Shown here: positions 1-64,000 of the stretch, piece after piece
How positions within the stretch are numbered: the first letter of the stretch is position 1
Layout of the letters: each line of letters opens with the position of its first letter
Assembly: GCF_032854445.1 (NCBI RefSeq)
Contig: NC_088300.1
Location: 70,840,984 to 70,904,983, forward strand
Direction of reading: 5' to 3'
DNA length: 64,000 nt
From: Liolophura sinensis
Taxonomy: Eukaryota > Mollusca > Polyplacophora > Chitonida > Chitonidae
The notes under the pieces: model-generated
What the model was told of the DNA's origin: nothing
What the model saw: only the letters and a program-made list of their open reading frames with translations
Database searches by the model: none
Position numbers and translations under genes: made by a program

Positions 1-830
1 AGCAGCACAAAATTGCAGGTAGTACTTTTTCTGAGCTGGTGAAGGCAAGAGGACCAAATATAATTTTGTGAAGGTCGGTTTTGCGGATGGAGAAAGTGAT
101 CAGCAAACTCCACAAAAGGCAACTTACCTTAATTTAGCCTTTACAACCGCATCTGCAGCCAATATTTTGAAACATTTTGAAAGAACTGTGGGGTGTAGAC
201 AAATAATTTGCACAGTTTTATGAAGCTTGCATCTTTAGTGAAACAAAATCATTTTAAGCATCACTTTCATCATAAGTGTATGTATAAACTCCACTGAAAA
301 TGTGCTTCGGTGGCTGAAGATTTACATGCAGTTGTAAAGAGCCCTATGAGTGATGTAGACCAATTACTGCCCCTTGCCCCAAAGTCAATGGAAAACTGTA
401 CCATACATTTACAGACAGATACCTACATCTAGCTAACAACATTCTTGTTATCAAAGATGCACAGGTATGTCATATTTTCATGAAAGGGTTATTCATATTT
501 TTACTTCATTGGTGTTCAATACCATACTCAATTTTTAAAAAATTTATACAGATTTTCTAACTATTATCTATCAAGAGTTTGCTATTATATCATGCTGCTG
601 TGCAAAAAAGGGCTACTTTTTGACCAAAAGTTGAATGATGCAAGTTCAAAGCATGAATAGTATCTTTTACTGAATGAATGAATGAATGATTGATTATGGC
701 TTAACACCATACTGGCAATATTTGAACAATGTTGTGGTGACATCTCTGAGTAGAATTACACAGTGCATACAGATGAATTAATAGAGCTCCACTGAACATG
801 TATCACACGTTTGTTATGGATTTATCAAAC
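1..830. other. Presumed CWF19L1 intron with repeat debris
   Basis: No further CWF19L1 exon was found here, so an intron running off the left edge is likely. It contains family III copy 1 (139-331) and, at 675-735, a GAATGAATGAATG run followed by GGCTTAACACCATACTGGCA, which looks like another SINE tail on the minus strand. Confidence 0.5.
139..331 (+). repeat. Dispersed repeat family III, copy 1
   Basis: ATCTGCAGCCAATATTTTGA, AAGAACTGTGGGGTGTAGAC, TTATGAAGCTTGCATCTTTA, CTCCACTGAAAATGTGCTTC and GAAGATTTACATGCAG align in order with the copies at 14761 and 34207. Confidence 0.75.
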
Positions 831-3800
831 TCAAAAGGATATTGTTCTATCTCCTGTCGTACATCTGCTGTACTGGACACGGTTGACTGGTGATGACCAA
901 TGGGCAGTATGAGAACGTGGTCACTCACTAACCCACCCTTTGCAAGGGCCAGGTAACACTGCAAACAGAAACACACACAAAACATATAAATTCAGCTTCA
1001 TTTAGTTTCTTTAAACCTTAATACTTGGTTTACGCTACAATAAAAAAAAATCTTGTATTTCACTAAAATGTATGCTCGCAATGAGCACTGTTGAGCACAA
1101 AAAATGGAACACCCCTTCATGTCATTGTACAAGTATGCAAAACCTCAGCTCGATACAATACAGTACTTTTGGAGATACCACCTCTAATATTTACCTCATC
1201 ACTGATTCTGATGCACAATACACCAAGCCATGCATTTTGTGGTTCATCAGAGTTAACTGATCCATCTACAACATGCAAAACATGGTCCAGGTTGAAGAAA
1301 CCAAAGGTGAAAGCTGTAGCATGTTATTTAGGTTTACAGATGTAATAGCCATACCTGCAGACCGACACTGACCACCAAGTGCTTTTCCACCTCAGCACTT
1401 CCCAGGCAAAACCAGCATGGCCCAGTGGGCTGAGCTAAAAACAAATAAGATGACAGAAATCAGTACGCTATTAGTAACTCTGATTTTCGGGAGGGATGAA
1501 CTTTTTTTTCCATCCCAGCCTGCCATTTTAGGTGTATGTGTGTATGATTGGTATCCAAATTTTGGAAATTGTCTGAACATTGGGCAGGTGTGAGTCTTAA
1601 TGACAAAAGTTTGCAATTCAAGGCAAGAGGACACAAGGAGACATGTTGTGAAGAGGCTGCGAGTGATGCCCCCCCCACCCACCCCTTGGCATTGTTAAAT
1701 GCACCCATCAGCTGCTGGGACAGAAAGGTCCAGATTTTGACAGTCAACCTATGTCAAGATTTTTATGGCTGCTTTCTCACAGGCTGGGCTAGGTATACAA
1801 CAAAGCTGACTGGCCGCTGAATGTTTGGGACTGATTTACAGCACTAAACCTTAATATTGTCACTCATGGAAAATTAACAGGGTTTGAGGCCAACAAAGAT
1901 GTACAGCTTATGCAAAGAGAAGCAACTCTTGTACCTCATGGGACTTAATTCTAGAAGTATTTGCTTTTCCAATACATATTCCCCACAAGTTACTTTGGGC
2001 TGTCAGAAATATTGAACGAATGTACACTTTTACACATTAAGTGTCAAATGCCATAACAATGATCTGTAACTAAATGCATTCTGGTGGCAAATTATAGCTT
2101 TTCCCCTATTTGAATGTCAAAAATACTCACGGTGTTTCTTGGGTGGCCGTTTTTCATGGTTACCATCATGTTGTCTTTTCTTCCCACGCCCTACTTGTTC
2201 AGTATGTTCTGTGTTGTAGAAGAATTGTACAGGTTTTTCTTCCTGTCAACCAATAACATTAAATACATTAAACACTGTAGGCTGCAAAATGTGCCCCAAA
2301 ATAAAATAAAGTGTAAAATCATAGCGGTATTATCATTTTTTGTTATTATGAAATTTTATTATCAATGAGTTAATGCATATTTGTTTATGTATTTATTTAT
2401 TTTCTTGGAATTTCACGTCACCAGTCAGGAATATCTCACTTAAACAATGGCAACCAGCATTATAGTTGGTGGAAACCAGGAAATTGAACTCACACCAATT
2501 GCATTGGAGACACCTCCACTTTCATATGCTTTTTAAGCCAGAGCAACTGTTTTCTTGTATGATAACAGGGGTATACCAGTCCAAAAAAAAAGCAGAAAAG
2601 TTAATTTCATTTTCTTTTTCATACATAAAATTTAATTCTATGGACGACAAGCATGAAAAAGCAAACTGAAGTCAATTTATAATCAGTTTGTAGTCCTTCA
2701 CCTTTGATGTCTTCAGATGTGACAGTATGGCTGGGGAAGATTTGTACGGACATTCTGTAGTGCCCACGGGTTGAGAGACAAGTTCTGTAGTGTCCATGAC
2801 AGACATTGGGGTTATGTTGAACGCATACAAATACTGCAACAGGAAACAGTAAATACCACTGTGTTACGGATTTGTATATTAAGTCTTAATACTCATGTAT
2901 TCATGTGTATTGAACAAGAGATTTGGACAATTCATGATAGCATACTGACAAATTAATTATACTAAATATCTTTAACAACACACTTACTTTTTTCTTTTCT
3001 GCATTTCCCAATTTGGCAAGACTTATAAATCTGGTCACGTGCTGAGCACTTCCAGCCAACACCTTGTGATTTCTGAAAAGTATTAAATCTCATAAAGATT
3101 ATAAAACAGCAATGGATGTCTGGAGTTCTCAAAAACTCTGGACAAATTTCATCTCCATTTGAACAAGTGAACACATGTAGATGACACAGATCATAAAGTT
3201 TACAAAAACAGATCTATGCAAACTCAGAAAGTCTCCAAAGAGAAGATAAGACAAAAAGAAAGCAGACAAATAATAAATAAAAAAATAAATAAATCAAAAA
3301 TAAATAAAAATTCAGGCAGCCCATCTTTTCTGCAGCTTGGAAAACAACAAATTCTCCTCATAAATACCTGTAAGGTTGTCTCTCAAAGTACTGTCCATTT
3401 ATTGTGGAGAAATGGTATCTTGGTTTGAGAATGAGAGCCACCTGGGAAACAATCTCAGACCCGCAGTCTGTGCTGTCAACCGTTTCCTGAAATAGTTCAT
3501 TTATCTAATCAGTGTTGTCATCAACAAGATTTCAGTGGTATTATTTCAATCAAATTTGTCACTTTCCTCACTTTATGTACCTCCAATCATACACCCACTT
3601 GATCAAACTTTAAACAACACAGTCACATACAAGAGGTGAAATTTCACAGTTGTTAACACACTGAAATACGTAAACTTCTGAAAGACATGTAGAATATCCA
3701 TCAACAGATAGTTACATGATTTAACACTGTACATATATATTTTTAGCCACTGTCGTGATAACATTAGAAAACTGTTGTGAAATAACTGGGAATATTACAC

Positions 3801-6800
3801 CATTCACTAGTCTTTCTGAGAGCTTTTAACTTATGTGAAATGTGACCATTGACACAACTGACAAGTTACAGCTTCAGTAACCTTACCTTTGATCACTGAC
3901 ACAACAGCCAAGTTACAGCTTCTGTGACCTTACCTTTGATCACTGACACAAATGCTAAGTTACATCTTCAATAACCTTACCTTTGACTGACTGTACTTTT
4001 CTACACCAAGAGGACACTGGGATGTCAACAAAATGTCAATGCCTTTAAACTTGGAGTCGGATGAAGACGATGCCACCAGGGCGGCGACATCACGCTTGTT
4101 GAAATGAACAGCATCTGATTCCCCAGTTGGGCTTTCTAATCCACTGAGGTAAGCTATCTGTAGCCCTGAACTTCCTGTAAACTGGCCTTTACGTCCTGCA
4201 CACACAAAAAACAAGCATGAGAAGAACACCATAATCATATACATGTATGTTCATGACTAAAGACTGGCAGCTCCACTTCTTCAAAATTGGTTTTCTAATT
4301 GTTAATAATGTGACACCTTTATGGCTGGGTATTAATGAATAATAAGGAGACCTATGTGATTTGATAAAGACTGCAGTCTGGCTTTGTTCAGGGCTTCATT
4401 TTATGAAGGCATAGACAAATTGTGCACAAAATTTCATAGTGATCTCTCAGTTCAGGAGCCCTTGCTGTCTTTTGGGTTGTCACAACCAGCCCCTGACCAA
4501 TATTAAAATTCAGCTTTTACTGGTTTAGCTGTAGCTTTGCTTTGTCAGTCACAAGATACATGTAGACAGGATAGCCCAAGGCTTCACCTGGTTTCATCCA
4601 TCGATACTATACATGACATAGGCTAGGTATCACTGATTTTGAAAATCTATTCAAATATAATTCATTCAATTCAATCAAATAAACACATGCATGGTATATA
4701 AATTTTATGGGGGGGGGCCTCCGTGGCTGAAAGGGGTTTGCACACCAGCATGGGGTAATGACCCAGGAGCCTCTCACCAATGCAGTTGCTGTCAATCGAG
4801 CTTGTGGCTGGTTGTAAGTGGGAAGGTCTTCAGTAACCTGAGGATGGTCGTGGGTTTCCCCCGGGTTCTGCCCGGTTTCCTCCCAGCATAATGCCGGCCA
4901 CCGTCGTATAAGTAAAATATTCTTGAGTACAGCGTAAAACACCAATCAAATAAATGAATGAATAAATTTCTGTGATCAAGATTGCATCATACCTAAATAT
5001 GTAATATTTTCACATAATTCTCCACCTTCTTTGTCAGAAAAGTATTTTGAGTTACTTTCCTTGGTTGAGCCCAGAATTAGAGTTGAGATTGGAGCTGCAA
5101 CAGTGAAAAACAGTAAACGTTAACACGCTTCTCCTACATGTTACATGTACACAACTTGAATGATTATAAAAGGCAACACTGTGTCTCAACAGCATAAAGA
5201 CTTTAGTGTTGAGCAGAAAACTATACCTGTAGTAGAGTGAGAGAGTGCGTTTAACGTCGTACTTAATGATGGTTCAGTCGTATGACATGGAAGGAGTCCT
5301 TAGAGTGCATGTAATGTGCCTCCTTATTGTAGGATGGATTTTCACCGCTCTTTTATTTAGTGTTGCTTCACTGAGACAACTTACCAAAGGTAAGTAAGCC
5401 ACCCCTGCCACCTCCCCAAGCCATTATACTGATATGGGTCAACCAGTCGTTGCACAATCCCCTTAATGCTGAACGCCATGCGTGGAAGTAACAACTTCCT
5501 CTTTCAGGTCCTAGGTGAGACCCAGCCAAGGATTGTCCTTGGATCTACCTCTTCCAAAGCAGACGCTCTACCAGCTGTGCCATCACAACACAATCGTACC
5601 ACTTCCAAAACACTTTCTATATTTAAATACCACTATGGTAAGTACATACAGTGCAATGAAACATAACAAAAGAATCCCATAAGGCAAGGATAAGGCAAAG
5701 GATCCCACCTTTCACGGAACCAGATGCATATTTCTCCCACTGGGAATTGTTAGCACCAAAAAATTCTCCTGAACAAATCAAAAGCTGCAAAGGAAAAAAA
5801 ATTCAACTCAGTTTAATTATTTAAATAGTCTATTAACCCACACCTGGATACAGACAGTAGTCAAAAGGAAAACTGAAAATTACCATCATTTCTGATATTG
5901 CTATATGCTTAGTTATGCAAATAAAAGACAGTAAGGACAGTCAATATGATCAGTATCATGGCAACTAATGGATCAAATCTTTAAAAGCAGGTCATATTCA
6001 GGAAACAAATCTAGGAATGTAGTGATAGATGCAAAGCTGGTTTGTGAGGTCCAGGGTGTGATACATGTAGGCCTACACATACATTACATCCATCAAGTCC
6101 ATAGTATAAAGATATCCAAAAAGTTGCTCACATCAAATGGTCCACTTTTCTTTTGGATTGAATCTACTCTTTTAAAAATCTGATCAAACTGGCCTTCCAC
6201 ATCTCCACAAGCCAATCTGAAAAATATTACGCAAGAGAATAATATACAATTATATGTACCTAATAGAACACCAAATGCTTCAGAAAGCATAACTTAAATA
6301 TCAAATAAACCTTACATCACTTACTTTGATCAACATTTACGGAACTTCACTGACTGTCAAAGTGGAATACCATGAGTGATTTTAAAACTCCACCTGGCTG
6401 TTTGAACCCAGATCAAAGCAGTCTTTCCATCATTTATCTCATCTCTCCAGGCTTCTGCTGACTCGATCCACATAATGGATTTAACTGTCATTGGTTTTTG
6501 ACAGGAATTTTACAACTAATCGATTGTTGTGCTGTGTAAAGTAGGGACAAATATACAGATATATACACAGAATACAGAATATACAGCGCCGTTAAATAAT
6601 TACACCTATTAATCTAATACTGGCTACTAAGTCAGTATATCACTGGTTGCAAAGTTTTACATACATGACTTAAATGTTACAGTACACAGTCTATAACAAT
6701 GCCAGATTGCGCAGCGTGCAAGGAGGCCAAAAAAATAATGCAACGACATTTCTCGGATAAAAACGTTTTAATGCTTCTTGAACATACGTGGCTAAATATT

Positions 6801-6866
6801 TGAACGTCTTCACTCCGTTAATGTGCACCGCACAGTAACTTACATTTTTAGCGCCTTTGAAGCCAT
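831..6866 (-). CDS. CWF19L1: CWF19-like protein 1 (3' end off window)
   Basis: Eleven coding exons in 5'-3' order: 6866-6844, 6216-6132, 5784-5709, 5094-4993, 4195-3981, 3486-3368, 3072-2988, 2833-2702, 2242-2131, 1434-1355, 958-about 831. All have AG/GT borders and phases that join without a break, giving about 385 aa; vertebrate orthologues have about 540. Exon 1 encodes MASKALK. Visible blocks: LACGDVEG (residues 9-16, metallophosphatase-like N-domain), [26 protein letters not shown] (321-326) and [13 protein letters not shown] (356-368), which opens the CwfJ C-terminal domain 1 with its HIT-like fold. The family is linked to the late spliceosome and lariat debranching (Drn1/Cwf19 relatives). 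The rest of the C-terminal domains should lie left of base 1. The donor of the last exon is weak (GTTTGA), so its 3' edge is uncertain. The exon 5 donor is triplicated (see 3851-3991). Identification is firm. Confidence 0.93.
2383..2515 (-). repeat. Diverged SINE 3' part (AATAAAT-tail family)
   Basis: On the minus strand GTTTAAGTGAGATATTCCTG and a tail of AAATAAATAAAT match the family; the body is heavily changed. In CWF19L1 intron 8. Confidence 0.5.
3851..3991 (-). repeat. 47-bp tandem triplication containing the CWF19L1 exon 5 donor
   Basis: Three units (3851-3897, 3898-3944, 3945-3991) each contain, on the minus strand, TCAAAG followed by GTAAGGT. The unit next to the exon carries the real donor (exon ends at 3981). 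The two others sit 47 and 94 bases into the intron. Reading through the first donor gives a stop after six codons (GTA AGG TTA TTG AAG ATG TAA). Confidence 0.93.
4711..4968 (+). mobile_element. tRNA-derived SINE (AATAAAT-tail family), near full length
   Basis: GCCTCCGTGGCTGAAAGGGG, TGACCCAGGAGCCTCTCACC, GTGGGAAGGTCTTCAGTAAC, CTGCCCGGTTTCCTCCCAGC, AAAATATTCTTGAGTACAGC and a tail AAATAAATGAATGAATAAAT. It lies in CWF19L1 intron 4, antisense to the gene. More diverged in the head than the copy at 28809. Confidence 0.88.
5235..5584 (-). mobile_element. Full-length tRNA-derived SINE (TCACTCAC-tail family)
   Basis: Read on the minus strand: head GATGGCACAGCTGGTAGAGC (A box), a B-box region around GTAGATCCAAGGACAATCC, a body with GGCGTTCAGCATTAAGGGGA, CGACTGGTTGACCCATATCA and GTATAATGGCTTGGGGAGG, and a 3' end TTAAGTACGACGTTAAACGC followed by ACTCTCTCACTC. 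Same orientation as CWF19L1, in its intron 3. It shares its central words with the element at 16434-16760. Confidence 0.88.
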
Positions 6867-7218
6867 TTCATGAGATAAAAATCTGATAAAATAACGCTGG
6901 ATAAAAACGAAAGTTCTGTTAAAACAGAATGTGATATAAAACTAGGAGGCTGCCATGTTGCAAGACAGAGGTAAAATATTTAAAATGTAAGTATTTTAAA
7001 ACTACCTCAGAAAATAATGTGTAAAATTTAATGAGAATAGTTTTGCCTTTTTGTGATTTTGATTAATACATATTTTCTGCGGGCCCTGTATTGTTTACAA
7101 ATGGCGACAGACGGGCAGTTGACATGTGCGTACACGATTTACACGGCTTCGGAACGTTCAGATACAGAGAACATTACTGAATCTGCTGAGAGGGAATTGC
7201 TGTGAGAACACAAGAGTC
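6867..7218. promoter_or_regulatory. Bidirectional promoter/5' leaders between CWF19L1 and DNAAF3
   Basis: Only 352 bp separate the start codons of two head-to-head genes, so both promoters must lie here or overlap the first exons. Two YY1-like AANATGGC words face outward: CAACATGGCAGCC on the minus strand (about 6950-6962) and ACAAATGGCGACAG on the plus strand (about 7097-7110). Each ATGG would start a short upstream ORF if transcribed: four codons (MAAS) on the CWF19L1 side and 34 codons (7101-7205) on the DNAAF3 side. No clear TATA box or RFX X-box was found by eye. Transcription start sites are inferred, not seen. Confidence 0.6.
7101..7205 (+). other. Upstream ORF in the DNAAF3 leader (34 codons)
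   Basis: ATG at 7101 has a strong context (A at -3, G at +4) and runs to a TGA at 7203-7205, 13 bases before the DNAAF3 start and in a different frame. A second short overlapping ORF starts at 7124. The peptide resembles nothing I know. It matters only if the transcript starts upstream of 7101. Confidence 0.4.
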
Positions 7219-8344
7219 ATGACCGACGGTTTTGGTGCGATTTCATGGTGGGGCTTTAGCCCTGCTCTCGATTTGCAAGATTTGGTATTGGTATCAGGTA
7301 ATTGTCACCTATCACTGTCAGTCCATTCAATGTTTCATTCCATTCGTAGTGAAAGTCGGACCGTGTATATACACGGTAAATTGTAGAAGTTAGGACCTAG
7401 TTAAACTATTTATCTTAGCAACTTTGAATTTTCTATCGTTTATGGCAGTGATTGACAGATTAACGTTTTGCAATGATCTGTACTTTCGAAGTGGGGTAAT
7501 TCCTCTTTCTGGCAATGCAGTCTCAATCCGACACATTTGGGATGAGTTTCACAGGTGTCTTGCCACCACAGAATGTGATATAGCTCTAATTAATAAAGAC
7601 TGCATGTGTGACTACGTTATCAATCATTCATTCTGACCGTTGCTTGATATGGCAGAATGCAACATCTTGCTCCTGTTTTTCAAAACATACTATAATAACA
7701 TATTAAGGTATGGAATGCATGCTTACGGATTTTTTCTTTCATTTTAACTGTATTTATGTGTAATTTCATTTCAGAATCACTTGGAAGACTTAAGTGACAA
7801 CTGATAAGTCAAGTGAAGGTAAGATCTGGTGTTTAATCATTCTCTAAATAGCATGTCAAGTTTTTGAAATTGAACTGTATGGAAGTGATAATATTTTCAC
7901 AGAATTGTAACTCCATGCTTAGTAAATACATGTAAGTGGCACACCGTCAGAGGTATAGTCTTACACCTCTGACATAGTGCCCACAGTGAGTGCCACCAAA
8001 CTGTTTTTTTCATGTTTTTGAAACCACATGTTTGAGGCACAGTCAGAAAATACTTTGCCAACATTTTTTTTTGTATAATCCTTTGAATATGACTGCTAAT
8101 ACTATGAGGGCATTCAACTTGCTAAAGATAACATTGATGTATGATAAATGTGACCAGAAGTGAATTGTTGCTATTTATAATTAAAAAAAAATAACATCCA
8201 CAGTAAATGCGTTTCTTTATATTTTTTTTTTTCAGATGAGTTATGTATTTTGTTGGTTGGCAGTGGTGACAGTCGGCATATTCTGAAAACAGTGGCTCAG
8301 TCCTATAGACATGGAGACAGACGACTGCATGTAAGAGGTTTTGT

Positions 8345-8379
<35 letters not shown>

Positions 8380-11300
8380 GCATTACAGTGGTGTCATGGG
8401 TCTTGTGTTTGATCCAAGCGTTCACACAGGCTTTGTTGCTTGAATATTTTGTCCATTAATTGAAACCCATGTTGATGTTGTCTTGTATTTTTAGTGTTGA
8501 TTGTCAGCTGTTTTAGAAACTGTAAATCCAGGATCAAAATGTTTGATCATTCATTTGTTTCTGTGTTGTACCTGGAGTGTTGGTGTCCAATAATAGGGAA
8601 AGCAATGTTAAACAAAGTGTTAGGGGTGGTATCTTAAAATGTTTTGTTGGATTGAGCTCAGGGTTTGCCCACATGTAGAGCATGATAACATGAGGTGGTT
8701 ATTCCATCGTTGATTCGCTGTTTACATATTTAATACCATAAATTACAAACTTCATTCACAAGTGAATTGTGTATTAGATCAATGTAATGGGCCTAATCCA
8801 GCCCTTCTCGGCTTCCGATTACCAAACGCTGCTGTTCCCTCAAAGACCCTTTGCATAAACACCCCCCCCCCCCCCCAAAAAAACACATTACAGCCCGAAT
8901 GTACCAATGCAGATAAGTAAACACAAACTCTTTTGGAAAATGCTGTATGTGGGAACTCTGAAGATTTGTGTTGCCAGCCGCACTACATGTACATACTATG
9001 CTCTCCGGCTGCATCATCCACTAGTCACATTTGTGGTTGTCATGATTCCCTGTTCTCCTGTTGAGCATGCGCCTACTGCTGGGAGCCTAGGCTAGCCAAT
9101 GCCATGAACTGACAGTAAGAGGTACCTGCATTTGGCCCTAACATAGCACAGTCCAAGAAAGGTGACTGTTGAAGCAGTGGGGGCGATATGTAATTATTCA
9201 AAATATTCATGGGTTGTCCTGAACAATTCCATTACAATTAGTAATTGTGCATGTGGACGGTTTCCCTCGAAGAATGGCTTACCAGGAAGTACATGTACTG
9301 TTGATAAAAAGCCTGTCAGAATTTTGCCAAACTTAACGTCACAGCAAACGCGGACTAAGTAAGGGTAGGTGTTCTGGTGTACACGTGGAGTGGAGGTCAC
9401 CTGTATGGACCAAAGCACCTAAAAATTTATGAGAATAAAAATATCCAAAAAAACATCCACCTCTGTCCTTTGGAGGTTAGATTAAGCCCTTGTGTTAATC
9501 TTAAAAAGTAGAGCATAGTATCTTAAAAAGTACAGCATGTACTAAGCTCAGGCTTTGCACACACATAGAGGACAATAGCAAGAGGGAGATGTTCCATCGC
9601 AAAATTCATGACTTAGTGTATTGTGGTGGTATAAGAATCAATGTTAAACAAAATGTTAAGGGTGGTGTCTCAAAAAGTACTGCATTGTATTGAAGTGAAG
9701 TTTTGCATAGAGATCAAGCACGATGACACATGAGGTATGTCCCATCGCTGATGCTCTATGTGCATATTAATTACCGTAAATTACCAAATTCAGTATTTCA
9801 GGTCTTTATGTGTTGAGCTGAAGTTTTGCATTCATATGTCTTCCACGGGCAGGGTATTTGGTAACCTTGCTGCCAAATCTAAGTTAAGGGCTCATATTAG
9901 AACCATCAGCTGAAATTGAGCTCAGGTCATCACAAAGACGAATTTTTATATGAAAAAAATATGTTTAATTTGATACACATAAATTATTGTTTGTTGTATT
10001 TTATCCATTTCTGTGTTCTGACACATTTCAAACTTTAAATCTCAATGGATGACCTCAATTTTTGTCAAGGTCATCACTCTGAAGACCTTTAAATATCAAA
10101 GATTGAGATCCCTGTTTTTTATGATTTCAGTTTTACGTTTTGGAGAACAATTTGGAATTATATGCCCGACACATTCTCTTTCTGACTATTGCCTTAGAAC
10201 CTCCATGCAGAATGGGTCTGCAAGGTAAGAGTGCTGTACAAATAAGTGTGAAGTAAAGGTATACTTGTATGGTGATGTAAACAAAAAACACTAAATGAGA
10301 ATTCAGATTTAGATTGAGAAAAAAATCAGGGGTTCTTTTTAAATAGATATCATAAATGAATGGATAAATAAAAATGTTTAACGGATCAAATAGATTTGTG
10401 GGCAAGTCACTGTTGGTCTTGTAGAAGCGTGTGTGTGTCTGAAGAAGACATTGTGTTACATACTCGTAGAATTCCTTTCCCACAGAAGACATTTAGTTAC
10501 TTACTGGTAGAATTCCATGCCTAAAGAAGACATTGAGTTACTTACTGGTAGAATTCCTTGCATGAAGAAGACATTGAGCTACTTACTTGTAGAATTCCTT
10601 GCATAAAGAAGACATTGAGTTACTTACTGGTAGAATTCCTTGCCCGAAGAAAACATTGAGTTACTTACTGGTAAAATTCCTTGCTTAAAGAAAAGTTACA
10701 TTTAGTAGAGTTCCATATCCAGAGAAGACATTGAGTTACTTACTGGTAGAATTCCTTGCATGAAGAAGACATTGAGTTACTTACTGATAGAATTCCTTGT
10801 CAGAAGAAGACATTGAGTTACTTACTGGTAGAATTCCTTGCCTGAAAAAGATTTGAGTTACTTACTGATAAAATTTCTTGCCTAATAGAATTCCTTGCTT
10901 GATAGAATTTCTTGCCTGAAAGAAGACATTTAGTTACATACTGATAGAATTCCTTGCTTGAAGAAGACATTTAGTTACATACTGGTAGAATTCAACACCT
11001 GAAGAAGACATTGAGTTACTGACTGATAGAATTCATAGCCTTAAGAAGACATTGAGTTACTTACTGGTAGAATTCCTTGCATGAAAAAGACATTTAGTTA
11101 CATACTGGTAGAATTCATCGCCTGAAGAAGACATTGAGTTACTCACTGGTAGAATTCCTTGCCTAAAGGATTGAGTTAACTTAATTGTCTGCAGTGTCTT
11201 CATAGATGTATTTGGCAACCATTGCTTTCCTTCATCATTTCAGAGAAGACTGAGCTATTTCTAGAGCTGTTTGGAAACATTCTTGTGAGGCAGCAGTCAT

Positions 11301-14300
11301 GTGAATATGTCCAGAAAATGGCAAATTACTTCATCAAGTAAGCCCAGATCTTGTTACAAAATGCAAATGGAATATTATGTGCATTCAGTGTGGCCTTTTC
11401 ATTCAAGTAAGATGAGATGATCGTGTGAATTATAGGTGAAGAGATGAAACAGGGTGGGTGTCCCAGCAACAGGCACTTAATGTCATTATTCAGCCTTCAT
11501 TTATTTCAACACTTATACTGATTGCCCTTTAGTTGGACAAACCAACCAATGTAGTTTTGTCTCCCAAAAGATTGAATAATTAGGATATATGATGTGTTTT
11601 TGAAAGACTTTTGAACCTTACATTTCATATACGCTAGTCATTTTGTTGAATGCTATGTGAATAATTATATTTGTGAAGATATGTTTGAGGATTGGCCTTC
11701 TAACTGAAGCATCCATTGTCACAGTTCAGTTATATATTAACAGTGTACTTTTATATTGTATTTACATGTAAAAGTTTGGCTATACAACTAAGTATTACTA
11801 TTATTATCTTGTTTTTTCAGAATGGTGACAGACTTTGATTATTTAGAGAAGAAACTACCACTGCTTGATTTATCTCAGTTGAAGGTAATAATTACGGTTC
11901 AAATTAGTGATAAATTTGACGTTCGATATATCTATCAAGTGAACTATAAGATTTTAGTGGTGCTTCATGGCAGTGTCTTTTTCCTTTGGAGAAAGCTGTT
12001 CGGTATTTGTGTTAAACCAGACGTTAAGTCTTCCACATTTGAGAGTGTTTTGTAAACTATCCTGCATTGATGCCACTCTCTCTTTATCACATTTGAAGAC
12101 ATATGGTTTTGTTTTCAGTTTAAAGAACGAGACTTCCTGGAAGGTATATTCAAATTCTGGAGGAACCCAAATTTCCAGATTTTTGAGGTGTGGAAGTACT
12201 GGTAGGTTTGCCTTGTCATCCACTTGAATTTTACATCATTATGTGAATAGTACAAAGAAACTATCTTCTTTTTTTTTTTAATATCTGTTTCTGAAATTTT
12301 AAACATTTTGGAATTCATTCGTTCAAGGTATTTAACGTCTGAGGCATATGGAAGGCTTGTATTTATTTGAGTGGTGCTTTACGTATGCTGAAAATTGCTG
12401 ACTTATTGGAGGAAAACTTGCAGAGATAGGGGAAACCATGGTAGCTTGAAGTACCTCATAACCCTCCCCACTTAAGACCACAGTGAAACCAGTGATAGCT
12501 GGTTTCAATCTTGCAGCCTTATTGGTCAAGAGTATTCATCTTCTAAGACAAAACATTTAAGCTAGGAAGGACCCCATACTATTTTTTCCCAATAATTTTT
12601 TCATTTATATATTGCATGTGGAATGTGTGATGATATGACCTTGTCATATGAAACTATATAACACTAGTGGTGTTGTCATATGAAGTCTATATAACACTAT
12701 TATTGGTGCATTATTATCTTGATTTATTTCATAAACAGGGATGCAAGGCTTCGTCAATATTTGAAGACTCGTTATGACAGCAGACTGAACGCATTTGACT
12801 GGGACTATCATATGAACCTTCTTGAAAGAGGTGGTCATGTAAGTGTTGCTCAACATAGCATGATGTGTGTCTTACTGTTCAGTAGTAAGTACTGAGAAAG
12901 TGGTAAGTAGCAAAGCAACATAGCATGATGTGTGTCTTACTGTTCAGTAGTAAGTACTGAGAAAGTGGTAAGTAGCAAAGCAACATAGCATGATGTGTGT
13001 CTTACAGTTCAGTAGTAAGTACTGAGTAAGTACTAATCAGATTGCCACTGGGCTTAGTTACATGGCCACAAGGCAGATTTGTGGTGTTTATATTTGAGGG
13101 TGTGTAGCCATTTTGGAAAAACATACTCTGATTTCCTTTGTACTTTCTGGCCAATTTTCAACCTTTATGCCCAAGTGCATATTATTGTCAAACATCATCT
13201 GATGGAGATGGGTAGCAGGGATAATGTGATTAAATGGGATAATCCTGGGTTTTTCAGGTGGATATTATTCACAAGTCAGAGTACAACCATTGGAGGGAGA
13301 AGGGTGTTGCGTTCGAGATAAGAGAAGGGGCATACGATGTTCCTAACAAAACACTAGCTTCAGGGCTGATCATTAAGAAGGTAAGATTATTTATTTATTT
13401 GTAAGACTCTGCAGCAGTGGGTTTTACAACATACAGTGTATGGTAAACAAAGAAAAAAGTAAGATGTAGTGGGATAGTAAACAAATCAAGGTTGTAAATG
13501 TTTAAGATGTATTTTACCATGGTAGTTATTTTGGCAAGGGATCCCATTTTGGTACCATACACTTTTACATTGTAAAACCCTTTGCTGTTGGCATTACCTT
13601 GTGAGGACAGGTACATGTATATTACACAGGATACTAGCCTCTGTGCGACAAACTCCTTACAGCGCACGTGCCACCCCCTATGCTCGCTTTAAATCACTGC
13701 CACCAGTAGCAAATTTGTACAGAAAACATGAACACCTAGGTCACTGGCGCCATAGTGATGAGGCAAGAATTGAGGTCAGAAAACACAAAAACTGTCTCGA
13801 CATTTGTTTCTAATAATACTTTATACACAAGCATAGCTTTATCTCATCATGCTTTATCTTCTAACCAACACCAGAAACAATATTATTGTTAATGATTTAA
13901 TAGTTTGGTGCAGGAACACCAGTGGTGATCTATGCTTAGAAGACTATATACTTCGCACCAACTCCAAAGGTCAAGTCTGGCTAGTAATGGTATTGATGTA
14001 AAGCGAGTGTAGGGGAGCAGCACATGCGCTCTAAGGAGTAGGTCTATTCAGTCGTTATTTTGTGATTTTTATTTTGTTGTGTTCTAATCTTTAAGATTTT
14101 ATTTCCCTAAATTTCCTTCAGGATGGAGAGAACTTGGCTAAACGGGGTTACTGGGGAGACATCCTTGTCAGTCCTTTCATTGCCCTAGGGGTGGAGACTG
14201 AGGAAGTGTCTATGTATAAGAAGTATAACCAGGCCTACGGCAAGGTGAGATATTGTGCTACATCGTAATCTTGGTCCCCAGTTATATGCCATGTACAGCA

Positions 14301-17300
14301 GTAATCGTGTATAGCAGAAAAGGCATAACACAAATAACATCAACAGCACAATACAGAGGCAGCTTTCCCTGATTTGGCTGTAAGTAGGAGTTTGCTGAGG
14401 TTTAACCGTTTACTCAGGCTATGCCTGTAATGGGCCTGTCTTTTCCTACCAGAAGTCAGCAGTGTGATAATATTTTGTAAGCAAATTGGTTACATATATT
14501 ACAAATGCATTGCAGGAGAACGTTGTTCAGTCCAGTTTGGACCTGGGTCGACAATGCTCAAGGAAATTAAATGCCTATTAATTGCTAAAAATAATTTTAT
14601 TAGGGCATGAATGGTAGGACCGTACGCTTTTGCCAAATGTTGAATGCTATTTTTCATGTTGTTATGAGTGAGTGAGTGAGTGCTTGGGGTTTAACATCGT
14701 TCTCAACAATTTTTCAGTCATATGACGACGATCATGTTGTTATGAAAGCTGAAAACTACTCTTATTCTTCAACCTTTTCGTCCACCTCTGCAACCAATAT
14801 TTTGAAACCATCTGAGAAAACTGGGGGATGTAGAGAAATTAGTTTTATGGAGCTTACATCTTTAAGTGCATAAATTCAACTGAAAAAAGTGGATTAACTG
14901 GTGGATTAAAGGTTGAAGATTTACTGTAATGCTACACTCATTCATGATGGTAAAGAAATTTTTTTCCTGTTCTATTAAGACAGCACAAGACATTGCAGAG
15001 TACAACGTATTGGCCATGTTTCACGAGTTGGCTACCAGGGAGCACTATGTCTTACCCAAGATAGAAGAAACAACTACATCAGAGTCAGAAAAAGGTGGCC
15101 CCAAATTGACAGGTATGCTCACATCATCTTCTCCGCATAGCTCACTGACTGTGCTGGGCACATTTGCTATTGTATGGCACATTTGCTGTTGAATGGCACA
15201 TTTGCTATTGTATGGCACATTTGCTATTGTATGGCACATTTGCTGTTGAATGGCACATTTGCTATTGTATGGCACATTTGCTTTTGTATGGCACATTTGC
15301 TATTGTATGGCACATTTGCTGTTGAATGGCACATTTGCTATTGTATAGCACATTTACTATTGTATGGCACATTTGCTATTGTATGGCACATTTGCTATTG
15401 TATGGCACATTTGCTCTTGAATGGCACATTTGCTATTGTGTGGCACATTTGCTATTGTATGGCACATTTGCTATTGTATGGCACATTTGCTGTTGAATGG
15501 CACATTTGCTGTTGTATGGCACATTTGCTGTTATTACCAACAGTAAAAACTTTGGCAGATAAGTCCTTGATTAACCTTTTACATTTTTATGTCAGAAATC
15601 ACAGAAGAGGATGAAGAATCTGGTTCCCCTCAGGAAAAAAAAACAGAGACAGAAGATAGTGCAATGTGTGAATCTTCAAAGGCTACTCCTTTGGATCAGG
15701 AATATGGTGGGTTGTCCATTGGAGTCTCATTTCATTTATAGTGAAGGTCTTTTATATGCTTTTTTAACTTTTATATTTGTTTCGTTTTGGTTAAATATTG
15801 GTCATTTCACAATGGCGTCTCCTTGTTGTATGCCATTGTGAACTCTGACACCTATTTAGAGAAGCTTATTGTCTCTCTAGCTACTTTACCAGATTTATGG
15901 AGTGTCAAAGTTTACCTGATTTTTTGGACACATTTCTACATATTATCTGTAGAAAGCTTTCCACATCTATATTGGTACTAGGAGCCTATGGCACTGTGCC
16001 TTCCTATACTGCGACATTTTCACAATGGTGTCTCCCTGTGATATGCCCACCTGAGCTCCAGTTAGTTCTATATCAATAGTCATGGTGATATAATGGGTAC
16101 ATGTACAATGCTTGTTGCTGGTAACACAGTTATTGAGGGCTTGATACAAGTGAATACAGGTCTGGTCTTTGATTGAATTCCATTCAAAACATTCCATTCC
16201 ATTCTCTTCTAAATATAATCGCCTATTTTGCTAAATTTTTTTTGTCTGTTTCAGAGCCTCTGCAGGTGAATGGTGTCAAGGTCACCTTACTTCCTCTGAA
16301 CTGTCTACCAGATATGCATAAGAAGAGCAAGTACAAGAAGAAATTTGACCTGATGTACTTCTCCAATAGGTGAGGCTGTTACCAAGATCAAGACAACACA
16401 TTGTTAATGTTTATTTCACCAAGTGCTCAAACCACTATGGTGGCATTGTGGTTTAATACATTATCCACCTCGGGACACCTCGGGAAGTCGGGAGACTGGA
16501 GATCAAACCTGGGTCGGGTCATACAAAAGACTTCAAAAATTGTTTTGGCGCTCAGCTCTGACATGACAAAGCACTGAAACAGAGCTGGTTGGTCCAGTAT
16601 AATGTGATTGGAGGGCTGTCATGTCTGGTGTCTGTGGCTAGATACTAAAGTGGAGGCGAAAAGTGGAATGTAAATTCACCCTCCCAATAATTCCTCATTG
16701 TCATGCGATTCAAAATTGTTAAGTACGACTTAAAACCCAAAGCATGCATACATACATTCAAATTGCTCGGTGAACAGTTTTTTTTTCCTGAATTTTTTGA
16801 ACCTGATAAGAGTGATGGCTGAGTATAGGATTTACTGGCAGTGTAAACAGTTAGCCTATGCATTATAGAGACCTATGTGTGCCAGGTGTGACGTGAGCAA
16901 TGACTCATCTAGTTATCTTGTAGAAATACGAGACATGCATGATTTATATTTGTTGAATATGCATACAGCATTCCTCCCCCACCTGCATGTGATGATCATG
17001 GCCCCTTGTTTAGAGCCCACGTTATAAGCATTCATGGCCTTTTCATGTTGGTCAGACATGCATTTGAGACTTCATCATGGTGGTCAGACAAGCATTAGAG
17101 ACTTCATCATGGTGGTCAGACAAGCATTAGAGACTTCATCATGGTGGTCAGACAAGCATTAGAGACGTCATCATGGTGGTCAGACAAGCATTAGAGACTT
17201 CATCATGGTGGTCAGTCATGTAGTACAAGGACTGATGTACCCAAGGCAATGTCAGGAATACACGCCTCACAATGTGTCTTTGATTGTAATTGTTTCTTAT

Positions 17301-19190
17301 GTGGAGATTATTTGAATGCAAAACATTTGTGTTTTCTTGTTCTGTGGAACACAAGAGTGGACAATATTTATTAGCTAAATTGTTAGCTCATTGTATTGTA
17401 TCCATTGGTTTCTAAACATTCTTTTTAAATTTTAGCCATTCTTGCTCCTATCTTTACAGCATGGTTCATCAGTTTGCCCCTGAAGTTGGAGGTTTGTTTA
17501 AGGACAAGGGTATTCTTACCATGGAGACAGCAAAGTAAGCATAAAATTTGTCAAATGTCTTAGACGGGTGAAGGTAGGGTTGGGGGGGGGTGCATGGCAG
17601 AAAGGTTTAGCTGCTGGTTTGTCAGTCATCAGGACACACAAGATGTTGGTTCAGTTCCAGTCAGTCTTGGACAGGTCCCCAACTTCAACTGTTCTTGATG
17701 CATTGGTGACAATTAGAGGTTAAAAAGTGCTTTATGGCATTTTGGCTGGTCTTACATGATTATTGGAGATCATTTGCTTTTTGGGCAAATGATTTATTGA
17801 TCAATTGAATGGCATGTTCAAGAATTGTGGGTGGAGGAAACTGGAATACCCAGGATAAAACACCATGTACCTGTAAACAAACATCTTGCCTGAAAACTGC
17901 ACCCAACTCACCAATATTTAAATATGTACCCTTATTAGTCAAGGAACTCGTCACAGCGAGTCAGCGATGTGACCATCTGTGCCAGAAATGCTACCATATA
18001 ATATTGGTGTGTGGGCCACAGGGTGAAATGTTTGTGTTACCGGGTACTTGCCTGGTGGTTTACACCAGATGCATCATTTGTCCTCCATGGATAGAACTGA
18101 CTGTGCTCATGTAAGTGAGAAAAAGTTTCTCACATTATTCATAATAATAGGCTGTGTTGAAGGTACATCATATCATGAATACATGTACGTTATTTCTTGA
18201 TTAGATCATATCATGAATTATCATGAGTACTTCATCTGATGGGTAAGTCATACCATATGTACGCTGTGTAATGCAGGTGTTCTCTTCAGCATCTCACTAT
18301 TTACACTCGTTTAGAAGGTAATTGTACATGTATAAATAGAGTGCATTTCTCTTCATTTTAAATTACTGATCTGTTAAGCCACAGTCATTCGTTCATTCTT
18401 CATTTTAACAGCCATTTGCACATGGTGTTTCAGATTCATGTTGGAGTTGAAGCCAGAGCAAGCCAATCAGTTTTCAGATAAGATCACAGGCATGGCAAAG
18501 GCAGCAGGCTGTCAGGTGAGCTACAATGTATGTGAATGTGTGTGCACATTGTACTAGGATTGAGGTAGTTTTGCTCAGAAAGTTCTTATTTACCTGTATC
18601 TGTTTACTGTATTTTACAATTTTTAGTATTTATATTTACATATTTTATGTCACTACATTGTATTGAAATATTCCACACGCCCTTACTTCCTCAAACTTAC
18701 ATGTTTGATTCTGTCCCTATTGAAAGTACTGTGGGTATAACATGTAATTGTTCATCTTTCGACCACCTTCAGCCAGACTGCTGCTATGTTTTATCTGCTG
18801 ATGATGTAACATGTCTCATACAGTACGCTTAAGTTTATTCTTGTGGATTATAGAACAAAATAATACAAAATTTACAATAAATCCAGTTTTGTTAAATGAT
18901 TTTGCCATTAGACGGATGATGTTCAAGTTATGTATGACAGCTTTTGTGGATCATTAGGAAGTCTTTATCATCTTGACGAGTGTAATTCTCATGTGTCATG
19001 TGTATTCTCGTGAGGTTTCAACATTTGATGTCACTGGAATTTTATGCGTGCAGTGTTGGTAAATTTATAATATTTTAAATTTTTATTCTTGTTTTTGTGT
19101 TGTTTGTGTCCTTTGCAGCCTGCAAAGCCGTGTGACGGAGCTAAAGATGATGTTGCTGTGTTCACATTCCAAAGAGGTACAGCATCCTGA
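7219..19190 (+). CDS. DNAAF3: Dynein axonemal assembly factor 3
   Basis: Sixteen exons join in phase to 488 aa: 7219-7297, 7795-7818 (tentative 24-nt microexon), 8236-8330, 10131-10224, 11244-11337, 11821-11884, 12119-12201, 12739-12838, 13258-13380, 14122-14244, 14980-15112, 15596-15706, 16255-16369, 17460-17534, 18434-18515, 19119-19190. Family blocks in order: FGAISWWGFSPALDLQ at the N-terminus (DUF4470 region), LLVGSGDSRHIL (residues 40-51, methyltransferase-like glycine loop), FYVLENNLELYARH, DSRLNAFDWDYHM, AFEIREGAYDVPNKTLASG, RGYWGDI (260-266), then an acidic Glu/Ser/Thr linker (about 315-373), VKVTLLPLN and SMVHQF (DUF4471 region). The human protein has about 541 aa; the linker varies. 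DNAAF3 acts in the cytoplasm of ciliated cells to preassemble axonemal dynein arms. ATG 7219 was chosen because the conserved N-terminus follows directly. Confidence 0.95.
7636..7794 (+). other. DNAAF3 intron 1 sequence, no gene seen
   Basis: Together with 7298-7635 this is intron between exon 1 and the microexon. ORFs here are short and show no family likeness. The 3' end has a good pyrimidine-rich acceptor at 7774 that leads to stops in all phases. Confidence 0.5.
7795..7818 (+). other. DNAAF3: Tentative 24-nt DNAAF3 microexon
   Basis: The stretch between AG (7793-7794) and GT (7819) reads VTTDKSSE in phase 1 and keeps the frame into exon 3. A better-looking acceptor at 7774 would put a stop into every phase, so it cannot be coding. 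Skipping the microexon also keeps the frame (phase 1 to phase 1). It may therefore be alternative or not used. Confidence 0.45.
8346..8377. repeat. TA microsatellite
   Basis: About 16 uninterrupted TA units in DNAAF3 intron 3, 16 bases after the exon 3 donor. Confidence 0.95.
8600..9805 (+). repeat. Three diverged copies of a ~150-bp sequence in DNAAF3 intron 3
   Basis: Segments at about 8600-8770, 9490-9612 and 9630-9800 share the same order of words: TTAAGGGTGGTGTCT, AAAAGTA or AAAATG, GAGCTCAGG.TTTGC, ACA.AGAG.A.GATAAC, GAGG, TTCCATCG, TTTACATAT or TGCATATTAA, then TACC.TAAATTAC. They are too diverged to be recent. I recognise no family. Confidence 0.55.
8862..8876. repeat. Poly-C run
   Basis: Fifteen C residues followed by A8 in DNAAF3 intron 3. 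Length is likely to vary and may be a sequencing weak point. Confidence 0.9.
10438..11172 (+). repeat. 41-bp minisatellite in DNAAF3 intron 4
   Basis: About 18 copies of a 41-base unit with the core GAAGACATTGAGTTACTTAC and TGGTAGAATTCCTTGC. The spacing of the GAAGACATTG word is 41 bases wherever checked (10526, 10567, 10608). Most units carry an EcoRI site. Some units are shortened (near 10690 and 10860-10920). The array ends about 70 bases before exon 5. Confidence 0.93.
12839..13035 (+). repeat. 65-bp tandem repeat beginning at the DNAAF3 exon 8 donor
   Basis: The word CAACATAGCATGATGTG starts at 12851, 12916 and 12981, a period of 65. The real donor GTAAGT at 12839 is matched by GTAAGTAG at 12903 and 12968, so the first unit appears to include the authentic splice site. 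Each unit also holds a second GTAAGTAC word (about 12884, 12949, 13014). Reading past the true donor gives a TGA after 18 codons. Confidence 0.85.
14665..14730 (-). repeat. SINE tail fragment (TCACTCAC-tailed family)
   Basis: On the minus strand this reads as the 3' end of the family seen complete at 5235-5584: CGTCGTCATATGACTGA, then GTTAAACCCCAAGCACTCACTCACTC-like sequence. It lies in DNAAF3 intron 10. Confidence 0.65.
14761..14925 (+). repeat. Dispersed repeat family III, copy 2
   Basis: It shares an ordered set of words with 139-331 and 34207-34420: CTCTGCAACCAATATTTTGA, GAGAAAACTG.GG.TGTAG, TTATGGAGCTT.CATCTTTA, TTCAACTGAAAA and GAAGATTTAC. The class is not known. It lies in DNAAF3 intron 10, directly after a SINE tail fragment. 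Confidence 0.7.
15158..15532 (+). repeat. 19-bp minisatellite in DNAAF3 intron 11
   Basis: About 20 head-to-tail copies of a 19-base unit (GCACATTTGCTATTGTATG, with GTTGAATG variants). As 19 is not a multiple of three and the unit lacks stops, it produces long reading frames on both strands. These are shadows: the array lies between DNAAF3 exons 11 and 12. Confidence 0.97.
16434..16760 (+). mobile_element. tRNA-derived SINE, TCACTCAC-tail superfamily
   Basis: A tRNA-like head carries a diverged A box (TGGCATTGTGGTTTAATAC) and B box (GGAGATCAAACCT, about 16498-16510), then a body with GGCGCTCAGC, CTGGTTGGTCCAGTATAATGTG and GTCATGTCTGGTGTCT, and a 3' end TTAAGTACGACTTAAAACCCAAA followed by a CATACATACATTC tail. 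It lies in DNAAF3 intron 13. I recognise this layout from molluscan SINEs; the family name needs a search. Confidence 0.75.
17047..17218 (+). repeat. 32-bp tandem repeat in DNAAF3 intron 13
   Basis: Just over five copies of TCATCATGGTGGTCAGACAAGC plus ATTAGAGACT, nearly identical to each other and so probably young. Confidence 0.93.
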
Positions 19191-19975
19191 CATGCCACTG
19201 GCCACAATCAGATGGATTCCTCGATCTGTACATATCATCAAACACCTTTACTGGTTCCTTAATTGTATACTTTGTCTTCACATACATGCATCATTCATCC
19301 AACTCCAAGTCTTCTTCCATGAAGAACCATTGAACAATATGAATAATGGTATATTGTTACAACTGTACAATCTTATGTCAAATCAGTTTTCAAGGGGAAA
19401 AAAATGAGAAGAACTGAAAATTATATGACAGATCAATGAAAACTGTATCTGAAACTATCATTTATTTGCTTATTTATATTTCTTGAAATGGAATGATATG
19501 CATTGAAAATTTGTTAATCGCATTTTAAATTTTCAAACTGTTTTAGAATCCATGTGTTAATACAGAAGTTGTTCTGATGTCATTGTCATGAATCAGAATA
19601 ATGAAACCATTGGGAAATTTTAATAATTTGATAAATATATTGCCCATTCTATTTGTAAACCTCAGTGTGAGTATGTGATGAGAAAAGTTGTGTGTATATT
19701 AGTGAATCTGCACATCAGTACATTTGTTACAAACTCAAAAAGTGACATGTTTTGACTCTGATGACATAAATTTATACAAAAGGTTGCAAGTGTCTAAAGA
19801 ATTCCCCATTTTTAATGTAAATGTATTTATAGAGAAGCCATCAGTGTTATATTTTGTTTATTCCACAATTTGTTTCATTCCGTCCATGTCATGTCTAATA
19901 AAAGGACAACTGTATTTTTTATTGTACAAAAAAAATTAGGAGATATGTCAATAAAAAGCTGTTATAAAGAACTGT
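19191..19975 (+). terminator. DNAAF3: DNAAF3 3' UTR and polyadenylation signals
   Basis: After the TGA at 19188-19190 the AT-rich sequence has AATAAA at about 19898 and again at 19950-19955. A T/GT-rich stretch follows the second (about 19980-20015). The second is the better candidate for the gene's end. A further ORF of 91 codons overlapping the stop region is not conserved and is ignored. Confidence 0.55.
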
Positions 19976-20880
19976 ATACTCTGTTTGATGCTTATGTCTG
20001 TAATTGCTGTTATGTTAAAATCATTTATATGCAATAGGAAAGAATAATCAAACCAATCAGTTTTTATAATCATCCTCTCTGGCTAATTGACCTTGAGCAC
20101 TGAGGTCATCATTCGCTTGAATCTAGCTGGTTTTGGCTATGACTGTAAGTCAGAAAGTTTTATACAAAGAGTGGTGCTTTTCTGTGAAATCTGCTTACTT
20201 TCCCTCATAAAACTGATTGTCTATAAATGAAATATTATTACTTATTTGTGCAGCAGTTTTGTGGAAATGTAAAAATTCGAATATGTGGTTCGTTAGCTGG
20301 ACTAGACATGGGAAAAAAAATCCTGCTACATTTACATGTATATCGGCTAAAACATGCAGACCCGGTGTACCAAATATTAGAAGAATTAGGGTAATGACAA
20401 TCAGGGTTGTGTGGAAATTTGAGTAAATGTTGAAAAATTAAAATTTAACCTCAAACCCCTACTGCAACTGTAGTTTAAACAAAATGCTCAGTGTACATAG
20501 GCCTATATGATCTTAAATTTATTTAGAAAGTTACTCATTTTGCTGTATTCTGAGTGTTGTAATAATCTTAGAAAGGTGATTTGAGTTTTGGATAAAGATG
20601 AGATGATAAGCCTGTCATATGAAAAGAAATTTCTGCACTAAATATGAAATTTTTTACTTTCAAATTTATTTTCCTTGCTTTTGGCGAATGTTTAGGACAA
20701 ATACATGTACAATAATACACTTTATCATATAGGTGGAAAGATTATACTCCACTCATTACAATGGAGGTTTCATTGAAAAATCTAGATTTTCTTTTATCTG
20801 AAAATCAAGATTTGTGCTGAAGTTATCTATGTAGATGCTAAAGAGGGGAACCACCTGTTTCATTAATATTGCAAAATTAC
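19976..20880. other. Intergenic, nothing recognised
   Basis: AT-rich spacer between the DNAAF3 end and the suspected GXYLT promoter. No gene, repeat unit or RNA gene was recognised. Confidence 0.5.
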
Positions 20881-20899
20881 CTCCCTTGGATGAAATCTC

Positions 20900-21180
20900 T
20901 TGTGAAGTGTTCATTCAGCGCGCGAGAAGTGACAACACCCACTGTAGCGTGCATGTGGACGACAGTTGACAGGGTGATAATTTGCTTGATTCGGGGATGA
21001 AATTTGGTTTGTTTTTGCGAGCGGAATGTGAGAAACTTGCCGCAAGGGTGTTAAAAGGGTAAATACAACAGTCTCGGGTTTTATATATTGGCCGTTCTCT
21101 TGTTCTTTGTGATGTTTGTGGAAAAGCTTACGTAGACAAGAACAGTCTGAAGTGGCGAAAAACAAAAAACAAGCAAAGAT
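20900..21180 (+). promoter_or_regulatory. Possible GXYLT promoter / non-coding first exon
   Basis: This stretch has clearly more CG dinucleotides than its surroundings (for example CAGCGCGCGAGAAG near 20918). It lies between the DNAAF3 end and the GXYLT start codon. The GXYLT ATG at 24053 is preceded by a good acceptor (TTGATTGATTTCGCAAATCAG, ending at about 24048), which suggests an upstream non-coding exon. A GGGTAAAT word near 21058 could be its donor. Inference only. Confidence 0.35.
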
Positions 21181-22800
21181 TCAGACATGTTCACATGTCC
21201 ATCTCTTGTTTGTCTTAAGCTTTTAAGTTGTTAGATCCATCAGTTTTCAAATTAAAAGCCAGACGATATGATCGTCTTCTGAAGAGTTTGAAGGCGGAAT
21301 CTTTAAAACAATGTTAAACAGTGCATAGGTACACGTCTTTTTGTTTTACTTTGTCTTTGTTAATGAAGAAAGTGTATATTTAATAGATGGAATAGGGTGA
21401 TACAGTATTTTGAAAAGCTCAGTCTCAGAAATTCAGTAATCCAAGTCTTATTGCTATGCAACACACCACATTCCCACTGCAGAGCCTGAACAAGGTGGTT
21501 CCTTAATCTTGGATTATGAAGAGTCAGTGAACATAAAATATTGGAACAATATATATTTTTGTGTTATTTCACAGTCTACACATCAGTTTAACTAATTTTA
21601 GACTAGTAATGGAAATACAAAGATCTTATCTGTAAAGATGATTACCAATTTTTCAGTTGTTACTTTTATTGTTCTTAAATTAGGTGACTGTGGGCAATAC
21701 TAAAAAAATTTCATAATCATCAGGAGAAAAACATGTTGTTTTCAGTTTAAATACAATTTGTTCTGTTGTTAGCTATCATACTATCATTTAATATAAAACA
21801 AAATATCTGGAAAAAAAAACTTAATCAGCTTGTCCTACTGTTTCATTATGATATTAAATTCAGCAAATCAATGTTAGTAGTTGTTTTTAACCACAACTGA
21901 GTAACTAAGTAAGTCACATTTAATTTCAACCATAATTAAACATAAATTCAAATGTACATAAAAAAAAAATAAATAGTACATATCATGATATCATGATAGC
22001 GAACATCTGCCACACTCACCTTGGTCAGAGTAAACAAATCTTGCTCCGCTGGCTTATTAACGGCCTGAGAAAATACACCATTGTCTACTCTCTCAGGTAG
22101 CAAAACTGCCTACTTGTGTAACAGTAAATCAACATTTTCCCATTAACGAACCAGAGAAGCTTTCTAGAATATTGAAATAGCGACCAGGTTGTCTGTCCGT
22201 TTATCCTTAACCATTACCTTGTCACTACAGTTTTGATTGGCTTTCCATGGGCATTGTGGAGACCATGTGAGGATATGCATGTGCTGTTTTGATTGGGCAA
22301 GCTAAATAATTTAAAGGTATTACCCTCTAAACGCAGAATGGGGAATTGTAGAAAGAGAGTAGTTAGAGTATTATACTGGTCTCTCAATGCTGGATATAGC
22401 ATGTCCAATCCTTGCTTTTCATTTCTGGTTACATGTAAACTGTGTGTGCTGAGCTTTCTCAGATTTGTTGACATGCCTCATCATGCTTTCATATATAGTA
22501 CATCTATTTGCAAAGTGGTGGGCAGTATTGTACCACACCTTCCAGCATCATCATGTATCGAAATATGAGCCATATATGCACAGTGCATGCAGCTGATCTA
22601 TATGAAATCGGTCTGTTGCTAGCTCTGGGAGAAATGCCATTTTTTGGTAGTTCTTTAGTGTCTTATGAATTTGATAAGACCTACACGTACTTGTAAATAA
22701 AGCATGTATAAATATTTTGGTTGTTTTTCCCAGATCAAAATGCTGATTCCAAACTCTAGCGAGTATATTATAAATTTCTAGTGTTAATGCTAATGACATA
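21181..22800. other. Intergenic or 5' intron of the GXYLT gene, nothing recognised
   Basis: AT-rich sequence with short unsupported ORFs. No exon with family likeness and no repeat unit was seen. Confidence 0.45.
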
Positions 22801-22814
22801 TCTTGAATAAAAAT

Positions 22815-22902
22815 ATCCCCTGGGCCATGCCTGGTTTCCTCGCACCATAAGTGAAATATTCTTGAGTACGGTGTAGAACACCAAACAAATAAATAAATAA
22901 AT
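22815..22902 (+). repeat. SINE 3' fragment (AATAAAT-tail family)
   Basis: Contains CCTGGTTTCCTCGCACCATAA, GTGAAATATTCTTGAGTACG and an AAATAAATAAATAAAT tail. The tRNA head and most of the body are missing. Confidence 0.8.
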
Positions 22903-24052
22903 GAACAAATATACATTCATTATTATTTCATATATTTCATCTTTCTGAAGTGAAACTCATTTAATAATTCATAAGAGGCAAAAAAAAAAATAATAATAAT
23001 GCACAATTAAAAGAAACAAGAGAAAAAATTAATATTAATAGCCTTATAATTTAGCTTGTGCTTCTATTTTTAGCTTGCTCTTGATGCTAATACATTGATT
23101 TGCTTAATTGCTTGTAATTACCTTCTAAATATTTGCAGATGTACGGATAGCAATGATGTAAGAGGCTGTTTGACCAGGTGAATGAAGCATGCCACAGCTA
23201 AGCCCCAGCCTTTGTGTGAATGCCTGGCCTGGAGATAGGGTGTCAACATGAGCAGGATTTGAGGGGGACAGAGAAGATACCCTGGACTGAAAACACTAGA
23301 AAAGTAACCAGCAAGAGAAAGGCAGTTCTGAATGTAGTTGACATTATATAACTTGGCGACAGTCTTTAAATTGTTCACGTTTGCTCCCAGTCCGCAGGTC
23401 ACGTCTCGTCCTACCGTGGTTAGGGTGGGATGTGAGTTCTCAGGTAGTACAGTTGAAGAACTGTCCTGATTAACTACAATTGTGAGTTCGTCTGAAAGAA
23501 TTGAGCGAGGGGAAACGTGAAGCTGAGCGCCTTTGTGAAACTTTCACATATGATACTGTGCTGATTGTCAACTTCTGTGATGACATGAACTTGCTACTGC
23601 AGTAAATCTGTGACACTGGCAGTATGACACAGATGATGGTACAGTGTATGGATATATGTGTATACATACAGGTACAAAATCTACAGACACTGTTTGTTTA
23701 GCCTTTTTCACGTGATGACCAAGTCGAGTCATCCCTTTTAAAGTATGTGGCGAGAAAAGTCTACTTGGTGACAAGACAGTGAATAGAAGCTGTGCTTTTA
23801 GTCATGTACTTACCACTTCCTTTGTGTGAATTCAGTGTGGAGGAACAGTGCCCAACACGTGCTTCACTTACCCTCACTTGTTTTGGAGTTTCCATGTGGT
23901 GCAGTGGGCTGATTGTGGAAAACAGGATCTCATAGGCATGGTTGAATCTCTGTTATACCTGCCTGTACCAGTATAGTGGTTCGTATCAATGACACTAGGC
24001 AGTCACAAGTCTTATACAAAGATTTTTTTGATTGATTTCGCAAATCAGCTAA

Positions 24053-27000
24053 ATGAGGCGAAAAATGATTTTCCGTCTGGGTCTGACGCTGGTGATATTT
24101 GTGGGGGTGCTGCTGTATTACATGATAAAGATGGAGAAGCATGATGACAGAGTGAAAGATGACATTCACAGCAATGTGAGAGTGGCTGATACACTAGAGG
24201 AACCTAGTGTGATTGAGGACAAGAGAGAGTCCCACCTGGCTGCCATGGATACAGATGACAAATCACAGCAAGCAAACAACAACCAAGTTACCAGGTATGT
24301 TATGCAACATTTATGCTTTTTAAGCGCTACATGTAGTTTCCACTAGATGCTACACAGTACCACATTGCTTTGAGTATAAATCATCTTTCTTGTACATGAA
24401 TGTGATATGTAATCTGGTATTAAAATAATGCAGCTTGAATTTGGTTGTATTATTGTAGTTGTTTTGTAGCAGAAATCAACATTTACATACGTTTTTCTTA
24501 TAGTATAATATTTACTGTATTTCACCTAAGGTTTTGCATTTTTCTGCACATTTTGCTACATTCTAATTGATTCATCTATTCTAATTGATGCATCTACCAT
24601 TAATCTTCAACCCACTTAGCTACATTCTAATTGATTCATCTACCAATAGTCTTCAACACATTTTGCTACATTCTAATTGATGCATCTACCATTGATCTTT
24701 AACACATTTTGCTACATTTCAATTGATTCATCTATTCTAATTGATGCATCTACCATTAATCAACACATTTTCCTACATTCTAATTGATTCATCTATTCTA
24801 ATTGATGCATCTACCATTAATCTTCAACCCATTTTGCTACATTCTAATTGATTCATCTACCATTAAAGGGCTACTTACATGTCAGAGTATTTTGTGAAGT
24901 ATGATACATTTTGAATCAGAAAAACTAAGGGTTTAAATCTCATATACCCCTTGTGGGCAGGGCCTGCAGCTCTTACAAGTGTATGTTAGCCTGCCTGATC
25001 AGCCAGTGGCAATCAAGAATAACGGAGGATGTAGGGACAGTTTGGTATATTGATGTGTACATGTGAGATACAGTTGTATCATTTAGGATCTGGTAATCTA
25101 TAGTGTCTGCTGGGTGTTCACATGGCTTGACTGTTCATCAGTATCTGGTCACCTCGGCTTCCCCACCAAGTTCCTTTTGGTATGAGCGGGGGGTACGTTA
25201 CCTAAACTCCTAAAGGTCCAGCAGTTTGTAACATGTACATGACAATCTACCCATTTAATGGCTATTTGGGAATTCACCCTAAGAAGAGGAGTGGGTTTGT
25301 AGCATTCTCAGGTCAGTTGGTATGTGCCCCTCTGTCCTGTAGTGCATTTAATCAGAAGGGTTTGTGTTTGATTTGGACTGTCCCATACTGAGCGTGCGTG
25401 TGAAATCTCTGTGTAAACTGACCCACACTTAAGGGCTGAAATGGCCCTTGGACTGATGTCCTATTCCCTTCACCTAACACCAGTGTATCAGGAATACTAA
25501 CCACACTTTTGTTAATTGACTAACTTGTTGCCAGTTTTCTTCTTGGCTTTGGGCCTCTCTGAAATAATTGCTTATCTGTGTGACATGAAAACATTTAGCA
25601 GAGTATTTTATCAGGTCAGTACCAACCACATGTAGTCAAATCTAAGTGAAATCTTCTTTAGCATTATACAACAGTGCAATAAGTAAATCACTGAGTTATT
25701 TATTTGTGATGTTCATACAGTATATTAAACAGGCAGTGTCTTCAAGATTGTACTCGGCAACACGCAGTGATACAGATATGGAAAATTTCTGACAGTTGCG
25801 TACATGTAGCTTGAACTCTTCAGTTATTTTGTCAACTGAATTCTGGTCAGAACTGAATAAAGCAAAAAAAAAAAAACAAACAAAAAACAAAAAAAAAAAA
25901 ACATTTGGAATCCATTTATCCAAGTATGGCAGTAATTTATTGGATTTTTGTCATAAATATGTGTTTTTTTCTGCTGGTTACACGCTTCAGTAGTGCTTAC
26001 TTAAATTTTTTATTCTTGTCTAGACAGATGTCTTTTGTATACCTGTTCAAGATACCCAGTGACACAATAATGACACAGTGATAAAGCTGTAAATTCCATT
26101 TAAAAGCCATCTATCAAACTGACTGAAATTAAGTACATTAATATGTATGAGAGGTATAACTTCATTGAATACCCTCTGGCCAGTTTACAACTGCAGAAAA
26201 GTCTAAATTTAACTGGACAATTGCTAGGTTGCTTTTTATGTAAGATTTTAATGTCTTCCTCATAAACACTGATGGTGAAGTTGCTGTAATCTGTAAGACC
26301 TGTTCTGTGAGGTTATTTTTGTTTTGCCATCAGTTTGCTCAGTCAGTATTTATTCTGACACGTTGAACACACATCCCCGAGTACATACATGTATATACAT
26401 GTACAGTGTGTATGGGAAGGTTTTCTGGTTATGGTTATAACTTATAGCGTTAATTTGTAGAGTTTTTCACAGACACATTTTAAATCTGCTCCAAATGATA
26501 GGCATTTCATTTCGTAACTTGTTGGCCAAGAGTAGGGTGCTTGATTATCCAGATTTGATTATGTAAAGTGTTACAAAGATGGCTGCCTGTTAACATGACG
26601 TCCATTATGTGGTTTATTGTGAAATGCAAAGGTGTTTGGTCTGAAACTGAGGTCAAAGGTCAAAGCGAGCTTGGTTCACTCATCCGAACATCAGTGTCAC
26701 AAAAACTGAAACACTGTTCTAAATATGAATAACAGACCCAGCATTCCAACATTCTGAAAACAAGCAAAAGTTAAGCGATGGACATTTTCCAGTTAACATA
26801 CATTGGATAATATTAATTACAAATGTTTATATTAAAAATACTTGATGAATTATTTTCGCAGAGAAACCTTCCATAATGATATACAATAGCAGAAGATGCC
26901 TGTTGATAAAACATTTGTGATTAAAAACATTTCAGTTCAGTTTTAAAGTAAGCTTAATGGAGTGATTGTTTGTGGATTCAAGGTTTTCAAGACTGTTCAA

Positions 27001-30000
27001 GTCTTTGAATCCCTCATCTCTTCACCTTCTCAGAGTACATTAACAGAGGAAATCAATTTTATGATGCAAAATAACCAAAAAGTTATGCCAAAGGGAAACA
27101 TTTCATTTTATGGCCATTTGGATTTTTGAACAAATTCTGTAGAAGAGACACAAGAACATAAGTGAAATATTCTTGAGTACAGCGTAAAACACCAATCAAA
27201 TAAGTAAATAAATAAATCTTCAATTGTCGAAGGTAGCTCAGTCAATTTACAATAAAACTGTTCTTCCCCAACACCTTCACAGAGAAAACAATATATAGCA
27301 CAGATGTATTACAGAGTTCCATCAAAAAATATATTCAGTATTTTTATGTGTAAAATAAGATAAAGCATCATATGGTTGGAAAGGTGAATTTACATACATT
27401 CAAACATACAAAAAGTAACAAAACAACCAATAGTGCTCTAAGGCTGACAGCCCTTGATGACAGTGATACATGTAGGATATATATTTTAGGAATAGGATTT
27501 ATAATAAACAAAGATCGAAACAAGAGTTACACAGGTGTTGCTACTTTTCCAGCAACATATTTCGACATTAGCTGTCTTTTTGCCACCTTTGAAGCATGTG
27601 ATCTTCATGACCTATGTTCGGTAAAAAGGTGTAAATATATGTATATATGTGTAGACTTCGTGCCCATGTACACCAAATAGACAGGTGAAAAAGGCTTACC
27701 TGTCAGTATACACAGTTACACACACACACTGAGAAATCCAGGTAAACTTCACCTGTGCATGATACAGGTGAAGTTATTCTCGCGCTCTGTGTACTATATT
27801 TACATCTTTATGACTTTTTATGACTAAAATTTTGTTGGAATATTGAAAGACTTTTAAAAGATGTGGAAGTGCTGTACATGTAATTATTACATGCAGCACT
27901 GGGTAACCTTGTAGGTTAAATTTTTGAATTTAGGGTTGAACATTAGAAACCTTTTCAAGTGTTTACTATCAGTTAAGAATTTATTAGCCAGCTTTCCAGT
28001 GAAATGTGGATTTAGTGGGCTGGGAATTTTGTCTGTAGTGGTTTTCCTTTCAAACTTGGTTTACCTACAAAAAAAATGTTTGTCATCTATTATCCAATTA
28101 AGCATTCTTTGGAAGAGAGGGCGGGATAAACGGGGCTGTGCAAAATGCCCTGCTTCATTTTGTGAAAATAATGTTGTTAAATCTGGAAAACTAGGATGAT
28201 TAATTCTTGGCATGTTTACATCAGGCTTTAGTTTAAGCTAAAAAAAAAATATGTGCAGGAATGATAAAACACTTATTATACCTGGTGGTGGTGGTTGTTG
28301 AGTGGGGGGGGGGGGCGTCTGATTTCATAATTACTGTCGTACTTTGTGCGGTAGTGCTTTTCTATGTATTCAGATTCCGCTCATGGAATTCTTCCTAAAG
28401 TACTGAAACTCTTTCCCTGAAACTTAGAATACATCTTCCCTATAATCTAAACATACATGAGTTGAATTATGATCAGGTAATTACTTTCATTATTACTCCT
28501 GTTGAGATACTTTAGGTACTCTTTTGATTTACTGCGAATGGCCCCTTGAAACCATATCTGTGAAGCCAAACTAAGCAACATGATGTCCTGCCATTTCCTT
28601 GAAGGTTTTCTTAGTTTTCTGGGAGATGGAAGGAGGAGGGGAGGGGGTGTTTTCAGACAACTGAATTCTAGTTCCAAGATGCACATGAATATGTAGCCTT
28701 ACAAAACGTGATTCAAATTAAAGTATTTATTTTTTATTTTTTTTTTTTGTATTATCGCAAGCCCATATGAATTGTTGTCATCCTGATAGCTGCTTGTCAT
28801 CGAGGTCTTACTTTTGTAGCTGGGGGCCTCCGTGGCTCATTTGGTTAGCGTACTAGCGCAGCGTAATGACCCTGGAGCCTCTCACCAATGCAGTCACTGC
28901 GAGTTCAAGTCCAGCTCATGCTGGCTACGTGGGAAGGTCTGGCAGTAACTTGCGGACGGTTGTGGGTTTCCCCTGGGCTCTGCCCGGTTTCCTCCCACCA
29001 TAATGCTGATCACCGTCGTATAAGTGAAATATTCTTATGTACGGCATGAAACACTGAATGAAAAAATAAATAAATACTTTTGTAGCTGACAAATATGAGA
29101 TTAATTCACAACTGAAGCTGCTAGTCTTGACACAGCCGATCCTTTGCTTGTATTACCCCTGGGTGTATTTGCTCTGGACACACATTTAGCAAAGCACCTT
29201 ACATGTGTGCACCTGTAAATCTACAGTGTAATTAAGAGTGTTATTATGAATCAGTATGTAGTTTGGGTAATGGGCAATTTTATAGTTCATGTGTATAAAT
29301 GTGTTGTGAATGTACCCTTTAGTAAATCGACCAGGTGATTGATACATGTGTATAAAGGCCTGAACTGGATTACTTCATAGAATTTTGCAGTTTATGTCAT
29401 TTTTACATATTTGATATTAATTTGTAACAAGATTATTCTAACAGACTGGCTTTCTGGTTACCCTACTTTACAAACCTCTTCAAGAAGAATATGTTTCAGA
29501 TTGTATTATGAACTTCATATAGAAAATTTAATATATTTGAAATCATGCACAGTATGCAATCATACTTACTGTTGTTATGACAACATAAAGCCTTTTGTAG
29601 GTTGATTCACCAGACCTCACTGTGTGTAAATCATTATTATCATCAACTCTCCCCTTTGATCAACCTTTGCGGATTTGCAAGGTGTCCAAACTTCAAATAA
29701 AGTAAATGCAAATTTGAAAATTTGAACAAAGTTTTACACTATGCTATTAAATTAATGATTCTGTAACTTTATAGTCATTTTCTTTTAGGATAAGATTGAG
29801 TTCATTTAGATTTGACTTAAGACAGCCAGGATTTTGTGACGTGTGGACTGGTATTGGCAATGTTATGAAGACTAGAAAGTTAAGACATTATAAAACTGGA
29901 ACTGTTAGATTCTCATCTCAATCTGTTAGAATAATCTTGTTACAAATTAATATCAAATATGTAAAAATGACATAAACTGCAAAATTCTATGAAGTGATCC

Positions 30001-33000
30001 AGCTCAGGCCTTTATACACTATTTCCAAACGTTCAGGGTCATCAATGATTTACTTGAATCATTCACATATGTACTTTTCCTGAGAATAAAGTCTATACAT
30101 TTACCCCCTCTAATGTTTTCAGTGAGTGGTCAGGGGAGATAATGCACCTCTCAGTTGTGGCCTGTGGAGCCCCAAGAGTAGAAGAGACAATGGTACTGCT
30201 CAAGTCAGCAATTCTTCTGTCCAAGAGAAAACTAGTGTTCCATGTGTTTGCTGAGGATGAACTCCATCAGTCCTTCAAGGACCAGGTAGATATTTTCTCA
30301 TCTCGGTTATTTTGATAAAAGCTAACAGTTTCACAATGATGATGAATTTTTTTTTGCTGTTTTACATCGCAGTAAAATGCTGTGTAAACCTCCAAACTTC
30401 ATACAACATACATGTGTTTGAGTCATGATAATCTGTCACTCCACAGCTATCTTTCTGGCCAGAGGAGTTCCAGAAAAAGTTCAGGTTCAACATTTACTCC
30501 ATCACCTTCCCTGCCGGTCATGTGTCAGAGTGGAAGAGGCTGTTCAAACCCTGTGCTTCCCAGAGACTCTTTATACCAGTGAGTATTGTGTTACTTTCCT
30601 TAGGCTTACAGTCTACCATCCTCAGCTGAAACACCCTGCAAATCCTTGTACGGGGGATCTCGAGACCGCTAATCCACATTGACTAATGGAAACGAACCTA
30701 CTAACACCTAGCTAAAAATGGCTGTTGTTGTTTTATATCAGAAGTTGGTTTGACTCATAAAAGTGGGTTGCCAATGCTGGTTGGGTATAATTTTTTAGCA
30801 TGAGTTGGGAATTCTGAGGATGGTCTCTGCGTGGAGGTCTGAGACTGCTGGGCAAGCACTACCATACTCTGCAGCGTTGTGAAGCAGATGGGCTTCACTG
30901 TTTCTGTCTGTAGTGGTAACTGATACATAAAATATCTTTTCTGTGAAGAATACACTTGGAAGACTTCATATCCGATATATGCACAGAGCTGTTTGACCCT
31001 GAATTTCTCACAAACAATAACGTCCGCCTCTCTATGAATTTATTTAATTTAGTGTTCAGTGATCAACGTCTTATTTCATGGGTAATCAGGAATATTAATG
31101 AAGATACCTCTCCCAATGAAAATTTGTCGTCTTTCGCGAAGGCTTTCAGCTTGTACAGAGTGCTCATTGGCTAACAGTGATTGTGTCAGTCACCACTTGT
31201 ACCAGATAAACAGGTGTTTTTCAGCAGAACCTGAAACCATAAGGTTATGGGGGTCTGTCGTAGAGTAGTATTGTATGAGCACCTCCTGATTGGTCCACTG
31301 TATAATTTGACGTACTCTGAATGTAATGTTGTCTGCAATGATGCAATGCTTCTTTCATTTGTTGATGTTGAACTAATGTAATTTCAGTGAAAAACGTTGA
31401 AACTCTCTTTTGATTTATGTATGTGTTCTAAAATGTTCTTTTCAGACAGTGTGAAATGTATTCCAAAGCAAACACTGCATGTGATTGTTCAATTTACTAC
31501 AGTAGTGAGCTTGTATCTGTATGTACCATGTTATCATTTCTGTATGGACCAGGCCGTTGTGATTGTCTGCAGCTGAACAGGTGAATTTCAGCCAGCTGTT
31601 TAGGGATGAGTTTGCCTTAGCAAGACAAGTTCTTGGAACACACTGAGTATTGCCAGTATATTTATGGGTTTGGCTATTAGTGGCATAGAGTATTACAAAA
31701 GATACAGTTACAGTCTGGTTTTAACTATGTTGTGAAGATAGCTGTTTCTGTATGGTAAATAACACGCTTGAACCATGATGTTCACTCGTTATGCTTCATT
31801 TTCTTTTTAACATGATGAATAACATGGTCACATTGTTTCTATTCTGATGAACACACTGTAACATCTTTGTTGTTTTTTCAGGTATTACTCAAAGATGTTG
31901 ACTCCATTCTCTACGTCGACATGGACATTTTGTTTCTATTCTGATGAACTTTGTAAACACACTGTAACATCTTTGTTGTTTTTTCAGGTATTACTCAAAG
32001 ATGTTGACTCCATTCTCTACGTCAACACGGACATTTTGTTTCTATTCTGATGAACTTTGTAAACACACTGTAACATCTTTGTTGTTTTTTCAGGTATTAC
32101 TCAAAGATGTTGACTCCATTCTCTACGTCGACACGGACATTTTGTTTCTGCGTCCAGTGGATGATGTTTGGGACCACTTCCACAAGTTTAATTCTTCTCA
32201 GTTTGCGGCTTTAGCTCCAGAGCATGAAGATGAACAGACCAGCTGGTACAAAAGATTTGCACGCCACCCATACTATGGCCATTTAGGTTTGTCTGGACGT
32301 GTTGAATTGCTTTTGTAAATTCTTGTGAAAACAAGTTGTGCAGATATGCACTGAACTAGGTACAAATTGTCTGTTTACAGCACATGAATGTGCCTGTTGC
32401 TGTATAACTTAAGAATTCTTTATTAGTCTTTAGTTACATCAAATAAGGATATAAACATATTCATCAAAGTTAAGTACTTTATTTTGATGTCACTGCTCAC
32501 ATACTAGAATTTTATTTAATTCATTTTTGCTCTTTGATCTGATAAGTTAGGAAATCTGCACAAGTATCCTACGGATGGAGGTGGTGGGTTAGCCTGCTTT
32601 CCTCCCACCATAATGTTGGCAGATCAAACACCAATCAAATAAATAAATAAATAAATGTCTGCACCAAGAAAGACATAATGCACCCTGTTACACAAGATCT
32701 GCTCTGCCTAGTGTTCCTAGCTACATGTACATTTACAGCTACACCAAGACTAGAAATATGTGTAGGCTCAAACATACTGAGTAATGAAAGCTTGGAATTA
32801 GAAGACTATAACATACTTTGCACAGGAGAAGTTGATTGAATATCTGGTTCACGTAGCCGAAAGTTAGTATACATGAAATCTAAATTGTGAAGAAGTGTGC
32901 GTTGACACAACCATGTGATCAAGCCTGTTTTAAGCCGAATTTAAGCTAGTTCAGTAATAGCTACCTGAACTGATACCATCAAATGGGAACTCGGATATTT

Positions 33001-36000
33001 GATCCAATCACTGTTCGAACGGTACAGGCAAACTATCTAATGAACTGAAATTGTATTAAAGCCATGTCGTTGATCGGGGTTAAATACCACTGCTTAGTAA
33101 TAAGGGAAAGTGTCATAACAGCTTAAAGCCACTTTTCACATTTATACCAGCTTAACTCTGCTTGTGCAAAAATGCTGATAGAAAAGCACATTTCAAGGGA
33201 GACTACTCTAAAGAGCAAAATTAAGTTAATGTCCTTTAAAATATTATAGAATGTCTTGGGTCTAAGGTATCACTGGTACATGGAAACTATTGTGAAAAGT
33301 GGATGGGATTTCCTGAAGGTTACCCAACAGGTACATGCAGCCTATATGGTATCACGGATATACCATTTGGGCTTTGGCTAAGCTTGGGTTGTTTTGTTGG
33401 CTTTCTTGATGAAATTTCCACCTGCCTTTGGTGGTAGGAACATTAAAGCTCTTAATCCTTTGCAGGTAGATTTCTTTCATTTCACAGGACGCAAATTCTA
33501 GAAAACTGCGTTATCATCTTAAAGATGAAGAGATATCAATGATGTAAGGTCACTGTTAACAAAGGCATAAAGGTAATACAATATCAAAGACTACAAAGAC
33601 GAAAGGAGTAGGGATGACCTCAGTTAAGGTTTTATTCTAACATTCCATGTAAAATTCTTAAAAAGAATTAACATTTGTGCATCCTCCCTTCTCCCCTCAG
33701 CACAATGGCTTAAGCAAAATTAGGTAAAAAAAAAAAGGGAACTGCAGTGATATAATATTGCAATCTATCTGACGTCATTGGTCTAGTAATTTTCAAAATG
33801 CTGTGTTGTCATCACATTTAATAAGCAATCTCAGGCAAGGGAAGGTCCTATTTTAGGGTGAAGTTGGTTTCCATTCTCACCTGACGTCTATTTCTAGGTG
33901 TGAACTCGGGTGTAATGTTAATGAACCTGACCCGAATGAGGAAATTTGATTGGCTGACACATGTCCTCAAGTATTACCAGGAATACAAGATGAAGATTAC
34001 GTGGGGAGACCAGGATGTAATCAATATCATCTTTCATTACTTCCCAGGTAGGAGCAGAAAAGACACAGATAACTTTCTCAGTTACATGCCTTTACATTGC
34101 GAACAAGTAGTTTCGTATCAGATAACTTTGATTACCCGTCATGATTCCTCAAGTTTTATTTGTGTTTATTGTGAAGCCCTGATAGTTAAAATTGTGTTAG
34201 TTACCCTAATTCTTCAACCTTTTCATCCCCCTCAGTGAGCAATATATTGAAACATTCTCAGAGAACTATGAGGTGTAGTGAAATAATTTGAACATTTGTA
34301 GGAAGCCTTCATCTTTAGTAACATAAACAAAACATTTTTGGTGTTATTTTCATAATTATTGTATGGATAATTTCACTGAAAAAAGGGCTTCAGTTAGTGA
34401 AAAGTTTGAAGATTTACATCATATAAAAGCTATGGAACTTTGGTAACAGTAAACAATGCTCACAAAGTTGTTTGTATAGTCTAGTGCTCATACCAGACCG
34501 TATGTCACACATCAAATAGCTGGTTAGTAACTGAACAAAGATCAAGTAGTGGTTTTCTCAAGACACTAGGATTTTCTCCAACTGTGAAACTAACCACTAG
34601 CTGGAGGGGAACATTCTAGAGAAGAATCTGGAAAATAAATGTCAGATTTTGACTTTTGAAATCAAAAATGGCTCTAAGTAAAGAAGTAAATACCTTCATT
34701 GTGGTGTTGCAGGCATGTATGTGTATGTATTTGTGTGTGTATCTCTGTTCCCAGAACGGCTTTATGTGTATGGTTGTGATTGGAACTACCGGCCTGACCA
34801 TTGTATGTACATGAGCACCTGTAAACTGGCAGAGCAGGCTGGTATCTCAGTTCTCCATGGTAACCGTGGTGTGCTACATAACGACAAACAGCCCACATTT
34901 AAGGCCATCTACGATGCATTCAGTCAGGTATGCACAAATGTAGCTCTGAGATCAGTTAGCCATGTTCCCAGCTTAGCTTCCACATTAACCGCTCTGAACT
35001 GTTGCATTCACTAGCCTGGAATGAGGTTGTGTCATCTGTGCTGTCTCCCAAGCACCAACGCTGTACGCCACAAAAAGAGGTATCCCATGATCTTAAAGTG
35101 ATTCTGAATTGATATCACCTGATTTTGTGGGAATAATAAAGGCCATAACATCACAAATAACACAAATGTAACTGACACACCTACTCAGACAGCATCAGAA
35201 CTTCGCAAGCCGCCATTTTTCAAATCAATTGCTAGGGTGGACTCAGCTGGTCTTCCCAAAATTAAAATCATATTTTTCACAATATAGTGGATTATAGATC
35301 ATTTCTGTTCATTATCAACACACAAATTAAAGTTACAACTACCAAACAATTTGTCAATCTCCCTTCAGATGGTGTACACCTCATTGGTTTCAGTAAAATC
35401 ATTCCACGAGTTCATCTCTTTTCAGACAATGTTTGGCTTGCTGCCGATGTAACTGATGCATTTGTGTTAATTGTGATGTTATAGTCTTTACTATTCACAA
35501 ATAGCTCGGTGATATGAAGTAAGAATTACTGATGGATTACAAGAAACATGTTTTTGTTGCATACAGCTTTGACATGTTGAGGACTGCACACCCGGAAAGA
35601 CCAAGTTCCAGGTTAGTGAGTGGAAGGCTACAGATCTGTATTTCTGAAAGCTAATCTGGGAAGAATGAAACAGATCTCAGCTGTAGCACAAATGTGGCAT
35701 CATTTCATGTTACTGAAGTTGGCTAGACTTAAAACTGGCTAGACTTTTTTTTTCTCTTTGAGAAACATTGATGTTGGCTATGCATTACTTTTCCTGTATC
35801 CAGCAAACCTTGACATGTACATCTTCTTTTTGTTTTTGAAAAGCATCACTTCGGGGACTCTCTGCAGCACAGCCTTCTGGTGAAGATGAAACAGAATCTC
35901 GGTCGCACGCAGGTCACAAACTGTGGCCAAGTGGCCGATATCTTTATAAAGCAGTTTGAACAGCAGGCGATAGAGTGGCAGAAGAGACGAGATGAACAAT

Positions 36001-36035
36001 GGAACTTGGGGCAAGACACTGTCAAGCAGGTGTAA
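24053..36035 (+). CDS. GXYLT1: Glucoside xylosyltransferase (GT8), GXYLT1/2 type
   Basis: Seven coding exons join in phase to 414 aa: 24053-24294, 30123-30285, 30447-30578, 32094-32286, 33898-34047, 34755-34927, 35844-36035. The protein is a type II membrane enzyme: short basic start (MRRK), membrane anchor at about residues 6-24, a stem, then the GT8 domain beginning MHLSVVACG. Key motifs: [10 protein letters not shown], metal-binding YVDTD (190-194), [22 protein letters not shown] (279-283), WNYRPDHC (303-310) and LHGNRG (327-332). The human paralogues have about 440 aa and share these blocks almost word for word. The enzyme adds xylose to O-glucose on EGF repeats of Notch in the ER/Golgi; the fly homologue is shams. 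A single invertebrate gene probably stands for both vertebrate paralogues. The exon 4 acceptor is triplicated (see 31882-32093). Confidence 0.95.
24536..24868 (+). repeat. Irregular tandem repeat in GXYLT intron 1
   Basis: Repeated words TTGCTACATTCTAATTGATT, CATCTATTCTAATTGATG, CATCTACCATTAATC and TTCAACACATTT recur about six times with small losses, starting 240 bases after exon 1. Confidence 0.88.
25120..25560 (+). repeat. Possible decayed tRNA-derived SINE
   Basis: CTCAGGTCAGTTGGTATGTG resembles an A box, and GTGTTTGATTTGG about 50 bases on may be a worn B box; a 'wording' typical of SINE bodies follows. Very diverged and uncertain. Confidence 0.25.
27159..27217 (+). repeat. SINE tail fragment (AATAAAT-tail family)
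   Basis: AGTGAAATATTCTTGAGTAC, then AGCGTAAAACACCAATCAAA and a TAAGTAAATAAATAAAT tail. Confidence 0.85.
27745..27775. repeat. 12-bp perfect inverted repeat, 7-base spacer
   Basis: AACTTCACCTGT (27745-27756) and ACAGGTGAAGTT (27764-27775). A second, shorter pair (GACAGGT/ACCTGTC) lies about 50-70 bases upstream. In GXYLT intron 1. Confidence 0.85.
28809..29088 (+). mobile_element. Full-length tRNA-derived SINE with 14-bp target-site duplication
   Basis: Perfect direct repeats TACTTTTGTAGCTG flank the element (28809-28822 and 29075-29088). Inside: a tRNA-like head with A box TGGCTCATTTGGTTAGCG and B box GAGTTCAAGTCC, a conserved body (GTGGGAAGGTCTGGCAGTAA, CTCTGCCCGGTTTCCTCCCA), then GTGAAATATTCTTATGTACG and an AAATAAATAAAT tail. 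The intact duplication suggests a rather recent L1-type retrotransposition into GXYLT intron 1. Best reference copy for the family in this window. Confidence 0.93.
29348..30019. mobile_element. 98-bp inverted repeat around a 476-bp loop (foldback or non-autonomous DNA element?)
   Basis: Arm 29348-29445 is the reverse complement of arm 29922-30019 at 96 of 98 positions by hand alignment; the outer ends read GTGTATAAAGGCCTGA and the inner ends CTAACAGA. The 476-base loop holds only a short unsupported ORF. No clear target-site duplication was found beyond the ends. The right arm ends 103 bases before GXYLT exon 2. Confidence 0.9.
31882..32093 (+). repeat. 106-bp tandem copies of the GXYLT exon 4 acceptor and exon start
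   Basis: The block GTTGTTTTTTCAG plus the first ~60 bases of exon 4 occurs with exon starts at 31882, 31988 and 32094, an exact 106-bp period. Only the third continues into the full exon. The first two run from the exon's TTGTTTCT into intron sequence ATTCTGATGA and hit TGA in frame (31942-31944, 32048-32050). The copies differ in the codons for the DTD motif (DMD and NTD in copies 1 and 2), so they are not plain assembly duplicates. Confidence 0.95.
32571..32656 (+). repeat. SINE 3' fragment (AATAAAT-tail family)
   Basis: CTTTCCTCCCACCATAATGT, then CAAACACCAATCAAATAAAT and further AAAT units. The GTGAAATATTCTTGAG block is deleted. In GXYLT intron 4. Confidence 0.75.
34207..34420 (+). repeat. 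Dispersed repeat family III, copy 3
   Basis: TTCTTCAACCTTTTCATCC, AATATATTGAAACATTCTCA, GAACTATGAGGTGTAG, CTTCATCTTTAGTAACATAA, TTTCACTGAAAAAAGGGCTT and GAAGATTTACAT align in order with 139-331 and 14761-14925. In GXYLT intron 5. Confidence 0.75.
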
Positions 36036-36495
36036 GGAAATCTCACTAGCTTTTTTGGCAAAAAGCTCATGCCACGGAAGTATCTCCAGTTGTTGTAGCA
36101 ACCTGCGCTGTTCTTGTTAGCAATCCTTAATTGTCAGTTGAGCCAGGCAGTACAGGTGATAATTAAATGTCACGGATTTCAGCCTATATATTCCCAATTC
36201 AGTCAAGGTCTTGATGTACATACAGGAAAATGCAGCAAAATTTTGAGAGATTTGTGTTGTTGATGGAAACGTTGATTAAGGAAAACATTTGGCCAGATCA
36301 TATCACGTTAATCTCAGAAAGTCTTCCTGTGGATTTGTTTACAGAATAATACTAAATGTTGTAGAAGTATTATATTAAAAATGTTACTGAAAGTGAGTGC
36401 CTGTAGGTACATGTAAATGAGCAAAATGTTGTAAGTATGTACAATATGTAACATGCTAACTGTGGGCTCTGCTTGATCTCCCCACCAATAAACAT
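36036..36495 (+). terminator. GXYLT 3' UTR with a candidate poly(A) signal
   Basis: After the TAA at 36033-36035 the first AATAAA is at 36487-36492. Others occur further on (for example near 37420), so the true end is not fixed. Confidence 0.4.
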
Positions 36496-38760
36496 TATGA
36501 GAATCTCAACAAGTGATATAACCTCGAGTACTGAATCAATCAGATGAAAAACTTAAAGCTAAGGCTTGAGATCAGATCAGATCGAACCTACCACCTTCCG
36601 ACTGCAAAATATAATGACTGGCCAGAGCAGATATGTTTATGTACTGAAGGCTGAGTAGTGATACCAGGATCTTAAGAAACTTTGGTTCTTTCAACACAGT
36701 TTCTACACAGAGATGTGCTTCTGGGTTTGTTCTAAGTTAATACTGAGTGAGTTTTTGCCTGTGCATGTATTGTTTACTGGTGAAATTCAAATGCAGAAAC
36801 ACCCTCTTGAGAGCGTTGTCGTTGACATGTACACAGTCACAATGGTTATATCAGAACAGATCTCTTGAAGTTTACATTTTGTTCAAAGATGTGTTGCTTC
36901 AGTCTATGAGAAATGAAGTGCAAGTTTATTTTACCTGTCATAGCCCATGATGGGTAATATACAAGTAAGATCTCTATACCAAAGGAATCCAGATTCTGAC
37001 CTGGGTCAAAGTCTAGTAGCTCAAAAATACTGGAGAAACCAATATGTGGCAGTATAACAAAGAAAGCAAAAATCGAAAATTTACTTGAGCTAAGGCCTTG
37101 TGTGAAATGCTAATGATTACAATTGGTGTGAAGTTGTGCTTGTGACTGTATGTAGCCTTTGGTAATGATCATTACAGAATGTCTTGCAAAGCAAAAGAAA
37201 CAGAGGCAGTTTTTAATATCTGCAGATTGAAGCATGTTTGTATGAAATACCATGGTACATTGAAAAGATCTGTGTCGCAAAAATATTTAACAGAAAAAAT
37301 TGATCGATAGTACATATTGCTGATTTATGGCCCTAATATAAAGTGACCAGTCAGTAATATTTTATAATGAAGAGTATTTATTATATTGTAGCTCAAAATC
37401 AAAATATTTATTATTGTGTAATAAATATTCACCAAAGGTGCAATATTTGTGGGAAATTGTTATTACATGCAGTCTTCTTTACAGTTATTTTATTCATTAT
37501 CTGCTGTTAATTTCTAAGTGAAATTTATTCATTGATTGTCTTGGGTTAGATATGTTTCTGCTTTGTAATTTGACTTATTTGTGTTTTATTGAGACGACTA
37601 ATTACTAAGTAACTAAAGCAAGGCAGTTCTATAAGATGCTGCTAAACCTAATCATCATTCAGCAGAATATATCAAAATCTCAAATGGACTGAAATGGTAA
37701 TATGTTGTTGAAAAATGCTACATGTATTTTTTGGTAGAATTTTCACCTGGTGTAGTTTTATATACTGCTGATCTGACTATAATGATGCAATCATTATTCG
37801 GGATTTAGACTTTTAGGTTCTAGGGCTGAAAACTGGTGCGAGATCATTCCCGCTTTGAAGGCAATGCTGATTTGGTCCTGTATTAATGTGTTGGTTGGTT
37901 TACCATGGTTAACTATTCCATTCCCATTTCTTGATCATTATTTCATACTTGGTTAACTATGGCCTGTGTCAGGCCATAGAGTAGCCCTCTGCGGTTTGAT
38001 AAAGTCCTGAAAATGTGAGGTTTTGATATTCATATTGTGATACTGATATAGGCGTAAACTGAATGTGGTGTGTACTTATATTTGTTTGTAATATCATTGC
38101 AAACTTATTGTTTATACATGTATATACCCCTTGGCCAGAAAAAGAGAAGGAAATAGTCAGTACTTGTCTTCCTGTATCATTACAGGTTGAAGTAAATAGG
38201 CTTATTGATGTACATAGATATATAGTGCTTTTTGTGCAGTTGGATAAATGTAAATTTTTTGGAAGAATTTACATCATTTGAAATTTACAAAACTCGCTTA
38301 TATGATTTCTTTTGCTTGTATTTGCATTGTGCTGTCTGTTACTTTGCCAATGAATGGACATGTTAAGGTCCCAGTATATTAACGAATCCATTATAGTACT
38401 ATCTTGCAGGTACAATGTACTTACATGTCTACCTTAAAAACTGCTTACCTGCATATCAGTTTCTTTTTATTTAATGTGTCCTCATTACCCAGATGTGTTC
38501 TTGTGAAAAGAAAGCTTTGACTGCGTCAATAGGTAATACCACAAAATCTTCCAGGAACAGGCATCTCTTCAGTTCTAAGTTTCTATAGCAGGGGTACTTA
38601 TATGTATTAAATGAAAGAGCAAACCTATTGAAATGAGATGTACTTTTGTAAACTAAGTTTTGTTGCTAGATATGCAGCAATTGGGTTCTTTTGAACATTT
38701 CAAAGATGCATTTACCAAGCTGCACTTCAGTCAGTAGCTTATTTTCTTGGAGGTTGCTGT
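36496..38760. other. 3' flank of the GXYLT gene, nothing recognised
   Basis: Very AT-rich sequence with scattered TACATGTA-like words. It may be a long 3' UTR or intergenic. No coding exon was recognised. Confidence 0.5.
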
Positions 38761-38766
38761 CATATG

Positions 38767-38828
38767 TGTGAAATATTCTTGAGTACAGCATAAAACACCA
38801 TTGAAAAAGAAAATATAAATAAGTAAAT
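38767..38828 (+). repeat. SINE tail fragment (AATAAAT-tail family)
   Basis: GTGAAATATTCTTGAGTACA, GCATAAAACACCATTG and a degenerate AAATATAAATAAGTAAAT tail. Confidence 0.75.
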
Positions 38829-38829
38829 A

Positions 38830-41800
38830 TTTTCTCAGACTGGCAACATTTTGCATATTAGCACGTTTCACCATTTGAGTCTATTAAAGGTATTCTTGTT
38901 GTGTTATGCGTCTGTTCAATACAAGTACAGTGCTGAGTATGAATTCATGGAAGTTCTGAAGGTTGTAATTCAGGAAGCTAAAGCAAATGATATTTCAGTT
39001 ATATTTCTTAGAAAAATTGTTCCAGGAAGTCATGTTGTCACTGTTAATATGTGTATCCCATTTTACTTAATTACTCGACCAATTTCAAATAACTTTTGTA
39101 CGGCATATGGTGAGCCCTGGTGTGTTCGGTTGTTGTAGCTAGCTGTCTTCAGGTTTCAGTAATTTAAAGCCTAACATAAGTCTGTATGTCCAAAAAATAA
39201 CTATAAAGTAATAATGCGTTTTAATTCTCATCCTTCAGGAAAGATGAGCTAGTGAATCAAATCCATTACAATTAGGCATGTTATCATGTATACTGTTTGT
39301 ATGTACATTTAAGTGTATGGTAACTTCTAATTTTTCTGTGCATGCTAAAATTATGATATAGTCCACTAGCCTTTACTCAGTGATGTTCAAGTTTGTATTT
39401 AATTATTAAATCTTGGGACCAGACTTTCAACTTTAAACAAAGCAGATTTGCACATTTTTTTCATTTGTTCATGTAAATTCCATGGAAACTGACCAATATT
39501 TATATGGTATATAGCATTGTGTTAATAGTGTCACATATTTAGAATATGAATTACAGACTCACTGTCTCGTAAGAGATATATTACTTGCGATCAACTTGAT
39601 AGATGGGTAACCCTAATATTTCTCGAACGTTGCACATGGTTTTGTGCTGTACATTTTCATAAATTAATGAAAATAGAACTAGGTGTATGAATATAGGTTG
39701 CATTTCTGTTGGATAAATTTGCGTGTATGTTGTTTGAGATAGAAATAATTACTTGATGGTGTAAACTGCAGTGATTTGGATTTGGAGATTTACCTACGTG
39801 TAGAATCAGCCATACATACATTTAGATGTATGTGTTCACTTTCAGCATCAGACTAGATCAGCACGTGCTTATCTGGACTACATATCAGATGCTAGATTCC
39901 TCAGGTGTACCCTTAGGAGAAAACTGTTCAATCTAAGGTTTGTTTGAAGGATTTCTTTTTTTTTATATTGTTGCCAGGGCAACGGACTTATTGTAGGACC
40001 TTCGCAGTCTATGTATCGAATCAGTATTGGTTTTACTGTTAACTTCTGCTATTTAAGGCAACTGCTACCTGAGTTATTAATCAAGTACATATATATAAAA
40101 TGTCATTGTAACTTACGGTTAACCATGTGTCAATATTGGCAGTACAGAGATATCTAAGGTTTAACTTGAATGTGCACAAGATACATTTGAGTGTTTTATA
40201 GTGACTCTTTTCTGCTGACATTTTTCATTTTATTGTCCTCCCGCTATATAATACAGGCGATATGAGAGTAGGTATGTCTGTCGGAAGGCCTGTCTGTAAT
40301 CATTTTTTGTGAACACATCTCTCACATTTTTGTCTGATTTTTGTGAAACTTTTTGGTCACCATATACAGATACCCTTATGCTGTTGGATTAGTATTTCAC
40401 ATGAGTTATTTTCAACATTATCACCCTTTCAAGATATAATGTGGATTTTGAGACCGTGTTAATGTAAAACTTCCCAGCGTTCTCATTGGATTTCCATGAA
40501 AATTTGAAAATGTTTTGAGGACAATGTGTGTTTTTGGTGCTCAAATTCTCATAGTCTTAAACTTTGGTGAATGAAAGCTCCCTGGCAGACGATCACATGA
40601 TTTACTGGTGCAGGACCGGGGCATAAGCCATCTTTTCCTGAATGCTGTTGAAGGAGATGTACTTTAGCTTAGCTAATATATTTTGCTAATCACATGATCT
40701 ACTCTTTAGTCACTAATGTTTTATTTTACTACTTATGGTATGTGTTAATCGTAGATTTTTCTTGCTAACATTTTACACCTGAGTCTGCCAAAGTCATGTG
40801 TATTGGTGTTGCATCTAGTAATAACAGTTTAGCAAGCTGTGTTCGTAAAGACATGTTGCTGTAGGCTAAATCTGTTGTTCTTTAACATGGACAATGTGAT
40901 GTGCTATTTGCAGATGTCCACCATGACACTGTAATATTATCATCATAGACATTGCAAAGTATCACCATTGTATATGTGTTTTTTATCCAGTTGTCCAATA
41001 TGATGTTTGGTCCAAACAATCAGTGAAGTGATCAGATTGTTTCAGATGTCCAAACCAGTGCACTTCTTATGGTATTCTAATCACATTCAAAACTTAAGTT
41101 TTGTACACGAAGTCGTATTCATGTTATTTCAGCTGCACATGTCTTAGATGCTTTATCAATTCAAATTTGGAACATTCAAGTATGTACATTTTACCATATT
41201 TCTAATATGACTTTCTATTGGCTTCTTAGATTGGTCACAAACGCGAAAGGCATCAATGTCCTTGTTCCTTAAAGTCTATTTACGGTCTCTCTTCACAATA
41301 CATGTTCTTACAAAAGCTTTTGGTTTGAATGTTGTAAATGTTATGGTAGTACTAAGATGGCTTCATAGAGCAGGGTTAGCCTGCTCGTGTTCTGATACTA
41401 ACCAGTAGAACTTGATAATCGTAGGCCTATTTATTGCTGAAGAAGCTGGAATATACATCATATCTTTTGTAGATAACCATTGTTGGTCATATTTAGATGC
41501 CACTGGAAGATAGAATAGACAGTGCATAGTGTACATTGTTGTTATAAATGAGCTGTATCCAAAGAGTAGTTTATATGTTTATATTTTCAGTGCTATTTAT
41601 AATCGTGCGCAGTAAACAAGATTCTTCAGTTTAAGTCAGAAGAGTGTATCTGTGTTAATTTATGTTTATTCTTCTGTGTTTTGCTACGACAGAAGATCAG
41701 GAGAGTTGAAAAGTGTTCCCTTCTGGCTTCAGAAGTCACTGCTTGACTTCAGGCATTCTGGATCTAGGGTCTCATGCGTCCTAACGGAATCTAACTGCTT

Positions 41801-42850
41801 AACCCGGGGCTGTTGGTGGTATAAGCATACGCGTTTGTCACAACTGTCTTCCCGTTATCACTGCTGACTGCTTCCCCTTGTTACATGTCACCAGTTTTAT
41901 TATAGCTTTATTATCGACTTGGAAAGTCCCTCCATTATTTACGAGTGGTATTCGAATGTCGGACGTGACGCTTAGATTTGTAATGATTTCTCAAGATTCA
42001 AAAACAACTAAACTTCACGAGCAAAAACAGACTCCGCATACAAGGTCTGTGGAGAAAGCTGGACAGGAACCCAGGGTAACTCTGACCATTTTTGGTAGGA
42101 TCGCAAACATGTTTTGTATTGAAAAACCACATTTGAATTCATTCCATCCACCTGACTTGAGTGTTGCGGTTACATTCATACTTGGATGCACATTTGTCAC
42201 ATTCTCCTAGCACATACGGTCTGTTCGATTGATGACTGACTTTATCATGAATGGTTTTGTTATCGAAGCGAATAGAACCTAAATATTAATTAGAAATACA
42301 AAACGTGTGCTAAGAACACCACTCTATAGCTTCCGATGAAAATGCTTAAAACTGGTGTTCATGAAAAATGGTGTTAAAGTACATGTCGACACCTGTAATG
42401 ACAGATTGTTCACTTACACGAAAACAATATTTCGGAAAGGTGAGATCCGTTCAAACTGTGATAATTTTTAAGCAAGAATTCGTCATGCACGAATGACGAA
42501 AAACATTATCAAATCTTGCCAGATCCAAAGTTCCAAATAGTTTTGATGAATTGGATCAATAAGATACGGCAGATGTTACAACCATTGATTTGTGGTGAAC
42601 GCTTTTCGTCTTGAAGTTTATACCTAACTGAATAATAACCAGTTGTGTATTCTCCATAACTTGTAAAACATGGGATCTCAACGTCAATATTTCTCAAACG
42701 AAAGTTGTTGTATATAGAAGGGGTGGTAGGCTAGGTGCTTCAGAAATATGGGTAATAGGAAACTAGACTCTGGAGGTAGTGAGTTATTACAAATTAACTT
42801 TTACTTCCAAACGTAGTCCCCATAGTTCAACTTTCATTCTTGTTGATTCT
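38830..42850. other. Intergenic, no gene recognised
   Basis: Mostly AT-rich. About 40240-40600 reads like an old dispersed repeat (GTATGTCTGTCGGAAGGCCTG, then TTTTTGTGAAACTTTTTGG, then GATTTCCATGAAAATTTGAA), wording I associate with molluscan interspersed repeats but cannot classify. ORFs of 71 and 110 codons at 41652-42210 match no family I know. Confidence 0.45.
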
Positions 42851-43650
42851 ACCAAACGTGCACTGACAGAGATACTTCGCACTATGTGATACCTTGGTGA
42901 TATGCCCTTGAATACCTTTTTTTAAACTGTTCGATGCCAGAGTAAAACCAATACTTATGTATGCTTCGGAGGTGTGGGGGTTCCAAAGATGCAAGCAACT
43001 AGAACAGGCACAGTACATGGCTTGTAAACGTTGGGTCAGAACGGGGCAAAGTATGCCCCGCGAATGCCATGGCCCTTGGGGAGTGTGGTCGGTACCCATT
43101 GTACTGCTCCACTGCAATCCGCCGTGACAAGTACTGGCTTAAGATAATAAACATGCCTGAATCGATATACGCACGAAAAGCATACTCCATCCTATTACAT
43201 CTTGATATGATGGGAAAACATACATGGGCCATAGATATAAAACAGCTGCTCTCCAAGCTAGGATTTGGTTTTGTTTGGGTAAACCAAGGTGTAATCAACC
43301 AACAAGTGTTTCTGTCAGTGATATCGACAATTTCCAACAAGAGTGGAATGCCACTCTCTCTACAATCTAGCAGCAGATACGATCTGTATAGGGTGAATAA
43401 AACCGTATTTTGTGAAGTGTCATCCTTGAGCCTTGTTAGAAATCCCCAAGTACAGATGCGCTTTGGCAAGAATGAGAGTTGGAACTACTGGCCTACACGT
43501 CGATATTGGTAGATTTACAAATACCCCACGTTAAGATAGAAAATGTTCTGTGTGCAGTCGAAACATTGATGAAGACCAGTTGCAATTCATTTTTCTGTGC
43601 CCAGAGTACAAGGACTCCCGTCGTAAGCACTGACCAGTGAATATTTGTCG
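42851..43650 (+). pseudogene. Non-LTR retrotransposon (LINE) remnant, C-terminal part of the ORF2-type protein
   Basis: Shifted frames together give the familiar region after the reverse-transcriptase core: LGDMPLN, then LFDARVKPILMYASEVWGFQ (about 42929-42988), then GECGRYPLYCSTAIRRDKYW (from 43081), WVNQGVINQQ, and a terminal zinc-knuckle-like CSVC...FIFLCPEYKDSRR (43544-43627). At least one stop and two frameshifts (near 42925 and 43040) interrupt it. No intact upstream reverse transcriptase was seen, so it is a 5'-truncated dead copy. Confidence 0.8.
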
Positions 43651-43989
43651 AACAGGACATCACATCGTTTTGTTCTACTCATGACAAGTGCGTCCTTAAG
43701 CCTGGTTAATAGAGTGACTAAGTTCTATCTATGTCTAGAGCGGCGCACTAAAATCCAAGAGTCGCTTAGTGTCAACAGTATGTAAACTATTGTCGCAAAG
43801 ATTAACGGTGTACAGATATTTTGAGTTACACCACCAGCCTATGTACTTCCACAAATGCATGTATAGGGGTCTATGGCCTGAATATTTTTAATAATCGAAT
43901 TTATATATGTAACTAAACAAATCTTCCGTCACAGTTCTGCATGCCATAGTTGCCAGAATAATTTAGGATTATCTTGGAGATGATCTTTT

Positions 43990-44052
43990 GTGAGGCGTCA
44001 TGCGACTGAAAAGTTGTTAAGTATGACGTTGAACCCCAAACACTCACTCACT
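43990..44052 (+). repeat. SINE tail fragment (TCACTCAC-tail family)
   Basis: GCGTCATGCGACTGAAAAGT, TGTTAAGTATGACGTTGAAC and CCCAAACACTCACTCACTC. Confidence 0.8.
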
Positions 44053-44500
44053 CCTTTGGTGAGATAACACGTGACTGATATATGCGAACAACGCATATTC
44101 CTCACGTCAGTATATCATAAGCCGTTTTTCTGCCAAAATAAAATATTTAAATTTCAATCAAATGTTTGCTGGAAATTGTTACTGGTTAGAATACACTGGC
44201 GATTCACAACTGAGCCGCCAATGAATTTCCGTTCATCTTGTGGATAAGCCGAAAGTATCGTTAGCAGGATTGCGCTGTCTTATAGCTCAGCAGTTTAAAC
44301 TCTGGACCGAAGTGAAATTTTCCTCTGTTGAAAGGTTGCTGTCATGGAAAAGAGAGTTTAACCCAGTTGTGAAGACACACCTTGAATACAACATACTCAT
44401 TTGTATGAACTCAGTTCAGGCTTAGCAAAAACGCGTAGCCATACACAGACTTTGAATTAGACACCACACATCAGGCGCACATCAGAATGTCCTCAGCTTC

Positions 44501-45600
44501 GCGCCATGCCCAGAGTATCCTCATCACCACGCCAGACCCAGAGTATCCTCATCACCATGCCAGACCCAGAGTATCCTCATCATCACGCCATGCCCAGAGT
44601 ACCCTCATCATCACGCCATTCCCAGAGTCTCCTCATCACCACGCCATGCCCAGGGTCTCCTCATTATCACACCAGACGCCTTGTATCTTCACTACGGCGC
44701 CAGACCCAGAATCTCCTCATCACAACGCTAGACTCGGAGTATCCTCATCACCACACTACGCCTAGAGTATCCTCATCACCACGCCATGCCCAGAGTCTCC
44801 TCATCATCACGGCAGGTCGAGAGTCTCCTCATCATCACGGCAGGTTCAGAGTCTCCTCATCACTGCGCCATGCCCAGAGTGTCACCATCAACAAGACATG
44901 CCCAGAGTCTCCTCATCATCACTTCAGGCCCAGAGTCTCGTCATCGCCATACCATGCCCAGGGTCTCCTCATTATCACACCAGACCCCTTGTATCTTCAC
45001 TACGGCGCCAGACCCAGAATCTCCTCATCACAACGCTAGACTCGGAGTATCCTCATCACCACACTACGCCCAGTGTATCCTCGTCACCACGCCATGCCCA
45101 GAGTCTCCTCATCAACAAGACATGCCCAGAGTCTCCTCATCATCACGGCAGGTTCAGAGTCTCCTCATCACTGCGCCATGCCCAGAGTGTCACCATCAAC
45201 AAGACATGCCCAGAGTCTCCTCATCATCACTTCAGGCCCGGAGTCTCGTCATCGCCATACCATGCCCGGACTCTCCTCGTCACCACGCCATGCCCAGAGT
45301 ATCCTTATCATCACGGCAGGTCCAGAGTCTCCTCATCACCACGGCAGGTTCAGAGTCTCCTCATCACCACACCGTGCCCAGAGTATCCTCATCACCACCC
45401 CAGACCCCTTGTATCCTCCTCATCATACCAGGCCCAGAGTATCCTCTTCTCCACATCATGCCCTGAGTATCTTCATCACCACTCTAGGCCCCAAAGTATC
45501 CTCATCACCACACCAGACCCCTTGTATCCTCATCACCACACCAATCCCCGTGTATCCTCATCATCACGGCAGGCCCAGAGTATTTCGTCACCACTCCAAT
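44501..45600 (+). repeat. 28-bp minisatellite with 308-bp higher-order period
   Basis: About 39 copies of a 28-base unit (CCCAGAGTATCCTCATCACC then ACGCCATG, with variants). Variant blocks recur exactly 308 bases (11 units) apart: 44648 with 44956, and 44843 with 45151. With 28 = 1 mod 3 and no stop on the forward strand, all three forward frames stay open for up to about 250 codons and encode the same 28-residue cycle (PRVSSSPR, QSLLITT, PEYPHHH). The reverse strand has a TGA in each cycle. I treat the ORFs as a by-product of the repeat. Confidence 0.95.
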
Positions 45601-45726
45601 ACAGAACTAAGTCTTTCAGCTTTACCGACAACGGCAGAAGCAGTTAGTGTCTACTATGTCCGTTATATCACATATAAGGCAGGCGTTTTCACAACGGGAT
45701 TTATGCCATGACTGTGGTGTTGATAC

Positions 45727-45825
45727 AATAGCGACACATTCTGGCTACAGGACAGCGACGCTTTCTGGCTACAGGACAGCGACACTTTCTGGATACAGGA
45801 TAGCGACGCTTTCTGGCTACAGGTC
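45727..45825 (+). repeat. 24-bp tandem repeat
   Basis: About four copies of GACAGCGACGCTTTCTGGCT plus ACAG. It lies 130 bases after the 28-bp array. Confidence 0.9.
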
Positions 45826-46619
45826 TCGTTTTTACAGTAGGCTAACGTTGTACACGATTAAATGTCGCCTGTGATGATTCATGACGACCTTGAACATTCC
45901 TGTTCACCGTTTTTCGTCGTTTCCTGTCATCTGTCACTCCCATGCACGCAGCACTGGGTCGGAAGATAATGTCAAGGAAAATAAATGTTCAATTCAGAAA
46001 AGAGCGTGTCAACTTTTTGTTGCCTTGCTAAGCAATCCTCTGAAATAGGTCATTCACGATCACTCTACGCATTATCATTTATTCAACAGGTTTTCTTCCA
46101 CTTTGATCAATTGTTTTCCTCTGCACTCCAAGGTTTCATTATTCATTGCACTTCCTTCTACACTAACCTTCTCTTATCATGCCTACAAAAACGTCATGAT
46201 TTGTCCCAACGAGGCATGCGAGGTAAACTTTAAAAAATTTAATCGTTTCTTGAGAGATCCTGGACAAGACAAATGTACCCCCGGAGAAATACGGCAGGGT
46301 CGTATAACCTGTGCTAAATCACCTCCGCGGTGGCATTTATGGGGGTGATTTATAGACTGCAGAAATTTTCTTGGATAGAATGGTTGCTTATCTTTTTGCT
46401 GATTTAATAAATTCAAACATGTCCGCGAGGTAACCAGTTTTTCAACATGTGTAGAGATTTAAACTGAGTTTCTCTCTACATATTACCCTGTATTAGGGTA
46501 ATGTAGTCCCCTACATTTGTTATGGCAACTACATATAAAGACTTTGTTTGGCCAGCTGTCAGCTTTGTAAAAATTATAAATCGAGATAAATTATGGCACG
46601 TCATTTGGCTATAGAACTG

Positions 46620-47345
46620 CATATGTGGAGAGGGCTGTGTACATGGCGAAGGTTAGGGGCTATGTACAGGGCCAGGGAAATACATGTGGCGAGAGCTGAG
46701 GGCTGTATAACTGGCTAGGGGTGTATAGGGTGGCAAGGACTGTATACTTGGCGAAGACTGAGGACCGTATACTTGGCGAAGACTGAGGACCGTATACTTG
46801 GCGATGGCTGAGAGCCGTATACTTGGCGAGAGCTGAGGATTGTAACAGTGGCGAGGGCTGTGTACGTGGCGAAGGTTATTGGCTGTATAAGTGGCGAGGG
46901 CTGAGGGCTGTATAGCTGGCTAGGGCTGTGTAAGTGGCAGAACTGAGGGCTATATAATTGGCTAGGATGGTATAAGTGGCAAGGGCTGATGGCTGTGACA
47001 GTGGCGAGTGCTGATTGCTGTATAATCGGCGAGTGCTGTATACTTGGCGAAGGCTGTAGAAGTGGCAGAACCTAGGGCTGTGTATAGGCTAGGGCTGTGT
47101 AAGTGGCTGTATTAATTGCGAGGGCCGAGGACTGTAGTAGTGGTGAGAGTTGAGGCCTGTACAAATAGCGAAGGCTGTATACGTGGCGAAAATTGGTGAC
47201 TGTATTAGTGGTGAGGATGGTATAAGTGGCGAGGGCTGAGGACCGTAACAGTGGCGAGTGCTGAGTGCTGTATAAGTGGCGAGGGCTGTATACATGACGA
47301 ACGCTGCGAACTGTAGAAGTAGCGAGGTTCTAGAGCTGTGCGATT
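46620..47345 (+). repeat. Irregular minisatellite (GGCGAGGGCTG / TGTATAAGTGGC units)
   Basis: Some 25 or more imperfect units built from GTATAAGTGGCGAGGGCTGA, GGGCTGTAT and TACTTGGCGAAGACTGAGGA words. Unit length varies from about 20 to 40 bases; the variants at 46741-46800 are a clean local duplication. Confidence 0.85.
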
Positions 47346-48428
47346 AACGAGGGTACCTGTATAAGGAATACGGATAAGGAAATATAAGCATCCAAGTCGG
47401 CGTGATGCTTGAGTACAAACAGTTTTAGCGGACGCGGGATGTTGGTAGTCTACATCTCGTTTTTGCCCTTTTTCTTCAAAACGTGAAAATACTGAAATAC
47501 AAGTATGTGAAATTTGCTCTGGATTTGATCTCTATTATTGTCGTTTGAGTCTTTCGTTTCCGGGAAGCATTTGCGTCAGTACGTACATATTGTATATAAA
47601 GAGCCTAACTAAGGTAAATTAACCACTAACATGAGATTTCACCGGTTACATGTGACCATTTGCCAACTGTCACACTGTCGTTGCTGTTCTGGTTTTACTC
47701 CCTAAAATAGTCATTTATATTATTTACACTATAGTAGCAAAGCTAATTATTCAATACTCAGCTAACAGACTGGCTCCCACATTTGCTGATCCCGAATATT
47801 AATGTACAGCATCGGGATTTATACACATTTGTTGTGTGTTATCAATTAGACCTGACTCGTATTTGCTGTGATAGAACATAACAATAACACAGGCACCAGT
47901 TTTTCTTAATACTAGTAAGTAATATATGTGTTTAACAGTTATTCTTCTTGGAATGTGGAATGTACAATCGATCGGTATCTAAGTCGTTGTCAGTATAGCC
48001 CAGACGTTTCTACAGATACATGCATACAGCCTCACAGTCATTTGCTGTATATTAAGAATATCATAAAAGACTTGTGGCATAGAGAGTAAAACCAGAGCAG
48101 CGACGACAGCGTGTTAGTTATAAATGGTCACGTGAATGCTTAAATAGTTGCCCCGCTAAAACACACACTCCCCCTCCCACCAACACCATGAGTTAAGTCA
48201 AAAAAAGAAATGTAGTAATTCTTCTAAACAATAACATGAAAACAATTCAAAATGACCACGCCTTGGGGATAGTCCACCAGCAGAATCTCAGCATCACTGG
48301 TATTTCTCCCAGGTGTAACGGGGAGATATGACGTAGGTTATATGTAGCTTACATCAATATGCAAAACCATATGGACTTTAAATGTCAAATTGACTTTCTA
48401 TGGTATTTGGATAAGCGGAAGCCCGTGT
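47346..48428. other. Intergenic, nothing recognised
   Basis: Short ORFs only, with no repeat unit or RNA gene seen. Confidence 0.5.
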
Positions 48429-48866
48429 TTATGATGAATTTCCCTTTGTCAAGACATCAACTCGATCCATACACTGAAAACATGAATCTGTCATAAGATG
48501 TATATAGGCGGGGTCAAAAGTCAGACGGCGCACCGAAGGAACCGTCGGTGACGTCACCAGTGTTGAACACACTCGACATCCGATGGGTTTTCGCAAAGCA
48601 CGTGGTTTCCACACAGAGCTATCTGCGTATGTGTCGAATGCATGGAGAATGCCTGGTGAGATAACATGTGGCGCAAGCCGCAGCTAGGAGAGTTGCTATG
48701 CAGGCGACGCTGTCTACAGACTACTTAACACTCCGCAACGGGATTCCGGGCCTCTTTCGGGGAATACTTTACCCAGCATTGGAGATTGGCGGGGAATTAA
48801 CAAGCTGGTTTGGCTTTTCCACACCGGCTGGGAAAAGAAACTGCATATACTCTTAGGAACACAGGT
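48429..48866. promoter_or_regulatory. Promoter-like patch with TATA box, GC box and perfect CRE
   Basis: TATATAGG at 48501-48508, GGCGGGG at 48507-48513 and the palindrome TGACGTCA at 48549-48556 sit within 56 bases in a stretch with more CG dinucleotides than its surroundings. For a leftward transcript the CRE lies upstream of the TATA box, the usual order. For a rightward transcript, 48600-48864 could be a first exon ending at a good donor (ACACAG then GTATGTT). No downstream coding exon was recognised on either side. Confidence 0.4.
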
Positions 48867-49940
48867 ATGTTCAAAGTTTTCATCCAGAATATGCTAATTT
48901 GTTAACAGTAGGACATCAGGTTATATCCTATATATATTTATATTACTGTTATGCACGTGCTTAAATATATCGTTACGCAAGGGTTATTTGGTGCTCTCCT
49001 CTTGGTATGTGAATTAATGCATATGCAAATTTCCATGTACATCGAGTTCAGTAGGACTTTCTTAAAAGATAGGTATACTATGCATTCTTCCGCTAAATTA
49101 GAAACTGATGAGTTATAACAGATAAGTTACTGAATTTTAACAATTCTCTTCTTTTGTCATCAAATATACACAACGATGATGACGATCGAGCGCATTGGTT
49201 AATTGAGTCATTGTGTCAGAATATGTAAAACTTGTTGTCACCAGGGGTCGGACTTGTATATTTTCCGGCTGATGATTAATGTCGTGAACATACGTAGTTA
49301 TTATCCCCCAAGTTGAAATGAGATGAAAATGCCTTGAAGCCACGTATATCAGCCGAGACGACTCAAGTCAATCTCGCCGCATGTCTTCAAGCATAAATGG
49401 CGCGCTATTGGAATTTGTCGGTGTTTTGGGGCAAACCTTTAACCTTGGGTAAACACGTGCAACAAACATGTTATGTTGTGTGTCGCTGGCGTGTCTATAT
49501 GTTTTATTTCCCTTCCTATTGGGGAGCTACCGACGCCCCAACCCTAACATATGCAGGTATTTTCCAGTGGCATATACAGGCAACGGGAGCACTTCCGGCG
49601 CCTTCTGCTCCGGGGACAAACTATTTTTAGGAAGACTTGTGTCATTCTGGGTAAATATTCAAGTTTTTCCTTCTTTGTATGTTTTTTTTTGTTTTGTTTT
49701 GTCGACAGCTTAAGCCACTGTCGCAGCGTTCGACTTCACTGCTCACCCCTTATTGCATCACGTGCTTCTGTTCTATTGCACACACTTTCTGCAGGATATC
49801 TCATACCTAATTTTGGACATATTTACAATATTTGGACAGATTAATTATACTGCCCATTTTAAACTTTATGTATTCGTCCAATTATAAATCATGAACTTCG
49901 ACGGTATGTATTGTAAGACTTAATTTTATTTTTGGGTTCG
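48867..49940. other. No gene recognised
   Basis: Holds an ATGGCGCGC start at 49397 with ORFs of 77 to 97 codons in overlapping frames, none resembling a known family. Confidence 0.4.
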
Positions 49941-49949
49941 GTTTTGCAG

Positions 49950-50060
49950 CGGGTTTTCGTCACAGTTAATCAGCGCCTGCACATCGAGGTCGCAGGTTCG
50001 AATCCAGCTCTCGCTTCTTCAGTGGCGGCTTTAAGTCTTGCAAACGGCACGGTCTGATCT
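49950..50060 (+). repeat. tRNA-like SINE head
   Basis: CGAGGTCGCAGGTTCGAATCC is a sound B box. The A box side (TTCGTCACAGTTAATCAGCG) is worn and no cloverleaf can be drawn, so this is a SINE piece rather than a tRNA gene. Confidence 0.5.
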
Positions 50061-52530
50061 TGAAAAAAAGCACTTAAACATTCAAACACCTGCATTATAA
50101 ATAACACATTTTAACGGTCGTTGAAATGAAATAAATTAGCAAATTTATCAAATCCTCATTTATCCATTCAACAGACAGACAAATAAGCTAGTCTACAAAT
50201 CAGTAGCTCAGTTAATAATTCATTTCATCACGGTCTTCACAAACGCACTTGCCGTGTATTCACATTTTTTCTTGCAGCTTTATTAACACGAAACAAGAAA
50301 TCAAGAACACAACCAGAGCGAATCTGAACTTATCTCTGAAGACAGATACAGTATTTCGTTGTGACTAGTTTTTGTAAATAAAACAAAAACGTCTAAATAT
50401 TTCTTATCGTAAATGACACATTTTCTGTTGCTCAGGCTGAGACATATACAACACGTTAATAGCAAATATATGGTTACCCGGTATTTATCTGAATACATTC
50501 ATGAAGCATGTCGACTTTCGTGCAAATACAAAATTAAGGGAAAACAGGTTTTGATGTCAAATTACACCTCGTTGTCTTTTGTTTATTTTTTTAAGCAGCG
50601 TCTGCGTGGGAAAACTCTTGTTTACTGATTCACCTTTGGGAATTTCTTCAGATGTGGCTATATTGAATAAGGCCATCAGTACCTCGTGGTTACATTTCTA
50701 ACTTTTTCGCCATATGTAAGATGTTATGTACTTGTTTTGTTATTGACTCTGCACGCGATTATGTAGTGTTATGGCCGTATAATACTGAGTACGACGCTAC
50801 AATCCAGGAAAACAAACAAACAAACAATATATTATTGCATTTATAAAAAGAGTAAACCATGAAATACGGGGAAGCACCCTGATATTACCGACTGGTAGAC
50901 ACCATACAAACTTAAAAAGGAAACAGTGGAAAGAAATTAACATCGTGTTCGACGTTAGCCTGCATTGTTCAAAGATTTTGTCAGTTATAGGCATACTCTG
51001 CATACAAATGTAGGTCCTCAAATAAATATAGCTGCTATACGAAGGTAATAGGATGACTCATATTAACCAAGACCCCCACCCCCAACCCACCACCCCCCTC
51101 CTACTTCACTTCAGAGATTTGACCTTTAGAGATTGCTTTCCCATTAAAACATTCGCATTTACTTTTAAACGAAACTGAACCGTTAGTGTACGTGCTAAGT
51201 ATATTGCGAGGTAAGGACACCTGGGAACAACCACCGATTATTCGTCTTTATTTATTTATTTAGTTAAGATTTAATACCGTAACGAATGTTACTTTTTTCA
51301 AGAACAGACGCCGATATTATGTCGTTGTTATTACAGGAGGCTTAAAGAGGCTGTGCCGGAGATTTGTTGCTATTATTTCAGAATAGCCCAAATAATTACC
51401 TTTCCAAAAATATCACCCCCGTTTCTGGACGTTTTACCTTTCAAAATACGCAATACAGTTCTTAAAATTTATAAAGTAGGTCGTACTCTAACTTTTTCAA
51501 ACTTTGGAATTATTTTAGCGGCATATATTACACGGGTGCGAGTCTGATGGTTATTGAAAGGTAATACTTTGAGCTATTCTTTGTAAATATGCAGAAATAT
51601 GATTTGATTAGCAAAAATTGATTTTTTGCCAAAAATCTTCGATGTAACCTCTGTAAATCTGCGGGCCAAGCAGGAATCGCTATCGTCACATTAATAGTAT
51701 TAGAGGAGTATGCATAGGCGGTATACAGGTAATGGAAAGAAGAAATATCTTAGCAATCCAAGTACGATACATGGGTTCATTGTCTACAATATTAGACACG
51801 GTGTATCACTCGTCACACAGGTGGAACGCCACAAATATATTTATCGTCAAAGATCAGGTGTCCATATGATGCGGTGCTTAAGAATTCACTGGCTTCAACA
51901 TTAGAAATACCTGGTATGTGTTTATATACACGGAAATGGTAATTAGACGTTGAAATTATCATTAAAGATCAGGTGCTCATGTAATGTTAACACCAGACTG
52001 TTGGCGTTGCGTAACCATGTGATAATATGGATGATGATTGTTACACAAGTTATAATACACTCGAATGCAACAATTTAACGATAATTCAAATCACCAACAG
52101 CATATAGACAAATGTTAATTAAAGATAATTTGAGCTAATGAAGTCTTCTTTGGAACGAGCACGGACTGATATTATTCACAATTAACTGTTGTAAAGTAAC
52201 TCAGTGGACTGAGGCTTAAGAGTGTATTTTACTGGACGAAGCCGGGGAATTTTTCCGAAAAAAAAATAGCTACAAGGTGCAATCTTTTCTCGAAATAATG
52301 TTAGAACCCATACATGAAAAATTCTGTTGAAATGCTCACTAACCCAGATGTCATAAATAGCCTAAGGCGGGGTTATACAGAGTTCTTCAATGTCTTTACA
52401 CCAATTAGTTTTTTTCCTAAAATAGTTTTATGGTAAAGGGTTTCACACACGATTGTACTGTGTTCAGAAGTACGTTTTTGGTGGTAAGTGGTTTGCTACA
52501 AAAGACAATTAACGGTATTTTAAAGAGCCA
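50061..52530. other. Intergenic, nothing recognised
   Basis: AT-rich sequence with short ORFs. No family match or repeat structure was seen. Confidence 0.5.
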
Positions 52531-52726
52531 TTAGATTTATTTATTTATTTGATTGGTGTTTTACGCCGTACTCAAGAATATATCACTTATACAACGGCGG
52601 CCAGCATTATGCCAGCATAAACCGGGCAGAGCCCGATGAAAACCCACGACCATCCGCAGGTTGCTGAAAGACCTTCCCACGTACGGCCGGAGAGGAAGCC
52701 AGCACGAGCTGGACAGAACCATTAGA
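52528..52726 (-). mobile_element. 5'-truncated SINE with 8-bp target-site duplication (AATAAAT-tail family)
   Basis: CCATTAGA at 52528-52535 and 52719-52726 flanks a minus-strand copy of the family seen at 28809-29088: CCGTACGTGGGAAGGTCTTT, GGGCTCTGCCCGGTTTATGC, then the tail block and ATAAATAAATAAA. The tRNA head is absent, as expected from 5' truncation during target-primed insertion. Confidence 0.9.
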
Positions 52727-53323
52727 ATCCAATATGACCCTTCTTACAAGAAGATGACTTTTTTGTCAACAACATTGGATTGTTTTTGAAAGAACATTTT
52801 TATGGCAAACAGTTCTAATCATTAAATGGTTCGTCAAAGAACCTTTTATTGGTAAATGTTTTTCTGAACGAGACGAATTCTCCTTTTGGGGTCGCTCCGG
52901 ATAAAGGTTAATGAAGTTTTATGTTTTCAGTTAATAATTGTCAATCAAGCCATCATTGTTATCTGCTTTAGTTTTACTGTCTTTGCTTTATATTCATATA
53001 CCAGATAACATTTTGTACTGCCAATGGCTGTTATACTGATACACACGTTCGCATTTATTTTCAAAAAAGTTGTTAGCAGCCTTTATCAAGATCAACAAAA
53101 GAATGATATAGGCGATAGCAAAAGGAAGAGCTTTGTAATTTGTTATGATGGCAAGATTGCTTGAGCAGTAAATAAACAAAGCGCATGTAGTCGTACAAGT
53201 ATTGGAGGGATGACACTTTGCGGAGAAAACAGACATTTATGTCATCATGATGGTGAATGGTTCGTTTTCCCAGAAGCCTCAATGTGTAAAACTATGGAAC
53301 CTTGATGTCACATTGAAAATCAC

Positions 53324-53376
53324 CTGTTATCGCTTCCCTGGAAATAGTCCTGACAGTCATACCTACTGACATTGCC
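53324..53376 (-). other. Possible 53-nt exon with good splice signals
   Basis: On the minus strand a strong acceptor (T8CAG) precedes GGCAATGTCAGTAGG and the segment ends AACAG before GTGATT. Two frames are open. Identity unknown; possibly part of the same unit as 53877-54092. Confidence 0.2.
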
Positions 53377-53876
53377 CTGAAAAAAAAATACAGACAGCAA
53401 ACGCTTCCCATATAGCACAATTCTTCACGGCAATATGAAACGCTTGGTGTATTATAACCAGGCATGTATAAGCTCAACCCGATACTCTACTTATAGTATA
53501 TATGCTTTTGTGTCATACATCGGCATAGCCAGTTACACGTGGAAACATTCAAAATAACACCACGTGGCTTTATGACGTAACGGTTGGAGGAAGAGTGGAT
53601 TCTGATCTGAGGAATAGAAATAACGAAAATAAACACAGGCGAGTGTCATCAATGACAACTTTCTTAATGGCACCCGAGTGGGTTCGTTCGTCACATTGCA
53701 GTGATTCCTGTATAGCTATAGAAGGTTGAGAGAGATGGAAGCGCTGTATACCGGAGACGGGCTGGACACATTTGGTCACATCATGTGCGGAAATCTAACC
53801 GGGGAAACTCAAACCACTAACAGTGCCCTTTGAGATGTGTATATACATGCATGAAAATGACTTTGTGTACACTGCA

Positions 53877-54092
53877 CGGTGTCAGATTACTTCTTAAGGT
53901 GTGTCGTTTAAGCCCCCAAAACGTATGCCGGCAATCTGTCGTCCCAAGTATGTTTAAGCCAACAGCTTTAGTCTTATACATCGCAACAGCTTGATGGAAG
54001 CCCCGAACAACAAAGTATATTAAAACGGAACTTATCAGCCCACACACACAGACAGAAAAACACGTGATCTTGATTCCATCAAATATATGAAT
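53877..54092 (-). CDS. Possible exon of a CTR/SLC31-like membrane protein (uncertain)
   Basis: After an acceptor (TTCTTGGCAG, ending at 54093) the minus strand reads IHIFDGIKITCFSVCVCGL and a further hydrophobic stretch to VVRGFHQAVAMYKTKA. The layout (ILFDGWKxT-like start, one membrane span, then a short basic segment) recalls the first membrane span of Ctr copper transporters, but the spans with MxxxM and GxxxG motifs were not found downstream. The 3' border is a guess. It could equally be noise from an open frame. Confidence 0.22.
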
Positions 54093-54479
54093 CTGCCAAG
54101 AAAACAAAAATGCGGTGTTATTTCTAACCATTAAGTTCTTTTATGAATCACGTTTATTACAGACCATGCAGCCATTGACAATTAGTCACATAATTAAGAA
54201 CCGACAATGTTTATGAAAGAACGAATGAATGGCCATGTCGAGGCCGTATCATGACGAGAACATATTTGAACTAGGAAATACTGTGGTTTTAGGTATGTAA
54301 AATCAAAGAAAAAAGAGACAGATGTTTATAAAACAAACTGAAAAAACATATATCAGTTAAAATACGAAACTCATATGTAGTTGAGTTTAATGAGTTGTCC
54401 GCATGACGTGGATGTTTTATTATAACATTTAGCTATATCTGGCATTTCTGTATGGGGCGAAGTAGGACGTTACTCAGTG

Positions 54480-54690
54480 AAAGGTAAGCCACCTCAAACG
54501 GCTGGCTCACCAGGTGTGGGTTCAATCCCGTCCTTGGAGGGAAATTTCTAGATTCCCCCGCTCTCAAGCTTAATGAGGCCTTGGCGACAATAAGTGGCCT
54601 ACGGAGCTCATGTTGCCGTTTGCAGTTTGTTTCTAAATGTGGGTAGTTTACCATGGGCTCCTCGTTTTTGTCGGCATGAAATCGGTAAGA
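54480..54690 (+). repeat. tRNA-derived SINE piece
   Basis: GGCTGGCTCACCAGGTGTGGG and GGTTCAATCCCGTCC give a B box. The following body (GAGGCCTTGGCGACAATAAG, GAGCTCATGTTGCCG) looks like a worn SINE. Confidence 0.45.
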
Positions 54691-57120
54691 AATCGAGTGG
54701 TAATGGTATGTCTTTAAATTCTTTAACAACTATTAATAAATAGATGGAATAAGCAAAGGATTTCACTTGATATACTTTCAAACTTCTTTGATAGTTTGTG
54801 TTGAACGTTGTTTGGTAAATTGTTTGTGTGATAATTGATCTGGAACTTTCATTTAAGTTGGTGGCTGGTGTACGAATGTCTGTTTCAACGCCTATATTAT
54901 ACTGTTTTTCTTTTAATTAAAACAAGTGTTGATGTTACAAAACCACTGGCAGGCTGGAACACGGAGAAGTGGTGTTTGAAAAATTACGACAGCCTCTTTA
55001 TTCAAACGAATAACTCAATAACTCGGTCTATTATTAACTCGGCCTTGTCACTCACAACCTGCAATATATCTTTTCACTGGTACAACTTACTTTTTATTCT
55101 ACAAGCATGTTTCATGGAACTTTCGGCCTATATTCTGTTGTGTATTTAAGGTTGCTTCAGTACAATCGCCAACACTGGTGTGTAACATAATTTTGATAAA
55201 GTTCACCCATGGGTTAAAGCAAACCTGCTTTTACATTTGCACAAGCTATACATGTTGAGACATTGGAATGCATATTGTTCATTTGGAACGTCGAGGAGAC
55301 TGTAGCTTTTTCTGTTGCTCCGCATCTACATGCTGTTGTGTATGTATATAGTCATAATGGACATGTCTGAGCTATTTGTAAACATATGGTAGAGGACAAA
55401 AGTTTCGTCATACCACCTATGGTGCTAACATGTGCGCCACGTAAACTACAAGGGTGTTTAGTCTGGGACAAATAGTTTGCTATACTCATGACTAGCTCTA
55501 ACGGTATTGTATTAGCTTATACACACGCGGAACTTTTCTAATGTGACGTGTTGCGTACTCAGAAGGCTATTATACATCATTATACAGAGATGAAACCTTG
55601 AAAATTTATCCAGTAATGTTAATGTCTAATCACCTTTCCTTTCCTGTCCTTTCCAGTCAAAATATGTGACATTGTGAATTAATACAAGTGGAATTGTCCT
55701 CATAATAATGTCTAGTGTGCCTTATGTGAAGTGCGGAAGCACATACATTCCACAAGCGTCCATATGATATATTCCGAGCACAACAGGATGTAGATGTAAA
55801 ACTGCACTGTTTAATGTTAGCCTCATATGATTTGTTCCAAAAAATGTGCGTAGCTCTTTGACTGTACGGTAGGTGGCATCGCTGTCAGGAAACATCAAAA
55901 ATATGCAGATGTGGAAAATTCTAGTTGCCACATCTGTATTGTTTTATTTTGTAAAACTTCATCTTTTACGTCAGAGATGACCTACTGGTACACAGATAGT
56001 TTGATGTGCGTTTGAAAGGTCAACGCATAAATTACTCCAGCGAAATCCTTCTGCAAGTTTTCATATTTTTCCAACATAAGGCAACCGTCACCGTGACACA
56101 TTCCACCTGTTAAGTCTTATTACTCTATTTTACGTCTTATTTTAACCTTTTTATTTGTCAAATTTCTGGCAACAATGGTTGTGTGTGAGTCATAATAATT
56201 GGTAGGGCACATTCTTCTTAATAAATGCCTAAGTCTAAACAGTGTGGGAAGATGGACGTTGGTGTTATTGCCCATCAAACTTAGAACGAAAACTACTTTG
56301 CTGTTTGTATAATTACAAATTTAATCGTCCAGAAAAAATATTTCTGAAATGATTGAAAGTTCCCTGTTTCGGAGTTTTTTTCGCTTCCGAATAGCCGTTA
56401 TCTACATGTGTGTAATTTGCATTTCTTGGTACCAAATACGTGAGCAGTCACACTTGTAAACATTTGCTAGCTCATTCAAATATGGTAAATCACGCCAGAG
56501 GACACAACGTCTGCTTTTAGCCTGCCGTTGATGCGTATTAAACTTTCCTTTGAGGCAAGAATCCCGAAGGGACTAATAAAATGTGGCTTCTTTCCATGTT
56601 TTGTTTTATAAAAAGAGAGAACAAGAGTTCTCCTGAATTCTTGCTATCGTGGGTAGATTTGACTACTGTGGTGGAAGCTGGTATATTTAACTTGTAATTT
56701 TCACGTTTATTGTGTCAGGTATGCAGAAACAATACGGTATATGTAGTATTCCACTCACACTTAAACTGCCAGTTTTAGTCTTTGTGAAGTTAGACGTTAA
56801 ACTCTATGCAATGACTAGCAGCGTGTTTCTGAGACAGAATGCGAATACTAACGAGCTCTGTATGCCGCACACGTGTGTCGAATGTTTTCCGCGTTCAGTG
56901 ACAAAGGCTCCAGCACTTAGCCCTGGAATGATTATCGGATAAATGTTTATACTTACATATATATATTAAGTTTTGATAAAGGCCCATTTTAAGTGCGGTT
57001 GATATAAAGGGAGGCCTAATATAGAGTCTTGGTGTTTAGAACACCATGGCCCAAATGTACACACACTGTCCAGTATTACCCGCTGGTCGTTTCATGAAGA
57101 ATTAGGGTAAGATTACAATG
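54691..57120. other. Intergenic, no gene recognised
   Basis: ORFs up to 104 codons (54835-55149 plus, 55722-55931 minus, 56712-56942 plus) show no family likeness. Confidence 0.45.
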
Positions 57121-57129
57121 TTTGGAGCG

Positions 57130-57705
57130 AACTCTGGTGTAGTAATTCTGGTGTAGTGATCCTAATGTAGTGATTCTGGAGTAGTGATTCTGGAATAGTG
57201 ATTCTGGGGTTGTGATTCTGGTCTAGTGATTCTGGTGTAGTGATTCTGGTGTAGCGATTCTGGAGTAGGGACTCTGGAATAGTGATTCTGGAGTAGTGAT
57301 TCTGGCTTAGTGATTCTGGTGTAGTGATTCTATAATAGTGATGCTGGTGTAGTGATTCTGGTGTAGTGATTCTGGTGTAGTGATTCTGGAGTAGTGATTC
57401 TGGAGTAGTGATTCTGGCGTAGTGATTCTGGTGTAGTGATTCTGGTGTAGTGATTCTGGTGTAGCGATTCTGGTGTAGCGATTCTGGAGTAGTGATTCTG
57501 AAGTAGTGATTCTGGCTTAGTGATTCTGGAGTAGTGATTCTGGAGTAGTGATTCTGGTTTAGTGATTCTGGTGTAGTGATTCTATAATAGTGATGCTGGT
57601 GTAGTGATTCTTAAGTAGTGATTCTGGGGTTGTGATTCTGGTGTAGTGATTCTGAAGTAGTGATTCTGGGGTTGTGATTCTGGTGTAGTGATTCTGGTAT
57701 AATGA
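57130..57705 (+). repeat. 14-bp minisatellite
   Basis: About 41 copies of GTAGTGATTCTGGT with variants at the GGTGTAG/GGAGTAG/GGGGTTG positions. Variant order repeats in blocks (the CTTAGTGATTCTGG ... ATAATAGTGATGCTGG sets near 57305 and 57545), which suggests segmental duplication inside the array. Confidence 0.97.
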
Positions 57706-57959
57706 TGGTTCCCTCTCTATTGTCATTTTATTGTTCTCGGGGCCAAGGTAGCAATAAGCGACTTTATGGTGATCTCACGAAGATCGATGGAGACACGCTT
57801 TCCTCCAAGACCCATGACACACGTGGGGAAGTTTGCTAGTTTTTTTTTGCCAGAGGCCGGTGGTTTACCTTAGGCACACCGGCCCTATTTCTCAATAATT
57901 GTAAAATTCCTAGTCAGATGCCATGCATTATCCCATCTCTTCTCTTGTCCTCCTGCCCC

Positions 57960-58030
57960 TGACGATATAACCATCGTTAAAGCGAAATATTTTGTGTACG
58001 GCCTACAACTCCAATTAAATGAATAAAAAA
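57960..58030 (+). repeat. Diverged SINE tail (AATAAAT-tail family)
   Basis: AAAGCGAAATATTTTGTGTA, CGGCCTACAACTCCAATTAA and ATGAATAAA align with the family tail. Confidence 0.5.
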
Positions 58031-59600
58031 AAAAGAAAGCAAGCCAGTTATTTCTTTCACAATTATTGTTCCTCTTTTGAAACAATGTTACGTTAAGAAA
58101 TGTAGTGAGCACGTTTATATGAGTAAATATTTTAATGAAATAGAGCAGCAATGATCTAAACTTAGAGATTGACTATGTACTGGAATACCATATATAACAG
58201 TACCTTTACGTACTGAAAGTACAAGGCAGTAAATACACCAAGCAACAAGTGCCGTTAACATACCCAATAAAAGGTAACATTACCTCAACATTAACAAACT
58301 CAAGCATAAACCTTACATAGTTTTCTAAAAGCAAATTTGTATTTAAAATCTGAGTAGAAAGTAGTCTTATATCTGAATACTGATACGATTTATCACAGAA
58401 TATAAAATAGTACAGATATAAAGACACCTGTAAATTCGTTTTCGATCATTATCACTAGGCTCTAGGTTTAAAATGCAAATATATTAGGAAGTCATTTGCT
58501 CGTCCTCTGTTGTTCCACTGAAACGCTTTATTTTTAGCATAGTGTGACAAGTGTACCTGTCGTACACGGGGAATGTACCAGCCTAGTGAGGCCTTTGTTC
58601 AAGCGATGCACTACATGCTTCACATTGGTGTTGAAAAATGGACATTTTTAATGTTAACATTCATTCAGGCATTTCTGAGTTTCTCATTGTTTCATAATAA
58701 TGACATGCAGTTAAAATTTGCATAATTCGATATGCTTTGTCATTGATTGTTAATGTACATGAACTGAATTGCGCAGTTTTCGTCGCCAAGAGCCAAATAA
58801 AACTGTCGGTTATCTGCCATTGTTTAAAACGGAGGTCCCGCATTCGACGAGTTATAGGGGACATTTATACGTCGATGTAAAGATGTCGCTCATCATTATC
58901 CTGTTCGATCCTGGCTTAACGAATGTCATGGACTGTTTTGTTCGCATTCGGAAGAAACCTTCTGCTTATCAGAACGAAATGATCAGTAAAGAACGGAAGG
59001 ATCCACGTCTTCGAGAATTATTTCCCTATTCGCTGATTGAAGAGCCGACAGGCATTGCGCGCCATCATTCCCTTTGACTGATTGTCATTGGGTATGGTTA
59101 TCGAATATACTTTAATCATTGAGGTAAATACATCCATTTATGTAAATTTAATTACACTGAGTCACAAAGTCAGTCGCAATCTTTCTTTAGAGAAACGTGC
59201 ATGATCTGATACATTGCCTTTTTTATATTCATGAATCTTCTTGAAAACAATACTTGTAAAACCGAGATAGAATATACGCATAACGTTAAACTCTTCCGTT
59301 ACGATTATACATAGTCTAAAGAGATTGTCATTCTAAATTTGTTAATGAAACTGATCTTTGAGAATTTTATCTGGATATTGTTTTACCGGTTGATGACCTC
59401 AGCTGGATACTTTTTTTCTCAGTATTTCATTGGCATAATGAATAAGTTCGGTTAATATTAGAGGTCACAGAATAGGGTTCAGAGACTGCCTTCAAGCCTA
59501 TTAAAATATCTGACAGATGAAATGGTCAAAAAAGGAAGGTGCCTTTAAAGGTATTTCTGTGTAAATGTATACGTCGTGTTAACCCCATCTGCAGTATCGA
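58031..59600. other. Intergenic; one unidentified small ORF
   Basis: An ATG at about 58883 opens 64 codons ending ...EEPTGIARHHSL at 59077. It is charged and plausible as protein, but I recognise no family and see no clear splice context. Nothing else was seen. Confidence 0.35.
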
Positions 59601-59609
59601 CCGCCATGT

Positions 59610-60108
59610 CACAACTGGAAACCTGGAAAACCCACCTTTAACCATTCACAACCACGACAATCGCAACTGCAAAATACACCTTTAACCAGTATCGCCTACA
59701 ATTACAACTGCAAAACCCACCTTACACCAGTATCGCCTACAATCACAACTGGAAAGCCCAACTTCAACCAGTCGCTACCACCACGATTACAACTGGAAAA
59801 TTCACCTTCCACCAATCGCAACAACACGCGACATCACTGGAGAGCCTATCTTCAACCAATGGCAACCACGACAATCACAAATGGAAAGCCCACCTTCCAC
59901 CAATCGCAACCACCGAGATTACAACTGGAAAACCCACCTTCCACCATTCACAACCACCACGATTACAACTGGAAAACCCACCATCCACCAATCGCAACCA
60001 CCACTATTCAACTGGAAAACCCACCTTCCACCAATCGCAACCACCACGATTACAACTGGAAAACCCACCTTCCACCAATCGCAACTAGCACATCATTACT
60101 GGAAAGCC
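59610..60108 (+). repeat. 44-bp minisatellite
   Basis: About 11 imperfect copies of ACTGGAAAACCCACCTTCCA plus CCAATCGCAACCACCACGATTACA-type sequence. The two overlapping ORFs (94 and 121 codons) are products of the repeat. Confidence 0.93.
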
Positions 60109-63100
60109 CACTATATATATTATTTGTTGACACCAGATTTTGATATGATCTCGTACAAAGTCCCATTATGTTGTGAAATAATTGACTCGGTAGGCAGAAC
60201 TTACCATAGATCAAGAGAATTTTGTGATATGCACTGTATCGCCTAAAATAATTTAATTGTTTGATTGTATTGGTAACCTTTCGGTATAGTTCTGTTTAGG
60301 TAATTTTATGAAATGATTTGTGATAATCCACCTGGCATTCGTCTACGTTATTTTCCATATGTTACATGTGTTGCAACAAAATCACTGTCTTACTGATTAT
60401 ACTGACATTTTCAGGGAAGGGCCATTTCAAGGGGAACACAGACGGATGATAAGCACTTACAACTGGCAATGGAACGTCAAGTTGGTTTATGATGAAACCA
60501 ACCTGAGTCATTAACTGTTGAATCTTTTCTCCCCCCCGGAAGGCTCCCTAAAGCAATTACGATATAAAGACGGCATAAGATGCGGCTTTGGGGCTGTTTA
60601 GCAGACAAATTACGTGATGATCACGCAAACTAGTATTATTTAACTACAAATATCAAATATTGAAATGTTAGCGTAATAAATTGCAATTGCAATTGTGTAA
60701 TATGTACATAAAATTTAGATTTCTCCAATATTGAAATTCTACTTTGACATATTTCCGTTTTTGCACTGTCGGAAAGTGGAATGCTAAATTGATAAGTCAG
60801 GTTGCTTTGTTTTAAAAAAATGTCTACAATCTTACGAGATTGATTGGATTTATGAAAATTTTGAGGTTTGGGCATTTCTGTAGAACTGATGACGATAATG
60901 AATCCATGATAATCGCAGGGCAGTGTATTAGAGGTTTACGTCAACATAGTCATCGTCAGAATTCACATTGAGTTTTAACATCTGAATAAATTGCACAAAT
61001 CATGGCAATCTCTGAAATATGGTTAATTAAATATCTTTTATTCTGTGTATTTGTTGTGTATTTTGTGCGTTTCGTTTGTGTGTTGAATGAAAGGCAATGT
61101 TAAAAAATGCCGTTAAATCCATAGCAATCAATCCGAATGAAACCATGAATACTAGTTTTTATTTGACTTTGCTGGCTCATCATTTCCATTCCAATCGAAA
61201 AGTGTGAGGACAACGGCTGGAAAACAGGTGTGTGAAGTAAATGGCGGAATACGGCTGATAAGGTCGTGAGTTCGATTCAAACTACGGATAGAGGTTTATC
61301 TTTTTCCAGATGAAGGAAGTTGCCTAAAAAAATGGGGTATTAGCTATGCATTACAGGACGAATGGCGAATGTTCAGTTATTGTTGGGTTTAATATTCGTG
61401 AATTTATTATTGATTTGTTATAAAATATGTCTGCGAGATGTCTGTTTTATAGCGCAAAGACAGGCACATTGTAGAGAAGGGAGATAACCTATGCTTACTC
61501 TAAGTCATGCAAGATTTACCTCCACTTACTGGATGATACAGCTTTGGCTACCATTAACGTTGTTTTCAGTACTGTCAGTCACATATACCCTGGTTTTAAT
61601 TAGAGCATAAATTGATAAATGGGCTTATGGTGGAATGGCATCAATTCTGGCTTCCCTCAAATTCCTTCCTCGTTAGACACTTCTGTTGTAAATACAGCTC
61701 CGCCATTAGAGTCCGCCCATAACGCTTTTAGATAGCCATTAATAAGACAAGATGCCAGTTACAGATAAGGAAAGTGTCGAGTTTTGTGATGTGAGATATG
61801 TAATTCCGGAAGGATGTCTGATCTTAATAGATTCTCACAACGAGTAAGCACAGCGAGACGTGATTGATGCTATCAGCGAGACAGGAATCACTAATTTAAA
61901 ATCGAGAGCGTCTATGGGTCGGAATTCTGCAGAGGTTGTGTTGGGATCGATGCTGTGTATCGGCCGCCACAACTCATTACTCATTGATCGGGTATATAGA
62001 GGAAGTTTTCCTCCAAAAGCTTACCATCCTCTAGTTCTCGTGTGCCGCGCCTCAACCGGTGGTATTACCAGAGTCTCTGGAAGCACTTTGCACCAGTCGG
62101 TGGCGTGTGACTGAAGGGTTTCAAACACGTGGGCCAGGACTCGTCTCTAGTCTATGGTGGGCGGATGTTGAGGAACGTCCATTGTTACCAATCGCTAACA
62201 TTGAGAACACAACGCTCCAGCATCCGAACATTGTATTGTCAGCTCAAACATCCTAGTGGATTCCACCGGTGGTGACTGTTCCCTTTATCACAATGCTACC
62301 ACCGTAATATCACAGGTTTTGACAAAGCGACAAATTTGACGCTGTAGGTACCTCTTTAGGTATCTCTTTCATCGTGGGCACATTACACTACTGTTCGGAT
62401 TACCAACGGTAAGTGAATCTTTCGAGGAACCATTTGATGATTTAAATCAGTCTCGTTGATCTTCAAGTGGCGTTAAGCCATATAATCATTCGTTCACTTA
62501 TTCATGTGTTCTCCATATTTACATGCATGTGTAACATGAATTACTCAACCCACACAAGATACGCGTCTTAAGTTATATCATCGGCATTACGACAAAACTA
62601 CAGATTGGCAAGAACAACACTGGTGTTGTGGTGTAAAAGTTCAGTATTATATTGTGAGGTGTTGCTACTTTACATGATGATCTTCTCAGGATTTTTTGTA
62701 TTAAGTTAATGTTTCCTGAAGATCAAATGAATGATGCGGCGTTACCATAGCTTGTACTCTGTGAATAGACAGAATTATACTGGAGCTTTATTCGTTCACA
62801 CGTTAAATACGTCAAGCGGACTAAAGTTTCAAGCTATTGTCTTTGCCTTGATAATCAGAATTACAAGCACGTTCCTTGAAAGCGATTTTGCCAAAATTAC
62901 CTTTTGTATTAGATCTAGCGATTGTCAAATAGGAATGGAATTTAAACGTGATGTGAGTAGAGATATTTAAAGGGTCACTTGTATTTGTCTGTTTATAACA
63001 TTAAATCTAAAGCAATTATTTTACTATGGTAACAAAAGCCAAAGCTACTTTTGTTAAACGTCGTTTGGAAAGTATTATATCTACATGCAGGCGATGGGTG

Positions 63101-64000
63101 TTGAAAGAGCATTAATTTATTAATGAAAGTTCCGTTTCAAAACTTGTACTTTACTCAACACAGCTTCTGGAATCAATCGTAACGTTTCGAGCAATCTCTT
63201 TGGACTTCCTTTAGGAGCGAAACCTGCGGGAGGGTAACACAGCTATCCCAGGCTAGAGAGTAACTACTAGGGAAAAATACGTTCTGAACATGTATTGTCA
63301 TGGCGGTTGCAATCAACTAAAGCTCTGAACTGACAGACCCTCAAGTTGCAGGGCCTGCGTGTTTCTGTCTCAGAAAATCTGGCGTTCAATCATTTTTGTC
63401 GTCCATCCTATTGTCACTCTGTATTATGCTGCTTCAAAGAAATACAATTCACTCATAGCCATTTGTAGTTAGTTCAATGTTCATTGAATCCAGTGAATGA
63501 CCAGAAGGCAAGGTGACGAAGCTTTACACAACCATCGCGTGTTGAAGAAAGACTGTTAAGCTAAATATCGCGACTTGCAGCTTGAAGTAAGACATCTATT
63601 TATTAGGTTTACTGCTCCCCTGGGATCAGTTTTATTTGCTATGTTTAGATCTGCGATTAAATCAAACTTACTGATATTCCATTAACCTAATGTGCAACAT
63701 CATTTTGTTTTGTTCATACATTTTTAGTTTAGTTATTAATGGAATTCAGCTGCAAATTACTGACATATTGTTCAACTCGACTGTGAATATGCATCTGGTG
63801 TTGACAGATGCTAGCATTGTAATCTTAGGCGTGAAGCTGGCGAATCTTAATCCAGCCGGTACATGTGTACATGTTGCTATAAACATTCAAGCATATATAC
63901 TGAGTCATCGCTGACTCATCGCAAGCCGTAAAGAAGTGTCATGATCACCTCGTGTTTGTTGCTTCGTATTTCACAGATGGTTGTATAGTTAGTATCTATA
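60109..64000. other. No gene recognised to the window end
   Basis: ORFs of 64-84 codons (for example 61860-62114, 62731-62970, 63690-63914) match nothing I know. A B-box-like word (CGTGAGTTCGATTCAAAC, about 61265-61282) hints at a worn SINE. Start and end of any gene here cannot be supported. Confidence 0.45.

Follow-up and report, generated by a model that had tools for sequence, protein, structure and literature searches.

A GT8 glycosyltransferase gene and its exons

The + strand of the window, by which we mean the whole stretch of 64,000 nucleotides analysed here, carries a gene of the GT8 glycosyltransferase family, whose exons we number as in the first-pass annotation. Exon 3 (30447..30578, + strand) ends in CCA and is followed by the donor GTGAGT at 30579; its start is a putative one, set by the open frame together with an AG at 30445-30446. 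Exon 4 (32094..32286, + strand; 193 bp) contains the DTD codons and ends at the donor TAG|GTTTGT, at 32287. The intron between 30578 and 32094 is 1,515 bp long. The next exon starts at 33898 (33898..34038, + strand), 34038 being the limit of the frame check and not the end of the exon. Donors were scored roughly, with human donor base frequencies. On this scale the donor of exon 3, CCA|GTGAGT, scores 3.64 (98.2nd percentile among 4,220 GTs), and the donor of exon 4 is weak, at -0.58.

When the preceding exon (taken from 30452 in this test), exon 4 as headed by the third copy of its acceptor, and the next exon are joined, one frame only is open. The resulting product of 153 residues matches the Pfam family PF01501 (Glyco_transf_8) with an E-value of 6.6e-12. 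Six PDB sequences were found at E up to 0.01, LARGE1 chains being the best and XXYLT1 the sixth, and in the alignment the DTD encoded by exon 4 falls opposite that of LARGE1. These matches point to a GT8 domain with a DxD motif. The gene had been called GXYLT in the first-pass annotation. Its membership of the GT8 family stands, given PF01501 and the aligned DTD, whereas the name GXYLT is one that we assume from the human protein, and a xylosyltransferase activity of the GXYLT type is putative.

The X-read frames 26402-41401 and 26403-41402 matched 0 and 1 Pfam families, respectively, the one being GT8 just below the cut-off. GT8 came up again, below the cut-off, with the X-read frame 27003-36998, and the X-read frame 26403-41402 had 0 PDB matches at E up to 0.1. 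The joined exons alone passed the Pfam cut-off for GT8. The Pfam scans spanned parts of the window and hence provide a partial gene map. A search of Rfam at the gathering threshold gave 0 matches, and a tRNA search gave 0 genes.

The repeated acceptor of exon 4

The 3' end of the intron and the beginning of exon 4 are present in three tandem copies. Tandem Repeats Finder reports an array at 31850-32149 with a period of 106, 2.8 copies, 98% matches, and a score of 586, and the three exon starts (31882, 31988, and 32094) are spaced by exactly 106 bp, in line with the triplication of the acceptor region described in the first-pass annotation. The exact 106-bp period given there applies to the spacing of the acceptors and to units 2 and 3, but not to the first unit, which lacks 9 bp. 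Indeed, the word TTGTTTCT occurs at 31833, 31930, 32036, and 32142, and thereby delimits units of 97, 106, and 106 bp.

Repeat unit 1 (31833..31929, + strand) consists of the intron tail without these 9 bp, the decoy acceptor AG of copy 1 (31880..31881, + strand), and 48 bases of the 56-base exon piece, in which ACG>ATG changes DTD to DMD. Repeat unit 2 (31930..32035, + strand) opens with the 8 bases that close the exon piece of copy 1 and continues with the intron tail, the decoy acceptor AG of copy 2 (31986..31987, + strand), and an exon piece in which GAC>AAC changes DTD to NTD. Repeat unit 3 (32036..32141, + strand) is made of the intron tail, the authentic acceptor AG of copy 3 (32092..32093, + strand), and the first bases of the complete exon. 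The terminal TTGTTTCT, at 32142..32149 (+ strand), lies in the authentic exon and constitutes the right-hand microhomology, its left-hand partner being at 31833-31840. The unit of the array spans the exon-intron boundary, every copy contains a splice signal, and one of the copies is the authentic junction.

Differences between the copies are few. Units 2 and 3 disagree at a single one of their 106 positions, unit 1 shows 1 substitution and the 9-bp gap, which falls in the intronic part, and every column from -32 to +36 is identical around the three acceptors. Within 60 bases upstream of each exon start there is no AG besides the acceptor's own (3 of 3 copies). A branch-point-like word, CTGAT, begins 38 bases upstream of exon start 1 and 47 bases upstream of starts 2 and 3. 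The exon-derived piece of each copy, previously put at about 60 bases, amounts to 56, the final 8 of which are TTGTTTCT and are also present in the intron. Past these 56 bases copy 3 runs on into more exon, whereas copies 1 and 2 go back to intron, so the third copy alone heads the complete exon (32094-32286), as had been proposed.

The first-pass annotation is also right in that splicing to copy 1 or 2 leads to an in-frame TGA 20 codons after the acceptor, at 31942..31944 via acceptor 1 and at 32048-32050 via acceptor 2 (+ strand). The exon measures 405 bp from acceptor 1, 299 bp from acceptor 2, and 193 bp from acceptor 3, and the TGA lies 342 (copy 1) or 236 (copy 2) bases upstream of the exon end. 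The DTD codons, which were thought to be kept ahead of these stops, are found in copy 3 only: a C>T substitution at +41 makes DMD of them in copy 1, and a G>A substitution at +37 makes NTD in copy 2. Both inter-copy substitutions are CpG transitions and singletons, and both are in decoys. The probability that the two fall at CpG is 0.003 under uniform site hits, though CpGs mutate faster. One CpG transition per decoy is what would be expected of unconstrained copies.

The two breakpoints share the exact 8-bp TTGTTTCT, which agrees with the earlier observation of an 8-base word in both the exon and the upstream intron at the copy breakpoint. Among random position pairs 60-150 bp apart, drawn away from the listed tandem arrays, an 8-bp run was present at 76 of 300,000. 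The word itself is not rare in the window, as it is also found at four + strand sites outside the array. Because a breakpoint match of 8 bp is this infrequent, a duplication assisted by microhomology and followed by slippage or unequal exchange, already suggested in the first-pass annotation, is a plausible and well-grounded origin. The intronic and the exonic TTGTTTCT would have undergone recombination or slippage once, giving two copies, and another slippage or unequal exchange would have given three. The upstream two copies would now be intron sequence, free to drift, and would have received one CpG transition apiece. The origin looks like an ordinary repeat-forming accident, and the array looks like a neutral repeat, not a switch.

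Probably a passively carried repeat, and the alternatives

We consider it likely that the array is a "mirage", in which an intron-exon boundary has recently been duplicated in tandem in the manner of a minisatellite, and that it is passively carried in the GXYLT-like gene. The spliceosome would use mainly copy 3, the sole acceptor that heads the complete 193-bp exon with an open frame. Any leak to copy 1 or 2 would give a stop-containing message. Messages with a stop far upstream of the exon end should be cleared by nonsense-mediated decay, of which such leaked messages would be a target. The enzyme would be made from copy 3 alone, selection on its function would need enough use of this copy, and no regulatory role would be required. 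As the three acceptors are locally equal, the choice between them must rest on context, and the shortest and complete exon (193 bp, vs 299 and 405 bp) would be the natural product of exon definition. Against this explanation, the identity from -32 to +36 gives no local reason to prefer copy 3, and exon definition is less certain because the donor of the authentic exon is weak. The published support for undisturbed splicing at such arrays is also thin, and the animal may not be a lancelet. In classic minigene work with duplicated sites, proximity and exon context reportedly both matter, and some of these studies are said to have seen the upstream site used.

Boundary minisatellites named "mirages" are described in the amphioxus globin, Adh, and TnC genes (PMC3087553, PMC3902484) and in PGBD5 (PMC3902484). 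In the globin gene BflGb6, the duplicated segment runs from the 3' end of the intron into the 5' part of the exon, and the two haplotypes carry 6 and 3 units (PMC3087553). As in our array, the copies are of a 3' boundary and include the acceptor, besides one authentic section, which in BflGb6 is found in the transcript and here would be. However, the BflGb6 units are 150-160 bp long and 81-100% identical, while ours are 97 or 106 bp long and nearly identical, and the gene is a different one. According to the excerpts of this work, Adh3 data and globin RT-PCR suggest that regular splicing is undisturbed, the copies could serve as cryptic sites, and the cDNA coverage of BflGb6 is partial (PMC3087553). 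The lancelet PGBD5 gene has repeats of 3 x 108 bp and 2 x 60 bp at splice sites, whose sequence, according to the authors, was confirmed by resequencing, which they take to suggest that the repeats are real (PMC3902484). Like our locus, it has a segment of about 108 bp in triplicate at an exon boundary, but its repeats adjoin splice sites or run over them (mostly donors) and are imperfect, unlike the array described here. The same authors cite the Adh and TnC cases as lacking aberrant mRNAs and infer accurate splicing by analogy, and a JGI transcript model takes some of the PGBD5 repeats as exon (PMC3902484). The available part of PMC2206037 mentions tandem repeats in passing only. A text search of the literature, a weak probe, gave no boundary minisatellite in a mollusc among the titles of the matches listed.

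The local equality of decoy and authentic acceptors, together with decoy stops that both lie far enough from the exon end for decay, would suit regulated unproductive splicing, where the choice between copy 1 or 2 and copy 3 tunes the enzyme via message decay. We find this very unlikely, since the decoys look young and drifting (2 substitutions, both CpG), with no sign of constraint beyond their recency, and since the amphioxus cases, in the parts of their descriptions available, are said to splice regularly. Nor does anything in the analysis point to the switch between full enzyme and truncated or decayed message that had been put forward in the first-pass annotation. That the array results from an assembly error, or from two collapsed haplotypes, we regard as very unlikely. 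There are precedents in the excerpted sources: one amphioxus array was apparently misassembled in a draft genome (PMC3087553), and the copy numbers of the PGBD5 arrays differ between two genome versions (2 or 7 repeats for one, 3 or 6 for the other; PMC3902484). Yet the copies of our array have their own differences, namely the 9-bp indel and two separate substitutions, which duplicating one read path would not give. For this reason, assembly error was rejected as first choice.

Copies 1 and 2 had also been interpreted as zero-length recursive splice points, at which the intron would be removed stepwise. AG stands directly before GT in each copy, a likeness to the ratchet points of Drosophila (PMC8605326, in part), and CAG|GTATTA is at the 87.5th percentile of the GTs in the window. 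However, AG|GTATTA resembles a ratchet point only as long as the donor is taken to include the intronic CAG. Once the preceding exon is joined to the copy, the donor actually regenerated is CCA|GTATTA, which scores -6.19 (39.8th percentile of the 4,220 GTs, with the human weights), against 3.64 for the donor with which the preceding exon really ends. The regenerated donor is not a strong one, and recursive splicing was rejected on this score. Most Drosophila ratchet points tend toward a strong regenerated donor and occur in long introns, according to the available text of PMC8605326, whereas here the donor is poor and the intron is just 1,515 bp. Moreover, the GT simply belongs to the codon with which the exon opens (GTA, Val), and the authentic copy has it as well. 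Since some weak regenerated donors are used in certain alleles and reporters in the same excerpts (PMC8605326), the weak donor makes recursive splicing less probable without proving its absence; we consider it highly improbable.

Boundary duplications can also give rise to introns. In the potato RdRp gene, a duplication across a 3' boundary became a new intron through the activation of a cryptic GTAAG (PMC4974935, in part). As at our locus, this duplication crossed the boundary and copied the branch site, pyrimidine tract, and acceptor, but the potato gene gained an intron with a GTAAG donor. Here, the best internal donor of the decoys besides the acceptor's own GT scores -3.72 (64.6th percentile), and the frame is closed. 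By score, the duplicated segment holds no usable new donor, and we rejected an intron gain in progress.

A further reading, which we put forward as a long shot, is that the copy number of the array varies among individuals and sets the level of productive message, which would make the minisatellite an inherited dial on the glycosyltransferase. In this reading, boundary minisatellites would also be widespread in metazoans, should the host be something other than a lancelet. If this were true, each added upstream acceptor would divert some transcripts to decay. The locus also constitutes a natural duplicate-acceptor experiment, with three acceptors that are identical from -32 to +36 and differ only in context, so that RNA from the host animal would reveal how distance and exon context choose among equal sites. 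Duplications of this kind have been proposed as raw material from which introns are gained, and the locus adds a case whose 8-bp microhomology is still readable. Finally, a host outside the lancelets would widen the range of hosts of the published mirages.

Other repeats in the window

The window contains 14 tandem arrays with a period of 14 or more, which cover 4,930 bp (7.7% of its length). To obtain this count from 32 Tandem Repeats Finder rows, periods <14 were dropped, overlapping rows were combined manually, and the array at exon 4 was counted from 31833 onwards; two other steps relied on lists that had been merged a little differently and comprised 12 and 13 arrays. Because the arrays make up 7.7% of the window, a few overlaps between arrays and junctions are expected by chance, an expectation that uses an estimate of a few dozen junctions for the three genes seen. 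As minisatellites are found at or close to several junctions of the window, the one at GXYLT calls for no special cause.

On the - strand, an array at 3843-3986 has 3 copies of a 47-bp unit, each with CAAAG|GTAAGG. Its first copy is probably the donor of an exon at about 4195-3981 (- strand), which we take to be CWF19L1-like. The exon itself has no Pfam match, and CwfJ_C_1 is found on the same strand at about 970-710. This array is probably a second boundary duplication in the window, of the donor type, as the repeated AAG|GTAAGG suggests a triplicated donor.

Two arrays on the + strand lie close to exons matching DUF4471, which are presumably DNAAF3-like. One (12851-13031; 65 bp, 2.8 copies) begins 12 bp past the probable donor of such an exon at 12839, and contains two donor-like GTGGTAAGT that score 5.5, vs 4.4 for the donor at 12839. 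The other (15157-15529; 19 bp, about 20 copies) begins 44 bp past CAG|GTATGC at 15113, which is probably the donor of a further exon matching DUF4471. A 41-bp array with 18 copies, at 10442-11168, has 9 donor-like GTs with scores >3 on the - strand, mostly CCAGTAAGT. Many of its units end in TTCTTCAG-like words, none of which passed the pyrimidine cut for an acceptor. The gene in this region is apparently on the + strand, where DUF4471 and, below the threshold, DUF4470 are matched, and the splice-like words of the 41-bp array may be due to chance.

At 59623-60111, a 44-bp array has 8 donor-like GTs with scores >3 on the - strand, mostly AAGGTGGGT (6.5); no Pfam match was found on the - strand of 54001-63999. 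The array at 44502-45598 (+ strand; 28 bp, 39 copies) shows a higher-order period of 308 bp over part of its length, three frames of the + strand stay open over long distances in it, and no Pfam match was found on the + strand of 40001-49999.

The window also contains a 24-base SINE-like 3' end, CACCAATCAAATAAATAAATAAAT, at 4940, 22879, 27190, and 32629 on the + strand and at 52535 on the - strand. It may resemble mollusc sequences, whereas the tandem arrays are reminiscent of a lancelet. Text searches for the element and pattern scans of prokaryotic and viral contigs yielded 0 hits, a result of little weight given the content of these collections. The five sites allow for up to 2 mismatches, with 0.00 expected by chance, and a ATATTCTTGAGTAC-type stretch lies upstream of CACCAATCAAATAAATAAATAAAT at 4 of the 5.
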